A stretch of DNA of 64,000 nucleotides, from NCBI GenBank assembly GCA_019359695.1, contig JAHHGV010000018.1, positions 1 to 64,000 of the forward strand. Direction: 5' to 3'. Shown piece by piece: positions 1 through 64,000 of the stretch. Under the pieces are notes generated by a model. That model searched no databases and was not told the origin of the DNA. It saw only the letters and a program-made list of their open reading frames with translations. The position numbers and the translations under genes were made by a program. The stretch comes from Brasilonema angustatum HA4187-MV1 (lineage in GTDB: Bacteria > Cyanobacteriota > Cyanobacteriia > Cyanobacteriales > Nostocaceae). How positions within the stretch are numbered: the stretch's first letter is position 1; each line of letters starts with the position of its first letter.

Positions 1-352
1 TCTAATTTATTGCTGGGATTCAATCAATTAATTAGTACAATGAATCACTTCAAACCCTGTTATGCTTCTGGATAATTTAACTTATTTACTACTTGCTTAC
101 TCCGGAAAGTGACAGAAGAGGGATAATTACCGCTGGATAGTTTTTTTGTATAAGACGGACTGTTGCTCGTCCGTTGTAAGCTTCGGCATACTTAGTACAG
201 CTTTTCATAAATTAGGATTGGAAATCTCAGATTTCATGTTGGGTTGCGCTTTGCTCCAAGGCTAGAGCCGGCACGAGGCAGATCCTCCCGGAGCTTACGC
301 TCCCCAACCTACCATAATTAAAATTCCGATCCCTTTTTGTGGTGAGATATAC
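1..352. other. intergenic stretch with one imperfect inverted-repeat element
   Basis: No gene is visible. An imperfect inverted repeat spans about 215-332: the left arm GGATTGGAAAT is mirrored by ATTCCGATCC, with an inner TGTTGGGTTG / CAACCTACC pairing. The layout resembles the small non-autonomous palindromic elements common between cyanobacterial genes. It lies just downstream of the aldo/keto reductase stop codon. Confidence 0.4.
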
Positions 353-1673
<1,321 letters not shown>

Positions 1674-1700
1674 TTGTTGTACAATCCTGCAAAATTAGAA

Positions 1701-2684
1701 ATGAATGCTGCCAAAACAAGTGAAAATTCCGCGATGGATTTAATGAACGACCAGCAGGCAAAGCGCGAGGTAGAGAGAGCGCAAGCCAACAGAGAGGAAC
1801 TGACTCTCGCTATTGCACAGGTTATTCGTCATGATGGGACAATTGAACCGCTCAAAGGTTTGCACCTCAAACGCTCCTCTTCGCCTACAGAATCTTGTCA
1901 TGGTGTCTCTGTCCCTGCTTTTTGTGCGATCGCTCAGGGCAGTAAAGAAGTCCTTCTGGGCAGCGATCGCTATCAATACGACCCGATGCGTTATCTTCTG
2001 GCTACAGCCGAACTTCCGGTTGTCAGCCAAATTCTGGAGGCATCCAAAGAGAAGCCGTACCTTAGCCTTCGCCTCGATCTCGACCCTGTTCTTGTTGGTT
2101 CAGTCATGGTCGAGGCAGGCTATCCGTTATCACAAAGCCGTGCCAATGTCAAAGCAATAGACGTAAGTCCATTGGATGCAAATCTGTTGGACGCTGTGGT
2201 GCGGCTCGTCAGGCTTCTAGATTCCCCAGCTGAAGCTCATGTGCTTGCACCACTGATTAAGCGGGAAATCATTTACCGACTCCTGATGGGAGAGCAAGGT
2301 AATCGCCTCCGTCTGATTGCTGTTCTCGCTGGCTACACTCACTACATTGCCAGAGCTGTTGATCGCCTTCGTAAAGACTTTAACCAGCCGATCAAGATTG
2401 AAAGCATCGCCCGAGATCTAGGAATGAGCGTCTCGGGCTTCCACCATCACTTCAAGTCTGTCACTGCAATGAGTCCTTTGCAGTTCCAGAAGCAACTGCG
2501 GCTCCAGGAAGCTCGCCGTCTGATGCTGGGGCAAAACCTTGATGCTACCAGTGCTGCCTACCGTGTGGGGTACGAGGACGCTTCGCACTTCAACCGAGAG
2601 TACAAGCGGCTCTTCGGTGCACCACCGATGCGCGATGTGGAGCGGCTGCGAGAAGCTGCTAGGGAGACTGCTAGTTCAATATGA
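1701..2684 (+). CDS. AraC-family transcriptional regulator with AraC_N sensor domain
   Basis: DNA-binding regulator of about 327 residues. The first two thirds match the AraC N-terminal sensor family (cupin-like, with a VPAFCAIAQGSKEVLLG-type segment). The last 100 residues form the double helix-turn-helix, with IESIARDLGMSVSGFHHHFK and then AAYRVGYEDASHFNREYKRLFG, the classic second HTH. The reading frame also opens at a TTG (1674) nine codons upstream. The ATG at 1701 is preferred because the upstream palindrome at 1660-1677 would otherwise overlap the coding start, but no clear ribosome site decides it, and a further ATG lies at 1734. Its partner is probably the divergent aldo/keto reductase. 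The inducer is unknown. Confidence 0.88.
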   Translation: MNAAKTSENSAMDLMNDQQAKREVERAQANREELTLAIAQVIRHDGTIEPLKGLHLKRSSSPTESCHGVSVPAFCAIAQGSKEVLLGSDRYQYDPMRYLLATAELPVVSQILEASKEKPYLSLRLDLDPVLVGSVMVEAGYPLSQSRANVKAIDVSPLDANLLDAVVRLVRLLDSPAEAHVLAPLIKREIIYRLLMGEQGNRLRLIAVLAGYTHYIARAVDRLRKDFNQPIKIESIARDLGMSVSGFHHHFKSVTAMSPLQFQKQLRLQEARRLMLGQNLDATSAAYRVGYEDASHFNREYKRLFGAPPMRDVERLREAARETASSI

Positions 2685-2689
2685 TCTCC

Positions 2690-4060
2690 TCAAGATATTC
2701 TAATCTTGCCATAAATTGCTAAAACAGCGTGATTACGAGCACTTGTCTTGTCCACAAGAGCCAAAGCTGCTGGATTTTCAAACTCCCGCGAGGTTTTTTC
2801 TGATTTTGAATCTTGAACTCCCTGGGAGGGGGTAACTGGTGTTCCTGGCTTGAGTTGCGACTGGGCAGGCGGTACTATAATCTGTTCGCCAGCACGCAAA
2901 CCAGAGGTCACTTCTACGCTTACTAGCCCCTCCAATCCCAAGTTGATGGTTCGTTTCTGGGCTTTATTTTGACTATCCCGAACCCAGACAAAGGGCTGTG
3001 GTTCAGAGCGTTGAATCGCTTCTGTACTCAAAACGACTACATTTTGTCGTTGTTCTAAAACAATCTCAACATTAACCCGGCTACCAGGGATCAATTTGCT
3101 AGTAGGGGTATCAAGCAGCACCGTTGCAGGCACCACCGGTTGAGTCGATTGGTTTTGGCTGCCGCCCTCCTGTTTCTGAGTTTCTTCAGGTGTGAGTGCT
3201 TGAGGATACAAACTTTGCACACGTCCGGTGAACTTCTGTGCTGATGGTCCGATCGCATTCACGCGGGCAACTTGGTTAACCCGGACTTGGGCTGCGTTGA
3301 GGGTGGAAAGCTGAAGCTTGACCAGTACTTCCTTAAGGTCGCCTAAAGTGAGCAAGTTAGTGCGGAACTGAACTCCATCACCGTCCTTGACATAAACACC
3401 CAAAACTGCGCTATCAAAGGGTGCACTCACAATGGTATCTTTGAGTTGCTGCTGAATGCGTTGGCGCTCCAGTTGCAGGCTCTCAAGCTTGAGAGCGCTG
3501 ATACGTGCATCTGCCTGAGTATCTCGCACTTTAGCCTGGTCTGCACGCACTGTGTCTTCCTGCTTTTGGACTTGTTGCCCAGCAACAGCTCCCACTTTGA
3601 CCAGGGATGAAAGTTTGCGGAGTTCCCGTTCCTCAGCGCTAAGCTGCTGCTGGGCTTCGACAATTTTCTCACGATTGCGTGTCACAGTAAGTTCCTGTTC
3701 CCGAATCTCCAACTCATGCTTGGCAATAGCAACTTTTCGCTCAGGGTAACGCAAGCTGAGTAGCACTTGACCAGACCTGACTTTCTGCCCTGGCTTTACC
3801 AATACCCGTTCCACTGCACCATCTGTTGGGGACTTGACAACCCTCTGTTCGCGTAGTTCAACAGTACCGCTCTCATTGATTGTGGTTTCAATATTGCCTC
3901 GGTTCACCGTGAGCAAGCTTACTGCGACTGGTTCGGGAGGTCGATTCATAACTAGGAAGTAGGTTAAATAGCCGCCAGCGCTGAGCGCAGCTAGAACCCC
4001 TGACCACGCTAGCCATTGAATTCCAGTTTTAAATTTCTTTTTTTGGTAGTGCCCCATCAT
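2690..4060 (-). CDS. HlyD-like membrane fusion (periplasmic adaptor) protein
   Basis: Adaptor subunit that links an inner-membrane exporter to the outer membrane, 456 residues from the chosen start. An N-terminal membrane helix (WLAWSGVLAALSAGGYLTYFLV region) is followed by a lipoyl/barrel-sandwich half, a long alpha-helical hairpin rich in Gln and Glu, the second lipoyl half (TIVSAPFDSAVLGVYVKDGD), a beta-barrel and the membrane-proximal domain ending near GLRAGEQIIVPP. The frame is open up to 4144, but ATG 4060 has GTGAGG five bases upstream and gives the usual short cytosolic tail. No ABC permease or RND pump lies beside it, so its transporter must be encoded elsewhere. It converges on the AraC-type gene with 5 bases between stops. 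Confidence 0.85.
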   Translation of the reverse strand: MMGHYQKKKFKTGIQWLAWSGVLAALSAGGYLTYFLVMNRPPEPVAVSLLTVNRGNIETTINESGTVELREQRVVKSPTDGAVERVLVKPGQKVRSGQVLLSLRYPERKVAIAKHELEIREQELTVTRNREKIVEAQQQLSAEERELRKLSSLVKVGAVAGQQVQKQEDTVRADQAKVRDTQADARISALKLESLQLERQRIQQQLKDTIVSAPFDSAVLGVYVKDGDGVQFRTNLLTLGDLKEVLVKLQLSTLNAAQVRVNQVARVNAIGPSAQKFTGRVQSLYPQALTPEETQKQEGGSQNQSTQPVVPATVLLDTPTSKLIPGSRVNVEIVLEQRQNVVVLSTEAIQRSEPQPFVWVRDSQNKAQKRTINLGLEGLVSVEVTSGLRAGEQIIVPPAQSQLKPGTPVTPSQGVQDSKSEKTSREFENPAALALVDKTSARNHAVLAIYGKIRIS

Positions 4061-4216
4061 AAAAACCTCACGGGTGATGGCTATTGATTTGGCGTAACTA
4101 CTCCCTTGCCAGTGTAAGATTTTGTATCCTTTCTCCCTGCTCAAGAACTACTGCCATCAGAGGTAATTTTTGGACATAACTCATCTGGTGGCTACTTGTT
4201 CAAAGTTTTGGAAGTG

Positions 4217-5458
4217 TCACGAGGATTTTTCGATCAAATTTGCGGCTGGAGTTGCTGTAGAATTCATTATGCATTCAATCAGACGCGATAGAATTTTGCG
4301 GGCGTCAAAATATTCTTCCGCAATTGCTCTGGCGGCTTGGCAGTGAAACTCGTAACGGCTGTTAATCTCTTCAATTGAGGCGATCGCCTCCTCCAGATTA
4401 CGAAATGGCATCACTCCTGCTCCTGTTGGTAACCAATCGGAAAAGCCTGTTTCTTGAATCACTACAGGGCGACCACTGGCGAGATAAGAAGCGCTACGAT
4501 CATAAAACAAACCACAGTTGCTAATCACAAAAGCATGCTTAGCCACGCTAAATTCTGCCTTGGATTGCTGAATGTATTGCTGGTACGTCCAAGGAGTCTG
4601 GGTTGGTGGTTCCCGTAACTCCCAACCGTTGCTTGCAAGCAAGTTGCTGGGTGTCTTAGCTCCACTCACTGCCAACTCCAAAATAGATCCTACCCGCTCT
4701 GGTAAATTGATATAGGAAGCGAATGAGTCTGCCTTTAAGCCGTAGGAGATACCATTGTATTCCCGTGCTGGATAACTCTCCCATTGCATAACCGTTGTAA
4801 ATTTGCCTTGGGAATCTGGCACAAAAGGTGTGACTGGCCAAGCATCTAGAACAATTGGTACACGTGTGGGTTGCCAGGGAAACCCATCGTCGGGAATAGA
4901 ACATTGGGCAAGACCGATGTTTTCTGCACAGGAGAAGAAAGCTGTATGTCGACAAGCTTGCTTGCGGGCGGCTGGATCGCTTAGGTGTCGAATCTGGGTA
5001 AAAACCGAATCTCCTTCAATTAAAGCGCGCTCAGGAATCTCTTCCCACCAAGAACGCACAGGATTAACTCCATTGATGTTCAACAGCAAATCGGCTGTTG
5101 CACAAATTTCCCCGATTCGGTCAGCACATGATCCTAGCCAGGAGTTTGTATGGGCGTCGTAATATGCCCAGCGATCGCCCAATCCGACTTGCTCAAAAAT
5201 GCTGTTGGCAAATTGTAAGCCATAGGTCGGATCAGTATCCGTAAAGCCGCGAGCCGGGTCGTAGCAAGAGGGATAATCATCACTATCCTCAAGAAAATAC
5301 ACGTCATGACCCAGGCTAGCTAAACCCATAACGTATTGCAGAGGATGCCAAGCCATACCCCCTAAAGGTCCGCGCACAATATAGCCGAGGACAACGATTC
5401 GCAGACGGCTGACTGAATCGACGTTTTTCTGTAATAACTGTGGTAAAGTCTGTTTCAT
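4217..5458 (-). CDS. CgeB-like glycosyltransferase, paralogue A
   Basis: Protein of 413 residues resembling GT-B glycosyltransferases of the CgeB/glycosyl transferase 1 type, probably transferring a sugar from a nucleotide donor onto a glycan. The N-terminus RIVVLGYIVRGPLGGMAWHPLQY and the C-terminal donor-site block (AKHAFVISNCGLFYDRSASYLASGRPVV, then QETGFSDWLP) recur in two further proteins of the cluster. Its start overlaps the stop of the upstream GT2 gene by four bases (ATGA), indicating translational coupling. Acceptor and sugar are unknown. Confidence 0.75.
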   Translation of the reverse strand: MKQTLPQLLQKNVDSVSRLRIVVLGYIVRGPLGGMAWHPLQYVMGLASLGHDVYFLEDSDDYPSCYDPARGFTDTDPTYGLQFANSIFEQVGLGDRWAYYDAHTNSWLGSCADRIGEICATADLLLNINGVNPVRSWWEEIPERALIEGDSVFTQIRHLSDPAARKQACRHTAFFSCAENIGLAQCSIPDDGFPWQPTRVPIVLDAWPVTPFVPDSQGKFTTVMQWESYPAREYNGISYGLKADSFASYINLPERVGSILELAVSGAKTPSNLLASNGWELREPPTQTPWTYQQYIQQSKAEFSVAKHAFVISNCGLFYDRSASYLASGRPVVIQETGFSDWLPTGAGVMPFRNLEEAIASIEEINSRYEFHCQAARAIAEEYFDARKILSRLIECIMNSTATPAANLIEKSS

Positions 5459-6660
5459 GACTGGAGGTCGAATACGACGAGACGGCTATTCTTGAGCACA
5501 CGACGGTAGTGAGAGCGCAGGTGACGGTAGAATCGGGAGTAGTAATCAAACCACCAGAAGCATGGCCAGCCAAAGACGATAAATTTCACCCCCTTGTGCT
5601 CCCACCGCTCAACTTCCTCGATAGCGGTTGTGTCATCTTCTGGTGGTCCCCAATACAGCCCATCTTTTTCGATAAAAGGAATAGCACGCCCAGCAGCGAT
5701 CGCCTCATATTGCCATTGCCCATCATCAACCAGGATAAAGCTGTCCTCTGGCGCTATTAACTTCGCGACTTCCTGGGTTGCGAACTGTAATCGTTCTTCC
5801 CAGGTATGGTGCATATATGGCAAAGCCAAGTGTGCAAATTCGCTTTGTCGCGCGTTAAGGGCGAGGAGGCGTTCTGCTAACCATTTGCGATATTCTGGAT
5901 CTGCGGCGCGATCGCTCTCCAATAGGTAACTAACAGCATCAACTGCTTCAGCCATCACGCCAATCGGTCCATTGCGGTCATAGCGCCAGTCAGTCTCTGT
6001 GATCTGTCCTGGGTGCAGGCGGACCTGAACAAGTTCCTTGCGCAAGAACAAGATGTCGAAGTGCGCCGCCAGCCGATAGATCATCGTTAAGTCGAAGGTA
6101 TGCTTCGTGTGAGGGCTGTCAAACGGTCCAACAACTGCCAGCGCTGACTTCCGTAGAAAAATACTTGAGGTATAAACAGGACAAGCCTGCCAGGAGACAG
6201 TCAGTTCAAGGAAATCAAGACCGTTGATCACCCCATCTGGCATCTTTCCAGTACGTTGGAGGTCTAATAAATTACCCTTAGCATCGATTAACCTGACTAA
6301 GGCAAACGAGAAACCTACTTGCGGATGCTCGTCTAATGCTCGCACAGATTCGCTAATCAATCCTGGCAGCATCAAATCATCGTCGCTCAAGATTGTTAAG
6401 TAAGGGCTGGTGTTGAGTTCGATCGCGCGGTTCCAATTGCCCAGCACACCAATATTAATCTGATTACGGATGTAAGTGATTCGTCCATCCTGCTCAGCAA
6501 ACGAGCGCACAACTGCCTCTGTCTCGTCATCGGAGGCGTTGTCTAGAACCAAGACGCGAAAGTCTGGATAATCCTGTGCCAAAACACTCTCAAGACTGAG
6601 TTTGAGTAAGGAGGCTCGATTGTAGGTAGGTATTGCTACAGTAACTTTGCTTTCAGACAT
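5455..6660 (-). CDS. family 2 glycosyltransferase
   Basis: GT-A fold transferase of 401 residues. The N-terminal VTVAIPTYNRASLLKLSLES start, the donor-site VLDNASDDETE and the metal-binding ILSDDDLMLPG (DxD-type, about residues 93-103) are all present. Residues beyond about 270 form a C-terminal extension with aromatic-rich segments (WPCFWWFDYYSRFYRHLR) that is not part of the catalytic core and may bind the acceptor or a partner. It sits between two CgeB-like genes, 16 bases after one and overlapping the next by four, so it is part of the same transcription unit. Confidence 0.87.
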   Translation of the reverse strand: MSESKVTVAIPTYNRASLLKLSLESVLAQDYPDFRVLVLDNASDDETEAVVRSFAEQDGRITYIRNQINIGVLGNWNRAIELNTSPYLTILSDDDLMLPGLISESVRALDEHPQVGFSFALVRLIDAKGNLLDLQRTGKMPDGVINGLDFLELTVSWQACPVYTSSIFLRKSALAVVGPFDSPHTKHTFDLTMIYRLAAHFDILFLRKELVQVRLHPGQITETDWRYDRNGPIGVMAEAVDAVSYLLESDRAADPEYRKWLAERLLALNARQSEFAHLALPYMHHTWEERLQFATQEVAKLIAPEDSFILVDDGQWQYEAIAAGRAIPFIEKDGLYWGPPEDDTTAIEEVERWEHKGVKFIVFGWPCFWWFDYYSRFYRHLRSHYRRVLKNSRLVVFDLQS

Positions 6661-6676
6661 AATCTAAAATTCCTAG

Positions 6677-7864
6677 TCATTCATTCACTTTCTCTATAAA
6701 ACTTGTCAAAACTTTTTCTGAGTCAAAATATTCATACGCAATATCACGTGCTGCGTTTGCATGTAATGTATAGTTTTTTTCAATATTATGAATAGCAGCG
6801 ACAGCTTCCTCCTGGGTTGTGAAGGTTAAAAGACCTTCTCCCACTGGAAAGACGTCAGTAAAGCCAGTATCCTGAACAATAACAGGACGAGCACCAGCCA
6901 AATAGCAAGCAGAACGGCAACTAAACCAACCACTAGACATTGCGACGTAAACGTGCTTAGCAGGCGAAAGTTCACCACGTGAATTGGCAATAAACTTCTG
7001 ATAACTTTCCGGTGTTAAGGTAACGGTTGGTCCATCAACCACATTCCAGCCTGCGTTTGCTAACCGCGTTAGTGGAGCATTGACACCACCTACGGCTACT
7101 CTCAGCGGTACACTCGTGTGTTGGGGCAATGAAAGCACTTTCTCAAACTCACTTCCTTTGCTCTTATACTCCACACCCTTGTAAACCAGCTTTCCCTTGA
7201 ACGCGTTCCAAGTCATGACTGTCGTCCAAGCTTCCGTCTGGGGCGGTTGGACTCGTGCGACTTGCCCCCACAAATCCATGACAACTGGCATCCGCGTCGT
7301 CTTCCACTCAAAATCTACCTTTGGAATGATGCATTTTGTGCTGTGAATATTCTCAGCATAGGTGAAGTGTTGATCATGGGCAGCTACCTGAGCACACCAC
7401 CGCTCTACGTTCTCTGACCAGGCGAAGCGCTCACTGAGCATAAGCTGGTTATAACCTGGATCTGTGTCGAGGAAGATTTTTACACAGTGCGACGAGAGGT
7501 TATCGGGAATTATACACGCTCCACTGACATTTAGGAAGACATCAGCCGTCCGTGCAACCTCGTCGAAATCTGCCTGGTTCATTCCGAAGCTGGTTGAGTG
7601 GAGGTGGAGGTAATGCCACCGTTCGAGCAGTTCTGGCGCGTACTGGTTGAAAAAATCTCTAATATACTGGGCTGAGTAGCTACCGTCCGAGGTATAGGTT
7701 TTATTGAGCGGATGATATGGCCAGCTCCACGTGTCTTCGTGATAATAGACATCGTGTCCCAACCGCGCCAAACCGATGATGTACTGTAGATAATCCCAAG
7801 CGACTCCGCCGACTGGGTATAAGCCGACGAGTCCTGTGACGATGATGCGGAGCTTTGAAGACAT
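6677..7864 (-). CDS. CgeB-like glycosyltransferase, paralogue B
   Basis: Protein of 395 residues and a paralogue of the genes at 4217 and 9160. It shares the N-terminal glycine-rich start (IIVTGLVGLYPVGGVAWDYLQY), the following HDVYYHEDT segment and the C-terminal block AKHVYVAMSSGWFSCRSACYLAGARPVIVQDTGF. These match GT-B enzymes with a C-terminal donor pocket. The length fits a complete enzyme. It probably starts the 7864-4217 transcription unit; its upstream region carries G-rich short tandem repeats. Sugar and acceptor cannot be read from sequence. Confidence 0.75.
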   Translation of the reverse strand: MSSKLRIIVTGLVGLYPVGGVAWDYLQYIIGLARLGHDVYYHEDTWSWPYHPLNKTYTSDGSYSAQYIRDFFNQYAPELLERWHYLHLHSTSFGMNQADFDEVARTADVFLNVSGACIIPDNLSSHCVKIFLDTDPGYNQLMLSERFAWSENVERWCAQVAAHDQHFTYAENIHSTKCIIPKVDFEWKTTRMPVVMDLWGQVARVQPPQTEAWTTVMTWNAFKGKLVYKGVEYKSKGSEFEKVLSLPQHTSVPLRVAVGGVNAPLTRLANAGWNVVDGPTVTLTPESYQKFIANSRGELSPAKHVYVAMSSGWFSCRSACYLAGARPVIVQDTGFTDVFPVGEGLLTFTTQEEAVAAIHNIEKNYTLHANAARDIAYEYFDSEKVLTSFIEKVNE

Positions 7865-8142
7865 TGGTGGCTGATTTGAAAATGGGTGTAGGGGTGTAGG
7901 GGCGTAAGGGTTTAGGGGAAAAACATTTTCATGCTTGGTTTTGAGATTTTCTCGTAAATGGCTAGCTTGAAAATAGAAGTGATATTGATTCTAAAGAATG
8001 AAAAAACCGCAGAGGGAGCAGCGAAAAGTCTGATACCGTTTCACTTTAAGAACGCAGAAAAAAAGAGGGAGTGAAGGAGTGAGGGAGTGAAGGAGAAATA
8101 TTTTCGTACTCACAAGTGTATGCAGTTGGTGACGGCTAGTAC
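7865..8142. repeat. intergenic short repeats and a MITE-type end
   Basis: This gap contains G-rich tandem repeats near 7881-7917 (units like GTAGGGG) and an octamer-like series GGGAGTGA/AGGAGTGA at about 8068-8094. The stretch ATACCGTTTCACTTTAAG at 8034-8051 is the same end sequence as the MITE inserted in the antitoxin gene at 35.6 kb. No gene was recognised here. Confidence 0.5.
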
Positions 8143-8916
8143 CTATAACTGGAAAATAGCAGAGGGAACTGCTTCTGGCTCCAAGATTGCTGGCAGGTCA
8201 GTATCTGGTCCCATTGCTAAGCGAGGTAAACGATATGGATTGGCGTTTGCCTCCGTTACAGAAACAGGATCACCGCCATACAAGCAGCCTGCTTGGTATC
8301 CAACTCGCTGCAGGACTTTTTTGATGGCTTGGGGATCTCGTCCATCATCTCCATAGGGGTAGCAAAAGACATCGACGCGCTTTTTCAGCCCAGCTTCTAG
8401 GGTAGCTTTGGAGCGGGACAGTTCTTCTTCCTGTTCGGCAAGGGATAGGTAGGAAAATGCCCGATGTGTGACTCCATGAGGTTGAACCGAAACATTGTAA
8501 CGCTCTAGTTCATGCAGTTCATCCCAAGTACAGATTGGTTCTTCGGGTTCACAGTCGGTATCGAAAGAGTTATGCTCTCCGATGAAGTCAGTTGGTACAA
8601 AGATGACGCCGGGGTATCCAAATTTGAGCAACAAGGGAAGTGCAGTCGTTAGCATCGACTGATAGCCGTCATCAAAGGTCAGCAGCGCAGACCGTTTGGG
8701 TAAGATATCTGGCGTAATAAGACCTTGCACAAAGGTTGCTAGGTCGATAACTTGCCAGTTATTTTTCTGGAGGTAGGTTAAGTAGTCAACAAATGTCGTT
8801 TCTGGTATATAGAACCATGTCTCCCAACCATTGGGAGGTGGCTGACCAATTTTATGAAAACTTAAAATTGCTATGGTGTGCTGGTTTGCTTGATTAGTGC
8901 TTGCGGAATTTTCCAC
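8143..8916 (-). CDS. polysaccharide deacetylase family protein
   Basis: Carbohydrate esterase of the NodB/CE4 type, 257 residues, expected to remove N- or O-acetyl groups from a glycan. The metal and base motif is LLTFDDGYQS (about residues 78-87). The second metal motif appears as PHGVTHRAF, giving the two histidines spaced by three, and the FCYPYGDDGRDP motif follows. No signal peptide is obvious, so it may act in the cytosol or be carried with the glycan machinery. Its neighbours are glycosyltransferases, which fits modification of a secreted polysaccharide or glycoconjugate. Confidence 0.88.
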   Translation of the reverse strand: MENSASTNQANQHTIAILSFHKIGQPPPNGWETWFYIPETTFVDYLTYLQKNNWQVIDLATFVQGLITPDILPKRSALLTFDDGYQSMLTTALPLLLKFGYPGVIFVPTDFIGEHNSFDTDCEPEEPICTWDELHELERYNVSVQPHGVTHRAFSYLSLAEQEEELSRSKATLEAGLKKRVDVFCYPYGDDGRDPQAIKKVLQRVGYQAGCLYGGDPVSVTEANANPYRLPRLAMGPDTDLPAILEPEAVPSAIFQL

Positions 8917-9159
8917 TACTCACCTCATATAGTATGCTTTTTTATACTTAAAAACCTACGAGTATGAACTTAATTTATAAAATGTTCGCGCAGCGTGTCC
9001 GTTCGGCACGGGGCCGTGCCCGATATGCGTTTGCGCAGCGCCCCCTTAGGGGCTAGCCGTGGCGTTAGCCATAGGGCTCAGGACAGAGAGCCAAGATGCC
9101 AAAAACACCAAGAAGAAAAGAGTGAAAAATAAGTATTTTTTTTGACAAATATATTGATA
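8917..9159. repeat. cluster of palindromic repeats
   Basis: The gap holds several palindromes in a row, including GGCACGGGGCCGTGCC and CCCCTTAGGGG. Bases 9027-9057 are an exact reverse-complement copy of 40011-40041 (31 of 31 bases), showing a dispersed repeat family in both orientations. No coding potential was seen. Confidence 0.7.
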
Positions 9160-10293
9160 TTAGATCAAGACTTTTTCCAGTAAACGTCCAGTAACTTTCT
9201 GCGCGTCAAAGTATTTTTCTGCGAGTGCACGAGCTAAGTGACATTGTTGTTCGTAATCAGCGGCTATCTTCTCCAAACAGCGGCTTGCTTGCTCCAAATC
9301 GTTGAAGCGAAAGAGTCCAGCGGAATCTGGAAGAAACTGGCTTGGACCGGTGTTCTGGACGACGACGGGCTTACCGCTGGCTAGATAGCAGATTGTGCGA
9401 TCGCTAATCCAAGCGTTTTGCAAGCGAATACAGGATGGTTTAACACAGCTAAACTCACCTCGGGAGTTCTGAATGTAACGCTGGTAGTCCTGGGGTGTGG
9501 ATGAAACCTCTAGGGAGTGGCGAACGCGCCAACCTCTTTCTCGCAGCATCGTTCGCTCATTTTGTTCGTGTTCTGCTAGGCAAAGCGCTAATTCTAGGGC
9601 CTGGTTTGTGTGCTGTGGTAAGTTCAAAAATGGCAGGAAGGCAGTTCGTTTGTCGTTAGCGTAAACCTCACCCTTATCTTCCATCCATTCGTAAGCACTC
9701 CAGTGTGACACGGTGGTGAATGGTGCATCCTCTTGTGGGTGATACACTGGCCACCAGTCCAGTGCCACGCATGGGGGTGTATAATGCCACTCCAGTCCTA
9801 AGTCTGGAATTTGGGTTCCTGGTTTACCGACTGTTTCGCCGATAGTGAAGTACATGTTGTGCGGCGCGACTTCTAGAGTTCTGGCGCTGATCCAGGTTTG
9901 TAGCAGACCGGGATCGATGTCCACTAAGACTGCTCGCCGGAAGCGCTTTACGACATCGGAGGGCATACCATAGCTCATATTCAGCAGCAAATCTGCTTCA
10001 GTTGCGGCTTCGAGATCTAAGCAATCACTCTCTACAGTTCCAGGTAATGGCTGATCAACAGTAGAGCAAAGCGCTACCGATTCAGCTAAGCCATATGGCT
10101 CTAGGTTATTTTTCAAAGCAGTTGCCAACGCTTGCACTTCTGGTGCAGTTGTCCAAGGGAAAACTGCCTCCAGCCAAATCACCTGACAACCAAGGGCACG
10201 TAGTCCTAAAGCCCAGTTGAGATAGACCCACAAATGACCGCCGCCTGTGGGATAATAGAGGGTTTTGGCGTAGAGGCAGACTGTGACGCTCAT
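9160..10293 (-). CDS. CgeB-like glycosyltransferase, paralogue C
   Basis: Third paralogue, 377 residues, with the same plan: an N-terminal half starting VCLYAKTLYYPTGGGHLWVYLNW and a C-terminal block with SDRTICYLASGKPVVVQNTG and PSQFLPDSAGLF. It is the most divergent of the three, with Lys-Pro-Ser in place of AKH-x-x-V before the donor block. Its ATG overlaps the stop of the ABC transporter gene by four bases, so it is translated from the same mRNA as the exporter. Probably adds a sugar to the exported glycan (inference). Confidence 0.75.
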   Translation of the reverse strand: MSVTVCLYAKTLYYPTGGGHLWVYLNWALGLRALGCQVIWLEAVFPWTTAPEVQALATALKNNLEPYGLAESVALCSTVDQPLPGTVESDCLDLEAATEADLLLNMSYGMPSDVVKRFRRAVLVDIDPGLLQTWISARTLEVAPHNMYFTIGETVGKPGTQIPDLGLEWHYTPPCVALDWWPVYHPQEDAPFTTVSHWSAYEWMEDKGEVYANDKRTAFLPFLNLPQHTNQALELALCLAEHEQNERTMLRERGWRVRHSLEVSSTPQDYQRYIQNSRGEFSCVKPSCIRLQNAWISDRTICYLASGKPVVVQNTGPSQFLPDSAGLFRFNDLEQASRCLEKIAADYEQQCHLARALAEKYFDAQKVTGRLLEKVLI

Positions 10294-12107
10294 ATAAGCT
10301 CCTGTGAATCCTCGTTAATGTTGGTGTAGTGTTCACCAAGTGCAAGCCGGTTCTTAATTGCCGTTGACACGTCTTTAGTCACACTAACGATTCGTCCATT
10401 CTCAAGTTCTAGGAGCATGTCGCAGTTTTCCAGTGTGGTCAAGCGGTGAGCAATCATAAAGGTGGTGCGCTTATGCATAAGGCGTTCCATTGCTTCCATG
10501 ATTGCAGCTTCGGTTTTTGTGTCAACTGAACTGGTGGGTTCATCAAGAATCAGGATGGGGGCATTCTTCAGGAAGGCGCGGGCAAGTGAAATGCGCTGAC
10601 GTTCTCCACCGGAGAGGGACATACCCCGTTCTCCCACCTGAGTTTCGTAGCCTTGGGGTAGTTTCGAGATAAAATCATGGGCGTTAGCCGCTCTTGCCGC
10701 TGCTATAATTTCTTGATTGCTAGCTTCCGGGCGGGCATAGGCGATATTGTCGATAATTGTGGTCGAGAAGAGTACAGGCTCTTGAAGGACGATCGCGAAC
10801 TGATTGCGTAAATCAGCCAGCTTGTAGTCACGCAGATCCAAGCCATCAAGCAAAATCTGACCGCTGGTGGGATCAAAGAAACGCATCAGCAAGTTGACCA
10901 GAGTTGTTTTGCCCGCACCTGTTCTCCCGACAATGCCTAGGCGCGTTCCTGCTGGAATCTCAAGGGAGATATCCTCCAGAACTAGTTGGTTGTTATTGAA
11001 ACCAAAGCAGACGTTACGGAAGACGACGGTTCCTCGGGCGCGAGAAAGTTGTTTAGCATTGTTGCGCTCAAGAACATCTAGTGGTTCATCGAGTAGTGAT
11101 AAAGCTCTTTCTGCACTAGCGAGTGAACGTTGCAGTCCTGTCACTTGATTGCCAAGAGATTGCAGCGGTCCGTATAACTGTACAATGTAGGAATTTACTA
11201 GCAGCAATTGCCCCAAGGTCAAAATTCCTGTTTGGACGTGTCGTACACCCGTGAAAAGAACGACAGCTGTTCCCACTGCAATACTCAAGTTCACAACAGA
11301 GGTGACAACATTCTGAATCAAGGTAACGCGGATAAGTGCCCAAACTGCTTTTTTGGAGTGGCGTAAGAAACGATCCCTTTCGTACTCCTCCCTGCCAAAT
11401 GCTTTGACAACACGAAGTGTTCCCAGCACTTCCTGCATGACCGACATGGCTGTGCTTGCCATGTGTTCATGCTCTAGCCATTTGCTGCGCAGACGCCCAC
11501 TGTAAGTTTTTGTGACGAAAAAGAGGATAGGTGAAACAGCTAGTGCAATCACTGCTAGCTCCCAGTCAATTAGCACAGTGACATAGACCATTCCGATAAC
11601 GGTAAAACCCGTAATCAATATGGGTATGATGCCTTCAACTGTGATCCATTCAATGGCAGGGGCATCGTATTGAATGCGGTATACAGAGTCGGAGGTTCCT
11701 CTGATATCGTGGTAAGAAAGTGAGACGCCTTGAGCGTGGTGGAACAGGCGGGATCGGAAATCCAGAATCATTTTTTCGCCTGTATATGATCGCAGTAATG
11801 CACTGCCAATTCCTAAAAGCGGACGTACCAGGGCAATCAGCACCACGAGGCTGACAGCAAATACAAGCAAATTTGTCTTGGAACTCTTGATAATCTCTGG
11901 CAGCAACGCTTCAAAGAATCGAGGCAGCGGTCGAGATCCGAGGACATTGTCAACAGCTATCTGCAACGGCAAAGGCGTCAGCAGAAACAAGGGAGTTGAC
12001 ACAAGATCAAGCAGGAAAGTACCTACAATTTGCGACCAGTACGGTTTTGCCTGGAGTAGCAACCGTCGATGGATATTCAAATCAATAGTGGACTTTGCGG
12101 TAGTCAT
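10290..12107 (-). CDS. ABC exporter, fused permease and ATPase
   Basis: Half-size exporter of about 605 residues: six membrane helices followed by an ATPase domain. It shows Walker A GRTGAGKTT, Q-loop VLQEPVLFSTTI, signature LSGGERQRISLARAF, Walker B ILILDEPTSSVD and the H-loop His in IAHRLTT. It resembles MsbA-like lipid or glycolipid flippases and would work as a homodimer. The frame stays open upstream to 12371, but ATG 12107 is chosen because it overlaps the preceding gene's stop in an ATGA and gives the usual short N-terminal tail (MTTAKSTIDLNIHRR). Set between glycosyltransferases, it probably exports the cluster's product. Confidence 0.92.
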   Translation of the reverse strand: MTTAKSTIDLNIHRRLLLQAKPYWSQIVGTFLLDLVSTPLFLLTPLPLQIAVDNVLGSRPLPRFFEALLPEIIKSSKTNLLVFAVSLVVLIALVRPLLGIGSALLRSYTGEKMILDFRSRLFHHAQGVSLSYHDIRGTSDSVYRIQYDAPAIEWITVEGIIPILITGFTVIGMVYVTVLIDWELAVIALAVSPILFFVTKTYSGRLRSKWLEHEHMASTAMSVMQEVLGTLRVVKAFGREEYERDRFLRHSKKAVWALIRVTLIQNVVTSVVNLSIAVGTAVVLFTGVRHVQTGILTLGQLLLVNSYIVQLYGPLQSLGNQVTGLQRSLASAERALSLLDEPLDVLERNNAKQLSRARGTVVFRNVCFGFNNNQLVLEDISLEIPAGTRLGIVGRTGAGKTTLVNLLMRFFDPTSGQILLDGLDLRDYKLADLRNQFAIVLQEPVLFSTTIIDNIAYARPEASNQEIIAAARAANAHDFISKLPQGYETQVGERGMSLSGGERQRISLARAFLKNAPILILDEPTSSVDTKTEAAIMEAMERLMHKRTTFMIAHRLTTLENCDMLLELENGRIVSVTKDVSTAIKNRLALGEHYTNINEDSQELI

Positions 12108-12700
12108 TCTGGCTGTAAACTTCGCACGACAGACTGAGTGCTTTTTGCGTGTATTGGCTGGAGATGAATTTTTTTGGCGATAATCTCTAGCACGTGGTAG
12201 AGAGTACGCCCCAGACGGAAGTTCTGATATAAGATAGTGGTGCCATTGAGTACACCGAGTAAAAATATGACTAAAGCTATTTCTGGCATTCCGAGAAAGA
12301 TTGCCACGATTGTGTAAAGAAAATATCCAATTATGGCCATTGTGGCAAACTGTGACATCCTTGGTGCACAACGCACCCTCAGCACTCTCTTGTTGCCGCC
12401 GTGGTTTTCAGTGCACACTTTAACCTGAATTTTTGACCAGATCCCCCGAGAAATCTCCAAATCCCAGTTGCTCCAGCCTTGATCGACAGTGATGAAATAC
12501 TTGTAGGAGAGCAGGAAATCCATGACCTCTTGAAGAAGGTTCTCCTTCTCCAATCCGAATTCTGTCCAGTAGGACAACTCATAGGCACAAGCGCGCCAAG
12601 AAATATGTATTCTGTGCGTTGATTGAACAAATTTTACCAACCCCTGCTGAGTGAGCTTTTGAGTTTTTTGATTAGAAACTGCTTCCATATCCAACACCAC
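12104..12700 (-). CDS. unknown membrane protein in the exporter operon
   Basis: Protein of 198 residues that I do not recognise. The first 110 residues are soluble and include an Arg/Cys-rich strand pattern (VLRVRCAPRMS). Two adjacent hydrophobic helices follow at about 117-150 (FATMAIIGYFLYTIVAIFLGM, then ALVIFLLGVLNGTTILY) and a basic C-terminal tail. The start is a GTG with AGGGAA six bases upstream; an ATG lies four codons inside. Its stop overlaps the ABC exporter start by four bases, so the two are translationally coupled and probably act together, for instance as an accessory subunit of the exporter (inference). Confidence 0.7.
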   Translation of the reverse strand: MVLDMEAVSNQKTQKLTQQGLVKFVQSTHRIHISWRACAYELSYWTEFGLEKENLLQEVMDFLLSYKYFITVDQGWSNWDLEISRGIWSKIQVKVCTENHGGNKRVLRVRCAPRMSQFATMAIIGYFLYTIVAIFLGMPEIALVIFLLGVLNGTTILYQNFRLGRTLYHVLEIIAKKIHLQPIHAKSTQSVVRSLQPE

Positions 12701-12742
12701 TGTATTCCCTGATGTATTAGATTAAAATCAAAATCACTATAT

Positions 12743-14857
12743 TTACGGTCTATCAAACTTTATCGGCTCTACTTTGGTGAGTTGCTTAATACGCCATCGG
12801 TAGCGCTCTACACTACGTACAAGAGGACCCAGGTAGATTAACAGAGCAACAAGTAAGCGTGCCCTGACTCCGTGAAAACGCGAGTCAATCCGCGCCTGTA
12901 GGGCACCAGCTATACACCAGACACAAGAAATTAAGAACATTGCTGCACCTACCCAGGGGCGATCAAGAGACAAGAGTGCAGACGCAAACACGATCAAAGC
13001 CACCACATTCCACTCCAGTGTCAGAGGAAGGTAAGAAATGAGGGACGAGGAAGGCTCATACAGCGTTTGAAACAAACCGCGACCAAAGACACCAGAATAA
13101 ATACTTGGTTGCCCAAAACGAAGAAATGCAGATAAATCTCCGTAAATTCTCCCAGCCCAACTGGGCTGTCCCAGAAGGTTAAAGCGGTAGGGATGCTTAA
13201 AATAAACAAGCGCTTCTGCCTTACCATAACCTTGTTGCTGCTTAAGATATGCAGCTACGGTGTTACGGCGAAAGTGCCATACGATTGCGGCAGGACTAAA
13301 GCCAATTGTGTAACCTTTGTCTTGCAATCGCCAGCAAAGATCAACATCGTCACCTGCAGCACGAAACTGCGAGTCAAAGCCACAAATATCCTGTAGCGCC
13401 TCTCGACGAAAAGCCATGTTGCAGCCAGCAATATGTTCGGCAACCTCATCGCTCAAAAGTACGTGGGTTGGTACGCCCGGAGAGACAGCAACACAGGCAG
13501 GAACAAGTGAGTCCTCAGGAGGAGATAAATTTGGACCACCGACTGCACTGATATCCGATCCGAGAAACTTTGCCACCAGATAGGTGAGCCAATCTGGATC
13601 TGCCATACAGTCAGAATCGGTAAAGGCAATAATTTCGCCCGTTGCAGCGGCGATGCCGACGTTGCGTGCCGCGCTTAGTCCCTTGTTTTCCTGGCTAATC
13701 AGGCGGAGGTAGTCGTAGCGCTGTGTAATTTCTAAAGTGCGATCGCTTGAGCCATCATTGACGACGATGACTTCATAATTGGGGTAGTTGAGTTCTTTGA
13801 GAGAAGCTAAACAACTGTCCATAGTGCGCTCAGCATTGTAAGCGCAGACAACCACTGAGACTTTAGGATACTCAGGTTGCACTGGTGGCAGAGGTGCTGT
13901 GTAATACTGCTGCACGGTGTCGAACGCAGGCTTCTTGAGCCGTTCGGCGTCAACCAAACCAAAAGCCCAGTCCTGAATTGCATATCCGCCAGTAAACCAC
14001 TCGTCAGTCCAGGAAAAGACTATCGTCCCTGCTGCCCCCATATAAAAACTTGATGACAACTTCTGAGAAAGAATCTCAGCTTGGGCTTGGTTTCCCTCAC
14101 GCATAGAGTCAACGCCGAACTCACTCAGCACCAGAGGTTTATCCTCGGCTAAGTTATGGAGTCGGGATAGATAGCGGCGAAAATCTTTTTCCTGATGGAG
14201 GTAGACGTTAAAGCATACAAAGTCCGTAAAGTCAATATTTAAATACTCAGTACAGGGATAATTAGCATAGCTAACCAAACCTTCTGAATGGTTGTCTTTT
14301 GCTACTGCCATTAACTCTTTGACAAAAGCACGAACCTGTTTTTGACCGTGCCACCGCACAACATCTGGAGGAATTTCATTGCCCACCAAATAGGCAAAGG
14401 CGGCGGGATGATCTCGGCAGGCTTTAACTCCGGTGGCAATGCAGTTACGGATTTCTGCTTTGACAGCAGAGGAGTCAAGGAAGGCGACATGCTGAGTCCA
14501 GGGTATGCCGACGAGCAGTACTAAACCATGAGCAGCAGCGAGATCCAAAAGCCAATCAGGTGGAACAGTATAGACCCGTAGACAGTTAGCCCCCAACTGT
14601 GCCATCATGGCAAAGTCTTTCTCCACAACAGGTTTTTCTGGAAAGGGGTGACCATGCGTGCCGGTGGAAAACGGACCGTAGCTCACTCCTTTGATAAAAA
14701 TCTTTTGATCTCCCAGAAAGAAAAATTTACCCTTGACTGTAATTGCCTTCCTATTTCCAAACAGTTCAGAACTGAAGCTAGAAGATGGCAAAGTTAAGTT
14801 TTGCAAACGACCTCCCAAGTTAGTGCAAATTTTGTAGCCTTGCCCCCCAAACGCCAC
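12743..14857 (-). CDS. glycosidase-like TIM barrel fused to a family 2 glycosyltransferase
   Basis: A 704-residue fusion. Residues about 50-325 form a clan GH-A barrel like GH2/GH5 enzymes, with the acid/base Glu in LVGNEIPPDV and the nucleophile Glu in LVLSEFGVDS. Residues about 335-560 are a GT2 domain with VSVVVCAYNAERTM, VVNDGSSDRT, TDSDCMADPDW and the acceptor-site ED-like AAGDDVDLCWRLQDKGY. About two or three membrane helices follow at the C-terminus (VALIVFASALLSL; FLISCVWCIAGAL). The start is a GTG; an in-frame stop lies 14 codons upstream and there is no ATG for over 80 codons, so the exact start is uncertain. Cleaving and building activity in one chain suggests glycan remodelling during export (inference). 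Confidence 0.82.
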   Translation of the reverse strand: MAFGGQGYKICTNLGGRLQNLTLPSSSFSSELFGNRKAITVKGKFFFLGDQKIFIKGVSYGPFSTGTHGHPFPEKPVVEKDFAMMAQLGANCLRVYTVPPDWLLDLAAAHGLVLLVGIPWTQHVAFLDSSAVKAEIRNCIATGVKACRDHPAAFAYLVGNEIPPDVVRWHGQKQVRAFVKELMAVAKDNHSEGLVSYANYPCTEYLNIDFTDFVCFNVYLHQEKDFRRYLSRLHNLAEDKPLVLSEFGVDSMREGNQAQAEILSQKLSSSFYMGAAGTIVFSWTDEWFTGGYAIQDWAFGLVDAERLKKPAFDTVQQYYTAPLPPVQPEYPKVSVVVCAYNAERTMDSCLASLKELNYPNYEVIVVNDGSSDRTLEITQRYDYLRLISQENKGLSAARNVGIAAATGEIIAFTDSDCMADPDWLTYLVAKFLGSDISAVGGPNLSPPEDSLVPACVAVSPGVPTHVLLSDEVAEHIAGCNMAFRREALQDICGFDSQFRAAGDDVDLCWRLQDKGYTIGFSPAAIVWHFRRNTVAAYLKQQQGYGKAEALVYFKHPYRFNLLGQPSWAGRIYGDLSAFLRFGQPSIYSGVFGRGLFQTLYEPSSSLISYLPLTLEWNVVALIVFASALLSLDRPWVGAAMFLISCVWCIAGALQARIDSRFHGVRARLLVALLIYLGPLVRSVERYRWRIKQLTKVEPIKFDRP

Positions 14858-15099
14858 GTTAGTTTGCTCAACCAGAGCCAGCCCTTGTTTTGCGGATTAT
14901 TCAACTTGGGCAGACTGGCGTGAGAAAACCCGCTAACTGCTCTTTGCTATACCCGCAGCGCACCCCTGTGTTGGCACCACCGTAATTTGTTTGTATTTAT
15001 TAACCACAGAACAGTTTGCAACTGTCTTGTTTGCGATCGCGTCCAAGAAAACGTTTGACTTAACGTATAACTTTGCTCTGTTTCTAGTTTCGAGTTCGC

Positions 15100-17475
15100 T
15101 CAAGCACCGTACTGATAAAAATCAGCACATTTGTAATCTTTTAATACATAAGTGGATTTTCTGGTGGCAGGTAACAACAACGTTTCCAAAATCTCCTCTC
15201 GCACAAAGGCAGTGACTTCACAACTGCTTTTGAGGCAATCTACTAGTAACTGGTTAGCAGCATAATATTGCTTAAGCGCTTTCTTCTGCGGCTCGCTGAA
15301 CTGCCATTGGTGACCGATATTACAATATCTCAGCATTACAAATCTCAATTTTTTCGCCCAAGTCTGACTACCATTGGCGTTCCACCATTCCTTTAACCTC
15401 TGTGTGCCTTTGTCTGGCATAGGTAATTCTTCTTTGAGTTGTTGCAGTGCGCGCTGCAATTCAGGTTTACTGACAACAGTTTCCTCATGCGGAAGGGCAA
15501 AGTTGAGGGCAAAAACTCGTTCCAGAGGCGAATTGCAAGGTAGAGTCTGGCTTAGGGATAGTGCACGGCTAAGAGCCAGATCTATGGCTAAATCCGGGGC
15601 AAGATGATCAGCAATGCTCGGGTCGATGGCAAGGGGGAAAGCTAGATTATCGCTCCATGTTAGATCTTCAACAAGGACTAGTGAAAGGTAAAAGGCACGA
15701 ATAGCCGCAGATTTGTAAGGAGCTTTAACTGAAACCGACTTCTGGTTAAGCCAGATAAAAAACTCCTGCAATTGCTCATCAAAACCCACAAGTCCATCAG
15801 CGTGTTGTTTGATCAACTCTAGAAATTCTGTGGCATTTCCCAACATACCAGCCGTAAGTAAAAAGATTTTATGCCAACGGGGATCATTGAGATGGTTAAC
15901 CAGTGAGAGCAATTTCTCTTCTACTATCTCTGGTTCAGAATGAGTAACAATACTTCTCGCTGTTAAATACTCTTGAAAAGTTAGATGCGAGAATGAGTAA
16001 ACTCCCTGCGCCCGCTCCACCAGTAGTCCATGTGCCTCAAATGATTTCAGTACTGCTTGAGTACTAAGTTGCAGTACTTCCGACTTAACTTCGTCAGTGG
16101 GTAAATTACGCAGATAATCCGCGATATATTGCTGGACATTGGTTTTTGTAAAAAAGTAACGTTCTTGCTTAAAGGTGGTAGCAGCAATCCCACTGAGCAG
16201 TTTGAGCTTATGGGCTAAAGACAAATGACTACAAGTTCTTTCGCGTTTAATGTTTCTTGCTTCATCCCAGCGGTTGAGCAAAATGTGAAATCCTTGTCTG
16301 TAAAGTTCGACTCGTCTTGTGGGAAAGTCTAATCGAGTTTGAAACACACAACAAGCCAGATTGAGCAAAAGCGGCGTCACCGCTAGTTCTCGAATTTGCT
16401 GATTTTCCGATAACTCCAACTTTTGCATGAACTGACGAGCTTTGGCGAGTCCATCTTCTCTGGTATGCCGACCAATGTTAACAAACCATTTTTGGACAAA
16501 GGTTTCGATTTGGGATAAATCAAAATCAGCAATCTCAACTTCGGTGAATCCCTCAAATCGGTATTGGTGGGCAGCAATTCGACAGGTGATAATAAACTGA
16601 TTTTTGTAATACTCCTCAGACAACTTGCGAATTTTTTTGATGATTTCGGCGCTATCATCTTCTCGAACTTCATCCAAGCCATCCAGTAGAATCAACAGTC
16701 TACCTTGAGCGAGTAATGTTTGGATTTGCTGGTCGCAAATGTCGAAGTAGGCAAGCTCTTGAGTGATATAGTTCAATAAACTAAAGTCGCCTGTTTCTCT
16801 TGCATCCTCAGCAAAGTTCTTCAGCCTGATAAAAATCGGAACTTTATCTGATAGAAACTTGCCTTGATTACATTGTTGGGCGATATATTGCAAAAAGGTA
16901 GTTTTCCCAGATCCTGGTTTACCTAGTATCATCAGTTTGGGATAGGTTGCAACTGAGAGCATCGCGCTAACCCGTTCTTGAGAGACTTCACCTAAACCAA
17001 AGCGGTCAAATTCTTGAACAAAGTCTTGCAATTCAAAGATATCTAACCATCTTTGGCTTGTTATGCTATTGAGAATAGAAACGTTGACATAAATGTCTTT
17101 TAGCTCAATTGGTTGAGCAATATCTAACAACCGCATAGTAGCGCATTGAGCTTGAATTTTATCGCTCCGGCGCGATCGCACGACTTGCACTAAGGTATTG
17201 ATATCCCAGCAGTCGTTCAAGGTTTGTTTGTTTTCCGTTGCTAGGTTTTGAGTTGGTAGTTCAGCAATTTCTTGCCAATCCAAACCAAGTTGAAAGCAAA
17301 TTTCCATGAAGTTTTGACGCTCAATCGGCTTACCTGTAAAAAACTTCCAAATTGGCTGCCGAGTTTCCAGCCCAACTTCACTTGCTAAATATTCTTGCGT
17401 CCATTCCCTAACTTGAAATGCCTTTTTGGCTTTTTGAATCCCTAAGATAGATGCTTTTAGTGAACGCCTGGCCAT
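15100..17475 (-). CDS. HTH-NACHT NTPase (STAND class)
   Basis: Signal-transducing NTPase of 791 residues. Residues about 20-75 look like a helix-turn-helix (WTQEYLASEVGLETRQPIWK). A NACHT ATPase follows, with Walker A LGKPGSGKTT (about 184-193) and Walker B LLILLDGLDEV (about 258-270), then the NACHT helical part. Beyond about 480 comes a helical C-terminal half, including the AIDPSIADHLAPDLAIDLALSR region. Bacterial NACHT proteins of this kind are known in several cases to be antiphage sensors (established for the bNACHT class). For this protein the defence role is an inference, and the HTH could alternatively make it a DNA-binding regulator. It stands alone, flanked by the glycan cluster and a long non-coding gap. 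Confidence 0.87.
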   Translation of the reverse strand: MARRSLKASILGIQKAKKAFQVREWTQEYLASEVGLETRQPIWKFFTGKPIERQNFMEICFQLGLDWQEIAELPTQNLATENKQTLNDCWDINTLVQVVRSRRSDKIQAQCATMRLLDIAQPIELKDIYVNVSILNSITSQRWLDIFELQDFVQEFDRFGLGEVSQERVSAMLSVATYPKLMILGKPGSGKTTFLQYIAQQCNQGKFLSDKVPIFIRLKNFAEDARETGDFSLLNYITQELAYFDICDQQIQTLLAQGRLLILLDGLDEVREDDSAEIIKKIRKLSEEYYKNQFIITCRIAAHQYRFEGFTEVEIADFDLSQIETFVQKWFVNIGRHTREDGLAKARQFMQKLELSENQQIRELAVTPLLLNLACCVFQTRLDFPTRRVELYRQGFHILLNRWDEARNIKRERTCSHLSLAHKLKLLSGIAATTFKQERYFFTKTNVQQYIADYLRNLPTDEVKSEVLQLSTQAVLKSFEAHGLLVERAQGVYSFSHLTFQEYLTARSIVTHSEPEIVEEKLLSLVNHLNDPRWHKIFLLTAGMLGNATEFLELIKQHADGLVGFDEQLQEFFIWLNQKSVSVKAPYKSAAIRAFYLSLVLVEDLTWSDNLAFPLAIDPSIADHLAPDLAIDLALSRALSLSQTLPCNSPLERVFALNFALPHEETVVSKPELQRALQQLKEELPMPDKGTQRLKEWWNANGSQTWAKKLRFVMLRYCNIGHQWQFSEPQKKALKQYYAANQLLVDCLKSSCEVTAFVREEILETLLLPATRKSTYVLKDYKCADFYQYGA

Positions 17476-18973
17476 AAACTGAAAATCGAACCTCCACGTA
17501 CCATTAACATCAAGAACTCTTCACACTTTACGTGTTGAAAAAAGTTTAATTCTTGGAATTAAGTTTGATCGACTTGGAAAATTTCATAACTGATTTCTAA
17601 AGAAAACATCAACATCTCACTTGGGGAACCTGTGCGAGGGTTTTCCCTATATAAGAAACTATCGATACCGTTGAAGCATCTGGTGAGTCCAGTCCGCATG
17701 AGGCGGGTTTCCCGCCATAAGGAACTGGTGATCTATGCCTGCAGCACGCCATTGGGCTATCGCAGCGATCTGCGGAAGTCTTCCCCGATAGCCCTCCGGG
17801 AACGCCCGTCGCCTCTGTCGGGAAAACCGGATATAGAGCGCTGTTCTCCCCAACCTACAAAACATATCTAGGGATTTAAGATTGACTTTATAAATGAGGG
17901 ATTTCATCGTTCGTCAGAACTCAAAGGGCAAAGGGTATTTATGTTTTATGATGTTTCTCTACAAAACTTTTGCTTTGCGACCAAAAAGGACGCATGCGAA
18001 TATTTTATGCAAAAGGAAAAAGATTTGTTTCGAGATGGACGAACACGTCTGCCTTTAGCGTGCTCATAGGGCTTAGAAACAAAACACTGTCTTAAGAAAA
18101 CCCGATATTTCTGGGTTTCCTCTGCTTGCGTGCCAGAATACTTCTGGCTTTTTATCTGTTATTTATACATTAAATTGTCTCAATCAACTTACGCAATGTG
18201 GACAGAAAAATCAAAAAAACAGCAAATGCCTCTAATAAGTGGGTTTCCGTACAATCAACAATTTATATCAAATCCCTGTCAAAAATCTCTGGCAAAGTTG
18301 AAGATATGTTAAATTCTTGAGCAAAAACCTAAAATTCAAATATTTTTATATTTTTAACTAATCAAAAACTAAGAAAAGGCAGAAAAGCCTAAGTATTGGA
18401 AAGCAATTTATCAATATAATCAAGAAAATATTGCAAAAAGTGCTTGCTTTTTTTTCAAATTCTAAGGGCAAAAAGTAGGATAAGTCAACATTATTTTATT
18501 CTCTAATGCAAAAATAATGTTTAAAGAAAAGTCAGCTACTTTGACCTCATTCAAAGGAAATATAGCGATTTTCTTACTAAGCAAATACACACAATCTCGT
18601 TGGAGTCAAGAGATAAAAACAGTCAATCGTTATAAAAAACAGGTTATCAAATTGATAATTGATGACTGATAACCTGTTAATATTTAAGTGACCTATAAAT
18701 TTGAATACAGTATGCATTTAGTAAAGTTGCGTAAATAGTGTGTAGTTTGTCGAACTCATACGTTAAGTCATACATTTTCCAGGACGCGATCGCAAACAGA
18801 CAAGGTACACACTGTTATTACATAGAACAATTGCGGTATTACCGCATCAGCACAATTAAAGCAATATTGCAAGCAGTTTTCGTGCGAGAGTAATTCGTTA
18901 CGAGGTAAAGTTTTCTAGTCAGTCAGCAAAGGTAGTTTACATAACCTGGGTTTACCTATAGGATTTGAAATCA
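17476..18973. other. 1.5-kb non-coding stretch
   Basis: I see no convincing gene. About 17640-17870 is a cluster of GC-rich palindromic repeats (for example GGCGGGTTTCCCGCC). From about 17940 the sequence is AT-rich with only short, unconserved-looking open frames. A perfect stem at 18638-18678 is listed separately. The end of the stretch must hold the promoter of the sugar cassette. Confidence 0.6.
18638..18678. terminator. 12-bp perfect stem-loop
   Basis: AACAGGTTATCA at 18638-18649 is the exact reverse complement of 18667-18678, with a 17-base AT-rich loop. A run of A precedes the left arm and an AT-rich sequence follows the right arm. It could be a bidirectional terminator or the remnant of a palindromic element; no adjacent gene ends here, so the role is unclear. 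Confidence 0.4.
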
Positions 18974-20254
18974 ATGAGTAAAACAACTTTAAAGCCCTAC
19001 GTACAGAAGAGTACAATCGTGAATCATTGTTACTGTCGAGCCTGTGGGTCAACATTGAAGCATACCTTTGTTGATTTGGGAATGTCACCGCTTTGTGAAA
19101 GCTATGTGACACCTGAACAGCTAAACCAAATGGAGCGTTTCTATCCGCTGCACGTGTATGTATGCGATCGCTGTTTTTTGGTTCAACTTCAGGAATATGT
19201 CAGTCCGCAGGATATCTTCAGCGAGTATGCTTACTTTTCGTCTTACTCTGACTCCTGGCTACAACACGCCAAGAATTATACTGAAAAAGTCATAGCTCGC
19301 TTTGGGTTGAACACTTCAAGTCAAGTGGTAGAAATAGCTAGTAACGATGGTTACTTGTTGCAATACTTTGTATCAAGAGGAATACCGGTTCTAGGTATAG
19401 AACCAGCGGCTAATGTCGCTGAGGTAGCAAAAACAAAAGGCATTTCCACAGTTGTAAAGTTTTTTGGAAAAAACACAGCAAATGAATTGGCTGCTATTGG
19501 TAAGCAAGCCGATTTATTAGCGGCTAACAATGTACTGGCTCACGTACCTGATATAAACGATTTTGTCGCAGGTGCTAAAATTTTACTCAAACCGAAAGGT
19601 GTTATAACTATGGAGTTTCCTCACTTAATGCGACTAATGGAGGAAAACCAGTTTGATACCATTTATCACGAACATTTCTGTTACTTGTCGTTGCTGACAG
19701 TTGAAAAGATTTTTGCAGAGCACGGTTTAGCCATCTTTGATGTAGAAGAACTGTCAACTCACGGTGGTTCTCTGAGAATTTATGCTTGTCATGCAGAAGA
19801 TAATTCTAAATCTATTAGTCCGCAGGTGATAGAACTCAGAGCTAAAGAAGAGACGGCTGGGTTTAACAACATAGAACACTATTTTTCATTCGCCAAGAAA
19901 GTTAAGGAAACCAAGTTCAAACTTTTGGAATTTTTAATTTCGGCAAAACGAAAAGGCAAATCAATTGCTGGTTATGGTGCTCCTGGTAAAGGTAATACCC
20001 TTTTGAACTATTGTGGAATCAGAGAAGATTTCATCGATTACACTGTAGATCGTAACCCATACAAACAAGGCAAATTCTTACCAGGAACTCATATACCCAT
20101 CTTTCATCCAGACAAAATCCAAGAGACAAAACCAGATTATCTGCTGATTTTACCTTGGAATTTAAAAAACGAGATCATGTCGCAGATGTCATATGTACGT
20201 GATTGGGGTTGTCAGTTTGTTGTACCCATTCCTGAAGTCAGTGTCTACCCTTGA
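18974..20254 (+). CDS. sugar C-methyltransferase (three-domain, SAM-dependent)
   Basis: Methyltransferase of 426 residues with the architecture of NDP-deoxysugar C-methyltransferases. An N-terminal zinc-binding segment has four cysteines (CRACGS near residue 20, and CDRC about 40 residues later). A central Rossmann SAM domain carries VVEIASNDGYLLQYF and EFPHL followed by YHEHFCYLSL, and a C-terminal domain carries AGYGAPGKGNTLLNY. The His-Glu-His segment contains the catalytic residues of this family. A TTG three codons upstream is possible, but the ATG is the better start. It is first in a plus-strand cassette with a sugar nucleotidyltransferase, which fits building a branched or C-methylated activated sugar. 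Confidence 0.88.
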   Translation: MSKTTLKPYVQKSTIVNHCYCRACGSTLKHTFVDLGMSPLCESYVTPEQLNQMERFYPLHVYVCDRCFLVQLQEYVSPQDIFSEYAYFSSYSDSWLQHAKNYTEKVIARFGLNTSSQVVEIASNDGYLLQYFVSRGIPVLGIEPAANVAEVAKTKGISTVVKFFGKNTANELAAIGKQADLLAANNVLAHVPDINDFVAGAKILLKPKGVITMEFPHLMRLMEENQFDTIYHEHFCYLSLLTVEKIFAEHGLAIFDVEELSTHGGSLRIYACHAEDNSKSISPQVIELRAKEETAGFNNIEHYFSFAKKVKETKFKLLEFLISAKRKGKSIAGYGAPGKGNTLLNYCGIREDFIDYTVDRNPYKQGKFLPGTHIPIFHPDKIQETKPDYLLILPWNLKNEIMSQMSYVRDWGCQFVVPIPEVSVYP

Positions 20255-20314
20255 ACCAACTATCTATTAGAGTTTAGTTTAGTTAAAAAGAACAATAATA
20301 AAAAGGAAAATACC

Positions 20315-21169
20315 ATGAAAGTCGTTTTATTCTGTGGTGGTTTAGGAACAAGACTAAGAGAATATTCCACCAATATTCCTAAGCCTATGGTTCATATTGG
20401 CTACCGACCAATATTGTGGCATGTTATGAAATACTATGCCCACTACGGACACAAGGATTTTATTTTGTGTCTTGGTTATAAAGCAGACGTTATTAAGAAT
20501 TATTTTCTCAATTATGATGAGTGTGCTTCCAATGATTTTACTTTGCAGCAGGGAGGTAAAAAAATAAAACTCGTCAATAGTGATATTGAGGATTGGAATA
20601 TTACTTTTGTTGATACAGGATTGAATTCAAATATTGGTCAAAGATTGCAAGCAATTGAAGAATATTTAGAAGGAGAAGAGGTCTTTTTAGCGAATTATAG
20701 TGATGGTTTAACAGATTTACATCTACCTGACATTATTGAAGACTTTTATAGGCATGAGAAAATAGCTAGTTTTATCTGTGTAAAACCATCTCAAAGTTTC
20801 CATTTGGTTTCAATGCAAGAAAATGGTTTAGTCACGGATATCCAAGATGTAAAACATGCTGGTATTCGGATAAATGGAGGCTTCTTTGTATTTCATAAAG
20901 ATATTTTTAAATATATGGAGCCTGGAGAAGAATTGGTTCTAGAACCATTTCAAAGATTAATGAAATTACAACAGCTAGTGGCTTATAAATACAACGGTTT
21001 TTGGGCTTGTATGGATACTTTCAAAGAGCAACAGCAGTTAGACGATATGTATTGTCAAGGCAAGGCTCCTTGGGCAGTTTGGAAGCATCTTGAAAGAAAG
21101 GGAAAATCTTTAGAATATACCCCGATTCACCATGTTGCAAATCATTCTCTGCCACTGAGTTTAGCTTAA
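20315..21169 (+). CDS. RfbF-like sugar-1-phosphate nucleotidyltransferase
   Basis: Enzyme of 284 residues activating a sugar phosphate as an NDP-sugar. The N-terminal signature LFCGGLGTRL and the PKPMVHIGYRPILWHVMKYYAHYG stretch match glucose-1-phosphate cytidylyltransferase (RfbF) better than the thymidylyl or guanylyl enzymes. Other shared marks are CLGYKADVIKNYF and DTGLNSNIGQRL. The sugar is not certain; CDP-glucose, which feeds branched deoxysugars, would suit the neighbouring C-methyltransferase (inference). An AAAAGGAAA ribosome site precedes the ATG. A strong hairpin terminator follows the gene. Confidence 0.86.
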   Translation: MKVVLFCGGLGTRLREYSTNIPKPMVHIGYRPILWHVMKYYAHYGHKDFILCLGYKADVIKNYFLNYDECASNDFTLQQGGKKIKLVNSDIEDWNITFVDTGLNSNIGQRLQAIEEYLEGEEVFLANYSDGLTDLHLPDIIEDFYRHEKIASFICVKPSQSFHLVSMQENGLVTDIQDVKHAGIRINGGFFVFHKDIFKYMEPGEELVLEPFQRLMKLQQLVAYKYNGFWACMDTFKEQQQLDDMYCQGKAPWAVWKHLERKGKSLEYTPIHHVANHSLPLSLA

Positions 21170-21183
21170 AAGTAAATATTAAT

Positions 21184-21233
21184 GTAATGACAGTAGATAT
21201 CCTCAAGAGATATCTACTGTCATTACTGTTTTT
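21184..21233 (+). terminator. rho-independent terminator
   Basis: A perfect 18-bp stem (21184-21201 with 21209-21226) has a 7-base loop and is followed by TGTTTTT. It sits 14 bases after the nucleotidyltransferase stop codon. The stem is unusually long and perfect for a terminator. Confidence 0.85.
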
Positions 21234-21281
21234 AGTAAGTCTCTAAGCCGAAGTATTCCCTAGCATTTCATAATTCGCAAT

Positions 21282-21935
21282 ATGCTGAAATTTGATTTTG
21301 ACAAAAAAAGTGATCTAAATTATAAAGTCTTGTGTTTAGGTGCACATTGCGATGATATAGAAATTGGTTGTGGAGGCACAATATTAAGATTGATAGAAAA
21401 GTACCCAAATGTTATATTTTCTTGGGTTGTTTTTAGTTCCAATGTACAAAGAGAAAAGGAAGCTTATAACAGTGCAAATAAGTTCTTAGAAAAAGTACAA
21501 AATAAAAAAATATTAATACAACAATTTCAAGATGGTTTTTTGCCGTTCTTGGGAAGTGAAGTGAAACACTTTTTCGAGCAATTAAAGCGAGATTATAACC
21601 CAGATATCATTTTTACTCATTACCGCCATGATTTGCATCAAGATCATCGCTTAATTTCTGATTTTACTTGGAACACATTTAGAAATCATCTTATTCTAGA
21701 ATATGAAATACCTAAATACGATGGTGATTTAGGAAATCCTAATTTCTTTGTTCATTTAAATCCAGAAAATTACCAAAACAAAATCAAGTATATTCTTGAC
21801 AGTTTTCCATCACAAAATAGCAAAGAATGGTTTACAAAAGAAACATTTTTATCTATTCTCAGAGTGCGAGGAATGGAATCTAATGCACCTAGTAAGTATG
21901 CTGAAGGTTTTTATTGTCGTAAAGTCGTTTTTTAG
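21282..21935 (+). CDS. PIG-L (LmbE) family deacetylase
   Basis: Zinc-dependent N-deacetylase family, 217 residues. The metal motif is AHCDDIEIGCGGT near residue 21, and the second histidine motif is FTHYRHDLHQDHR. The family removes acetyl groups from N-acetylated sugars and related metabolites, including antibiotic glycones and mycothiol precursors; here a sugar substrate is likely from context. AT-rich codon use resembles the next gene rather than the flanking housekeeping genes, so the cassette may have been acquired together (inference). Confidence 0.87.
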   Translation: MLKFDFDKKSDLNYKVLCLGAHCDDIEIGCGGTILRLIEKYPNVIFSWVVFSSNVQREKEAYNSANKFLEKVQNKKILIQQFQDGFLPFLGSEVKHFFEQLKRDYNPDIIFTHYRHDLHQDHRLISDFTWNTFRNHLILEYEIPKYDGDLGNPNFFVHLNPENYQNKIKYILDSFPSQNSKEWFTKETFLSILRVRGMESNAPSKYAEGFYCRKVVF

Positions 21936-22210
21936 CTCGCCTACTCTACTCTTACTGTTATATTACTGAGAGCTTGTGCAACTCTCAACAAGAGGCTGAA
22001 CCTCTGTATTCTCGTTATCAGGCTCAGCCTGCCTGGTAACGAGTGTTGGGAAGTTCTACCTCCCCAGTACCAAAAGCGAAATAACAAGCGAAATAACAAT
22101 AGTGTTTAATGTAATATTAATTATCATTTTTTGATGGGAAATGTTAACCGTACATGCAAACAAGCTGAATGAAATTTGGCAACTAATAATTTTTATAAAA
22201 GGTGAAAAAC
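21936..22210. repeat. intergenic palindromic repeat
   Basis: An imperfect hairpin CTCGTTATCAGGC...GCCTGGTAACGAG (22011-22043) is preceded by GAGGCTGAACCTC, repeat types seen in many cyanobacterial intergenic spaces. AAAAGGTG at 22197-22204 serves as the ribosome site of the next gene. Confidence 0.55.
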
Positions 22211-23527
22211 ATGAATATAACTGATCTTAAGCAGAAGGTTAACCCAAATGAAGTTAGCCACAAAATGTACCAGTTTATCTCCGAATTATATCCTATTTGC
22301 CGTAGTATAACTGGCAATGGTTTTCGAGAAACGCTACATTGGATTTCAAAACATATTGAATTAACTAAGCATGAAGTACCTACTGGTACTCAAGTCTTTG
22401 ATTGGACAGTTCCCAGAGAGTGGAATATTAAAGATGCCTATATTAAAAACTCAAAAGGAGAAAAAATTCTAGACTTTAATAAATCAAACTTGCATGTTGT
22501 TAACTATAGCGTGCCTATTCACCAAAAGATACTTTTAGAGGGACTAAAGAAACATCTATTTACCCTACCCGAACACCCTGATTGGATTCCTTATCGGACT
22601 TCCTATTATAAAGAAAGCTGGGGCTTTTGTCTAAGTCACAATCAACTCTTGGAATTAGAAGATGAAGAGTATGAGGTGTGCATTGATTCTTCCCTAGAGA
22701 ATGGTTATCTGACATATGGCGAGTATTACCTCAAAGGAGACAAACCAGACGAAGTGCTGATATCATGCCATGCTTGTCATCCATCACTTTGTAATGATAA
22801 TCTGTCTGGGATTGCACTCTCCACTTTTCTGGCAAAATATCTCAGTCAAATAAACCTTTCATACTCTTATCGATTTCTCTTTATTCCAGGAACTATCGGT
22901 TCCATTACTTGGCTTTCTTTAAATGAAAGTCAGGTTCACAATATTAAACACGGTTTAGTTTTAACTTGTGTAGGAGATTCCGGTAAGTCTACTTATAAAA
23001 AAAGTCGTCGAGGTGATGCTGAAATTGATAAAGCTGTGACTCATGTTCTCAAACATTCTCGTCAAGATCATGACATCATAGATTTCTTTCCTTATGGCTA
23101 TGACGAACGGCAGTTTTGTTCACCAGCATTTAACTTACCTGTTGGTTGTTTCATGAGAACGCCGCACAGCTGTTATCCTGAATATCATACATCAGCAGAC
23201 AATTTGGATTTCGTACAACCTCAGTTCCTCGCCGATTCATTCTCCAAGTGCTTGTCAACTCTACATATTCTAGAAAACAACAAAAAATACTTAAACCAAA
23301 ATCCAAAATGTGAACCGCAGTTGGGGAAAAGGGGTTTATATGGTGCAATTGGTGGACAGACGGATACAAAAATAACAGAACTAGCAATGTTGTGGGTTCT
23401 GAATTTGTCTGACGGCGATCACACCTTACTGGATATCGCAGATAGAGCAGGTATGAGTTTTGATTTTATCAATAAAGCAGTAAACGCTTTGCTGAAACAC
23501 GATTTATTAATAGAGAAACCCGAGTAG
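22211..23527 (+). CDS. DUF4910 / aminopeptidase-like protein with winged-helix tail
   Basis: Protein of 438 residues matching the DUF4910 (aminopeptidase-like) family often found in surface-polysaccharide loci. The N-terminal ICRSITGNGFRETL, the central LISCHACHPSLCNDNLSG with potential metal ligands His and Asp, and TPHSCYPEYHTSADN resemble the metal site of M28 peptidases. A C-terminal winged-helix segment (about 365-435) ends the chain. ATG 22211 is preferred over a GTG three codons upstream because AAAGGTG is at the right distance. Substrate unknown; the family's enzymatic role in glycan loci is not settled, and a hydrolase acting on a modified sugar is a guess. Confidence 0.8.
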   Translation: MNITDLKQKVNPNEVSHKMYQFISELYPICRSITGNGFRETLHWISKHIELTKHEVPTGTQVFDWTVPREWNIKDAYIKNSKGEKILDFNKSNLHVVNYSVPIHQKILLEGLKKHLFTLPEHPDWIPYRTSYYKESWGFCLSHNQLLELEDEEYEVCIDSSLENGYLTYGEYYLKGDKPDEVLISCHACHPSLCNDNLSGIALSTFLAKYLSQINLSYSYRFLFIPGTIGSITWLSLNESQVHNIKHGLVLTCVGDSGKSTYKKSRRGDAEIDKAVTHVLKHSRQDHDIIDFFPYGYDERQFCSPAFNLPVGCFMRTPHSCYPEYHTSADNLDFVQPQFLADSFSKCLSTLHILENNKKYLNQNPKCEPQLGKRGLYGAIGGQTDTKITELAMLWVLNLSDGDHTLLDIADRAGMSFDFINKAVNALLKHDLLIEKPE

Positions 23528-23581
23528 TCTTTGAGTGCTAGTATTGCTAAACTAAACCGTGGAGCTAGGAATTCTTGATAG

Positions 23582-24790
23582 ATGTCGATAAAGCGTGTTG
23601 GTGTTATTGGTGGCGGACAATTAGCGTGGATGATGGCGGATGCTGCAAAGAAGTTAGGAGTTGAATTGGTTGTGCAAACTCCTAGCCCCAACGATCCGGC
23701 TGTACCCATATCAGCAAAGGATAACGTTTTCGCTGCAATTGATGACGCTAACGCCACGGCGGAATTAGCCAATAGAAGCGATGTCATCACCTTTGAGAAC
23801 GAGTTTGTTGATATTGAAGCTTTATCAAAGTTGGCTGAACAAGGCGTTTGTTTTCGTCCTAGACTGGAAGCTTTGACTCCCCTTTTAGATAAATATCACC
23901 AACGCTGCTATTTACGGGACTTGGGTTTACCTGTTCCTCGGTTTGTCGCTATAGAACAAGATTGGAACACAACTGCTGAAATTATCTTCGCGCAACAAAT
24001 AGGTTTTCCTGCAGTTTTGAAAGCTCGCCGCCACGGTTATGATGGTCAAGGGACTTTTATCATAAAGGAAATAGAAGGTTTAAAGCAAAAACTAGAATTA
24101 GACAGCACAGAATGTGTCGTCAGTCAATCTAGTTTTTTATTAGAAGAATTTATTCCGTTTGAACGGGAATTAGCCGTGATTGCGGCGCGTTCTGTGATTG
24201 GTGAGGTTTGTACTTTCCCAGTCGTAGAGACTCAGCAGGAAGAACAGGTGTGTCGGCGAGCGATCGCACCCGCTTGTGTTTCATCACAGGTGGCTGTTGA
24301 AATAGACAAGATTGCCCGTACTTTACTCAATAGTCTAGATGCAGTGGGAGTTTTTGGTATAGAGTTATTTCTGACGCCTGATGGCAAGGTGCTGGTTAAT
24401 GAAGTCGCACCCCGCACCCACAATTCAGGACATTTCTCCATTGATGCTTGCGAAACTTCTCAATTTGAGCAGCATCTACGGGCAGTTTGTGGTATGCAGT
24501 TGGGTAACACAACCATGATTTGCCCTGGTGCTGTGATGGTTAACCTTTTGGGGTATGAAATTTCTGAAAGTGACTATATAACCAAGCGCCAGCAAATAGA
24601 GCAGATTCCCCAAGCGCACGTCCACTGGTATGGAAAAACCGAATCTCGTCCTGGGCGCAAACTGGGACACGTCACGGTTTTGCTAGATATTCAAAGTCGG
24701 GATCAGGCTCAGGCGATAAGCCAGAGGCTTGACGCTTTGCGTATCGCCCGAAATATAGAATCTATCTGGTATCCTCATCAACCCTGCTAG
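23582..24790 (+). CDS. purK: N5-carboxyaminoimidazole ribonucleotide synthase
   Basis: ATP-grasp enzyme of de novo purine synthesis, 402 residues, converting AIR, bicarbonate and ATP to N5-CAIR. The N-terminus VGVIGGGQLAWMMADAAKKLG and the PurK-specific DNAxxTxELANRSDVITFENEFVD region are clear. ATP-grasp features include FPAVLKARRHGYDGQGTF, LLEEFIPFERELAVIAAR and the metal-site VNEVAPRTHNSGHFSIDAC. Length is usual. The RNA immediately downstream matches the place of 6S RNA in cyanobacteria. Confidence 0.96.
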   Translation: MSIKRVGVIGGGQLAWMMADAAKKLGVELVVQTPSPNDPAVPISAKDNVFAAIDDANATAELANRSDVITFENEFVDIEALSKLAEQGVCFRPRLEALTPLLDKYHQRCYLRDLGLPVPRFVAIEQDWNTTAEIIFAQQIGFPAVLKARRHGYDGQGTFIIKEIEGLKQKLELDSTECVVSQSSFLLEEFIPFERELAVIAARSVIGEVCTFPVVETQQEEQVCRRAIAPACVSSQVAVEIDKIARTLLNSLDAVGVFGIELFLTPDGKVLVNEVAPRTHNSGHFSIDACETSQFEQHLRAVCGMQLGNTTMICPGAVMVNLLGYEISESDYITKRQQIEQIPQAHVHWYGKTESRPGRKLGHVTVLLDIQSRDQAQAISQRLDALRIARNIESIWYPHQPC

Positions 24791-24842
24791 AAAATTTCAA
24801 CGAAAAAAACACAAAATCTTTTTGAAAGCTATAATGGTTTTG

Positions 24843-24872
24843 TTGCACTGCTACGTTGGTGACTGCCATAAA
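24843..24872 (+). promoter_or_regulatory. candidate promoter of the 6S RNA
   Basis: TTGCAC (24843-24848) and CATAAA (24867-24872) are separated by 18 bases and match four of six consensus positions each. They would start transcription near 24880, where the predicted closing stem of the RNA begins. A TATAAT at 24830-24835 could be an alternative -10. Confidence 0.4.
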
Positions 24873-24879
24873 GTTTTTT

Positions 24880-25060
24880 GATCTATGCCTTAAGAATAAG
24901 GGAGCTTAATAACTCTCGTGGCAGTATACCGGGCAAAGTACCCGGAAACTTTAAACGAGCAGCATCCGTTCCCACCTGGTTTATCCAGGTCATAAACTTA
25001 GGTAAAACGGCGTCGCGGTGTACCAAAACATCTAGCTCCCTTGCTCAGTTAAGACATGGG
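24880..25060 (+). ncRNA. ssaA: probable 6S RNA
   Basis: 6S RNA mimics an open promoter and binds RNA polymerase holoenzyme. In cyanobacteria its gene follows purK, which is exactly the position here. The ends pair over a long interrupted stem: ATG-CTTAA (24885-24893) with TTAAG-CAT (25049-25057), and AAGGGAGCT (24898-24906) with AGCTCCCTT (25034-25042). This leaves a roughly 180-base molecule, the usual size, with inner hairpins such as ACCGGG/CCCGG and ACCTGG/CCAGGT. Exact ends are estimates. No alignment could be run. Confidence 0.68.
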
Positions 25061-25074
25061 AGCTTTGATTTTTG
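25034..25074 (+). terminator. terminator hairpin overlapping the 6S 3' end
   Basis: AGCTCCC (25034-25040) pairs with GGGAGCT (25058-25064), and TTGATTTTT follows, as in a rho-independent terminator. The same AGCTCCC also pairs with GGGAGCT at 24900-24906 in the closing stem of the 6S RNA, so the two structures exclude each other. Confidence 0.6.
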
Positions 25075-25080
25075 AATAGA

Positions 25081-25393
25081 ATTAGCAATTCATGAAAACT
25101 TAAAAAATCGAAAGATAATTTATAAACAAACTTCATATATGTTTGTGCAGATCTATACACAAATACTCCGATTCTAAGCGTCATAATTTCTAAAAAAAGC
25201 TCTCTCTAGAAACACGCATAACGCTTAACAGGAAAGAAAAGGAAGGTGTTTTTTAAGGCTGTTGATAGCGGTTAAGAGCGTTAGTAAAAAGCTTATATAG
25301 TAAAAAAATCTGTGTAAAACGATCCAATATAAGGGTGCCAATAAGAGTTAGAATCGCAGAACTAGGCTATATTGTGGTTATAACTGTAAAGAA
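25081..25393. other. AT-rich leader before the M16 peptidase pair
   Basis: No gene, repeat or clear hairpin is seen. The sequence is AT-rich and presumably carries the promoter of the following peptidase gene. Confidence 0.4.
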
Positions 25394-26662
25394 TTGTTAA
25401 ATAAACTGATAAAGACCGTGTTTCCAGCGTCTGTTTTCAAACTAGACAATGGTTTAACCTTAATTCATCAAGAAATTGCCACAACCCCTGTTGTTGTGGC
25501 AGATATTTGGGTACGTGCAGGTGCTAACTTTGAGCCAGAACCGTGGTTTGGTATGGCTCACTTTCTGGAACACATGATTTTTAAAGGTACTGCAAGGGTA
25601 CCGCCAGGGGTATTTGATCAAAAGATTGAAAATCAGGGTGGGCTAACCAATGCGGCAACAAGCTACGACTACGCTCATTATTCTCTCACCACAGCTTCCC
25701 TACATTTAGAAGAGACTTTGCCTTACATGGGAGAGTTACTACTAAATGCAGCAATACCAGAGGATGAATTTACCCGTGAACGAGATGTTGTCTTAGAGGA
25801 GATTCGTCAAGCACATGATGATCCAGATTGGATCGGATTTCACGCTCTGCTCTCAAGTGTTTATCAACATCATCCTTACGGACGTTCCATATTAGGTAGT
25901 GAGGAAGAATTGATGAAGCAATCACCAGAGATTATGCGCTCTTTTCACCGTGATCACTACCAACCAGAAAATATGACAGCGGTGATTGTTGGCTCAATAG
26001 CTGCAGAATCTGCTTTAAAATTAGCGAACCAGACATTTGTTAATTCTGCCGAACATTGCTGTGACTTTCCTCAAAAAAAGGAGGTGGCGAAGCCGGTTAT
26101 ACCTGGAATTCGTCGTCAGGAACTTTCTTTACCTCGCCTAGAAGTGGCGCGGTTGCTAATGGCTTGGATTGGACCTGGAGTCGAACAGCTAGATACTTGT
26201 TGTGGATTGGATTTACTTTCTGTCTTATTGGCGCAAGGACGCACCTCTCGTCTAGTGCGTGATTTGCGAGAAGAGCAACAATTGGTACAGGGTATATGTA
26301 GTCATTTTTCCTTACAACAAGACTCCAGTTTATTTACAATCACAGCTTGGTTAGAATTAAAAGATGTGGAACGTGTCGAATCCTTAATTCGTCTACATTT
26401 GCAAGATTTAATTGACAACGGAATCAGGGAACAAGAAATAAAGCGCGCTCAAAGACTCCTGTGTAATGACTTTGCATTTTCTACCGAAACACCAAATCAG
26501 CTTGCAGGACTTTATGGATACTACAACACGATTGCTCAAGCTGAATTAGCAGTGGCTTATCCGTCGCAAATTCAATTCTTTGATGCCAAACAACTGCAAA
26601 AACTAGCACAAGAGTATGTCTCACCCAATCATTACGTGGTTACAGTACTTAAACCCTGTTAG
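25394..26662 (+). CDS. M16 family zinc peptidase, catalytic type
   Basis: Pitrilysin/mitochondrial-processing-peptidase-like protein of 422 residues with two tandem M16 domains. The inverted zinc motif HFLEH (about residue 56) with the downstream glutamate in the EEIRQAHDD region marks it as the active subunit. It starts at a TTG (MLNKLIKTV) with no ATG nearby; a GTG eight codons later is a possible alternative. The next gene encodes a paralogue lacking the motif, and such pairs are known to form heterodimeric peptidases that degrade or process peptides. No signal peptide was seen, so a cytosolic or processing role is likely. Confidence 0.88.
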   Translation: MLNKLIKTVFPASVFKLDNGLTLIHQEIATTPVVVADIWVRAGANFEPEPWFGMAHFLEHMIFKGTARVPPGVFDQKIENQGGLTNAATSYDYAHYSLTTASLHLEETLPYMGELLLNAAIPEDEFTRERDVVLEEIRQAHDDPDWIGFHALLSSVYQHHPYGRSILGSEEELMKQSPEIMRSFHRDHYQPENMTAVIVGSIAAESALKLANQTFVNSAEHCCDFPQKKEVAKPVIPGIRRQELSLPRLEVARLLMAWIGPGVEQLDTCCGLDLLSVLLAQGRTSRLVRDLREEQQLVQGICSHFSLQQDSSLFTITAWLELKDVERVESLIRLHLQDLIDNGIREQEIKRAQRLLCNDFAFSTETPNQLAGLYGYYNTIAQAELAVAYPSQIQFFDAKQLQKLAQEYVSPNHYVVTVLKPC

Positions 26663-27031
26663 TGACTAGTCAGCAAAAGGGGGTGTAGGGGAACCAGTAC
26701 TCATAGCGTAGCGTGTCCGCAGGACATAGGAGGGAAACCCTCCTATGGCACAAAGTGGCACGCTGCTTTGAACAGTACTGGCTCAACGGACAGGTGCCTC
26801 AAGTCGGGAAACCCTTTCGGCAGTTCCTCATGGGGAGCCAGTACTGATAGCGTAGCGTGTCCGCAGGACATAGTCCTTGTTTCCCGACAGAGGTATCTGG
26901 CGTTGGAAACCCCCAAAACCTCGGAGACTACCCCCAGCACTGTCCTCCCCTATCCCCTTACACCTACTTCCATTGCGGGCTTGGTCATTAGCATAAAGAA
27001 CTAATAACTTATGATTAATAACTAAGGACTA
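26663..27031. repeat. intergenic duplicated palindromic repeat
   Basis: A 26-base block starting ATAGCGTAGCGTGTCCGC and ending AGGACATAG occurs twice (26704-26729 and 26848-26873), each copy preceded by CCAGTACTc/g. The intervening DNA carries the palindromes AGGAGGGAAACCCTCCT and GTCGGGAAACC. The same core recurs inverted at 40065-40089. Separates the two M16 genes; no coding sequence recognised. Confidence 0.65.
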
Positions 27032-28318
27032 ATGACAACATCGCAGCAAAAATCCCATATCCATCGCACAGTATTGAACAATGGCATTGTAGTCTTGGTG
27101 GTAGAAAATCCGGCTGCAGATATTATTGCAGCACGAATTTTTGTCCGCGCTGGTAGCTGTTATGAGAACCAGGAGCAAGCTGGATTAGCATATTTGCTAT
27201 CAACGGTGCTTACAAAAGGTTGTAATGGACTTTCGAGTTTGGAAATTGCCGAACAAGTGGAGTCGCTGGGAGCAAGTTTGGGTGCAGACACTGCATCTGA
27301 TTATTTTTTGCTTTCGTTGAAGACAGTCACCTCAGATTTTGCACAAATGTTTAGGTTGGCGGGACGAATTTTGCGATCGCCAACATTTCCACAAGCAGAG
27401 GTAGAATTAGAACGGCGTGTTGCCCTACAAGATATTCGCTCACAACAAGAACAGCCGTTTACCATTGCCTTTGATCAACTCCGGGATGTTATGTATCAAA
27501 ACCATCCTTATGCAAGCTCGGGATTAGGCAATGAAGCCACTATGAGTCGCTTAACTCGCAAAGACTTAGTGGAGTATCATCAGAGACATTTCCGTCCTGA
27601 GAATATCGTTATTAGTATTGCTGGACGCATCACACCAGAAAATGCGATCGCTCTTGTGCAAGAAGTTTTTGATGATTGGCAAGCATCCCCCACTCAGCCA
27701 TTGCCAAAACTAAATTTACCAGAACTCAACGTTGAACCTCAAATCAAGATTACACCTCAACAAACCCAGCAATCTATCGTTATGCTAGGTTATTTGGGAT
27801 CATCGGTGCGCTCAAGTGATTACGCAGCATTGAAGTTACTATCTACTTACTTGGGAAATGGTCTTTCCAGTCGCTTGTTTGTGGAACTGCGCGAAAAGCG
27901 TGGCTTGGCTTACGAGGTATCAGCTTTTTACCCAACACGACTCTCAAGAGCATCATTTGTTGTTTACATGGGTACAGCACCAGAAAATACCCAAGTTGCT
28001 CTTTCTAGTTTGCGTCAGGAAGTTGATTTACTGTTCACCACGGAATTAGGCGAAGACGCACTCCAAGCAGCAAAAAACAAGATACTAGGACAATACGCTT
28101 TGGGCAAACAAACCAATGCCCAAATTGCTCAGATGTATGGCTGGTATGAAATTTTGGGACTGGGAATTGATTTTGATACAAATTTTCAGGAGGCGATCGC
28201 CTCTTTACGTGCTACAGATGTCATAGCTGCTGCTGATCGATATTTACGGGAACCTTATGTGTCACTAGTGGGTCAAGAACGAGCGGTTCATAGTGCAATT
28301 TTAGATTTAAATTCCTAA
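27032..28318 (+). CDS. M16 family peptidase-like protein, non-catalytic partner
   Basis: Protein of 428 residues, an M16 paralogue of the preceding gene. At the place of the zinc motif it has AGLAYLLSTVLTKG, so both histidines are missing and the subunit cannot bind the metal. It keeps the C-terminal domain signature SSRLFVELREKRGLAYEVSAFY with the Arg/Tyr pair that contacts substrate in heterodimeric M16 enzymes. Expected to shape the chamber and bind substrate for the catalytic subunit (family knowledge). It follows the catalytic gene by 369 bases of repeats and is probably co-expressed. Confidence 0.87.
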   Translation: MTTSQQKSHIHRTVLNNGIVVLVVENPAADIIAARIFVRAGSCYENQEQAGLAYLLSTVLTKGCNGLSSLEIAEQVESLGASLGADTASDYFLLSLKTVTSDFAQMFRLAGRILRSPTFPQAEVELERRVALQDIRSQQEQPFTIAFDQLRDVMYQNHPYASSGLGNEATMSRLTRKDLVEYHQRHFRPENIVISIAGRITPENAIALVQEVFDDWQASPTQPLPKLNLPELNVEPQIKITPQQTQQSIVMLGYLGSSVRSSDYAALKLLSTYLGNGLSSRLFVELREKRGLAYEVSAFYPTRLSRASFVVYMGTAPENTQVALSSLRQEVDLLFTTELGEDALQAAKNKILGQYALGKQTNAQIAQMYGWYEILGLGIDFDTNFQEAIASLRATDVIAAADRYLREPYVSLVGQERAVHSAILDLNS

Positions 28319-28330
28319 GAGGAATTTAAA
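28306..28330 (+). terminator. stem-loop overlapping the stop codon
   Basis: A perfect 10-bp stem TTTAAATTCC/GGAATTTAAA (28306-28315 with 28321-28330) encloses the stop codon TAA in its five-base loop. No T-run follows, so it may stabilise the mRNA end or work as a weak terminator. Confidence 0.45.
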
Positions 28331-28395
28331 ATACTGCTACTCTATATTTGCATTATACACCGATAATTAGCATGAGATGAGCCAGGGGGATTTCC

Positions 28396-29544
28396 ATGAA
28401 AAGCAGTATAAAAACAAATCCGTTAAATGACTCACCGTTTTTCAAGCCAACCGTAAATTCAAGTGGAATGAAAACAGAGCAGAGGTCTCAAGCCTTACTA
28501 AATGTTAAGATACTGCTATCCTGCGGAGTATCTCTGCTTTTTGGTTTCTCTACAGTCTCGATTGCATCTCAACCAGAACAAATAGCACAGACAACTTCCT
28601 CTGAAGGCATCAACCGTCCTACTCTCCAAATTGGTAGCAAAGGAGAACGTGTCACGGAACTTCAAGCAGCTTTAAAACTTTTAGGCTTCTACACAGGCAC
28701 AGTAGATGGGGAATATAACGAAAGTACCGTCGTCGCTGTTTCCCGCTTTCAGGAAGCTGCTGGCTTGAAAGCAGATGGCATTGTTGATACAACAACTTGG
28801 CAACGACTTTTTCCTGGTGAAACGACAGTTGCATCATCTGGACCATCACCTAATTCTTCTACAAGCAGATCTCCTCTTGCGTCTGGGACTTCTAACACCA
28901 ATCAAGTTGTTGTTCCTAGTTCTAATTCAGTTGCTCCAACACCCACAACGACTAACACACCATCTGCTGCGAGCTCTAAACCAGAGCCAACACCCGCAGG
29001 ACGCAATACAACTGGAACCACCAGAACCAGAGAAGATAATTCTAAAACAGAGCCACGCTCTGTGACGCGCAATACAACTGGAACCACCAGAACCAGAGAA
29101 GATAATTCCAAAACAGAGCCACGCTCTGTGACGCGCAATACCACCGGAGGTTCACAGACAACAAACGTACGACAATCAACATCTACTCGCTCTGGCTCGA
29201 CTCGTTCTGAGCAAAGCATTCGTAATCAGCAAAGCGATCGCTCTGCTTCAACTCGTTCTGATCAATCCTCTGGTTCTCGCTCAACCACTCGTACTCAACA
29301 AGTTGCTTCAATTCAATATACCTCCGAAGGATTACCCATTTTACGTATAGGAATGCGTGGTCCTGAGGTTGTGAAGTTGCAAAGACGACTGCAAAGACTC
29401 GGTTTGTTGAATGAGAACGAAGTTGATGGCGATTTTGGCCAATCAACCGAAGCTGCAGTCATCGCTTTACAAAAGCGTAATGGTGTAGAAGCTGACGGTG
29501 TGGCTGGTGGAGCAACTTGGGATATTCTTATGAAACGGCGATGA
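28396..29544 (+). CDS. secreted protein with two peptidoglycan-binding domains
   Basis: Protein of 382 residues. A hydrophobic segment at about 33-57 (VKILLSCGVSLLFGFSTVSIAS) acts as signal peptide or anchor after a long N-tail. Two PG_binding_1 domains follow, at about 75-140 (LQIGSKGERVTELQAALKLLG) and at the C-terminus (LRIGMRGPEVVKLQRRLQRLG). The linker of about 170 residues is rich in Ser, Thr and Arg and contains a 22-residue repeat present twice plus a partial copy. Probably a cell-wall-bound protein; no catalytic domain is present. AGGGGGA gives the ATG a good ribosome site. Confidence 0.85.
   Translation: MKSSIKTNPLNDSPFFKPTVNSSGMKTEQRSQALLNVKILLSCGVSLLFGFSTVSIASQPEQIAQTTSSEGINRPTLQIGSKGERVTELQAALKLLGFYTGTVDGEYNESTVVAVSRFQEAAGLKADGIVDTTTWQRLFPGETTVASSGPSPNSSTSRSPLASGTSNTNQVVVPSSNSVAPTPTTTNTPSAASSKPEPTPAGRNTTGTTRTREDNSKTEPRSVTRNTTGTTRTREDNSKTEPRSVTRNTTGGSQTTNVRQSTSTRSGSTRSEQSIRNQQSDRSASTRSDQSSGSRSTTRTQQVASIQYTSEGLPILRIGMRGPEVVKLQRRLQRLGLLNENEVDGDFGQSTEAAVIALQKRNGVEADGVAGGATWDILMKRR
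29002..29151 (+). repeat. 66-bp in-frame tandem repeat
   Basis: Two copies (29002-29067 and 29068-29133), differing at a single base, are followed by a partial third unit from 29134. They encode the linker repeat beginning RNTTGTTRTRED. Near-identity at the DNA level points to recent slippage or unequal exchange. Confidence 0.85.
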
Positions 29545-29566
29545 GGTTAAAAATTCAAAATTCAAA

Positions 29567-29917
29567 TTACAGAGGAAGATACTGAACCTGTCCTTCCAAT
29601 TCTCCGTCCAGACTACACTCCACGATGATGAGAATATCCTCTATCACTTGTCCAATTGGCGCATCTACACTAACCTCAATAACTCCTGGCATTGGCTACC
29701 CCTGTGTGAGTCGTTCATAAGCATAACGTGTAATCGTAGCGACATCGTGGGTGAGCAACACTCGGTTTTCTTGGGCTGCCCATGCCAATATGATTGGGTC
29801 ATCCTGGCCCGATAAACCAATATCTTGGACTCGCACAATATCAATATTCAGGTTACGTCGCAGTAAGCCTCTAACGATAGTATTGTCGAAGTTTTCATCG
29901 GCAAGCACCCTCAACAT
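29567..29917 (-). pseudogene. DUF5615 PIN-like toxin with an in-frame stop
   Basis: The frame encodes a PIN-like ribonuclease toxin: LADENFD at the start (acidic metal residues), IILAWAAQENRVLLTHDVATI, and ERLTQG, then TAG at 29698-29696. Reading straight on in the same frame gives PMPGVIEVSVDAPIGQVIED and a further 23 residues to a TAA at 29567, which is the normal C-terminal part of DUF5615 proteins. A single nonsense codon therefore splits a roughly 116-residue gene, leaving a 73-residue product. Most likely inactivated, unless the stop is read through or the short form keeps function. It overlaps its DUF433 partner by seven bases. Confidence 0.82.
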
Positions 29918-30249
29918 GCTTCCTGCTCAGCCTTACGAGCAAGCAATCTATCACGTAACCCTTGCGGATCAAACCTTTGCTGGTTCATCCTGCGAACCTC
30001 TTGCGTTTGCTGCTGTCGCTGCTGTAGGTATATCTCAACTTCTTGCTGATGATTGAGGTAAAAGGCAATTGTGGCGTATACATCAGCCAGGTTCAGCGAT
30101 GGATAACGGTAAACAATTTCTTCTGCTGTTGCTCCTTGTTTGAAAACAGCAACGACCGTATCCAGTGTTACACGAGTTTTGCCTACCCGAACTATACCAT
30201 CAGCGTTAGTTTCTAATGGCGCAGACTCAGCTATGATTGACAGTGCCAT
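29911..30249 (-). CDS. DUF433 family antitoxin
   Basis: Protein of 112 residues. The DUF433 core (GIVRVGKTRVTLDTVVAVFKQGATAEEIVYRYPSL) is a helix-turn-helix-like DNA-binding fold. The C-terminal helix, rich in Gln and Arg, probably wraps the toxin. DUF433 genes typically precede DUF5615 PIN-like toxins and act as their antitoxin and autorepressor, and here the two overlap by seven bases. The antitoxin is intact while the toxin carries a nonsense codon. Confidence 0.85.
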   Translation of the reverse strand: MALSIIAESAPLETNADGIVRVGKTRVTLDTVVAVFKQGATAEEIVYRYPSLNLADVYATIAFYLNHQQEVEIYLQQRQQQTQEVRRMNQQRFDPQGLRDRLLARKAEQEAC

Positions 30250-30413
30250 AAAAGCCGTACTAAGATTTCTACTCTGATACTAGCAAAGGTCTGTCTGCTT
30301 CACAGTTGTTGTTATGCCGCAACCCTAATTGCCTTTAGGAAAACTGCTACCACTCAAGGTTCGGAATGTGAGATTATAGCTGTTGTTGCAACACCTCAAA
30401 AAGCGAGACAATC

Positions 30414-31052
30414 ATGGCAATCTATCTGGACTCAGCAATTATATCTGAAGCGGAAATTGCCAGTAGAATGGGTTGGGTAAAAGGCATCACGACAAATCCA
30501 ACGCTTTTAGCAAAAAGTGATAATCCACCCGAAACTACACTGAAAAAATTGACGCAGTTGACTTGTGGACCAGTATTTTACCAGCTGATGTCGTCTGATT
30601 TTGAGGGGATGCTAGCGGAAGGGAGGAAAGCTTTTGAGATTATTGGTAAACAAACGATTTTGAAAATCCCAGCAACACCAGTCGGATTTGCAGCCGTGGC
30701 GAGTCTCTCGCCAGAAATCACTTGTTCAGTGACAGCTATTTACAGTGCAGCACAGGCAGCAGTGGCACGGGAGGCGGGTGCTAAAATGGCGATCGCCTAT
30801 GTTAATCGTGCTACGCGTTTATTAGGCGATGGAATTGCCTTAGTACGAGATATGGCTAGTGTGCTAAGTGGCAGCAACACTGAAATCTTAGCAGCTAGTA
30901 TTAAATCACCAGAAGAAGCCGCAGCATCGCTACAAGCTGGTGCTCATCATCTGACTTTACCTTTGTCAATGTTACAAGCTATGGCGACTCATGAATTTTC
31001 AGACAAAACAGTAGAAGAGTTTGCTAAAAATGGCATTGGTTTAAAGATGTAA
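30414..31052 (+). CDS. transaldolase-family protein (fructose-6-phosphate aldolase type)
   Basis: Small transaldolase of 212 residues, the size of the FSA/TalC group rather than classical transaldolase. It shows LDSAIISEAEIASRMGWVKGITTNPTLLAKS at the N-terminus and the Schiff-base lysine in TILKIPATPVGFAA (about residue 84), followed by VTAIYSAAQAAVAREAGA. Catalyses dihydroxyacetone transfer or fructose-6-phosphate cleavage (family knowledge); which reaction dominates cannot be told. It is followed after 22 bases by an alpha/beta hydrolase gene, so the two may be co-transcribed. Confidence 0.88.
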   Translation: MAIYLDSAIISEAEIASRMGWVKGITTNPTLLAKSDNPPETTLKKLTQLTCGPVFYQLMSSDFEGMLAEGRKAFEIIGKQTILKIPATPVGFAAVASLSPEITCSVTAIYSAAQAAVAREAGAKMAIAYVNRATRLLGDGIALVRDMASVLSGSNTEILAASIKSPEEAAASLQAGAHHLTLPLSMLQAMATHEFSDKTVEEFAKNGIGLKM

Positions 31053-31074
31053 TGCTTCAGCTAAACAAAATCCT

Positions 31075-31983
31075 ATGTTTCCAAGTTTCTTACCAACTAC
31101 AGTTGGCGAACTCACAGAACCTTCCTCAATTGCTCTTGCTCAAAGTATTGAACAAATTGCTCTGACGACTCCCTTGAGTACACAACCAATTACCACCACC
31201 TATGTACGTCAAGGAAATGGGGGTACACCTTTAGTCTTGATTCACGGTTTTGATGGTTCTGTGTTCGAGTTTCGCCGCCTGATCCCTCAACTTGCCTTAC
31301 AAAACCAGACATGGACAGTGGATTTATTGGGTTTTGGGTTCACAGATAGACCACTTGGAGTTAAGTTTAGCCCCGCCAGCATTAAAACCCATCTCTATTA
31401 TTTCTGGAAAACCCTGATTAACAAACCTGTGATTTTAGTGGGCGCTTCGATGGGAGGTGCAGCAGCAATTGATTTCACCCTCACTTACCCAGAAGTCGTG
31501 CAAAAGCTGGTATTAATTGATAGTGCTGGTTTAGCAGATGGTTCACCATTAAGTAAATTAATGTTTCCACCGTTAGATAATTGGGCAACTCAATTTTTAC
31601 GTAATCCGAAAGTTCGGGCAAGTATCTCCCGCGCAGCTTATAAAAACAGGGAGTTAGCGTCACTTGATGCTCAATTATGTACAGCACTACACCTAGAATG
31701 CCCCGACTGGCAGAAAGCTTTGATTGCTTTTACCAAAAGTGGTGGTTACAGTGCTTTTAGATTTAAGAAATTAGCAGAAATTGTGCAACCAACGCTGATT
31801 TTATGGGGTGATTCTGACAGGATTTTAGGTATCAAGGATGCCAACAGGTTTAAATTGGCGATTCCAAATAGTAAACTCATTTGGATTAAAGATTGCGGTC
31901 ATGTTCCTCATTTAGAACAGCCGCAAATCACTGCTCAGCATATTTTAGAATTCCGGGATGACCGGTTGCAAGAGTTGGTTTAA
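31075..31983 (+). CDS. alpha/beta hydrolase
   Basis: Protein of 302 residues with a complete hydrolase fold. It has an oxyanion-hole LIHGFDGSVFEFRRL, nucleophile elbow GASMGGAA (Ser near residue 125), the acidic residue in LWGDSDRILG and the catalytic His in DCGHVPHLEQP. No lipoprotein or secretion signal was seen. Substrate is unknown; the closest family types are esterases and C-C hydrolases. The ATG follows the aldolase stop by 22 bases without a strong ribosome site. Confidence 0.87.
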   Translation: MFPSFLPTTVGELTEPSSIALAQSIEQIALTTPLSTQPITTTYVRQGNGGTPLVLIHGFDGSVFEFRRLIPQLALQNQTWTVDLLGFGFTDRPLGVKFSPASIKTHLYYFWKTLINKPVILVGASMGGAAAIDFTLTYPEVVQKLVLIDSAGLADGSPLSKLMFPPLDNWATQFLRNPKVRASISRAAYKNRELASLDAQLCTALHLECPDWQKALIAFTKSGGYSAFRFKKLAEIVQPTLILWGDSDRILGIKDANRFKLAIPNSKLIWIKDCGHVPHLEQPQITAQHILEFRDDRLQELV

Positions 31984-32511
31984 GGGCTGATAAATTAAAA
32001 CAAGTTTTATAATGCATAGACCCCTTTTAAGTAAAATTAACACTCTATAGCAGTCCTAAATTATTCGTGTTCGCGGAGCGTGCGCCTTAGCGCTCAACTC
32101 TCTGTTTTCCTCCTCTGCGCCCACCGCGAACTTTGCGGGAGGAACATCCACACCGCAAATTCGCTCTCTGCGGTTAATTCAATCAAAACTTTTTTCACAA
32201 ATCATCTAGGATTGCTACAGCAGAATTCAGAAATCAGGAGTCAGAAGTGAGCCAGTGCGGTGGTGAGGCTAAAACCTGAAAACTCTTTCTCTCCCTGCTC
32301 CCGAAGAGCCTTAATGATAAGTCTTTAACCGGACACGATATTACTCCTGAATTCTTCTTCAATCGGTGGCGATCGCTCGACAATCAATTATTAACGATCG
32401 CTCAAGGAGCACGCATTGCATAGAAAATGGCACTGCTGAACTGACAAATAAGCTAAGCAGTGCCATAGATGATTTGTAATAATTGATGTTAACTGTACCG
32501 ATTGAGTGACT
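31984..32511. other. 528-base intergenic stretch
   Basis: Contains GC-rich repeat DNA at about 32060-32180 and a perfect inverted repeat near the mcdB end. No gene was recognised. The convergent genes on both sides end here, so it serves mainly as terminator space. Confidence 0.5.
32427..32466 (-). terminator. hairpin downstream of mcdB
   Basis: ATGGCACTGCT (32427-32437) is the exact reverse complement of 32456-32466, an 11-bp stem with an 18-base loop, 46 bases past the mcdB stop. On the minus strand it is followed by a short T-rich tract (TTTTC). Probable terminator. Confidence 0.55.
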
Positions 32512-33249
32512 TTAATCAAGTAACCACATCGGAGAAGATTTATCATCAGAATCGTTATCCTTGGTTATAGGTCGTCCTTCTGGTAATCTTTGTGCTAAAG
32601 GATATGATTTTTTGTAAGTTTTTGGTGCTAGAGCATTTTGCTTTTTTTGTTGTAATGTATTGATTGTTTCTGTCAGTTGTGAATTAGCTTCTGCGAGTTG
32701 TATCGCAGCTTTTTTTGCATCATCAAGTTCTGTTTTCAGGCTTGCTGCTAGTATTTTGTGCTTAGATACATCTAATTCTAAATCAGTTATTTGCTGCTGA
32801 AGAGAGGCTTCTTTTTGCTGTGCTTTTTCTATAGTTTCTTTTAGTTCTTTGACAACAGAAGCTTCTTTCTTCTGTGCCTTGTCCATAGTTTCTTTGAGTT
32901 CATTAACAACAGAAGTTTCTTTTTGCTGTGTTTTTTCTAAAGTGTTCTTCAACTGTTTAACCAGAGAAGCTTCTTTTTTTTGTGCTTTTTCCAAAGCTTC
33001 CTTTAACTCTTTGACAGTTGCTTCTAACTCCGCTTTTGTTGGGGTTGTACGCTTAGACGTTGTTGTCTCGGCAGCTTGTGTCTCCTCCTTTAGTTGAGCA
33101 GAAGCAACTTCATTCCCCGTATCACTATCGGAAGATGTGGAGGAATTATCATCTGAAACAGCTGCAACATCAATAGTCGTTTCACCTTCTGATGGTGAAA
33201 ATTTTTGTGCTTCTTCTTGTAATAAATCAGAAAGACGTTTTTTAGTCAT
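32512..33249 (-). CDS. mcdB: McdB-like carboxysome positioning adaptor
   Basis: Protein of 245 residues. A Ser/Asp/Glu-rich disordered N-terminal part is followed by a long, very regular coiled coil (repeats of [16 protein letters not shown], about 70-190), then a Gln-rich segment and a C-terminus ending MWLLD. A terminal tryptophan after a charged disordered tail, next to a ParA-type gene, is the hallmark of McdB, which links McdA on the nucleoid to carboxysomes and forms condensates (known for the family). ATG 33249 has GGAGG six bases upstream and overlaps the mcdA stop by eight bases. The identification rests on architecture and context; a generic ParB-like partner is the alternative. Confidence 0.7.
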
Positions 33250-33880
33250 ATTGCCTCCAATCACGCTTTATTTCTTCGGCTACTTGACGGTAGTCTGACT
33301 CCGCCTCTCGTGCGTTATTTCCTCGCCATTTGCTTATTGGGACACCCTCAAGTGCAGCTCGTTCGTGCGCTTTGTAGACGCGGATAAAAGCTTTACAAGC
33401 AGGAATTCCCATCTCCTTAAGAGTGTTTTGAGCATCCAGCGCTTCCCCTAAGCAGCGCGTATCCACCTTCGTCAGCAAAACCCGATGGGGTTTCCCAGCA
33501 GGAGTGACGACTTGTTGGATTGTCTCAATCAGGATAGCTAAATCCATTGGTGCACATGGCGTGGGCAAAACCAAATAATCAGCTGCAGCAACAACTGCCG
33601 CCAATGCTTCAGAGCGCAGCGCCGGAGGCGTATCTACCATTACTAAATCGTAACCTGTTATTCCTCGTAAATAACCTAAAAGTTTCGGGTCAGTTGATTG
33701 TGATAAATCAAATCCCATGCTACTTTCCCCGCGTCCAAACCACCAACTGGCAGAACCTTGAATATCTGCGTCGATTAAAAGAACCTTTTTTCGTTGTGCA
33801 AAGGTTGCAGCCAGGTTGACAGCGGTGGTTGTTTTACCGACGCCTCCCTTACCGTTGAGGATAGCGATGATTTTTGGCAC
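33242..33880 (-). CDS. mcdA: McdA-like ParA-type ATPase
   Basis: ATPase of 212 residues. It has a deviant Walker A with signature lysine, [16 protein letters not shown], the switch segment [19 protein letters not shown], and [11 protein letters not shown] as Walker B. The double tryptophan after DxQGSAS and the small size match type 2 McdA proteins, which bind DNA dynamically and spread carboxysomes along the cell. The downstream coiled-coil gene overlaps it by eight bases. A plasmid or chromosome ParA is the alternative, but no ParB, parS site or plasmid gene is present. Divergent from the P450 gene. Confidence 0.75.
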
Positions 33881-34029
33881 TGTTTGCTTCCGACACTCTT
33901 ACACAGAATATACCTCTTGAAGGAGAAATGGGGAATCGGCTGATAGAGAGAATAGTTTTACACTCCAAGAATTACTCTTTTTTTAAGAGTCACAATAGAA
34001 GCAATCAGCACTCAACGCCACAAGTCTTT

Positions 34030-35409
34030 ATGAGAGCAACTAACAATCTGCCTGATGGACCAAAAATGTCGAGTTTCCTGCGCCTGATGAAATTAATTTT
34101 TCAGCCGTTGGAATATGTGGAAGATTTTGCGAAACAATACGGCGATAACTTCACTGTTTGGAGTCGCAATAATTCTCCTATTGTCTACTTCAGTCATCCT
34201 CAAGCACTGCAACAAATTTTTAATGCGGATTCCAGTCACTTATACGCTGGAAGGGGAAACGGAGGTTTACAATTTTTGCTAGGTTCTAATTCCCTCATTC
34301 TACTGGACGGCGATCGCCACCAACGCCAACGTCAACTCTTAACCCCTCCTTTTCATGGCGAGCGAATGCGGGCTTACGCCGAAACTATCCGCGAAATCAC
34401 GCACCAGGTGAGCAACGAGTGGAAGATGGGTAAGCCGTTTAATATCCGTGCGTCGATGCAAGAAATTGCCTTGCGAGTTATTTTGCGGGTTGTGTTTGGC
34501 TTAGATGAAGGACCTCGTTTGGAAAAAATTCGACACTTGTTAAGTTTACTGTTGGATTCTATAGGTTCCCCCCTCTTGTCCGCTGGCTTCTTTTTTTGGT
34601 TTCTACAAAAAGATTTAGGCGCGTGGAGTCCTTGGGGTCGAGTGCTACGCCTGCGACAACAAATTGATGAAATGATTTATGCGCTGATTCGGGAACGTCG
34701 CGCCCAATCTGATCAAAATCGGCAAGATATCCTCAGTTTGATGATGTCTGCTCGTTATGAAGATGGTCAACCGATGACTGATGAAGAGTTACGCGATGAG
34801 TTGATGACTCTGATGGTAGCGGGACATGAAACGACTGCTTCAGCATTAACTTGGGCATTTTATTGGATTGACTATTTACCAGAAGTGCGCGACAAGTTGT
34901 TGAGGGAACTCAACACCCTTGGCGACAACCCAGATCCAACTACTGTGACCAAATTGCCTTACCTAACAGCAGTCTGCCAAGAAACCCTGCGGATATATCC
35001 GATTGCAATGAATGGTTTTTTTCGAGTTGTGCGATCGCCTATAGAAATTCAAGGTTACACACTCCCAGAAGGAACACTCATTGTCCCCAGTATCTACTTA
35101 GCACACCACAGGGAAGAAACTTACCCACAATCAAAGCAGTTTAAACCAGAACGCTTTTTGGAAAGGCAATTTTCGCCTTATGAATACTTGCCCTTTGGTG
35201 GTGGAAATCGTCGTTGTATTGGGCTGGCGTTTGCCCAGTATGAAATGAAACTCGTATTGGCGACAATTCTATCACGTTTCCAAGTCTCCTTGGTCAATAG
35301 GCGTCCCGTGCGTCCTGTGCGTCGTGGTCTTACCGTAGCAACACCACCAGGAATGCAGATGGTTGCAATGCCTTTGGAGAAGCGTGTCAATACTCCAGTC
35401 CTTGTTTAA
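34030..35409 (+). CDS. cytochrome P450 (CYP110-like)
   Basis: Haem monooxygenase of about 459 residues. All P450 landmarks are present: the I-helix AGHETTA, K-helix ETLRIYP, the PERF motif (FKPERFLERQF) and the haem loop FGGGNRRCIGLAFA with the Cys ligand. The N-terminal NNLPDGPKMSSFLRLMKL matches the start of cyanobacterial CYP110 proteins, soluble enzymes that oxidise fatty acids or terpenes, and this decides the start. The frame remains open to 33874 and has other ATGs (for example at 33928), but those would overlap or crowd the mcdA promoter. No redox partner lies nearby. Confidence 0.92.
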   Translation: MRATNNLPDGPKMSSFLRLMKLIFQPLEYVEDFAKQYGDNFTVWSRNNSPIVYFSHPQALQQIFNADSSHLYAGRGNGGLQFLLGSNSLILLDGDRHQRQRQLLTPPFHGERMRAYAETIREITHQVSNEWKMGKPFNIRASMQEIALRVILRVVFGLDEGPRLEKIRHLLSLLLDSIGSPLLSAGFFFWFLQKDLGAWSPWGRVLRLRQQIDEMIYALIRERRAQSDQNRQDILSLMMSARYEDGQPMTDEELRDELMTLMVAGHETTASALTWAFYWIDYLPEVRDKLLRELNTLGDNPDPTTVTKLPYLTAVCQETLRIYPIAMNGFFRVVRSPIEIQGYTLPEGTLIVPSIYLAHHREETYPQSKQFKPERFLERQFSPYEYLPFGGGNRRCIGLAFAQYEMKLVLATILSRFQVSLVNRRPVRPVRRGLTVATPPGMQMVAMPLEKRVNTPVLV

Positions 35410-35476
35410 GTAATGAAGGTGGGCGATGCCCACCAGTATCTTCGCACCAATCTTCGCAATTTGCTAAGCTGGAAAA

Positions 35477-36000
35477 ATGACCCTTAATACACCAAGCACT
35501 AACGCTTATATCGAGTTACTCAAAACTTTTCCTCCTCGTCCAATCACTTCAGAAGAAGAATTGACGGCTACGCAGAAAGTCATTGATTCACTTATTGATA
35601 AAGGTGAATTAACCAGATGAACAAGACTATCTCAATGTGTTATACCATTTCACGAAATCCTTGATACAAATGATTGGTTTCTAATTCTTTCCCCCTACTC
35701 CCTGCCCCCTGTTCCCTGCCCCCCCATTTGTATCAACCTTAAAGTGAAACGGTATTAGGTACTCTCGTTTACGAGTACGAAGAAAAACATAAACTTATAC
35801 CTGATATTCATGGCGTAGAACTTCTCAAAGCCTTAATAGCTGAACTAGGTTTGCGGCAAAAAGATTTAATTCCTATCTTTAAAACTGAATCTATAGTATC
35901 TGAAGTTTTGAGTGGTCAACGCAATCTAACAGTAAATCATATTCGTCAATTGGCAGACTTTTTTCACATCTCGCCAGCTGCTTTTTTTGAGTTACGATGA
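35477..36000 (+). pseudogene. HigA-like antitoxin broken by a frameshift and a MITE
   Basis: The first part reads MTLNTPSTNAYIELLKTFPP and on to GELTR before a stop. One base further on, the frame continues DEQDYLNVL, is cut by a 112-bp insertion at 35643-35754, and resumes GTLVYEYEEKHKLIPDI. It then runs through an HTH_3 domain (LRQKDLIPIFKTESIVSEVLSGQ) to a TGA at 36000. Removing the insert with one TTA copy restores the codon series V-L-G-T-L-V exactly. It is the HTH antitoxin type paired with HigB mRNA endonucleases, but no higB is visible next to it. Confidence 0.88.
35643..35754. mobile_element. 112-bp MITE with TTA target duplication
   Basis: The ends form an imperfect 30-bp inverted repeat: TACCATTTCAC...TTGATACAAATG on the left, and CATTTGTATCAA...GTGAAACGGTA on the right. 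TTA is duplicated on both sides. The middle is a C-rich run (CCCTGCCCCCTGTTCCC). It encodes nothing and needs a transposase in trans. The end sequence recurs at 8034. Confidence 0.85.
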
Positions 36001-36100
36001 AAGAAAAATTTTTACAACCGATCATCGCTGGATGACAGCGAAAAGATTTTGTTCTAACTTTATGGCAGGGAAGTCCTTTGGCGGTATAGATGCTTTTGTC

Positions 36101-37438
36101 TCAGCGCTTAATTCCCTTAAACCGTTCTTTTGCAACCTGGAATGCATCTTGCATCACAGATTGAATTTTCTTGGGATCAGGTTTCTTCCCACCCATTAAA
36201 TCACCAAAATAAACGCAAGCTGCTTCCCCAAGTGACCAAGTATAGGCAGCTGCCCAAGAAGCAGCTATCACACTGCCAAAACCTGGTACGAATTTGATTA
36301 ACTCACGTGCGATCGCTCGTGCTAAGAAACCACTGGCGATCGCACTCACAATCCCCCCTGCTTGCGATGGCGTCAGCGTTTGTCCATACAATTTCCCCAG
36401 CAGCCCCACCATCGAGACTTGCAAGGCTGTGAGTGCTGGCATCGTTGCAAAGGGTAGCGGCACAGCTGAGATGGTAGCTGATATCATGGCAAATACCAAA
36501 ACGTAACGGCGTGCAACATCGCGGTAAAGATTACCAAGTTGTTTGCCAGTGCCTTCATCTAATAACTGATAAATCGTTCCGGCTTCTGCTTCTGGTAGTA
36601 AATCTGCTAAGGCATCTCTCAACGCCTCTAAGCCATAAAACACAGGGTTATAACCGTCTTCTTCCAGGGTGAAATCAATCAGGACAGCCTGATCGCATAA
36701 TTCCCCAAAAGCTTGCTGCATTGCAGTGAATGCCCGGTTAACCTCTTCAAAATCTGGTGGATATGCCGGATGATCATCTGTACCAGGAGGATAAACCTCA
36801 TGCAAGCAAGTCACCGCTAGTAGACAGGGAATATTTGGATACTTCTGACGCAGTTGCTGGGCAATTTGTCGCAACGTATCTGTCGCAAAATCATTGATCT
36901 TAACTGTCAGAATCAAGATTTTGGCGCGGCGACTTTCCTGTTGTAAATCTCCAACTAATTCCTGAACAATGACTTCAGTATCCTGGTTTACATCTCCTAG
37001 CCCGACTGTATCTGTAAAAATAAGTAGTGGCAAGTCAGCCGAAGGGTAGGCGTAACGCTCGGTGTGTTGTGTGTGTGGACGAAATCCTTGACCGACAATC
37101 TCCGCTGAAACTCCCGTCAGTCCTCGCACAATCGAACTTTTACCCGCTTGCGGCTTACCAATAAAAAGGGCTTCAGTGGTTGGCAATTCTGCTCGAATTG
37201 TCTCCAAAATCTCTGCAACCTGAGTTTCACTAACGCTAAACCACCCAACCACCGTTTGTGCTATTTTATCTACGGGTAGTCGTTTCATCAAGCGTGCTGT
37301 TGTCTCATTCCAAACACCAGAAATCTGATTTTTTAGTGAATCATCAACCGGCTTTGTTGTCACCTCAGTCGGTTCACTTGAGTGTTGAGAATCAGTTGAT
37401 GGTAAATCAGCATCACGTTGTTCAGTCATTTGCGTCAA
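36101..37438 (-). CDS. GTPase with C-terminal membrane-associated domain
   Basis: Protein of 445 residues with an Era/YjiA-like P-loop GTPase domain: G1 GKPQAGKSS (about 93-101), a G3-like FTDTVGLGD, and a G4 region TCLHE that departs from NKxD, so guanine specificity is uncertain. From about 305 a hydrophobic helical region (VLVFAMISATISAVPLPFATMPAL, then SAIASGFLARAIARELIKFVPGFGS) resembles DUF697-type membrane insertion domains. A disordered N-terminal tail of about 40 residues precedes it. Cellular role unknown; such proteins are abundant in cyanobacteria. The gene sits beside decayed toxin-antitoxin and CHAT-related genes. Confidence 0.82.
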   Translation of the reverse strand: MTQMTEQRDADLPSTDSQHSSEPTEVTTKPVDDSLKNQISGVWNETTARLMKRLPVDKIAQTVVGWFSVSETQVAEILETIRAELPTTEALFIGKPQAGKSSIVRGLTGVSAEIVGQGFRPHTQHTERYAYPSADLPLLIFTDTVGLGDVNQDTEVIVQELVGDLQQESRRAKILILTVKINDFATDTLRQIAQQLRQKYPNIPCLLAVTCLHEVYPPGTDDHPAYPPDFEEVNRAFTAMQQAFGELCDQAVLIDFTLEEDGYNPVFYGLEALRDALADLLPEAEAGTIYQLLDEGTGKQLGNLYRDVARRYVLVFAMISATISAVPLPFATMPALTALQVSMVGLLGKLYGQTLTPSQAGGIVSAIASGFLARAIARELIKFVPGFGSVIAASWAAAYTWSLGEAACVYFGDLMGGKKPDPKKIQSVMQDAFQVAKERFKGIKR

Positions 37439-38044
37439 AACGGCAGCACGCCCTGAAGAACTTTATCATTTGCCAGTATCCAGATTTAGGATAACTCAGA
37501 TTTTGCACTAGAATTCTCGTGCGCCAAGAAATAAATTTCTTGGCTCAAAGTTCAAGTCCGTTAAAACGGACTGGGTAAATCTTTCAGTCCGTTTTAACGG
37601 ACTTTGGCTATGAGCCTTGAACTTCAGTTCAAGGCGTACTCAGGTGCCAATACGGTTCAGTTAAGACATTTATTCGTTGAGACAGCAGGGGAGATGGGGA
37701 GATGGGGAGTAGGGGAGATGAAGAGTTAACGTCCATTACCATTAGTTCTTTCGCCTCTGCTCCTGGTGCTCCTCTGCTCCTGGTGCTCCTCTGCCCCCCT
37801 GCCTGCCTCAACAGATTAATTTCCTTAACTGAACTGTATTGACTCAGGTGCAGGTGCAAGATCTGAGCGCCCAACGGGCGCGATTAACGCTCCCGCAAAA
37901 TATGAAACAAGCACATTTTTATGATTTTTCTCAAAGCCTTACTGTATAACGGTTCTAAAATGTGCTTGTTAGGAGATAGCAAACATTAAACATGATATGC
38001 CCCTTTTTCCTTTTCCCTATTCCCTATTCCCTATTCCCTGTTCC
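37439..38044. repeat. repeat-rich intergenic region
   Basis: No gene. In order: a hairpin-rich block (37555-37640) with AGTCCGTTTTAACGGACT and mirrored TTGAACTTCAGTTCAA, a 188-bp MITE-like element (37651-37838), and the start of a heptamer tandem array (from 38013). Confidence 0.65.
37651..37838. mobile_element. 188-bp MITE related to the IS4-type element at 41.7 kb
   Basis: The ends TACGGTTCAGTTAAG and CTTAACTGAACTGTA are inverted repeats with one mismatch. The left end is identical to the first 15 bases of the IS4-type element at 41697. The inside consists of G-rich and C-rich short repeats (GGGGAGAT units, CTGGTGCTCCTCTG units), with no coding content. Confidence 0.75.
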
Positions 38045-38056
38045 CTATTCCCTGTT
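38013..38056. repeat. heptamer short tandem repeat (STRR)
   Basis: Six consecutive units of TTCCCTA or TTCCCTG, the class of seven-base repeats known from filamentous cyanobacteria. The array runs across the stop codon of the gene at 38045. Confidence 0.85.
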
Positions 38057-39496
38057 AAGCGTTCCCTTTTTATAAGACTGCCAAATTTTATCCCCTCCCC
38101 AAATCAACATTCCTAAAACAACTCCGAAAAGTAGACTGTAACCAATCGATAAGGTGAAGCGATGAGGAATAGGAGTGGAAAAGGGAGGTAACACGGGGTC
38201 TTCTTTTGTGACGAGGGCGTAACTAGATGCCATAATTCCAGCAGAACCGATCGCACTACCTACGGCGAGAATAGTGATTTGGAGATTGCGATCGCTCTTT
38301 TGTTTCTTATCCTCTGCAATGCGATCGCTCTTCGCCCTATCTATCTCTACACGTCCCCGGATAGAAGCTATAGCTTTATCCAGCAAGCTAGAACCATGAT
38401 GGAAATATCCCAAGTCTGCTTTTATCTGTTCCTGAAAATAAGGACAGTTTTCCAGGCTAAATCTTTCTAATAAACTAATATCTTCATCTTCAAGCATACC
38501 ACTAATTTGTTGCAATCTCTCAGTATAGTTTCGAGAATTTATCGCAATTGTATTTTGGTAATCTTCTAGATATCGCAGTTGATTGGCATAGTCTAATCCC
38601 AGTTTGGGAAGTATTTTTAATTTATTGCTTAATTCCTCTAATTCTTCTTGCGTTAATTGCTGAGTTTCTCCAAACTTTTCTAATGTTTTAATTTCCTCTT
38701 CTATTTTGCTATATTCTTTATTACTGTTTTGATAAACTTCGCGGCTTTGTTGAAAAGCTTTTACGACTTTGGCACGAAAGAAAAATAAATCTAATAAAGC
38801 TTGCTGACAAGAATCAAATTGATCCTCGCTTGTTGTGTCGTTGAAAAACCAAACTAAAATATGACGGTAATTTGTTAATTGACTAAAAAGTCCGTATTCA
38901 AAAATGGGACTACCAAATAAAGTTGCTGAGCGAGCAAATGGAGGTATAGTATAGCCTTGAGGAAAAAAAGCTTTGAGACATTCATCAGCAAGTTCCCTCA
39001 AAGCTTCCTCATTTGGATAATCTTCTTCTGATGGCAACCAAGCAGTTAAGATGAGAGTTTCACCGAGAAAGTTGTTATTACCATTTAAGAGCAAACAATT
39101 CTCTGGGTTGAGTTGACGCAGAAGCTGAATATCGACATCCTCAGTTTTTTGCTCATTTTCTTTTTCTGGACGGTGCAGATTTAACCACAGTCCGTAACTA
39201 TCATAAAGTCTTAGAGGGTAGGCAAACCCGTTGATAGATATTTTTGCATTCTCGAAAGTCACCGCGCCTTCAATCGGGGCAACTTCTGTTTGTTCCTGCT
39301 CTTTGATTAAAGAGACAGTCGGGTTATCTGGTTCCTTTTCTAAATCCAGCCATTGCATCAAGTTGAAATTTGCACGCAGGATTTTGTAGATGATCTGATC
39401 ACAGGTTTGCCAAAGCCAATGTTTATCTTTTTCCTCTGCTTTTTGCAGAACAAAGGCAAATACATGAACATTGGGAGCATAGACTTTCTGACTCAT
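38045..39496 (-). CDS. conserved-looking membrane protein of a CHAT-associated operon (unknown)
   Basis: Protein of 483 residues that I cannot assign to a named family. The N-terminal part (to about 235) is a globular alpha/beta domain with many aromatic residues (AFVLQKAEEKDKHWLWQTCD; GSPIFEYGLFSQL; HILVWFFND). About 240-330 is charged coiled coil. Two hydrophobic helices close the chain, at about 410-432 and 455-472, separated by about 20 residues. A cytosolic domain, long helices and two terminal membrane helices recall CorA-type channels (inference; no GMN motif was found). Its stop lies in a heptamer array. It follows the 114-aa gene by 10 bases, and a CHAT gene stump lies upstream on the same strand, suggesting a membrane effector of a conflict system. 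Confidence 0.75.
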   Translation of the reverse strand: MSQKVYAPNVHVFAFVLQKAEEKDKHWLWQTCDQIIYKILRANFNLMQWLDLEKEPDNPTVSLIKEQEQTEVAPIEGAVTFENAKISINGFAYPLRLYDSYGLWLNLHRPEKENEQKTEDVDIQLLRQLNPENCLLLNGNNNFLGETLILTAWLPSEEDYPNEEALRELADECLKAFFPQGYTIPPFARSATLFGSPIFEYGLFSQLTNYRHILVWFFNDTTSEDQFDSCQQALLDLFFFRAKVVKAFQQSREVYQNSNKEYSKIEEEIKTLEKFGETQQLTQEELEELSNKLKILPKLGLDYANQLRYLEDYQNTIAINSRNYTERLQQISGMLEDEDISLLERFSLENCPYFQEQIKADLGYFHHGSSLLDKAIASIRGRVEIDRAKSDRIAEDKKQKSDRNLQITILAVGSAIGSAGIMASSYALVTKEDPVLPPFSTPIPHRFTLSIGYSLLFGVVLGMLIWGGDKIWQSYKKGTLNRE

Positions 39497-39506
39497 TTTT
39501 TAGGAC

Positions 39507-39851
39507 TTATTTTTTAGGAGGTTCTAACTGTGGATTTTTTTGCCGTTCATCAATAATTTTTTTATAATCTGGGAACTGATTGATTAAAGTTCCTTCTTGG
39601 TTTGCAGGATTGCGCTTTTTGATAGTGATTTCTCTAGCAGCAAACAACACAGCATTTCTAATATCTGGATGTTCTGTACACCAAACGGTAATTGCATCAA
39701 CTGCTTCTGAAAGTGGTTGATTTTCTAATTCTGACAGGGTTTGCTTAATTGTCAATAAATCTTCGCTGCTTTTTTCATCAAAGACAAATCCTTGATTGCC
39801 TACAACTTCTAAAAATGCCTCAAAGATGATGCTAGGTTCATTAGTTTCCAT
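39507..39851 (-). CDS. small unknown partner protein (possible effector-associated domain)
   Basis: Protein of 114 residues, acidic N-terminal two thirds predicted helical (SIIFEAFLEVVGNQGFVFD; EDLLTIKQTLSEL; SEAVDAITVWCTEH) and a basic, proline-containing tail. Helical domains of this size next to CHAT proteases and STAND NTPases often serve as adaptor or effector-associated domains; assigning that role here is inference. The gene ends 10 bases before the 483-aa membrane protein start, so they form one unit, and it follows the truncated CHAT gene. Confidence 0.7.
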   Translation of the reverse strand: METNEPSIIFEAFLEVVGNQGFVFDEKSSEDLLTIKQTLSELENQPLSEAVDAITVWCTEHPDIRNAVLFAAREITIKKRNPANQEGTLINQFPDYKKIIDERQKNPQLEPPKK

Positions 39852-40146
39852 AGGATCATACCTCCATTAGGATTTTAAATCTCGTTCAATCTCGTTTCCA
39901 GGTTCTTACGATATGTCATTGCGAGTGGAACGAAGTGAAACGAAGCAATCGCAAGTGTTTGAGATTGCTACCCTATGGCTGACGCCACGCCTTACGGCTA
40001 TCGGGAAGCCGCTAGCCCCTAAGGGGGCGCTGCGCAAACGCGTCTACACTCCGCTATCGCTCCGTATGTCCTTCGGACACGCTACGCTAACGCAATGACA
40101 ACTGTTCATCTGGACTTGATATGACTGGGAATAAGGCAACCATAAA
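39852..40146. repeat. intergenic palindromic repeats
   Basis: Holds a composite repeat at about 39905-40100, with GCTAGCCCCTAAGGGGGCGC and further bases to 40041 matching 9027-9057 in reverse complement. GTATGTCCTTCGGACACGCTACGC follows, also found inverted at 26704 and 26848. It separates the CHAT gene stump from the 114-aa gene. Confidence 0.65.
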
Positions 40147-40383
40147 CTAACGCCCGATCGCACAAAAACCAGCCCAAGCCTCTGGTTTGCTAAAGGGTTT
40201 TTCATCGTGACGACTATACCATTTTTTGAGACGCGACAAAATAGTTTGCTTGTGTTGTTCATTGATATTTGAGTGCTTTTGAGTCCATTCTATGAGTTCG
40301 GCTTGGGTAGAGTCGCGTAACCAGCACTGCGCCTGACAAAGTGCTTCGGCTATTGGTAAAGAGTCCTGATTGTCGTAAAATCG
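40147..40383 (-). pseudogene. C-terminal remnant of a CHAT-domain protease
   Basis: Read on the minus strand to TAG at 40147, the frame gives FYDNQDSLPIAEALCQAQCW, then LRDSTQAELIEW, a hydrophilic helix, KKWYSRHDEKPF, and ends EAWAGFCAIGR. This is the typical C-terminus of cyanobacterial CHAT proteases (…PF…YWAAFCAIG). About 75-80 codons remain; everything upstream, including the catalytic His and Cys, is missing. The break coincides with the left inverted repeat of the IS1-type element at 40384. It lies upstream of, and on the same strand as, the 114-aa and 483-aa genes. Confidence 0.8.
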
Positions 40384-41111
40384 GGCGTTGCATAGTCGCG
40401 GGATGAATTAGGCTACTAGGGGTACAAATCCATAATGGAGGTAGTGCAGTAACAATCGAATTGATAGCTTAAGCATTTCTTGGGATTTAGAGTAGCAAAG
40501 AGTTTTTCGATGAAGGCGTGCCAGATAATGTCTTAATCTGGTATTTTTTCACATCACGAGTGTCATGTATGTTTTTTTGATTATCTGGTCACAATCATCG
40601 ATAAAACATGGATAAACTGGATATCCATCTGTTACATAAAAATAACATTTCCAACATTTAATAATCTTCCACAGTTTTGCAAAGGTTTTGGCACTACGGT
40701 CACCTAAAATCCAAGCTAAAATACCTGGAAGACCATTATTTACTGCTGTCCATAGCCAAATTTTTTTTTTTACCGACAAAGGTCTCAAGTTCATTCACCT
40801 TAGCTACTTCGGGAATTTCTGAATGTTCCGGCGCATCTGGTAATTTTTCTGCGACTTTTTTTACCCAATTTATTACGGTATTATGATTGACTTCAGTCAG
40901 TCGCTCAATGGCGCGAAAACCAATGCCATTTACATACATGGTTAGACATTGTTGTTAAATTTCATCGTTGTATCCGCGTTTTGAATATGATTCTATAAAT
41001 TTGCGTTCGCAAGAGACACAGATGTAGTTCTATTTACCACCACGATGCCCGTTATTACGGATATGGTTGGATGCACAATATGGACAGTTCATCCTTTAAT
41101 TATGCAACGCC
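40384..41111 (-). mobile_element. decayed IS1-family insertion sequence
   Basis: Perfect 11-bp terminal inverted repeats, GGCGTTGCATA at 40384-40394 and TATGCAACGCC at 41101-41111, bound a 728-bp element, the normal IS1 size. The flanks GTAAAATC and AAAAAATC are similar (6 of 8) and may be a worn target duplication. The content is an IS1 transposase frame. Confidence 0.88.
40408..41092 (-). pseudogene. IS1-family transposase, degenerate
   Basis: Starting at ATG 41092 the zinc-finger part reads MNCPYCASNHIRNNGHRGGK, then a stop replaces Gln. NYICVSCERKF follows, another stop, then the HTH region MYVNGIGFRAIERLTEVNHN. A frameshift in the A-run near 40765-40773 leads to the catalytic part (KIWLWTAVNNGLPGILAWIL; CYFYVTDGYPVYPCFIDD), and a second shift near 40545 leads to ENTRLRHYLARLHRKTLCYS. 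Two stops and at least two frameshifts make it inactive. Confidence 0.88.
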
Positions 41112-41410
41112 AAAAAATCAATTGATTGTGCTGCCCGATGGTAGAGATATTGTGGATGTGATCGCGGGAGCACGGGATCCAAAAAGTGATATTAATTTGT
41201 TCCGAGAGCGGCAATCAGAATTTGACCTGAATCAAAAGTTTAATGGGGATAAAGGTTATGTGGGAGAACCAGCCATAAAGACTCCGCAAAAGAAACCTAA
41301 AAACCAGCAATTAACTCCAGAGCAAAAACAAAAAAATAAAGAATTATCTACAGAACGAATTTTGGTGGAGCATCTCATACGTTTAGTCAAGATATTTAGA
41401 GTGGCGATAA
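41112..41410 (+). pseudogene. transposase C-terminal fragment (DDE type)
   Basis: Frame with NQLIVLPDGRDIVDVIAGAR, DINLFRERQSEFD and KFNGDKGYVGEPAI, then STERILVEHLIRLVKIFRVA, the C-terminal catalytic part of a cyanobacterial DDE transposase of the IS5-like/DDE_Tnp_4 kind. The N-terminal half is absent: homology begins right at the IS1 end, and it stops after RVA where the sequence diverges. A relic of an element older than the IS1 insertion or joined by rearrangement. Confidence 0.75.
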
Positions 41411-41696
41411 GATTGATTGTATGCGTTCAGGGGGTAGCAGCGACGCAACTGGGGAACGCTACGCTAGATTGAGCGGTGCTGAGTACGGGCAGTTCTAATT
41501 TGCTGTGGGCAATCGCGCATGATCGCAGCCCGCACCCAGCACTCCGCTTCGCCGCCCAATCTTCCCCAGTTGCTGAATCACTCGTGGAGGTAATAAAGAT
41601 TTTAGTTTTCGAGTCAGACCTATGCGGAGCGTTGGGCAGCAGGTAATGTATGATCTGAAAAAGTCACCTAAGGAAGTAAACAAGGAGCAGGTTCAT
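41411..41696. other. unassigned DNA between two IS remnants
   Basis: No gene was recognised. A 12-bp perfect inverted repeat GCAACTGGGGAA/TTCCCCAGTTGC lies at 41445-41456 and 41562-41573, which may be the ends of another small element or relic. Confidence 0.4.
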
Positions 41697-43200
41697 TACG
41701 GTTCAGTTAAGGCTCAAAGTCATGTAAATTAGGCATTGTTTCCAAAATTGGAAATTGAGTGTGGTACATCTCAAGAATTTTTCGTTAGTGTCTCCTGATA
41801 TACAAAGTGGTGAGCTGTTGAAAGCAATCGAGATGGCGATTCCCGCTTTTGCCATCGAACAGGCGTTAAGCGAAGCTCTCCGAAGGAATCGCCAATACCC
41901 AAAAACAGGAGGAACGCAAGCGCTCGCTACCAGCGCAATTAGTGGTCAGCCTGGTAATAGCAATGAGTCTTTGGTCTAGAGACTCAATGCGGGATGTACT
42001 CAAAAACTTAATAGATGGGATGTCAGAGGCATGGGTAAAAGTTGGTAAATACTGGCGGGTGCCCTGTAAATCAGCAATTACACAAGCTCGGCAGCGATTA
42101 GGAGCAAAAGTGATCAGCGATTTATTTCATCAGTTGGTAAGACCAATGGCCACAACCGAAACTTTAGGGGCGTTTTTAAATGGGCTACGAATTGTAGTTA
42201 TTGATGGCACCTGTTTTGATGTCCCAGACAGCGAAGAAAATGCTAGAGTTTTTGGTCGTCCGGGTAGCCGTCCTGGTACAGTTGCTGCGTTCCCAAAAGT
42301 AAGATTAGTCATCTTAGTAGAAGCAGGAACACACATAATATTTGATGCAATAATAGTGTCCATATCGTATGGGAGAACGAGTACGAGCGTTTAAATTATT
42401 ACGCTCAGTACAGGGCAGGATGTTATTAATGTGGGATAGGGGTTTACATTCCTATGCAATGGTACATACAACAGTTTCTAAGGGTTGCGATTATGTGGGT
42501 AGAATCCCTGCTAATGTTAAAATTCTGGCAGAAAAACCTTTAGAAGATGGCTCCTATCTATCGTGGATTTATCCATGTGGAAAGCGAAGAAAAAAAGGTT
42601 GTCACCCGCTAGTCGTCAGAGTTATTGAATACACAATTGAGCATCCTGAAAACCCTACTGAACAACTCAGATATCGCTTGATTAGTAGCTTGTTAAACAT
42701 TGAAAAATTCCCGGCACAGTTGTTAGCCAAAGAATATCATCAACGATGGGAAGTAGAAAATACCATTGATGAATTGAAAATCCATCTTTTGGGACGAAAA
42801 ACCCATGTTCGTTCCCAAAAACCACGAGAAGTTGTACAAGAAGTGTATGGTTGGTTGTTGGGACATTGGTCAGTCAGAGTGTTGATGTTTCAAGCTGCAA
42901 CCAGTGCCTCTGTTCCTCCTTTGTGTCTAAGTTTTACAGGAACATTACGGGTCATTGTCGTGCTATTCCTAAATTTCAACGTTTGCAATCACAAAAATTC
43001 CCCCTTTTTTCGATTGGTTAACCGTAGAGATTCTGGATACGTTATTATCCAAACGAATTCACCGTACTAATCCTAGGGTCGTGAAAAAACCTGTATCAAA
43101 GTTTAGTTCTAAAAAGCTAAAACACAGAGGTACTGGAAAACGACTAGAAGCTCCGAAATTTCATATCACTAATCAGCTTTTTAGCCTTAACTGAACCGTA
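41697..43200 (+). mobile_element. decayed IS4-family insertion sequence
   Basis: Perfect 18-bp inverted repeats TACGGTTCAGTTAAGGCT (41697-41714) and its reverse complement (43183-43200) bound about 1.5 kb containing one disrupted transposase frame. No clear target duplication is visible. The ends match the 188-bp MITE at 37651. Confidence 0.88.
41755..43170 (+). pseudogene. IS4-family transposase, frameshifted
   Basis: Begins MSVVHLKNFSLVSPDIQSGE. It is shifted near 41885 and resumes QEERKRSLPAQLVVSLVIAM and then RIVVIDGTCFDVPDSEENAR (first catalytic Asp). It shifts again near 42350 before MGERVRAFKLLRSVQ and LLMWDRGLHSYAM (second Asp), followed by YHQRWEVENTIDELKIHLLG (catalytic Glu, the YREK-like box). 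It shifts a third time near 42945. Three frameshifts inactivate a typical IS4-type DDE enzyme. Confidence 0.87.
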
Positions 43201-43203
43201 TTG

Positions 43204-43673
43204 GCATCGAATGTCAGTGTCCCCATTTTACAGAACACTATAAAATTAATCCAAAAATACAAAAAAACTGCATAATCATCTGCCTTTAGCACCCATAAAT
43301 AAGTAGGCACTATCATGCAGACAATTTTGTTTCAAAACGAACATGGACGAGTTATGCACAAATTATATATAATTCGGATGATTATTTGTAATAAAATTTA
43401 TCTTTGTAGGTTGGGTCGAGCAAAGCGGAATCCTACGTTTCAAATAACACGATTTTTTGATGCGTAAAACCCAGATTACGCAATTCCTATTATTGTAGTA
43501 CAGAAGTATTAGAAAAAGCAATCAATATTCGCTTCTATTACCGAGTAAAAATACTTAAGGACTTTGGCAGACAAACAATGCCCTACTACGACTCTAAATC
43601 GGTAATATGAATGATTCCTAAAAGAGAAAATTATTCAGTCAACTAAGAAATTGACAATTAAGGATAGTCAACA
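43204..43673. other. intergenic stretch before the DUF1822 gene
   Basis: No gene is visible. The first part is flanking DNA of the IS4-type element; about 43410-43440 carries a short repeat-like GTAGGTTGGGTCGAGCAAAGCG sequence of the kind scattered in cyanobacteria. The promoter of the DUF1822-CHAT genes should lie in the AT-rich last 150 bases. Confidence 0.4.
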
Positions 43674-44912
43674 ATGGTATTTACTTCAAATGATCTAATG
43701 GCTATTTTCCCAAATCAGCTATGGTTAGAAATACCTGAACAGGAGCAGGAACACACATGGCAACTTGTAACCAAACAACTATATTCGAATGCAGCCGCCC
43801 GCTGGAATGCTTATCTAAATACTCTTTGTCTAAATAGTTTTCTGGCTTGGTTTCAAGATGATTTTGACAATGGTGATTTCCAATTGCATCAAGAAGCTGA
43901 TTTATCGATTTGGGAAGTTGTCAATGGGACATTTATTAATTTTGGTGAAACTCGTATTGTCTTAATTCCTGATGATAAAAGCAATATATCCGAATTTTGC
44001 ATTCCTCAAGAATGGGTTGATATTACAAACTGGGTACCTGATTATTATTTGGCTGTACAGTTAAACTTAGAAGAGTGTTGGTTACGGGTGTGGGGATACG
44101 CTACGAGGACACAAATACGCGAACAAGCAAGATATGAAGTGATCAGCCGAAGTTACTGCTTGGATGCCGAAGATTTAATTCCAAATATAAACATAATGTG
44201 GGTAGCACAGGAATTTTGTCCTCCTCAGAAACCAGAAGTTCAATTTTTGCCGAGTTTGTTACCTAGTCAAGTCGAAAAATTACTAGAACAACTTAGTTAT
44301 ACAACGTCTTATTCACCCCGTCTAGATGCGCCATTCCCAGAGTGGGCAGCAATAGTAGCATCAGATGAATATCGACAGCAACTGTATCACCTCCGGATAG
44401 AAAACTGCAACCAAAAAATAGTCGAATCTAGCCAGGCTGTAACTGGTAGTAATTTAAGCCTTTGGTTCCAAAATATTTTTACAGCAGGATGGCAGTCTTT
44501 AGATGCACTCTTTGTTCTAGAACAAAGAGATTTCGCTTTTAATTTCCGCAGTAATTCTCTGTTTAACTCGGAGATCAAGATTAAAGGTGTTAAGTTAATT
44601 GATCTCGGAATGCAACTGAGGGAAAAATCAGTGGTGCTACTGCTTGGTTTAACTCGGGAAGCTGATGAAAAAGTATGTATTCGTGCGCGGTTATGTCCAA
44701 CGACTGGAGAAAATTACCTGCCAGCTAATATGAAATTGGTTTTGCTCAGTGACTCGGGAACGGTACTTCAAGAAGTCTGCTCGCGCAGTCACGATAACTA
44801 TATTCAGCTTAAAAGATTTAAACCTTTACAAGGTACGAGGTTTAGTATCAAAGTTTCTTTGGGCAATGTCAGTATCAAGGAAAATTTTGTGCTGGAGGAA
44901 ATTGATGGGTAG
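43674..44912 (+). CDS. DUF1822 family protein
   Basis: Protein of 412 residues matching cyanobacterial DUF1822. It has an N-terminal ARWNAYLNTLCLNSFLAW segment, IWEVVNGTFINFGETRIVLIP, and the central IPQEWVDITNWVPDYYLAVQ with LRVWGYATRTQIRE. The C-terminal region (about 300-410) is beta-rich (GVKLIDLGMQLREKSVVLLLGL). Biochemical function is unknown. In cyanobacteria such genes tend to accompany CHAT proteins and a sigma-like gene, and here the CHAT gene follows 69 bases downstream on the same strand, suggesting a substrate, sensor or regulator of the protease (inference). No membrane helices or signal peptide. Confidence 0.85.
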   Translation: MVFTSNDLMAIFPNQLWLEIPEQEQEHTWQLVTKQLYSNAAARWNAYLNTLCLNSFLAWFQDDFDNGDFQLHQEADLSIWEVVNGTFINFGETRIVLIPDDKSNISEFCIPQEWVDITNWVPDYYLAVQLNLEECWLRVWGYATRTQIREQARYEVISRSYCLDAEDLIPNINIMWVAQEFCPPQKPEVQFLPSLLPSQVEKLLEQLSYTTSYSPRLDAPFPEWAAIVASDEYRQQLYHLRIENCNQKIVESSQAVTGSNLSLWFQNIFTAGWQSLDALFVLEQRDFAFNFRSNSLFNSEIKIKGVKLIDLGMQLREKSVVLLLGLTREADEKVCIRARLCPTTGENYLPANMKLVLLSDSGTVLQEVCSRSHDNYIQLKRFKPLQGTRFSIKVSLGNVSIKENFVLEEIDG

Positions 44913-44981
44913 ATTGCGATAAAATAGACGCGACAAATAGAAAAAAAGTAACATTAATTACACTGTCTTAAGCCCTAACAA

Positions 44982-47900
44982 ATGAGTAAATCAGTAGTCA
45001 TTAATCTGGGAAGCGGTGATTACCAGAGTGGATTTCCAAGAGTAACTGCTCAAATTTGGTCTGAAGAACACCTTCTACCAGAGCAATTCATTGGCAGTTT
45101 ACCTCCAGCAGCTTATCTGATTGAACTGTATAAAAATTGGCAGTCACTTTACCAGCATCTCTACGCCCACCAACAGCTACTTTCACCACCAGCAAAAGAC
45201 AACTCTCCAGAGATAGAGATTGAGGAAGGTGATATAACTAACGTTTCTGTTGTCAGCTTCGATGAGTTATCCGAAGAATTACAAGCAGGAATTAATGAGT
45301 GGTTCCGGTCAAGGGAGTTTCTTGATATTGACCAACAATTGCGATCACGACTCACAACAGCAGAAGAAATTCGAGTCATCCTTGAAACTGGTGATATGAT
45401 GCTGCGGCGATTACCTTGGCATCGCTGGAATTTCTTTACAGATTTTCCTTTTGCTGAAATGGTGCTGTCTCGACCGGAGTACAAACGTACTTTAGTGAAC
45501 CCTGCAAAAGACCAAAGTGGGAAAGTTAGAATTTTAGGGGTTTTGGGTAATAGCTTCGGTATTGATTTTGAGAGAGAAAGTCAATTTCTCAACAGCTTAG
45601 CGGATACCCAAACTGTTTTTCTCGTTAATCCATCGCGTCAAGAACTAGACGCCCAGCTTTGGAATTCGGACGGCTGGGATATTTTATTTTTTGCAGGTCA
45701 CAGTCAAACAGAAAATGAAACAGGGCGAATTTATATCAACGAGAACCCGACAAATAACAACTTGACGATTGAAGAATTAAACCAAGCGCTGCTAGCGGCT
45801 ATAGAAAATGGTTTAAAATTGGCACTTTTTAACTCTTGTGATGGGTTGGGACTAGCTGTAGCATTGGAGAAATTAAATATTCCCGCAGTAATTGTCATGC
45901 GAGAACCTGTGCCGAATCGTGTAGCGCAGGATTTTTTTCAGTATTTTCTAGAAGCTTTCGCAGTTCGTAGACTATCTTTATATTTAGCAGTACAGCAAGC
46001 GCGCCGGAAGTTGCAAGGGGTAGAAGATAAGTTTCCTGGTGCGTCTTGGTTGCCTGTGATTTGCCAAAATCCATCAGTAGAAGCCCCAACTTGGCTGACT
46101 TTGGGGGGAATGCCTCCAAGTCCATATCGCGGTTTATTTGCTTTTCGGGAAGAGGATACACATCTATATTTTGGGCGAGAAAAATTTACCCAGGATTTGC
46201 TTTTGGCAGTAAAAACTAAGCCATTGGTGGCTGTGGTTGGTGCTTCTGGAAGCGGTAAGTCAAGTGTCGTTTTTGCTGGCTTGATTCCAGCCCTACGGGT
46301 GTCGGATGAATTTACGGATGTAACGGATAATTTGTTTGTGAATCCAATAAATAACTCATCTGTTATATCCCCAACAAAACCTGCTGCCCCACATATTATC
46401 TGTTTTCGTCCGGGGCATAATCCAATTGCTGGGTTGGCAGTAGCTTTAGCACCTTTATTGTACTTTGAATCACACGAGCAAGTAAACAATTCAAAATCCA
46501 TAGACGCGCAAGCGGCTTCTCGCAGGGAAATCCAAAATCTAAAATCAAATGCCCGTTCCCAAATTGAACTAGAAGTAGCGAACACACTCCGGCAGGATCA
46601 CCAAGCTTTAACCAAAATCATCAAAAACTTAGTGCAGCAATCAAGTTGCACCCGCGTAATACTAATAGCTGACCAATTTGAAGAACTTTATACTATAAGC
46701 CTAGAATCAGAACGTCAACCTTTCTTAGATGGACTGCTCAAAGCCTGTAGAGACGCTCCAGCGTTTACCGTTGTTTTAACACTGCGCGCCGACTTTTACG
46801 GACATGCTGTTTCTGACCGCCGCTTCAGCGATGCTTTACAAGGGGCAGTTTATAACCTCGGTCCGATGAGCCATGAGGAATTGCGATCGGTGATCGAAAA
46901 ACCTGCGGCACAAATGCAAGTCCGACTAGAGGAGGGATTGACAAATCTACTCATTAGTGATCCATTAGGATACCCCGGACGTTTACCGTTACTGGAGTTT
47001 GCCCTGACACAAATGTGGTCAAAACAACTCTGTGGTTGGTTGACTCATGCTGCTTACAATGAAATAGGTGGTGTTGAGCAAGCTTTAGCGAATCACGCTG
47101 AGGCGGTTTATGCTCAACTAACTCACAACCAAAGGCTCTTGGTGCAGCGGGTATTTATTCAGTTGGTGCAACCGGGGACAGGAACAGACTTCAACCGACG
47201 ATTGGCGACGATTGATGAGGTAGGAAGCGAAAACTGGGATTTGATAACGCAACTTGCGGACGCCCGTGTGCTAGTAACAAACCGTAATGAGTTATCAGGT
47301 GAAGAAACGGTGGAAATCGTCCATGAAGCGTTAGTTCGTTCCTGGGGACGCTTGGAGAATTGGCTGCTACTGGCGTCCGAGTTTCGCCTTTGGCAAGAGC
47401 AATTGCGGGTAGCCATCCATCAGTGGGAGAGTAGTGGTTTTGATAATGGAGCTTTGTTGCGAGGAAAGCCTCTGGCGGATGCTCAACACTGGCAGCACAA
47501 ACGCGTGGAGGAACTGAGTTCCAGGGAGATAAATTTCATCGAGCGTTCTTTGGTACTTCAGGAGTGGGAGAAACAGACGCAAAAGCGCAGGCGCAGATTT
47601 ATTATATATGGGCTAGTGAGTGGCTTAATAGTTACTTCGACTTTGGCTGTTGTTGCTTGGTCGCAATGGCACAATTCGGTCATTAGTCAGATTCAAGCGA
47701 TCGATGAATCTTCCGAAGCGCTGTTTGCCTCAAATCAAAAGTTGGATGCGCTCAAAGAAGCAATCAGGGCGAAGCGAGAACTGCAAAAATTAGGTGGGAC
47801 AGATGCAGCCACCCAGCTAATTGCTGAATCAGCGCTACGCCGAGCAGTTTATGGAGCTGTTGAGTACAATCGTTTGGAAGGACATAGCGGTGAAGTCAAG

Positions 47901-49712
47901 AGCGCAGTGTTCAGCCCTGATGGTAACACGCTCGCCTCAACCAGTAACGATAAAACTGTCAAACTTTGGAAGCGTGATGGTACGTTGCTGACTACCTTTG
48001 AGGGACACAAAGCTGCGGTGTTAGATGTAGCTTTCAGCCCCGACGGTCAAACTCTAGCTTCAGCGAGTGAAGATAAGACCATCAAGCTGTGGAAACGAGA
48101 CGGCACGTTGTTGGGTACTCTTGAGGGACACGATGCTGCGGTTACCAAAGTTGCTTTCAGCCCTGACGGTAAAACTCTCGCCTCAGCAAGTGAGGATCAT
48201 AGTGTGAAATTGTGGAGAGTATCAGGAAAAGTGCCTGTCTTACTGACGACTCTCAAGAAACATCAAGAATCGGTTGAGGCAGTTGTTTTCAGCCGCGACG
48301 GGAATATGATCGCCTCGGCTAGTAAAGACAAGACCGTCAAACTATGGAAGCGGGACGGCACGTTCTTGACCACGGTTGCTCGGCATAAGGATACAGTTTG
48401 GGATGTTGCTTTCAGCCCCGATGGAAACACAATTGCCTCGGCGAGTGCAGACAATACTGTCAAACTGTGGAACAAGGACGGCAAGTTGCTGAAAACTTTG
48501 GAGGGGCATCAAGCTCCCGTTTCAGGAGTTGCTTTCAGTCCTGACGGTAAGACTCTAGCTTCGGCAAGTTGGGACAATACTGTCAAGCTCTGGAACAAGG
48601 ATGGCACCTTGTTGACAACACTTAATGGACATAGCGATAGAATTTGGGGAGTCACTTTTAGCCCTGACAGCAAAACTTTAGCCTCAGTAAGTGGGGATAT
48701 GACTATCAAATTCTGGAAACTAGATAGCGCATTGCTAACTACCCTGCGAGGTCATAGCGCTCCGGTTATCGGAGTTGCCATTAGCCCTAACGGTAAGATG
48801 GTTGCCTCGGCGAGTGACGATGGAACCGTCAAACTCTGCACTCGGGATAGCACGTTACCCATTACGCTTGACCACAAAGCACCAGTTTACGCAGTAGTTT
48901 TCAGTCCCGACGGTCATACGCTCGCCTCGGCGGGTTCGGACAGCACAGTCAAACTGTGGAACAAAAACGGCACCTTACTGAAAACTCTTAAAGGACACAA
49001 AGCTGCGGTTTGGGGAGTTGCTTTTAGCCCCGACGGGAACACGATCGCTTCGGTAGGTTGGGACAAAACAGTCAAATTGTGGAACAAAAACGGCACCGAA
49101 CTTACGACTCTTAAGGGGCATCGAGATTCGATTTGGGATGTTGCAATAAGTCCTGACGGCAATACAATCGCCTCAGCTAGTGGAGACATGACAGTCAAGC
49201 TCTGGAAGCGAGACGGCACCGAACTGACGACTCTTAAGGGACATAAAGCTGCGGTTTGGGGAGTTGCTTTTAGCCCTGACGGCAATATAATCGCCACCGG
49301 TAGTGAAGATAAGACGGTTAAACTTTGGAAGCGAGACGGCACTTTGCTGACCACTCTTGGGGGACATCAATCTATAGTCTTTGGAGTGGCTTTCAGTCCT
49401 GACGGTAAAATTTTAGCTTCGGCGAGTGCAGACAAAACCGTCAAACTGTGGAACGTGCAAGCAGGCAAGTTACCTGTTTTACTGGCTACTCTCAATGGGC
49501 ATAGTGGTAGAGTTTGGGGAGTTGCTTTCAGTCCTGACAGTAAAACTCTCGCCTCAGCGAGTGAGGACAAGACAGTGATTCTGTGGAAATTAGATCGTGT
49601 TGTTGATCTAAATAATATACTAGCGTATGGTTGCGACTGGGTGCGAGATTATCTGAAAACTAATCCGCATGTGAGTCAGAGCGATCGCCATATTTGCGAT
49701 TTTAGTCAATAA
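44982..49712 (+). CDS. CHAT protease - nSTAND NTPase - 14xWD40 protein
   Basis: A 1576-residue signalling protein. Residues about 1-160 form a cyanobacterial N-terminal region. About 185-370 is a CHAT caspase-like protease with catalytic His240 in FFAGHSQ and Cys286 in NSCDG. From about 388 (SPYRGLFAFREED) comes an nSTAND1 NTPase with Walker A GASGSGKSS at 420-428 and Walker B LIADQFEEL around Asp564, then a winged-helix-like part. A hydrophobic helix near 873-893 follows. From about 966 there are 14 WD40 repeats (GH…FSPDG…S.D.TVKLW), enough for two seven-bladed propellers. Expected model: WD40 ligand sensing triggers NTP-driven oligomerisation and activates the protease (inference from STAND biology). 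Flanked by DUF1822 and sigma-like genes. Confidence 0.9.
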   Translation: MSKSVVINLGSGDYQSGFPRVTAQIWSEEHLLPEQFIGSLPPAAYLIELYKNWQSLYQHLYAHQQLLSPPAKDNSPEIEIEEGDITNVSVVSFDELSEELQAGINEWFRSREFLDIDQQLRSRLTTAEEIRVILETGDMMLRRLPWHRWNFFTDFPFAEMVLSRPEYKRTLVNPAKDQSGKVRILGVLGNSFGIDFERESQFLNSLADTQTVFLVNPSRQELDAQLWNSDGWDILFFAGHSQTENETGRIYINENPTNNNLTIEELNQALLAAIENGLKLALFNSCDGLGLAVALEKLNIPAVIVMREPVPNRVAQDFFQYFLEAFAVRRLSLYLAVQQARRKLQGVEDKFPGASWLPVICQNPSVEAPTWLTLGGMPPSPYRGLFAFREEDTHLYFGREKFTQDLLLAVKTKPLVAVVGASGSGKSSVVFAGLIPALRVSDEFTDVTDNLFVNPINNSSVISPTKPAAPHIICFRPGHNPIAGLAVALAPLLYFESHEQVNNSKSIDAQAASRREIQNLKSNARSQIELEVANTLRQDHQALTKIIKNLVQQSSCTRVILIADQFEELYTISLESERQPFLDGLLKACRDAPAFTVVLTLRADFYGHAVSDRRFSDALQGAVYNLGPMSHEELRSVIEKPAAQMQVRLEEGLTNLLISDPLGYPGRLPLLEFALTQMWSKQLCGWLTHAAYNEIGGVEQALANHAEAVYAQLTHNQRLLVQRVFIQLVQPGTGTDFNRRLATIDEVGSENWDLITQLADARVLVTNRNELSGEETVEIVHEALVRSWGRLENWLLLASEFRLWQEQLRVAIHQWESSGFDNGALLRGKPLADAQHWQHKRVEELSSREINFIERSLVLQEWEKQTQKRRRRFIIYGLVSGLIVTSTLAVVAWSQWHNSVISQIQAIDESSEALFASNQKLDALKEAIRAKRELQKLGGTDAATQLIAESALRRAVYGAVEYNRLEGHSGEVKSAVFSPDGNTLASTSNDKTVKLWKRDGTLLTTFEGHKAAVLDVAFSPDGQTLASASEDKTIKLWKRDGTLLGTLEGHDAAVTKVAFSPDGKTLASASEDHSVKLWRVSGKVPVLLTTLKKHQESVEAVVFSRDGNMIASASKDKTVKLWKRDGTFLTTVARHKDTVWDVAFSPDGNTIASASADNTVKLWNKDGKLLKTLEGHQAPVSGVAFSPDGKTLASASWDNTVKLWNKDGTLLTTLNGHSDRIWGVTFSPDSKTLASVSGDMTIKFWKLDSALLTTLRGHSAPVIGVAISPNGKMVASASDDGTVKLCTRDSTLPITLDHKAPVYAVVFSPDGHTLASAGSDSTVKLWNKNGTLLKTLKGHKAAVWGVAFSPDGNTIASVGWDKTVKLWNKNGTELTTLKGHRDSIWDVAISPDGNTIASASGDMTVKLWKRDGTELTTLKGHKAAVWGVAFSPDGNIIATGSEDKTVKLWKRDGTLLTTLGGHQSIVFGVAFSPDGKILASASADKTVKLWNVQAGKLPVLLATLNGHSGRVWGVAFSPDSKTLASASEDKTVILWKLDRVVDLNNILAYGCDWVRDYLKTNPHVSQSDRHICDFSQ
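47877..49600 (+). repeat. 14 tandem WD40-coding repeats
   Basis: Units of about 123 bases, many sharing near-identical stretches such as the codons for AVWGVAFSPDGN and TVKLWKRDGT. The three units around 48980-49340 are almost identical, pointing to recent duplication or conversion. Unit lengths vary by a few codons where an extra KxPVL insertion occurs (48230, 49470). Confidence 0.85.
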
Positions 49713-50187
49713 ATTACTGGATTATTTCTAAATTTATAGAGCAAACATTTCTTACTCAAGTCTTTAAAGTTTTTAATTTTATCCTACCTCTATCAAAAGT
49801 TACATATATTTATGACTCAAGATAGAAATATTTAGCAATTTATTAATTATTAATAATTTAAGAGACTTGTAATTTTTCAAGAAAGACAAGACAGTAGTAC
49901 TGCATAACAAACTATTAGTTACACCTATATATTAAAAGTAGGTCGCATCTCCTGCTTCACCCGAAAACGGGGTGCAGGGTGTGGGGTGTGGGGAGAAAAC
50001 TGTCTTCTCTGGGTTTTAAGCCCAGTAAAAAAAAGAATTGCCTTAAGTGGCGCAGCCCGATAAAGCAATGCGTTTTTGTTTCAATCTTACGCTATAGCGC
50101 GTGGCTCCTTACACCCCACACCCTTGTGAATGCTTTGCTATTGCGTATTAATACAGCATTAACTGCAATTTATAGTGAGTCAGAAAT
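49713..50187. other. intergenic stretch before the sigma-like gene
   Basis: AT-rich in its first 200 bases. GGGTGTGGGGTGTGGGG (about 49977-49993) and TTACACCCCACACCC (50111-50125) are inverted-repeat partners around 120 bases apart and look like the ends of a small non-autonomous element. Part of it can be read as a short open frame, which I do not regard as a gene. Confidence 0.45.
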
Positions 50188-51741
50188 ATGAATAAACGTC
50201 AAATTATAATACAAAAGTTTTCCACATTTCTTAGCTTTTTAGGTGCAAGAAAAAGTCTCATACACGAATGGATAACAGAACCGGAATTGGAACGTAATAT
50301 CAAACAACAAGTGCAAACACATCCAGAAAAGACAGCAGAATTATGGGCACTTTACTTTTTAGATCTTTTACAAAGTAAATCCCAGGAAGAGGAGAAAAGT
50401 GGAGACACCGGGGTACAGAAAAATAACAGACAATTGGTCTATACATTATCCTCTATACATTCTCCAGTCACTACTCAATATTCTTCTACCAACCAGCATT
50501 TAAAAGCAGGAAAGCATCTGTCAGCTTACTTACAAGAAGCTTGTTATAGAGCTGCACAAAAGATACAAAAGCAATTTCAATCAATTCAGCATAAATATTC
50601 ATTAGAAGATTTTTTTCAAATCGGTAATTTATTTGTTACTCAACCAGCAAAACTCTTCCGTAGTTTTAAATTAGAATATCAACACAGTAACTTGGAAAGT
50701 TATGCAAAAACCGCACTCTTTCGCTTCATTGGCAATACAATTTATACCCAAGATGTAGAAGCAAAGCGAGAAAAGTTTTCTGATTATGGCTTGTTGAGGG
50801 ATTTAAATAACAAAGAATTAAAAGAAGCCTTAGCATCAAAAGGAATAAACACTAGCCAACTTGATTCATACTGCTTAGCTAGACAATGTTTTAATGCAGT
50901 TTTTCAACCTCAAAAAAGAGAAAGTAGCCGTAGTTTAGAATCTCCTAGTCCGGAAGATTTAACTCAAATTGCCTTCTGCTACAATCAGCGACACAATCAG
51001 TTAAACTTGCCAACCGTACTAGCTGACTCTAAGAAAATTCAAGAAATGCTATCAACCTGCATTCAGGCTGCGCGCGACTATCGTACTAAACGTGTTCTGA
51101 CTTTAGAAAATGATGACATTATTTCTGACCCCATGCCTACTCCTTGGGATATTGTCATCCAAACAGAAGAAACAGAGCAAATAGAATCCTTAGTCTCCAA
51201 GATATTTATAACCATACCAGAGATTGGTCAAACAATGCTAAAACTTTGGCTGGGATTAAACTTAACTCAAGCTGAGATAGCAACAGTTTTAAAGCACAAG
51301 TATTCCGAATTACAAAAACAGTATCAAGTGGCTCGTCAGTTGGGAAAATATAGTAGAAATTTCTTAAAAGAATTTCTTCAGCAGTGTCATCAACTAAATT
51401 CCGGAATCTCTTTGTATAATGACAAAGATATAGAACTCATTCAAGAGTCGTTAGATGAATGTTTACAGTCATACTGTCAACGTTTATTATACGCAGATTT
51501 AGAGCAATTAGCTCACCAATACTACAGTGAAGACGAATTTTTCATATTGACTGATTTAATACACAATGAACAACCAGAATACGAACAAACAAGTAAGTTC
51601 ATAGAAAGAAAGCAAGCTTTTATACAAGCTTTTGAAAAGCAACTAGAAAAAAATATGAATTTATCTCCTGAGTCTTTGAAACTTGTCAACAGGAAAATAG
51701 CTCGTATTGTAGGCGAATGGTTACAATCGTCAGTTAACTAA
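50188..51741 (+). CDS. divergent sigma-70-like protein of the CHAT/DUF1822 set
   Basis: Protein of 517 residues resembling the unusual cyanobacterial sigma-70-family proteins that travel with CHAT and DUF1822 genes. The start RQIIIQKFSTFLSF, then HLSAYLQEACYRAAQKI, the region-2-like FFQIGNLFVTQPAKLFRSFKLEYQHSNLESYAKTALFRFIGNTI, YGLLRDLNNKELKEAL, and a region-4-like helix-turn-helix LTQAEIATVLKHKYSELQKQYQVAR (about 368-392). It is longer than usual, with an extra C-terminal helical region of about 100 residues. The first 10 codons fit an ATG start. Whether it still binds polymerase is uncertain. Same strand as the CHAT gene, 475 bases downstream. Confidence 0.78.
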   Translation: MNKRQIIIQKFSTFLSFLGARKSLIHEWITEPELERNIKQQVQTHPEKTAELWALYFLDLLQSKSQEEEKSGDTGVQKNNRQLVYTLSSIHSPVTTQYSSTNQHLKAGKHLSAYLQEACYRAAQKIQKQFQSIQHKYSLEDFFQIGNLFVTQPAKLFRSFKLEYQHSNLESYAKTALFRFIGNTIYTQDVEAKREKFSDYGLLRDLNNKELKEALASKGINTSQLDSYCLARQCFNAVFQPQKRESSRSLESPSPEDLTQIAFCYNQRHNQLNLPTVLADSKKIQEMLSTCIQAARDYRTKRVLTLENDDIISDPMPTPWDIVIQTEETEQIESLVSKIFITIPEIGQTMLKLWLGLNLTQAEIATVLKHKYSELQKQYQVARQLGKYSRNFLKEFLQQCHQLNSGISLYNDKDIELIQESLDECLQSYCQRLLYADLEQLAHQYYSEDEFFILTDLIHNEQPEYEQTSKFIERKQAFIQAFEKQLEKNMNLSPESLKLVNRKIARIVGEWLQSSVN

Positions 51742-52059
51742 ATTCTGACTTTTCCCGTTAAGTCCGTTTAGCAAGCTGCCAACCCTCACGGGGCTTTCAA
51801 GGGTAGGTGTTTAAAATTTAGGCGGTGGAGAAGGTAATTTGGGAAACATTTGGTTCTGAAGTAAAGGCAGGCCAAGACTCAGGGAAAAAACCTTCCTCGG
51901 GTATTTTGCTGGCGCGTACTCGCGCTAGTTAGAGGCTCTTAACTTGTACCTAACCGTATAAACTCGGGTTTCGTTAAAACTAGGGCAAGAAAGTAACACG
52001 ATTTTTCTTCTTTTTTTCGTAATAATAAGGGCTTGAGGTTTCGTACTGAGTGTGAAAAA
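51742..52059. other. convergent intergenic space
   Basis: No gene or strong hairpin is seen. It separates the plus-strand sigma-like gene from the end of the minus-strand polyketide cluster. Confidence 0.4.
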
Positions 52060-53331
52060 CTAATCAACTTTTTTTGGTGCAAGATGCGAGTCAAGCCAGA
52101 GCTGACCTAAGATGTTAAGTATGAATGCAACATCCGATTCTTCTTCATACGGGTGGCTTAACGAAGAAAGAACGATTTGTCCAGCCGCACGTTCTGGATG
52201 CTGCACCGCCATAGCACTCAACGTCCGCCCAGGAGCAACTTGTAGCAATATCCGCTCTGGTTTTTTAAAAAGTTCTTGCAAACCTTCGCAAAAGCGCACA
52301 GTTTCGCGCATATGTCTAGCCCAATAGTTTGGATCTGTTGCTTGATCCGTTGTAATCCAAGTCCCGGTAACGCTAGAAATATACGGTATTTGAGGTGGTC
52401 TAAGAGTCATTTTTTCTACATAAGATTTAAATGGCTCTATGATGGAGTCCATTTCCTGTGAGTGAGGAGCATGGGAGGCATCTAAAGGAAGACACATCAC
52501 ATCCTTCTGGCTGAGTCGATCCTCTAATTCCTCTAAAGCTTTTGCGGGACCTGAAACAATGCAAAGGTTTGGCCCGTTAATTGCAGCTAGGGATATCTCG
52601 CCTAAAAATGGGCGCACTTCCTTCTCTGAAAGCTCAATGGCAAGCATGGCTCCACTAGGCAGTTCTTGTATAAGTCGTCCACGCACAGCTACTAGTTTTA
52701 ATGCATCTTTGAGGGAGAAAACGCCAGCCAGAGTTGCTGCAACGTATTCACCAAGGCTATGACCGATCATTGCTTGGGGAAGCACGCCCCACTCTTGCCA
52801 TAACTTAGCTAAAGCATACTCAATCACAAAGAGTGCTGACTGTGCAATCAATGTTTGTTGAAGTTGCTGCGTGGCAACGTTTATCTGTTTTTCATCAGGA
52901 TATATTATGTTGCGAATGTCTAAGTCCAAATCAGGCTTTAAAAATTCTGAGCAGATATCAACTTGTTCCCGAAATGTCTTCTCAGTTTGATAAAGTTCCA
53001 ATCCCATATTTACATACTGCGCTCCCTGCCCTGGAAACATAAACACAATAGGTCGCTCTTCGGACTCTTGGAAGCGTGTAAAAACTTTTTTGGAATCGAG
53101 TGTTTCAAGGGCAGTCACAGCATCACTAAGGTTATTGCAAACAAGCATTCGACGATGCTTAAAAGCTTTTTCATGAACTTGATAGGAGCCAGTAATATCA
53201 ACAAAGTCTTGGTTGGTAGATCGCTTTAAGTGTTCAATCAGGTTTGTGGTTTCCGTCTCTAAAGCAGAGCTTGTTTCTGCACAGAGTACTAACAAATGCC
53301 AAGAACGAGGTTTTTCTAAAGTTTTATTCAT
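52060..53331 (-). CDS. stand-alone polyketide acyltransferase
   Basis: Protein of 423 residues: the KS-AT linker (WHLLVLCAETSSALETETTN; FKHRRMLVC) and then a full acyltransferase domain with FMFPGQGAQYVNMG, nucleophile GHSLGEYVAA, the Arg in VAVRGRLIQELPSGAML and a His motif SHAPHSQEM where SHAFHS is usual. No ketosynthase or carrier protein is attached, so it must load a carrier in trans. Beside FkbH-K genes it is a candidate loader for the oxygenated extender or for a skipped module (inference). ATG 53331 has AGGAGA upstream; the frame is open to 53391. The changed Phe to Pro in the specificity motif makes the substrate unpredictable. Confidence 0.88.
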   Translation of the reverse strand: MNKTLEKPRSWHLLVLCAETSSALETETTNLIEHLKRSTNQDFVDITGSYQVHEKAFKHRRMLVCNNLSDAVTALETLDSKKVFTRFQESEERPIVFMFPGQGAQYVNMGLELYQTEKTFREQVDICSEFLKPDLDLDIRNIIYPDEKQINVATQQLQQTLIAQSALFVIEYALAKLWQEWGVLPQAMIGHSLGEYVAATLAGVFSLKDALKLVAVRGRLIQELPSGAMLAIELSEKEVRPFLGEISLAAINGPNLCIVSGPAKALEELEDRLSQKDVMCLPLDASHAPHSQEMDSIIEPFKSYVEKMTLRPPQIPYISSVTGTWITTDQATDPNYWARHMRETVRFCEGLQELFKKPERILLQVAPGRTLSAMAVQHPERAAGQIVLSSLSHPYEEESDVAFILNILGQLWLDSHLAPKKVD

Positions 53332-53408
53332 TTGATTCTCCTGAAGATATAAATTCATTATCCAAAATTCTCTGTTGCGTATTATTACCACTTAGCGGCT
53401 TGATGTGC

Positions 53409-55307
53409 TTATTTTGAATCAGAGATAGTTGTTGATGTAAAAGACCCCACCTGTTCTTGGTTTAAAGTTTTTGTTTCTGCTAGAACTTGCTCTTCAATAA
53501 CTGATGCTAATTCGGCTACAGTTGGATTTTTAAATATAGCAATCGTAGGAATGTCTGTTGGAAATATTTTTTTTAACTGGGAAATAATTTTTATAGCGAC
53601 TAAGGAATTACCTCCCAAACTGAAAAAATTATCATAAACACCGACTTGTTGAATACGGAAAATTTTTTGCCAAATATCAGCAATCTTTTGCTCAGTATTA
53701 GACCTGGGGGCAACATAGCTATTTTGTAAGTTCAGTCGCTGACGTTGTTGTGCTATTTGAATTGATTCTTGTTCTTGTGATGATAAAACATTGTTGTCTG
53801 ACTCTTTGTGAGTCTTCTGCCATTGCTCTTTTTGAGATTCTCTCCCGTGGTGTTGGTTCTCGAAGAGATAGGTAGGTAAAGGAAGTGTACTAGAATGGCG
53901 ATTTCCATAGAATTTCGACCAATCCACAGACACACCAGCTAGCCAGATTTGACCCAGTGTGTTGAACGAGAACGCCAAATGCGATTGTTGGTCATAGGAG
54001 TTTGGTAATGAGGCGAGTACTAGCCGTTCTGATACTTTGGCGCTAGCTGGGTGTTGCAGCGCTAGACTACCCAAAGTTTGGCCTGGTCCAACTTCTAAGA
54101 GGATTTGAGCCGGCATTTGCCATAATGTTTCAATTCCATCAGCAAAACGTACAGTTTGACATAAATGCCTGCCCCAATAACTTGGATCGGTGGCTTCCAT
54201 TGCTGTAATCCAAGTTCCTGTGACATTGGATATGTATGGAATTTGAGGAGGCTTGAGGTCAAAGCTTTTGACTAACTGGATGAACGGCTCCAAAATTGCC
54301 TCCATGACTGGAGAATGAAAAGCATGAGTAGTTTGCAATTGCCGACAAGCTATCCCATCTTTCAACAGATGCTGCTCTAATTTAGCTATCGCCTCTGTAG
54401 ATCCTGCAACTACACACAGCTGAGGCCCATTGACAGCAGATAAGCACAGATGCTCTGTGAGCAGTGGCTGGAGTTCTATCTCTGAGAGGGAAACTGCTAA
54501 CATTGCCCCAGTGGGTAATTGTTGAATGAGTTGACCTCTTTTAGCAACCAGAGCTAAGGTCTCCTCCAGAGATAAAACACCAGCTAAAGTTGCCGCTACA
54601 TACTCGCTGATGCTGTAACCAATAAGCGCCTGAGGCTTTATCCCCCATGCCATCCACATCTGGGCTAGCGCATACTCAATGACAAACAGTGTTGGTTGAG
54701 CAATATAAGTTTGATTTAGTTTTTGAGTGTTGACATCTACTGGAGTTTGGTCACGTTGCAGCATCCGTCGTAAATCTAGCTTCTGGGAAGACATGACTGC
54801 GGCTGGATTGTTTGCTTGTCGAACTTGCTCGGCTTGTTCCTGATGAGGATAAAGTACATCTCGCAAGTCAAAACCCAGGTGAGGTTTGAGGAGTTCTGAG
54901 CAACGAGCTATATGTTCGCGAAAAGTTGGCTCAAGCTGATAAAGCTGTAAAGCCATATTGACATATTGCTCTCCTAAGCCAGGAAACATGAAAACTATAG
55001 ATTGATTGTTAGTTTCTTGAATGCTGCTGTTAAAAATACGTTTGGGGTCTCTGGTTGTCAGCGCACTCGCTGCATCTTGGCGATCGCAACACACTAGTAT
55101 CCGACGGTGATTAAACGCCTGACAATCAACTTGGAGAGTATAAGCTAAATCATTAAAGTTTATTTCAGAATTCTGGTTTAAAAATTCAGCTAGATTATCA
55201 GTTGTAGTCTCCAAGCCTGATTCTGTTTTGCTAGATAGCACCAGCAACTGCCACGGCAAAGCAGAGTTTGATTGTTTATTGCTATTAGAAATTAAAGAAT
55301 TGTTCAT
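53409..55307 (-). CDS. acyltransferase-acyl carrier protein didomain
   Basis: Protein of 632 residues: linker, AT domain, then an ACP/PCP-type carrier with the phosphopantetheine Ser in LGGNSLVAIKI (about residues 570-600). The AT has FMFPGLGEQYVNMA and THAFHSPVM, but its nucleophile motif reads GYSISEYVAA in place of GHSxGEYVAA, so the His before the Ser and the Gly after it are replaced. It might be impaired, or a transferase with changed chemistry. An AT-ACP without KS is the layout of a loading module. ATG 55307 follows AGAGGT; the frame extends to 55349. It ends 77 bases before the AT gene. Confidence 0.88.
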   Translation of the reverse strand: MNNSLISNSNKQSNSALPWQLLVLSSKTESGLETTTDNLAEFLNQNSEINFNDLAYTLQVDCQAFNHRRILVCCDRQDAASALTTRDPKRIFNSSIQETNNQSIVFMFPGLGEQYVNMALQLYQLEPTFREHIARCSELLKPHLGFDLRDVLYPHQEQAEQVRQANNPAAVMSSQKLDLRRMLQRDQTPVDVNTQKLNQTYIAQPTLFVIEYALAQMWMAWGIKPQALIGYSISEYVAATLAGVLSLEETLALVAKRGQLIQQLPTGAMLAVSLSEIELQPLLTEHLCLSAVNGPQLCVVAGSTEAIAKLEQHLLKDGIACRQLQTTHAFHSPVMEAILEPFIQLVKSFDLKPPQIPYISNVTGTWITAMEATDPSYWGRHLCQTVRFADGIETLWQMPAQILLEVGPGQTLGSLALQHPASAKVSERLVLASLPNSYDQQSHLAFSFNTLGQIWLAGVSVDWSKFYGNRHSSTLPLPTYLFENQHHGRESQKEQWQKTHKESDNNVLSSQEQESIQIAQQRQRLNLQNSYVAPRSNTEQKIADIWQKIFRIQQVGVYDNFFSLGGNSLVAIKIISQLKKIFPTDIPTIAIFKNPTVAELASVIEEQVLAETKTLNQEQVGSFTSTTISDSK

Positions 55308-55451
55308 TATTACCTCTTTGTAATGTTGAAATTCATTTAATATTTGCATTGAGTAATCTTAAATGAGTTATGAACTCTCTACTCTCTTCCTTTTTCTGGC
55401 AAAAACGCTGCGCGCCTTTTTTGTGCCTTTGTGGTTCGTTAAAGATACTGT

Positions 55452-56522
55452 TCACACAGGTAGGACTATATCTACATAATCAGGAAAAGAATATTTGTAA
55501 TTTAATTGATTATCAAAAATCAAAAGATTATTTTGAGTATCAAGTTCTTTAAATCCAGCAAATTTATAAGTGATATACATCATCCTATTTCTATCATTTG
55601 AGACAAACTCAGCACACAATTTAACATTTTGATTGTTTGCCATAGATATAATATGATTGAGCATAATTGTCCCTACGCCTCTAGACATAACGCGGCAGGA
55701 CATTAACAATAGTTTTATTGTCCATATAGTATCTTGACATTCAATAAGAGCTAATCCAATTTTTCCGTAACTGCCATACCTATCATCCAAGCTAGCAATT
55801 AGTAGCTTATGCTTATCTGATTGACAAAAATGGTTGAGTTCTTCGTAAGAGTATGTATAACCTGTTGTATTTAATTGGTTTGTGCGTATTGTTAATTCTT
55901 CGGCTCGTTGTAAATCCTCCTCTTTAGCAGAAGAGATGGTAAAGCGCATCTTTAGAGTAGCTAAAAACTCTTCTTTAGAACCAACAAATTCTTCCTCAAC
56001 CTGATTGCGTTTTATATCGCTGAGATACATAAGTCTTCTATTTTTGGAATCCTTTGTAATAAAACGAGGATTCATTTCTGGCATATCTAGCAACTGATCG
56101 AGATGAGTTGTATTGATACACAGAACGTCAGGTAATGAAAAATTTACCTCTTCCAATTCAAATAGTTGGTCATCAATGAAAGCTATTGCATCTATTCCAA
56201 TATTGATTGATTTAGCGATTTTTTGAATAGAGGAAGCTTTAGAGTTCCAATTGATTTGTGGATATATAAAATACTCATGTAATCCAAAGTCTTCCAACTT
56301 CAACATTGCTTTATTCTGTTCATTTCTGCTAGCTACAGATTGTAATATTCCTCTACTATCCAAAATTTTGATGATGTCAATGACATTATTCTGCAAGAAA
56401 ACCCGATCGTCCTCTAGTAAGACACCATGCCATATAGTGTTATCAAGATCCCAAACGACACACTTGATAGCTTTTTTAAATTTTTGTTTATCTTTTGCTT
56501 GTTCAGCACTTAAATTAATCAT
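55452..56522 (-). CDS. fkbH: FkbH-like HAD-family glyceryl-ACP loader
   Basis: Protein of 356 residues. The HAD phosphatase-like half has the nucleophile motif VVWDLDNTIWHGVL (Asp-x-Asp), SVASRNEQNK, and IAFIDDQLFELEEV. The second half resembles a GNAT acyltransferase (LIECQDTIWTIKLLLMSCRVMSRGVG). FkbH proteins take 1,3-bisphosphoglycerate, remove the phosphate and place the glyceryl group on an ACP, the first step to hydroxymalonyl- and methoxymalonyl-ACP. The neighbouring FkbI, J and K complete that route. Length and order match the family. Confidence 0.93.
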   Translation of the reverse strand: MINLSAEQAKDKQKFKKAIKCVVWDLDNTIWHGVLLEDDRVFLQNNVIDIIKILDSRGILQSVASRNEQNKAMLKLEDFGLHEYFIYPQINWNSKASSIQKIAKSINIGIDAIAFIDDQLFELEEVNFSLPDVLCINTTHLDQLLDMPEMNPRFITKDSKNRRLMYLSDIKRNQVEEEFVGSKEEFLATLKMRFTISSAKEEDLQRAEELTIRTNQLNTTGYTYSYEELNHFCQSDKHKLLIASLDDRYGSYGKIGLALIECQDTIWTIKLLLMSCRVMSRGVGTIMLNHIISMANNQNVKLCAEFVSNDRNRMMYITYKFAGFKELDTQNNLLIFDNQLNYKYSFPDYVDIVLPV

Positions 56523-56555
56523 CTTTTTAAATTCCTGTTACTAATTGTTAAGACA

Positions 56556-57710
56556 CTAGGTTGGAGTAGATGAAAACATATATTGTTGATAACCATACTC
56601 AGCAATGGTAATCTGTTGAATCTGAGTGCTCCCTTCAATAATCTCCATAATTTTGGCGTCTCGAAAATACCTCTGAACAGAGCATTCACTACTACAACCA
56701 TGACCACCATGAATTTGTACAGCATCGCTTGCCACTTTAGTCGCAGTTGTAGAAGCAAAATACTTAGCAATTGAGGTTTCCATAATTGATTTAGGATCGC
56801 CAATGTCTTTCAAGTAGCCTGCTTGATAACACAATAGTCTCGCTGCTTTCACATTAGCGATCGCCTCAGTCACCATTTGTCGAATTAATTGGTGGTCTTT
56901 CAAATAAACATCAAACTGCTTTCTTTGACTTGTATACCGAATGCAGGCTTCAAGACAGGCTTGGGCAATACCTATACAGCCCCAAGCTACACTGTACCTG
57001 CCATAATCTAAGGCAGAAGATGCTACATGGGAAAAACCAAAACCTTCTTTACATACAAGATTTTCTCGGGGAATCCGACAATTATTTAGGTGCAATTCTG
57101 CTAACATTGAAGCTCTAGTACCCAACATGCCAAAAATTGGTTTAACCAAGAGTCCTGGTGTGTTTTTTTCAACTAGAAAAGCAGTGGGTTTACCTTCACA
57201 GTGAGCAAATATCAAAAAAACATCAGCAATTTGTCCATAGGTAATCCACTTCTTTTGCCCATTTAAAACGTAAAACTCTTCAGAAACTGTTGCTGTCGTC
57301 TCCACTTTTTTAGCATCACTGCCTACATTAGGTTCACTTAAGCCAAAAGCAGCGATCGCTTCACCAGAAGCGAATTTGGGAATCCAATGCTCTTTTTGAA
57401 ACTTGCTGCCCCACTTGAGGATGGCATGAGTAACCATAGAGTGAACTGTAAGCAAGCTTCGCACTGAAGAACATCCCCGTCCCATTTCTTCATTTAGGAG
57501 ACCGTAAGTTATCATATCCATACCACTGCCACCTCTTTCTTTAGGCACAATGGCACCTAAATAACCTTGTTGAGCTATTCTTTGAATCAGTTCCCCCGAA
57601 GTCCGTTCTTCTTGGTCAGCCCTATCCGCATCAGGGACAATCTCTTCGTCTGTGAAGGCTCGGAATTTAGCTTCGGCCTCTTTTTGCTGAGGAGTTAATT
57701 CTATTTGCAT
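56556..57710 (-). CDS. fkbI: FkbI-like acyl-ACP dehydrogenase
   Basis: Flavin-dependent dehydrogenase of 384 residues from the acyl-CoA dehydrogenase superfamily. Marks are FGLSEPNVGSDAKKVETTA, WITYGQIADVFLIFA, the C-terminal domain YTSQRKQFDVYLKDHQLIRQ and the GGHGCSSECSVQRYFRDAKIMEIIEGSTQIQ block. In FkbGHIJK-type cassettes this enzyme oxidises the glyceryl-ACP derivative at the terminal carbon together with FkbK. It is 47 bases from the ACP gene and 33 bases before FkbH. Confidence 0.92.
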   Translation of the reverse strand: MQIELTPQQKEAEAKFRAFTDEEIVPDADRADQEERTSGELIQRIAQQGYLGAIVPKERGGSGMDMITYGLLNEEMGRGCSSVRSLLTVHSMVTHAILKWGSKFQKEHWIPKFASGEAIAAFGLSEPNVGSDAKKVETTATVSEEFYVLNGQKKWITYGQIADVFLIFAHCEGKPTAFLVEKNTPGLLVKPIFGMLGTRASMLAELHLNNCRIPRENLVCKEGFGFSHVASSALDYGRYSVAWGCIGIAQACLEACIRYTSQRKQFDVYLKDHQLIRQMVTEAIANVKAARLLCYQAGYLKDIGDPKSIMETSIAKYFASTTATKVASDAVQIHGGHGCSSECSVQRYFRDAKIMEIIEGSTQIQQITIAEYGYQQYMFSSTPT

Positions 57711-57757
57711 CCCTTTTACTTAAGTGTTTACAAATGTTAAAGCTTATATTCTTTACT

Positions 57758-58015
57758 TCAATTCTGTGCAGATATAGCCAGCTTTTTTTCTAGAAAGCTG
57801 CTCATAGCATTTATAGTGCTGAAGTTTTCAATTTCAAGGTCTTCATTTTCAATCGTTATTTGAAACTCTTTCTCTAGAAAGAGAACTAGCTGCATAGCAA
57901 ACATCGAATTTACAAAGCCAAGAGAGAATATATCTTCCCCTTCTTGAAATTCATGTTCACCAAAAGACTGAGTTAGAAATTTTTTGATTTTGTCTTTAGC
58001 TTCTTTCATTATCAA
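57758..58015 (-). CDS. fkbJ: FkbJ-like acyl carrier protein
   Basis: Discrete carrier of 85 residues. The phosphopantetheine Ser lies in LGFVNSMFAMQLV (about residue 36), with the canonical DSL replaced by NSM as in other methoxymalonate-type carriers. The fold is completed by FLEKEFQITIENEDLEIENF. It carries the glyceryl unit through FkbH, FkbI and FkbK. Two adjacent ATGs are possible starts; AGGTTGATA precedes the first. Confidence 0.9.
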   Translation of the reverse strand: MIMKEAKDKIKKFLTQSFGEHEFQEGEDIFSLGFVNSMFAMQLVLFLEKEFQITIENEDLEIENFSTINAMSSFLEKKLAISAQN

Positions 58016-58056
58016 CCTGCTGTAAATAGTACTTATGGGTTAACATTTTTTATTTC

Positions 58057-58911
58057 TCAATTGTAGGTGTAAAAACCTTGTCCACTTTTTCGTCCATGTA
58101 ATCCAGCATCAACCATTTTTTTAAGTAAAGAACATGGACGATACTTACTATCATTAAAACTTTCATACAGAACTTCGATAGAGAAGAGAATCGTATCTAA
58201 TCCTATCAAGTCAGCAGTTTCTAACGGTCCCATTTTATGTCCAAAACATGTTTTGAAAATTCTATCTACTTCTTCTACTGATGCTACTTGTTCTTGTAAA
58301 ATAAAAATAGCTTCATTAATGGTTAACATCAAGATGCGATTCGATACAAAGCCTGGAGAGTCATTGACCAAAATACATTCTTTTTGCATCTGAGACAATA
58401 ATTTTTTGGCTATCTCAATAGTTTCATTACTAGTGTGATAACCACGAATTGTTTCAACCGCAGGCTTCATTGGTACGGGATTCATAAAATGCATCCCAAT
58501 AACTTTAGAGGCACGCTTTGTGACTGAAGCAATGCGAGTAATAGGTATAGCAGATGTATTAGCAGCAAAGACGGTTTCTGGCGGACAAATTGCATCTATT
58601 TTTTCGTATATATTCTTTTTAATGTGCCACTTTTCTGTAGCATTTTCTATCACAAATTCTACATTTTGAAGTAATTGATAATTTGTAGAAAACGTAATGT
58701 TACTTAGAATATCATCTGGTTTGTTGACTTTCTTATTTTTTGTGAAAAGCTGTTGGAAACGGATATTATTTTTTATTTCTTGTTTTGCCTGTTCTAAAAT
58801 TTTGTCAGAAATATCTAAAAGAATTACATTATGATTAGTTTGGGCTAGGCTTTGTGATAGTCCTATCCCCATAACACCTGCGCCTATAACGCCTACAACT
58901 TGAATTTCCAT
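58057..58911 (-). CDS. fkbK: FkbK-like 3-hydroxyacyl dehydrogenase
   Basis: NAD-dependent dehydrogenase of 284 residues from the 3-hydroxyacyl-CoA dehydrogenase family. It has the Rossmann motif GVIGAGVMGIGLSQSLA, the catalytic region ANTSAIPITRIASVT and GMHFMNPVPMKPAVE with the His, and the C-terminal domain ending GRKSGQGFYTY. In this cassette it oxidises glyceryl-ACP to the aldehyde-level intermediate (family knowledge). Positioned directly upstream of fkbJ. Confidence 0.91.
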   Translation of the reverse strand: MEIQVVGVIGAGVMGIGLSQSLAQTNHNVILLDISDKILEQAKQEIKNNIRFQQLFTKNKKVNKPDDILSNITFSTNYQLLQNVEFVIENATEKWHIKKNIYEKIDAICPPETVFAANTSAIPITRIASVTKRASKVIGMHFMNPVPMKPAVETIRGYHTSNETIEIAKKLLSQMQKECILVNDSPGFVSNRILMLTINEAIFILQEQVASVEEVDRIFKTCFGHKMGPLETADLIGLDTILFSIEVLYESFNDSKYRPCSLLKKMVDAGLHGRKSGQGFYTYN

Positions 58912-58964
58912 AATTTATTGTGAAGGTAAATTTCCAGACAGAAAAGAATTAGCTTGAATTGAAG

Positions 58965-59195
58965 TTACGAGTGTGTTTTACCTGCTGACTCCTCCATTGT
59001 TTTCCGCAAGCTAAGCGGTCTCATGTCGATCCACACTTCCTTAATGTATGCTAAGCATTCTTCCTTGGAACCACTTTTACCTGCATCTTGCCAGCCAAGA
59101 GCATTTTCTCGTTCGGCAGGCCAGATAGAATACTGCTGTTCGTGATTTACAACCACTTTGTAAATTGTTTTGTCTTCTTGTTCATGTGTATTCAT
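58965..59195 (-). CDS. MbtH family protein
   Basis: Small chaperone-like partner of nonribosomal peptide adenylation domains, 76 residues. Diagnostic residues are visible: [30 protein letters not shown] and the C-terminal [10 protein letters not shown]. Its presence implies that at least one NRPS adenylation domain belongs to this cluster outside the window, so the product is probably a hybrid peptide-polyketide. Confidence 0.95.
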
Positions 59196-59453
59196 GGTTG
59201 TCTCCTATTAGTTTATATTTCTGCTTCTTTACCTGCTAATGCTCCCACCACCACAGGTTCGTATACTGGAATTTCAAATTTAAAAGTCTATTTTTCTTTT
59301 ATTTTCTAACGTTCTCAATTCGCTCATTCCACTGACTGAATAACGTAAATTTGTCAACAAATAAGCTTTGCAGTATTTTTCCATTGTTGCCATAGTGATA
59401 CCAGTCATAAGATTTTTGTGAACGGTGTGGTTTATTTACTTGAAAGCGAGAGT

Positions 59454-60800
59454 CTATATAATATCTGGTAAATCTTTCTCTACCAATCTAAGAGGACGAT
59501 ATTGGTAAGCAAGAATTGCTGCTATCATGGTTAACATTCCCATAACTATGAACATTAGACCAATACCGCGTCCTGGTCCGACACCGATAATTTGTCCCAG
59601 GCTTCCAGCCAATGGACCACTTGGAGCCATTAGGGGCTTGAAGACATTGTCGGCTAGAGGTCCAGCAACGAGATAAGCAAGGGGTAGGCAAGATTTAGAA
59701 ATCATTGCTGTCAAGGCGAAGATCCTTCCCTGAACATTGGCCATGACTTTTCTTTGAAGGATGACATTAATTGAGCTGTTGATAATTGGCAAGCCGAAAA
59801 AGAAGATAAAGGCGGCGACACCAACAAGCCAAATATTAGATTTTAGCCCTATAAATGCAAGACACAGCCCGTTCAACAACATAAAGCAAAACACATTTTT
59901 CATGTTGCGCTGCGATCCTCCCCAAATGCTCACAGCTAAGCTACCGAACAACATACCACTACCACTAACAGATGTTAAAATTCCTACCACCGTAACTGAA
60001 GCAAAAGAGATTACCAAAGGGATACTTAGTACTCCAACTGTGCCAAACATAAAGCTGATAACAGCTGTTAATACCATTAACCCTAAAATTCCTGGTTTTG
60101 CCTTGATGTATCTCCAACCATCCACCACTTCAATTAACAGCGAGCTTTTTCCCGAAACATTTACATGATCTATGATCTTAGGTTTGGGGAACCGAATGTA
60201 TAGCAGCGTGACTAAGGCAAAGACAAAGGTAGCTAAGTCGAACAGAATAATACCCTGAATTTTAACGCTTGCTATCAACACACCTGCTAGCATAGGGCAT
60301 ATCATCCGAGTCATAGATTCTCCAAGATAAACTAGACCATTGACTCGAGTCAGTTGCTGCTTGGGAACCAACAATGTCATAGCTGTCATATAAGCTGGTT
60401 GTTGGAAGGTAGTGCAGATGGAATGAACAGCTGTCACTAAATAAATATACCAGATTTCAAGGTTACCTACAAAGAGCATCAGCGCGAGTAAGCCTGTCGT
60501 TAAACCTGCAACCAAATCGCTTATAAGCATTATCCACTTTCGGTTCCAGCGATCTACAAACACACCCGCTATTGGAGAAATGATCACAGACGGTAGAGTT
60601 GCTGACAAAGAAGTGAGGGCTAAATTTGTCACCGATCCTGTTTGCTGATACACCCATATACCCAGTGCAAAGCTAGTCACACCAGAGCCAATCACTGATA
60701 CCAATTGTCCAAACCAGATTGGGATAAAAACCCAAATTCCATTTAGGGTAGAGCGTTGTTTGGTATAATTTTCTTCAACCATTTGCCTGTGCTTGTTCAA
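59454..60800 (-). CDS. MFS efflux transporter
   Basis: Major facilitator superfamily protein of 448 residues with about 12 hydrophobic helices, of the macrolide-efflux (MFS_3) type. The loop between helices 2 and 3 has GVFVDRWNRKWIMLISD, the family's DRxxRR-like signature. Probably exports the polyketide product and may give self-resistance. Its start region overlaps the PKS stop by 26 bases if the first ATG is used (8 bases with the ATG at 60782), so it is co-translated with the PKS. Confidence 0.9.
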   Translation of the reverse strand: MNKHRQMVEENYTKQRSTLNGIWVFIPIWFGQLVSVIGSGVTSFALGIWVYQQTGSVTNLALTSLSATLPSVIISPIAGVFVDRWNRKWIMLISDLVAGLTTGLLALMLFVGNLEIWYIYLVTAVHSICTTFQQPAYMTAMTLLVPKQQLTRVNGLVYLGESMTRMICPMLAGVLIASVKIQGIILFDLATFVFALVTLLYIRFPKPKIIDHVNVSGKSSLLIEVVDGWRYIKAKPGILGLMVLTAVISFMFGTVGVLSIPLVISFASVTVVGILTSVSGSGMLFGSLAVSIWGGSQRNMKNVFCFMLLNGLCLAFIGLKSNIWLVGVAAFIFFFGLPIINSSINVILQRKVMANVQGRIFALTAMISKSCLPLAYLVAGPLADNVFKPLMAPSGPLAGSLGQIIGVGPGRGIGLMFIVMGMLTMIAAILAYQYRPLRLVEKDLPDII

Positions 60801-63800
60801 GACAAACTTTTAAATGTTTTGCCAAAACCTGAACATGAGGTTCCGCCAACATTGTGATGTGTTCGCCTGGTACTTCATAAGTTTCTACTGATTTTAAAGA
60901 GTACTTATCCCAACCCATTGATGGATTATCACAGACCTCTTCTTTTGCCCGGAAGACAGTAACTTGATTACGATAGGCTTCCTGTGGCATATAAGCAAAA
61001 TTAGCTTTAGTGTTAGCTTTATAAACTTCTAGGAAACCGTTAACTTGCTCTAAAGTAGCTTGTGGAGGTAATATTTCAGCAGTTTTTAACCGAGTGAGAA
61101 AATAGTTTAACTGCTCATCTGGCATCAGGGTTCTCAGAGTATCCTCTGTTATAAATAAACTCTTGCTAAAAAATCCTTCTACCATGTTCACCATCTCAAT
61201 TAAGTATTGCGTATCATCCTTGTGTTCTATAGGTTTTTGGTCAGGAATTGGTGCCCAAGTGTCAAAAATGGCAAATACAGCAACCTCTTGACCTAGCTGT
61301 TGCAACTGTAGGGCGATTTCAAAAGCTACACGACCTCCGAAGGAATGACCTCCCAGAAGATATGGACCTTCTGGCTGCACAACTTGTATTGCTTTGATGT
61401 AATCAGCAGCCATATCTTCAATACTTGTGTATGCAGGAGTTTTTCCATCAAGACCTGATGCTTGTAAACCGTAAAATGGTTGGTCTAGCCCCAGACAATT
61501 CGCTAATTGGTGAAAGTAAAGGACATTTCCACCACCTCCTGGTAAGCAAAAGAAAGGTCGCTTTGAACCACGAGGCTGAATTTCTACTAAAGGAGACCAA
61601 GGTCGGGAATCTGTTGTCTGGTGGAGAGCACTGGCTAGTTTTTCAACTGTAGGAGCTTGAAATAGAGTCGCCAAAGGCAGATTTTGACCAAATTTCCGTT
61701 GAATTTGAGCCATCAAGCGCACAGCTACAAGGGAATGACCCCCTAATTCAAAGTAGTTGTCATGAATACCTACACGCTCAACACCCAAGAGTTGTTGCCA
61801 TAAATTAGCAACAAGTAGCTCGACAGGAGTACGGGGAGCAACATAGGCAGTTTGCAAATTTGCTCTTGGGCGCAGTTGGGATGAATCTTTCTGTACTGAA
61901 CGCTCTGTATCTTGTGTAGAACGTTCTGCATTATGTATTGATTCGAGTTTAAGCCACTGATTAATTCTAGCTTGTAAATTCCCTAATGAAATAGCAATTT
62001 GAGATAGCTTCTTGATAGAAAGAACACGTTTAAAGACCTCTACACTTTCTGTAGGTGTAATAAATAATTCAGCTAAAGTTGATTGATGATCTGTATTTTG
62101 CTGTTCTTCTTTCTCAACTGGAGAGCCTTCCCAATTTAAGCTAATCCAAGGTACAGTATTCGTGCGATTTTGCTGATAAGTAAAAGCATCCATAAAAAGG
62201 TTTGCTGCCGAATAAGCGGCAAATCCTAATCCTCCCAGAATACAGGATACGGAGGATAGTAAAAGGCAAAAATCAACCTCTTTATCATGCAAAACTTTTT
62301 GCATGACAAATAATCCATGCACTTTAGACTGAAAAAGTATTTCACAATCCGCCTTACCTATCTCTTGAATAAGTTTATCTGCAACTATCCCTGCCGCATG
62401 AATCACACCATTAATTTTGCCAAAGTATTCATATGCCTGAGCTATTGCTGCTTGCATTTGTTCAAAGTTAGCCACATCCGCGCTGATGACTAAAACCTCA
62501 GCCCCCAATTCTTCCAGAGTCTTTATTTTTTGAATCTGGCGACTTATTTTGTCCTGTTCACCATGCGTTGCTATCCATTCAGACCAATTCTCTTTGATAG
62601 GAAGACCGGAGCGTCCTAACAAGATCAGCTTGGCTTTGAATGCCTTAGCTAAGTATTTGGCGAAAGTAAAGCCAATGTTTCCCAAACCACCAGTGATCAG
62701 ATAAACACCTTTGTCCCTAAACTTGGTTTTTTCATCAGTCACTGCATCTAGTTGGACGGGTTCCCATGTTTGAACCCAGCGACGATGTCCACGATACGCA
62801 ACTATTAGGTCATCTGTTTTAGTGGTAAATTCTTCTATCAAATAGTCTATTAGCTTCTCGTGTTCAGTTATAGATTTGGGAATCACAACATCAATACTAC
62901 GGCAAATTATGTTCGGATATTCTTGTCCAATAACTTTACACGGTCCTAACAAAGTTGCTTTTTCAGGATTTAAACTTTCTTCACCTGTCACCTCATGCAA
63001 ATTGTTTGTTACTGTAATAATTTGCAGAGGATAAGTTATGTTTTGTTTATCTAAGGCTTGAGTTAGGAAAAGCAGGCTGTAAAAGCCTAAATACTGACTA
63101 TTTTCAAAGTCTCGATCTGGTAAGTACGTTTGGTCATATGAAGTGACGTTCCATAAATGGGCGATCGCTTCTGGTATCCTGTCTAATTGGCGCAGTTCTT
63201 GGATCAAGGCTTCATAGTCATCTTGTTGCTGGGGATTGATTGTATATGCATTATCACTTAGTTTTGCAAACTGTTCTCCGGCAACCACTGCGATCGAATT
63301 GTGCTTTTGTTGTTCCAGTCGTGTTACAAGTTCTTTTCCTAACCCACATGCATCAACAAAAACAAGCCAACAAGTCTTTTGAGCTTGTATCTTTTCTTCT
63401 TCAAAAGGTTCAATGAGTTTAGATTGTTTCCATGAAGGAATGTGAAACCAGTCTGCAATATTTGACTCTTTGTGTATTACTTGTGTGGAAACAGGTACAA
63501 AACCTGGTTGTTCGTCAATCCAGTAACGTTGACGCTCGAAAGGATAAGTTGGCAAGGGAATCCGGTGACGCTGCTCGTGAGCATAAAAACCAGACCAGTC
63601 TACTTGAACTCCCAAAAGCCAGAGTTGCCCTAACGTATTGAGCAAGAATGCTATATCCGACTGTTGGTCTTTTGGATGAGGAAGTGAACTCAAAGCCGTA
63701 GGTTTATCTTCTTGATGCGTATAAGCTAAAGCACCCAATGTTCCTCCGGAACCAACCTCTAATAAAATGGCATTTGGCTCTTTTATTAACTCAGCAATAC

Positions 63801-64000
63801 CATCTGCAAAGTTTGCTGTTTGCTTTAGATGCTTTGACCAATAGTTCGGATCTGTTGCTTCCGTTGTGGTAATCCAAGTTCCTGACACATTCGAGATAAA
63901 AGGAATCTGAGGTGAGTTAAATTCGATTTTTTCGATTTGCCCAATGTATTGCTCTAGAAGTGGATAGGAGGTTGCCCCCAAGGCTATCTGTTGCAACAGT
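60775..64000 (-). CDS. polyketide synthase terminal module, AT-KR-ACP-TE (partial)
   Basis: The C-terminal 1073-plus residues of a type I PKS; the protein continues beyond the window, so its start is not seen. In order: the end of an AT domain and post-AT linker (ISNVSGTWITTTEATDPNYWSK), a KR with structural subdomain, NADPH motif TGGLGNIGFTFAKYLA and catalytic Ser/Tyr/Asn in LLLSSVSCILGG...AAYSAAN, an ACP with LGGHSLVAVRL, and a thioesterase with nucleophile GGHSFGGRVAFE and catalytic His in VPGEHITMLAEPHV. The KR lacks an LDD triad (it has HAAGIVADKLI), so an A-type alcohol is possible. The TE releases the finished chain by hydrolysis or cyclisation. Confidence 0.93.
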   Translation of the reverse strand, partial: LLQQIALGATSYPLLEQYIGQIEKIEFNSPQIPFISNVSGTWITTTEATDPNYWSKHLKQTANFADGIAELIKEPNAILLEVGSGGTLGALAYTHQEDKPTALSSLPHPKDQQSDIAFLLNTLGQLWLLGVQVDWSGFYAHEQRHRIPLPTYPFERQRYWIDEQPGFVPVSTQVIHKESNIADWFHIPSWKQSKLIEPFEEEKIQAQKTCWLVFVDACGLGKELVTRLEQQKHNSIAVVAGEQFAKLSDNAYTINPQQQDDYEALIQELRQLDRIPEAIAHLWNVTSYDQTYLPDRDFENSQYLGFYSLLFLTQALDKQNITYPLQIITVTNNLHEVTGEESLNPEKATLLGPCKVIGQEYPNIICRSIDVVIPKSITEHEKLIDYLIEEFTTKTDDLIVAYRGHRRWVQTWEPVQLDAVTDEKTKFRDKGVYLITGGLGNIGFTFAKYLAKAFKAKLILLGRSGLPIKENWSEWIATHGEQDKISRQIQKIKTLEELGAEVLVISADVANFEQMQAAIAQAYEYFGKINGVIHAAGIVADKLIQEIGKADCEILFQSKVHGLFVMQKVLHDKEVDFCLLLSSVSCILGGLGFAAYSAANLFMDAFTYQQNRTNTVPWISLNWEGSPVEKEEQQNTDHQSTLAELFITPTESVEVFKRVLSIKKLSQIAISLGNLQARINQWLKLESIHNAERSTQDTERSVQKDSSQLRPRANLQTAYVAPRTPVELLVANLWQQLLGVERVGIHDNYFELGGHSLVAVRLMAQIQRKFGQNLPLATLFQAPTVEKLASALHQTTDSRPWSPLVEIQPRGSKRPFFCLPGGGGNVLYFHQLANCLGLDQPFYGLQASGLDGKTPAYTSIEDMAADYIKAIQVVQPEGPYLLGGHSFGGRVAFEIALQLQQLGQEVAVFAIFDTWAPIPDQKPIEHKDDTQYLIEMVNMVEGFFSKSLFITEDTLRTLMPDEQLNYFLTRLKTAEILPPQATLEQVNGFLEVYKANTKANFAYMPQEAYRNQVTVFRAKEEVCDNPSMGWDKYSLKSVETYEVPGEHITMLAEPHVQVLAKHLKVCLEQAQANG

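Follow-up and report, generated by a model that had tools for sequence, protein, structure and literature searches.

What is achieved by encoding a CHAT protease, a DUF1822 protein and a divergent sigma-like factor side by side? This question is raised by three consecutive genes, here termed D, C and S, in a 64,000-nt stretch of Brasilonema angustatum HA4187-MV1 DNA (the window; contig JAHHGV010000018.1). The argument set out below is that these genes probably serve as a protease-controlled switch of gene expression and that a shared promoter-like DNA motif renders their target genes testable. The relevant features are as follows.

43269..43296, + strand: promoter-like motif copy 1, TGCATAAT-N15-CCCAT, 378 bp upstream of D
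43674..44912, + strand: D, DUF1822 protein, 412 aa (PF08852, 285 bits, full-length match); AlphaFold2 model (mean pLDDT 80.6) with an N-terminal module at about residues 1–250 and a beta-sandwich-like C-terminal module at about 300–406
44982..49712, + strand: C, 1576 aa, with EACC2-like region, CHAT protease, nSTAND1 NTPase and WD40 array
45612..46016, + strand: CHAT match of C, residues 211–345 (PF12770, 47.8 bits, from a profile search with the N-terminal 380 aa)
45699–45701 and 45837–45839, + strand: putative catalytic codons of C, His240 and Cys286
46122..47444, + strand: nSTAND1 domain of C, residues 381–821 (PF20703, 371 bits)
46239–46262, + strand: Walker A codons of C
47862..49616, + strand: WD40 array of C, about residues 961–1545, 14 Pfam stretches
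49901..49928, + strand: promoter-like motif copy 2, TGCATAAC-N15-CCTAT, 260 bp upstream of S
50188..51741, + strand: S, divergent sigma-70-like protein, 517 aa (TIGR02937, E 1e-5)

Conservation and composition of the gene set

Open reading frame calls and domain matches confirm the arrangement given in a preliminary description, namely three plus-strand genes in a row, whilst individual residues and Pfam matches bear out its account of C as a 1576-aa protein with a His/Cys dyad, Walker motifs and 14 WD40 stretches. The dyad comprises H240 within FFAGHS and C286 within FNSCDG, and recurs in 181 of 182 proteins related to C, the remaining one having a gap. Nucleotide-binding motifs are present as a Walker A sequence, GASGSGKS, at residues 420–427 and a Walker-B-like VILIADQFEEL. 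The N-terminal region is EACC2-like by architecture and gene context only, and a search with the first 385 aa returns 16 matches in the organism's own genome, of which 14 (EACC2-CHAT) reach E ≤ 1e-35.

The set is common in cyanobacteria. Among 100 S-centred loci, 91 have D directly beside S; among 80 D-centred loci, 76 contain S, this second collection overlapping the order survey on at least four contigs, as judged by their lengths (L199=L183, L236=L104, L246=L140 and L268=L090). The neighbourhood is thus conserved, and the earlier proposal that the three genes form one system does not fall for want of it; rather, it is well supported by this conservation together with the occurrence, in the window, of one motif upstream of D and S alike. 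The prevailing gene order is S-D-C, with the D-C-S order of the window being shared with Brasilonema CT11, Scytonema tolypothrichoides and Rhizonema NSF051. Three genes in a row need not equate to one operon, because C and S are separated by a 475-bp spacer and the stretch upstream of S is partly conserved in three relatives.

That same gap would also suit a reading in which the S of the window is incidental, with an upstream region of its own and membership of an S group found apart from D-C in certain relatives. Indeed, S and D are not adjacent in G139, G125 and G075; DUF928-, TPR-CHAT- and TPS-like genes (named via tested homologues) intervene in G125 and G075. Set against this are the retention of D-C-S order in the three relatives named above, the position of the next-closest S proteins, which is mostly immediately upstream of D, the shared motif in the window, and the finding that separated S and D still reside on one contig (12 kb apart in G125, 6.6 kb in G075 and about 12 kb in G161). 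An incidental S is judged very improbable.

With regard to the remainder of C, the C-terminus varies between members. Amongst 106 third-gene proteins, CHASE2 is found in 87, nSTAND plus WD40 in seven, nSTAND in four, WD40 in one and none of these in seven, making the locus in the window a variant in which nSTAND-WD40 stands in place of the usual CHASE2 sensor. The WD40 array, to which the preliminary description assigns sensing, is no feature of the family, where CHASE2 dominates. The array has also been swapped between close relatives: for Brasilonema UFV-L1, dS reaches 1.1 in the WD40 region versus 0.13–0.19 in the EACC2, CHAT and nSTAND regions. Positive selection on the WD40 sensor was considered and rejected, as omega is 0.30–0.33 in the trio of the window, CT11 and S. 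tolypothrichoides, and UFV-L1 shows replacement of the array only.

Kaur et al. (2021, eLife; PMC8195603) have already described this gene set, as neighbourhoods of EACC2-caspase, ECF sigma and DUF1822 genes, in which a constant N-terminal region and caspase-like domain precede a variable C-terminus (CHASE2, STAND). The window differs in its D-C-S order and in a C that ends in nSTAND1-WD40. A different reading is the conflict system (immunity or cell death) proposed by those authors, who also suggest an autopeptidase for the same gene set; here C would sense an invader, undergo autoproteolysis and kill or arrest the cell, the sigma factor would merely broadcast the alarm, and D would be an accessory scaffold, neither inhibitor of the sigma factor nor substrate. 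The nSTAND-WD40 sensor and its exchanged array are in keeping with this, as are a motif-bearing caspase gene in G075 and the many paralogues in a single genome (10 DUF1822 matches above the cut-off alongside the 14 EACC2-CHAT matches). Conversely, the predominant CHASE2 suits general sensing, and all domains of C are under purifying selection in the four pairs compared (omega 0.13–0.54; linker apart, 0.33–0.91). PADLOC, moreover, gives for C only a match of the WD40 region to HEAT-ARM_XIII and, near the Walker motif, two weak ones (mad3, E 0.0012; mad8, E 0.036). A conflict system is judged unlikely, albeit the foremost of the alternatives. The role in immunity or cell death suggested at the outset stays hypothetical, given these few matches and the motif-associated genes of relatives, which concern secretion and peptides as much as caspases.

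A promoter-like motif and its candidate targets

The new element of this analysis is the promoter-like motif. In the form TGCATAAT-N15-CCCATA it lies upstream of S at 30 of 32 loci in the S group of the window and at 0 of 41 in the next group, the former count not being independent of discovery, as the motif was first noticed in clade A upstream regions. Groups A (L190–L225) and B (L226–L269) are defined by rank of D identity, not by a tree. Less tied to the discovery of the motif are de novo dyads, genome counts and neighbouring genes. De novo, TGCAT-N18-CCCAT was recovered in 27 of the 32 S-upstream regions, as opposed to at most 4 in three shuffles, and CCTCG-N16-ATGTT in 15 of 41 group B regions. 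At the genome level, 77 sites occur in 132.5 Mb from 16 genomes with this S, versus 11 in 138.3 Mb from 22 without, an approximately sevenfold difference in density; the backward-motif control yields 9 and 4 sites, respectively. The 16 genomes were chosen from group A loci plus G125 and G075 (S was confirmed in G161), whilst the comparison set combines 14 genomes in which S has no match at all and 8 that carry none but other S proteins. In G125, 7 of 10 sites fall on the 64-kb contig carrying its locus. Scytonema tolypothrichoides has no exact CCCAT form anywhere in its genome, even though the S of that organism is 88 % identical.

Both copies in the window were also compared with a 37-base form, AAMCTGCATAA-N16-CCYATAWATA, from which copy 1 (43269) shows zero mismatches and copy 2 (49901) three. 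At up to three mismatches this form matches 17 times in the organism's own genome, as compared with 4 for the control, which leaves the limits of the regulon there blurred. A loose form of the motif is weak evidence when taken alone, since among the 99 S-upstream regions from the order survey it is found on the wrong strand in 11 and in the forward orientation in 2. Only the two-part motif is informative, as the 11-base pattern AAACTGCATAA by itself, allowing one mismatch, is neither rarer nor commoner in the window than expected by chance. Many sites in Spirirestis and Hassallia (G150, G151) appear by eye to have further spacer bases in common, TGCATAARTTGATTT...CACCCAT. As these sites may belong to another element, the S regulon may be smaller than the genome-wide counts, which set its upper limit. 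The J-Box of SigJ, a cyanobacterial alternative sigma factor of Nostoc that similarly has a recognisable promoter element, was rejected as the identity of the motif, because its sequence, GGGaAtacT with a weak −35 (PMC6495340), differs from TGCATAAT-N15-CCCATA.

Beyond S and D, the motif is found in relatives upstream of Nif11-peptide, secretion and caspase genes, allowing DUF928, TPS-domain, Nif11, CAP and caspase genes to be listed there as candidate targets. Loci were obtained for 30 of the 77 sites, and the genes at these and at sites in the organism's own genome were judged by eye; for clade A, 19 sites outside S and D upstream regions were used (the overlapping L075 and L182 being counted once). 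Several genes at motif sites look unrelated, including those for peroxidase-like, DUF99-like and kinase-like proteins.

The sigma-like protein and its DUF1822 neighbour

The S relatives are shown to be mostly members of the sigma family, with 46 of 49 aligned sequences, that of the window included, matching TIGR02937 at E ≤ 0.01. The protein of the window itself scores 25.2 bits against this sigma-70 model (E 1e-5), below the curated cut-off of 42.9. Its assignment as ECF-like sigma-70 holds at the family level, and its binding of core polymerase and driving of promoters are putative. It has no Pfam match above the cut-off, and all of its Foldseek matches are at E ≥ 0.1; an S profile compared with the PDB finds region 4 of SigF at E 1.2e-6 and, weakly, region 2 (E 0.23).

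For D, the designation as a TPR protein used in PMC8195603 was rejected, as the helix list of the AlphaFold2 model contains no TPR array; instead, this model combines a mixed N-part with a beta-sandwich-like C-part. Some long D relatives appear, by eye in the alignment, to have additional helical repeats. Profile, NCBIfam and Foldseek comparisons returned no match of D to known anti-sigma proteins by sequence or fold, nor to Csx30, a model or chain of which may be absent from the libraries. Although these comparisons revealed no known anti-sigma domain or fold in D, it may yet act in an anti-sigma-like manner.

The two modules of D differ in their distribution. Where an EACC2-CHAT gene lies nearby, the C-terminal module is present at 101 of 102 S-D loci, as against 23 of 54 where none does (mislabelled TPR-CHAT rows excluded), using a model trained on eight D proteins that leaves out window-type D with S nearby (L076, L182, L183 and L190). 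Copies of D adjoining short sigma-like proteins give low scores with the N-module model. The possibility that the C-terminal module tracks C through repeated independent loss was rejected as not significant on the S tree, where the trait changes just three times, with about 2 independent pairs for and 0.1 against; this tree included two mislabelled rows, L131 and L153, which are TPR-CHAT proteins.

These observations bear on whether D opposes S or assists it. Were D a co-activator or chaperone of S, C would switch the system off by degrading either protein. In the search made, D resembles no known anti-sigma fold, and in 54 of 100 S-centred loci it lacks a C within 5 kb on the same strand (some of these being cut by contig ends); the frequency of such pairs suggests that S and D may function without a linked protease. 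Set against this, retention of the C-terminal module mostly alongside C fits contact with the protease, of either sign, and the known CHAT case releases a sigma factor (PMC10028731). An assisting D is considered somewhat less likely than the conflict system.

A possible protease-gated sigma-factor switch

The preferred reading, held at a little under even confidence, is that the locus is a protease-gated sigma-factor switch. C would be a receptor protease, its nSTAND-WD40 part sensing an intracellular ligand and turning on the CHAT protease, with CHASE2 taking the sensor role in most relatives. D would act as a two-part adaptor and putative anti-sigma protein, the N-terminal module holding S and the C-terminal module serving as the part that C recognises. 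Once D had been cleaved or remodelled, S would be released and may steer RNA polymerase to AAACTGCATAAT-N15-CCCATAAATA promoters before D-C and before S, resulting in positive feedback. In relatives, promoters of this kind would additionally precede secretion, peptide-product and caspase genes, forming a small regulon. In favour of this reading are the conserved S–D neighbourhood, the dyad, the distribution of the modules of D and the skew of the motif towards this S and its genomes. Counting against it are the occurrence of the motif upstream of D and not of S in G139, G125 and G075, the missing CCCAT form in S. tolypothrichoides, the blurred regulon in the organism's own genome, the lack of a match of D to known anti-sigma proteins or Csx30 in the comparisons above, the non-significant result on the S tree, and the sub-threshold sigma score and Foldseek E values of the S of the window.

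The notion that a protease releasing a sigma factor would be distinctive fares only in part: the link is plausible, but it has precedents in the association reported in PMC8195603 and the CHAT–sigma case of PMC10028731. In the latter, type III-E CRISPR loci combine Csx29 (TPR-CHAT), Csx30 and CASP-sigma, and the CHAT protease cuts Csx30, which inhibits an ECF-like sigma factor; the N-part of Csx30 binds the sigma factor whilst the C-part is cut. A CHAT protease, a two-part protein and an ECF-like sigma factor in one locus are common to both. The sensor here differs, being nSTAND-WD40 or CHASE2, as does D insofar as it matched no Csx30 in libraries possibly lacking that protein, and eight window proteins scanned by profile gave no match to cas genes. 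RseA/RsiW-type systems use protease families other than CHAT. Proteolysis of those anti-sigma factors, as cited in PMC10028731, resembles the proposed switch in that a protease frees a sigma factor upon a signal; D differs in that the search made showed no known anti-sigma fold, and C has one hydrophobic stretch after residue 380 by a simple hydropathy count.

More tentatively still, the locus may represent a large CRISPR-free class in cyanobacteria, in which a sensor-CHAT protease would act on a DUF1822 anti-sigma protein and hence on a dedicated sigma factor, with sensors exchanged and each sigma clade having its own promoter code; the clade of the window would act via TGCATAAT-N15-CCCATA on the locus it belongs to, and in relatives also on a peptide, secretion and caspase regulon. 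If the proposed switch is right, the CHAT-protease logic of type III-E CRISPR would turn out to belong, as a single branch, to a broader mode of signalling that does without CRISPR, and a function could be assigned to DUF1822, namely regulation of sigma factors under protease control. Added here with its candidate targets to the set of Kaur et al., the motif offers a concrete handle that predicts responding genes and permits a simple reporter test, and by this means a point left open by those authors, the targets of the coupled sigma factor, becomes a listable gene set in relatives.

The three genes and their surroundings

As the preliminary description had stated, three plus-strand genes in a row encode a DUF1822 protein (D, 412 aa), a CHAT-nSTAND1-WD40 protein (C, 1576 aa) and a divergent sigma-70-like protein (S, 517 aa). 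All three ORFs were found and the domains of D and C matched, with His240, Cys286 and Walker A of C intact.

Features of the window
41071-41472, transposase remnant (DDE_Tnp_4 match)
41942-42394, transposase remnant, N-terminal part of IS4 type, frame overlapping with the DDE part
42369-43070, DDE part of the IS4-type remnant
43674-44912, plus strand, D, full-length DUF1822 protein (PF08852, 285 bits)
44982-49712, plus strand, C, with CHAT (47.8 bits), nSTAND1 and 14 WD40 stretches
50188-51741, plus strand, S, divergent sigma-70-like protein

Taken alone, S of the window is a weak sigma-70 match (25.2 bits, cut-off 42.9), but 46 of 49 aligned S sequences match the family, and the sigma-like identity ascribed to the third gene holds. 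A profile of the S alignment retrieves region 4 of SigF from the PDB (E 1.2e-6). The AlphaFold2 model of S (mean pLDDT 78.1, pTM 0.46) returns in Foldseek, at E-values of at least 0.1, top matches that are mostly chains of transcription initiation complexes, presumably sigma subunits. The transposase remnants (41071-43070) lie directly 5′ of the set, whilst on the minus strand at 52060-63996 a gene run resembles, by eye, polyketide-type biosynthesis (translations to 57710), and includes acyltransferase-like, FkbH-like and acyl-CoA dehydrogenase-like proteins.

Conservation and variation of the neighbourhood

Of 148 genomes of the order, 67 (own genome counted) carry relatives of the window's S. 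Amongst 100 fetched S loci (excluding those of the own genome, duplicate rows for a single ORF in G042 and G084, and the weakest match), 91 have a DUF1822 gene behind S, on its strand and no more than 2.5 kb away, and 37 a CHAT gene (same model) on that strand within 5 kb, two of which (L131 and L153) encode TPR-CHAT proteins on reading. Starting from D, a scan of GTDB genomes yielded 410 relatives, 80 of which were analysed; S is immediately 5′ of D in 72 and behind C in four (L253, L191, L192 and L193), and is thus present in 76. As to the remaining D loci, L190 ends within C, L199 (G139) has S on a different contig, the genome of L214 carries S some 12 kb away, and at L255 no S was seen. 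C follows D in 70 of the 80, and of the ten loci where it does not, at least five reach a contig end (L205, L213, L224, L244 and L255). The neighbourhood, whose conservation the preliminary description had named as a check on its proposed single system, is thus kept, S-D-C being the commonest order.

Ten DUF1822 matches lie above cut-off in the own genome, eight adjoining an EACC2-CHAT gene (C-type, with a constant N-terminal region plus CHAT). In the own genome, G125 and G075, seven short proteins (213-299 aa) encoded 5′ of short D genes were scanned. Five match sigma factors weakly, at E 1e-7 to 0.07, and two (L014 and L020) gave no sigma match in the same scan; the sigma-like character of the first gene may thus be general.

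The window's order, D-C-S, recurs in Brasilonema CT11, Scytonema tolypothrichoides and Rhizonema NSF051 (D 82-91 %, S 83-88 % identical), with C broken into two frames in the Rhizonema MAG. Brasilonema CT11 (G148) has two window-type S genes (C296:22318-23868 and C196:74145-75695, 89 and 87 % identical). The next-closest systems (L194-L212; D 52-56 %, S 43-48 % identical) are ordered S-D-C, with C short wherever complete and the L199 contig without S. In G125 and G075, orthologous D-C and S point apart, separated by 12 and 6.6 kb containing DUF928-, TPR-CHAT- and TPS-like genes (named from tested homologues), a spacing which indicates that S shifted relative to D-C yet remained nearby.

Among 106 third genes encoding 600 aa or more, the ends are CHASE2 in 87, nSTAND plus WD40 in seven, nSTAND in four, WD40 in one and none of these in seven (three TPR-CHAT; two resembling periplasmic binding proteins by eye); the window's sensor is thus a minority type. 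In Brasilonema UFV-L1, dS is 1.1 for WD40 as opposed to 0.13-0.19 for the N-terminal domains; the WD40 array has been swapped there. A paralogous set in the own genome (L019 401-7875, on C63) has the order C, a 492 aa protein with weak HTH/sigma matches, and D; its C shares 75 % identity with the window's in the WD40 array and just 32 % in the N-terminal CHAT region, a likely exchange of the array between paralogues.

A promoter-like motif and its candidate regulon

A word common to the upstream regions of close relatives belongs to a bipartite element, AAAACTGCATAAT-N15-CCCATAAATAAGTAG, and makes up one of its halves; nearly every site shows a 28-base core. Columns beyond the search pattern are also kept (A at -3: 1.23 bits, 35 sites), and most spacer columns are not. 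The window holds two copies, one before D and one before S. Scanning 400 bp before S plus 60 bp, the motif occurs in 30 of 32 regions of the window's S group (L190-L225) and in none of 41 of the next (L226-L269), groups being cut by rank of D identity rather than by tree; the other strand gave two and the backward (reversed) pattern none. Of the 99 S-upstream regions taken from the order survey, two carry the loose form (11 carry it on the other strand) and one the 28-base form. A pattern-free search for spaced word pairs ranks the motif first (27 of 32 versus at most four in three shuffles), with different pairs leading in the next S group. Upstream of L226-L269, TATGC-N13-AATTA and CCTCG-N16-ATGTT are enriched (each 15 of 41), perhaps a second promoter code for that group.

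Across the 8.5-Mb own genome, TGCATAAN{15,16}CCYATANA has seven matches, two of them in the window (backward control 0), and a 37-base form with up to three mismatches has 17 (control 4). The exact form TGCATAA-N16-CCCAT yields 77 sites in 16 genomes with this S (132.5 Mb, control 9; at least one site in 15 of them) versus 11 in 22 genomes without it (138.3 Mb, control 4), giving binomial p 4e-14, or 3e-10 once one seed site per genome is subtracted, with sites in the binomial tests taken as independent and kinship ignored. In G125, seven of ten sites are on the 64-kb contig of this locus (p 4e-13). Outside S and D upstream regions, fetched stretches of the window's group hold 19 sites in 0.71 Mb (two doubled sites taken off) versus 4 in 0.715 Mb for the next group (p 0.0015), and 1 in 1.73 Mb elsewhere (p 1e-9).

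For nineteen gene-upstream sites (one L184 site added, duplicates taken out), the median distance to the next ORF is 82 bp. Among genes so preceded, Pfam-tested examples encode DUF928 and TPR proteins (both L200), a Nif11 leader peptide, HAMP/Tll0287-like, ferric-reductase-like membrane, CAP and TPS-domain proteins, a ParA-like ATPase, a C39-like peptidase and a Peptidase_C14 caspase. As read by eye, the DUF928-like gene turns up at five loci and the TPR gene at three; in Planktothrix PCC 11201 (G161) sites precede a further Nif11-like peptide just past S and an HlyD-like protein; and own-genome site C11:885, with exact spacing, precedes a gene with a caspase/CHAT-like start. Many sites in G150 and G151 share, by eye, an extended TGCATAARTTGATTT...CACCCAT element in front of assorted genes, which may belong to a different promoter or repeat family.

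Clade restriction, co-occurrence and position suggest that S reads the motif. In G125, G139 and G075, where S stands apart from D, the motif is before D and absent before S, which counts against simple S autoregulation there.

D as a putative bridge, and the proposed chain

A C-module model of D, built from eight D proteins that have no long S alongside, exceeds 30 bits at 101 of the 102 S-D loci where an EACC2-CHAT gene is a neighbour versus 23 of the 54 where none is. The N-module found in S-D pairs scores poorly or is missing in D proteins adjoining short sigma-like genes: the median is 7.8 bits where S is lacking, a group that also took in high-scoring window-type D proteins, as against 285 and 326 with S. 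This pattern suits a D that bridges S and C, but on the S tree the C-module changes just three times, and the independent pairs (two for, about none against) cannot attain significance. At L100 (D at 9547-10716), L105 and L109, a D lacking the C-module is followed by proteins of 1266-1752 aa with another caspase-like YFSGHG (YFSCHG in L109)/LLSCD pattern; these may form a second class of protease working with the same sigma pair.

The most economical account would be a chain in which a signal acts through the NTPase and WD40 parts of C on the CHAT protease, which would act on D and set S free, with free S acting at motif promoters and feeding back onto D-C and S. In type III-E CRISPR, as described in sections of PMC10028731, Csx29 cleaves Csx30, the N-terminal part of which binds CASP-sigma, and Csx30 inhibits CASP-sigma. 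The working would be alike, but in the profile, NCBIfam and Foldseek searches made D is not recognisably Csx30, and the likeness would therefore be one of working, not membership of type III-E. The literature search found no promoter for these sigma factors and no further work on EACC2 or DUF1822 function; the word CHAT is absent from the main text of a 2024 survey of cyanobacterial sigma factors (PMC11119718). That these genes go together is already in the literature, as is an autopeptidase/sigma proposal (PMC8195603); what is new here is a testable handle, the motif, for that gene set.
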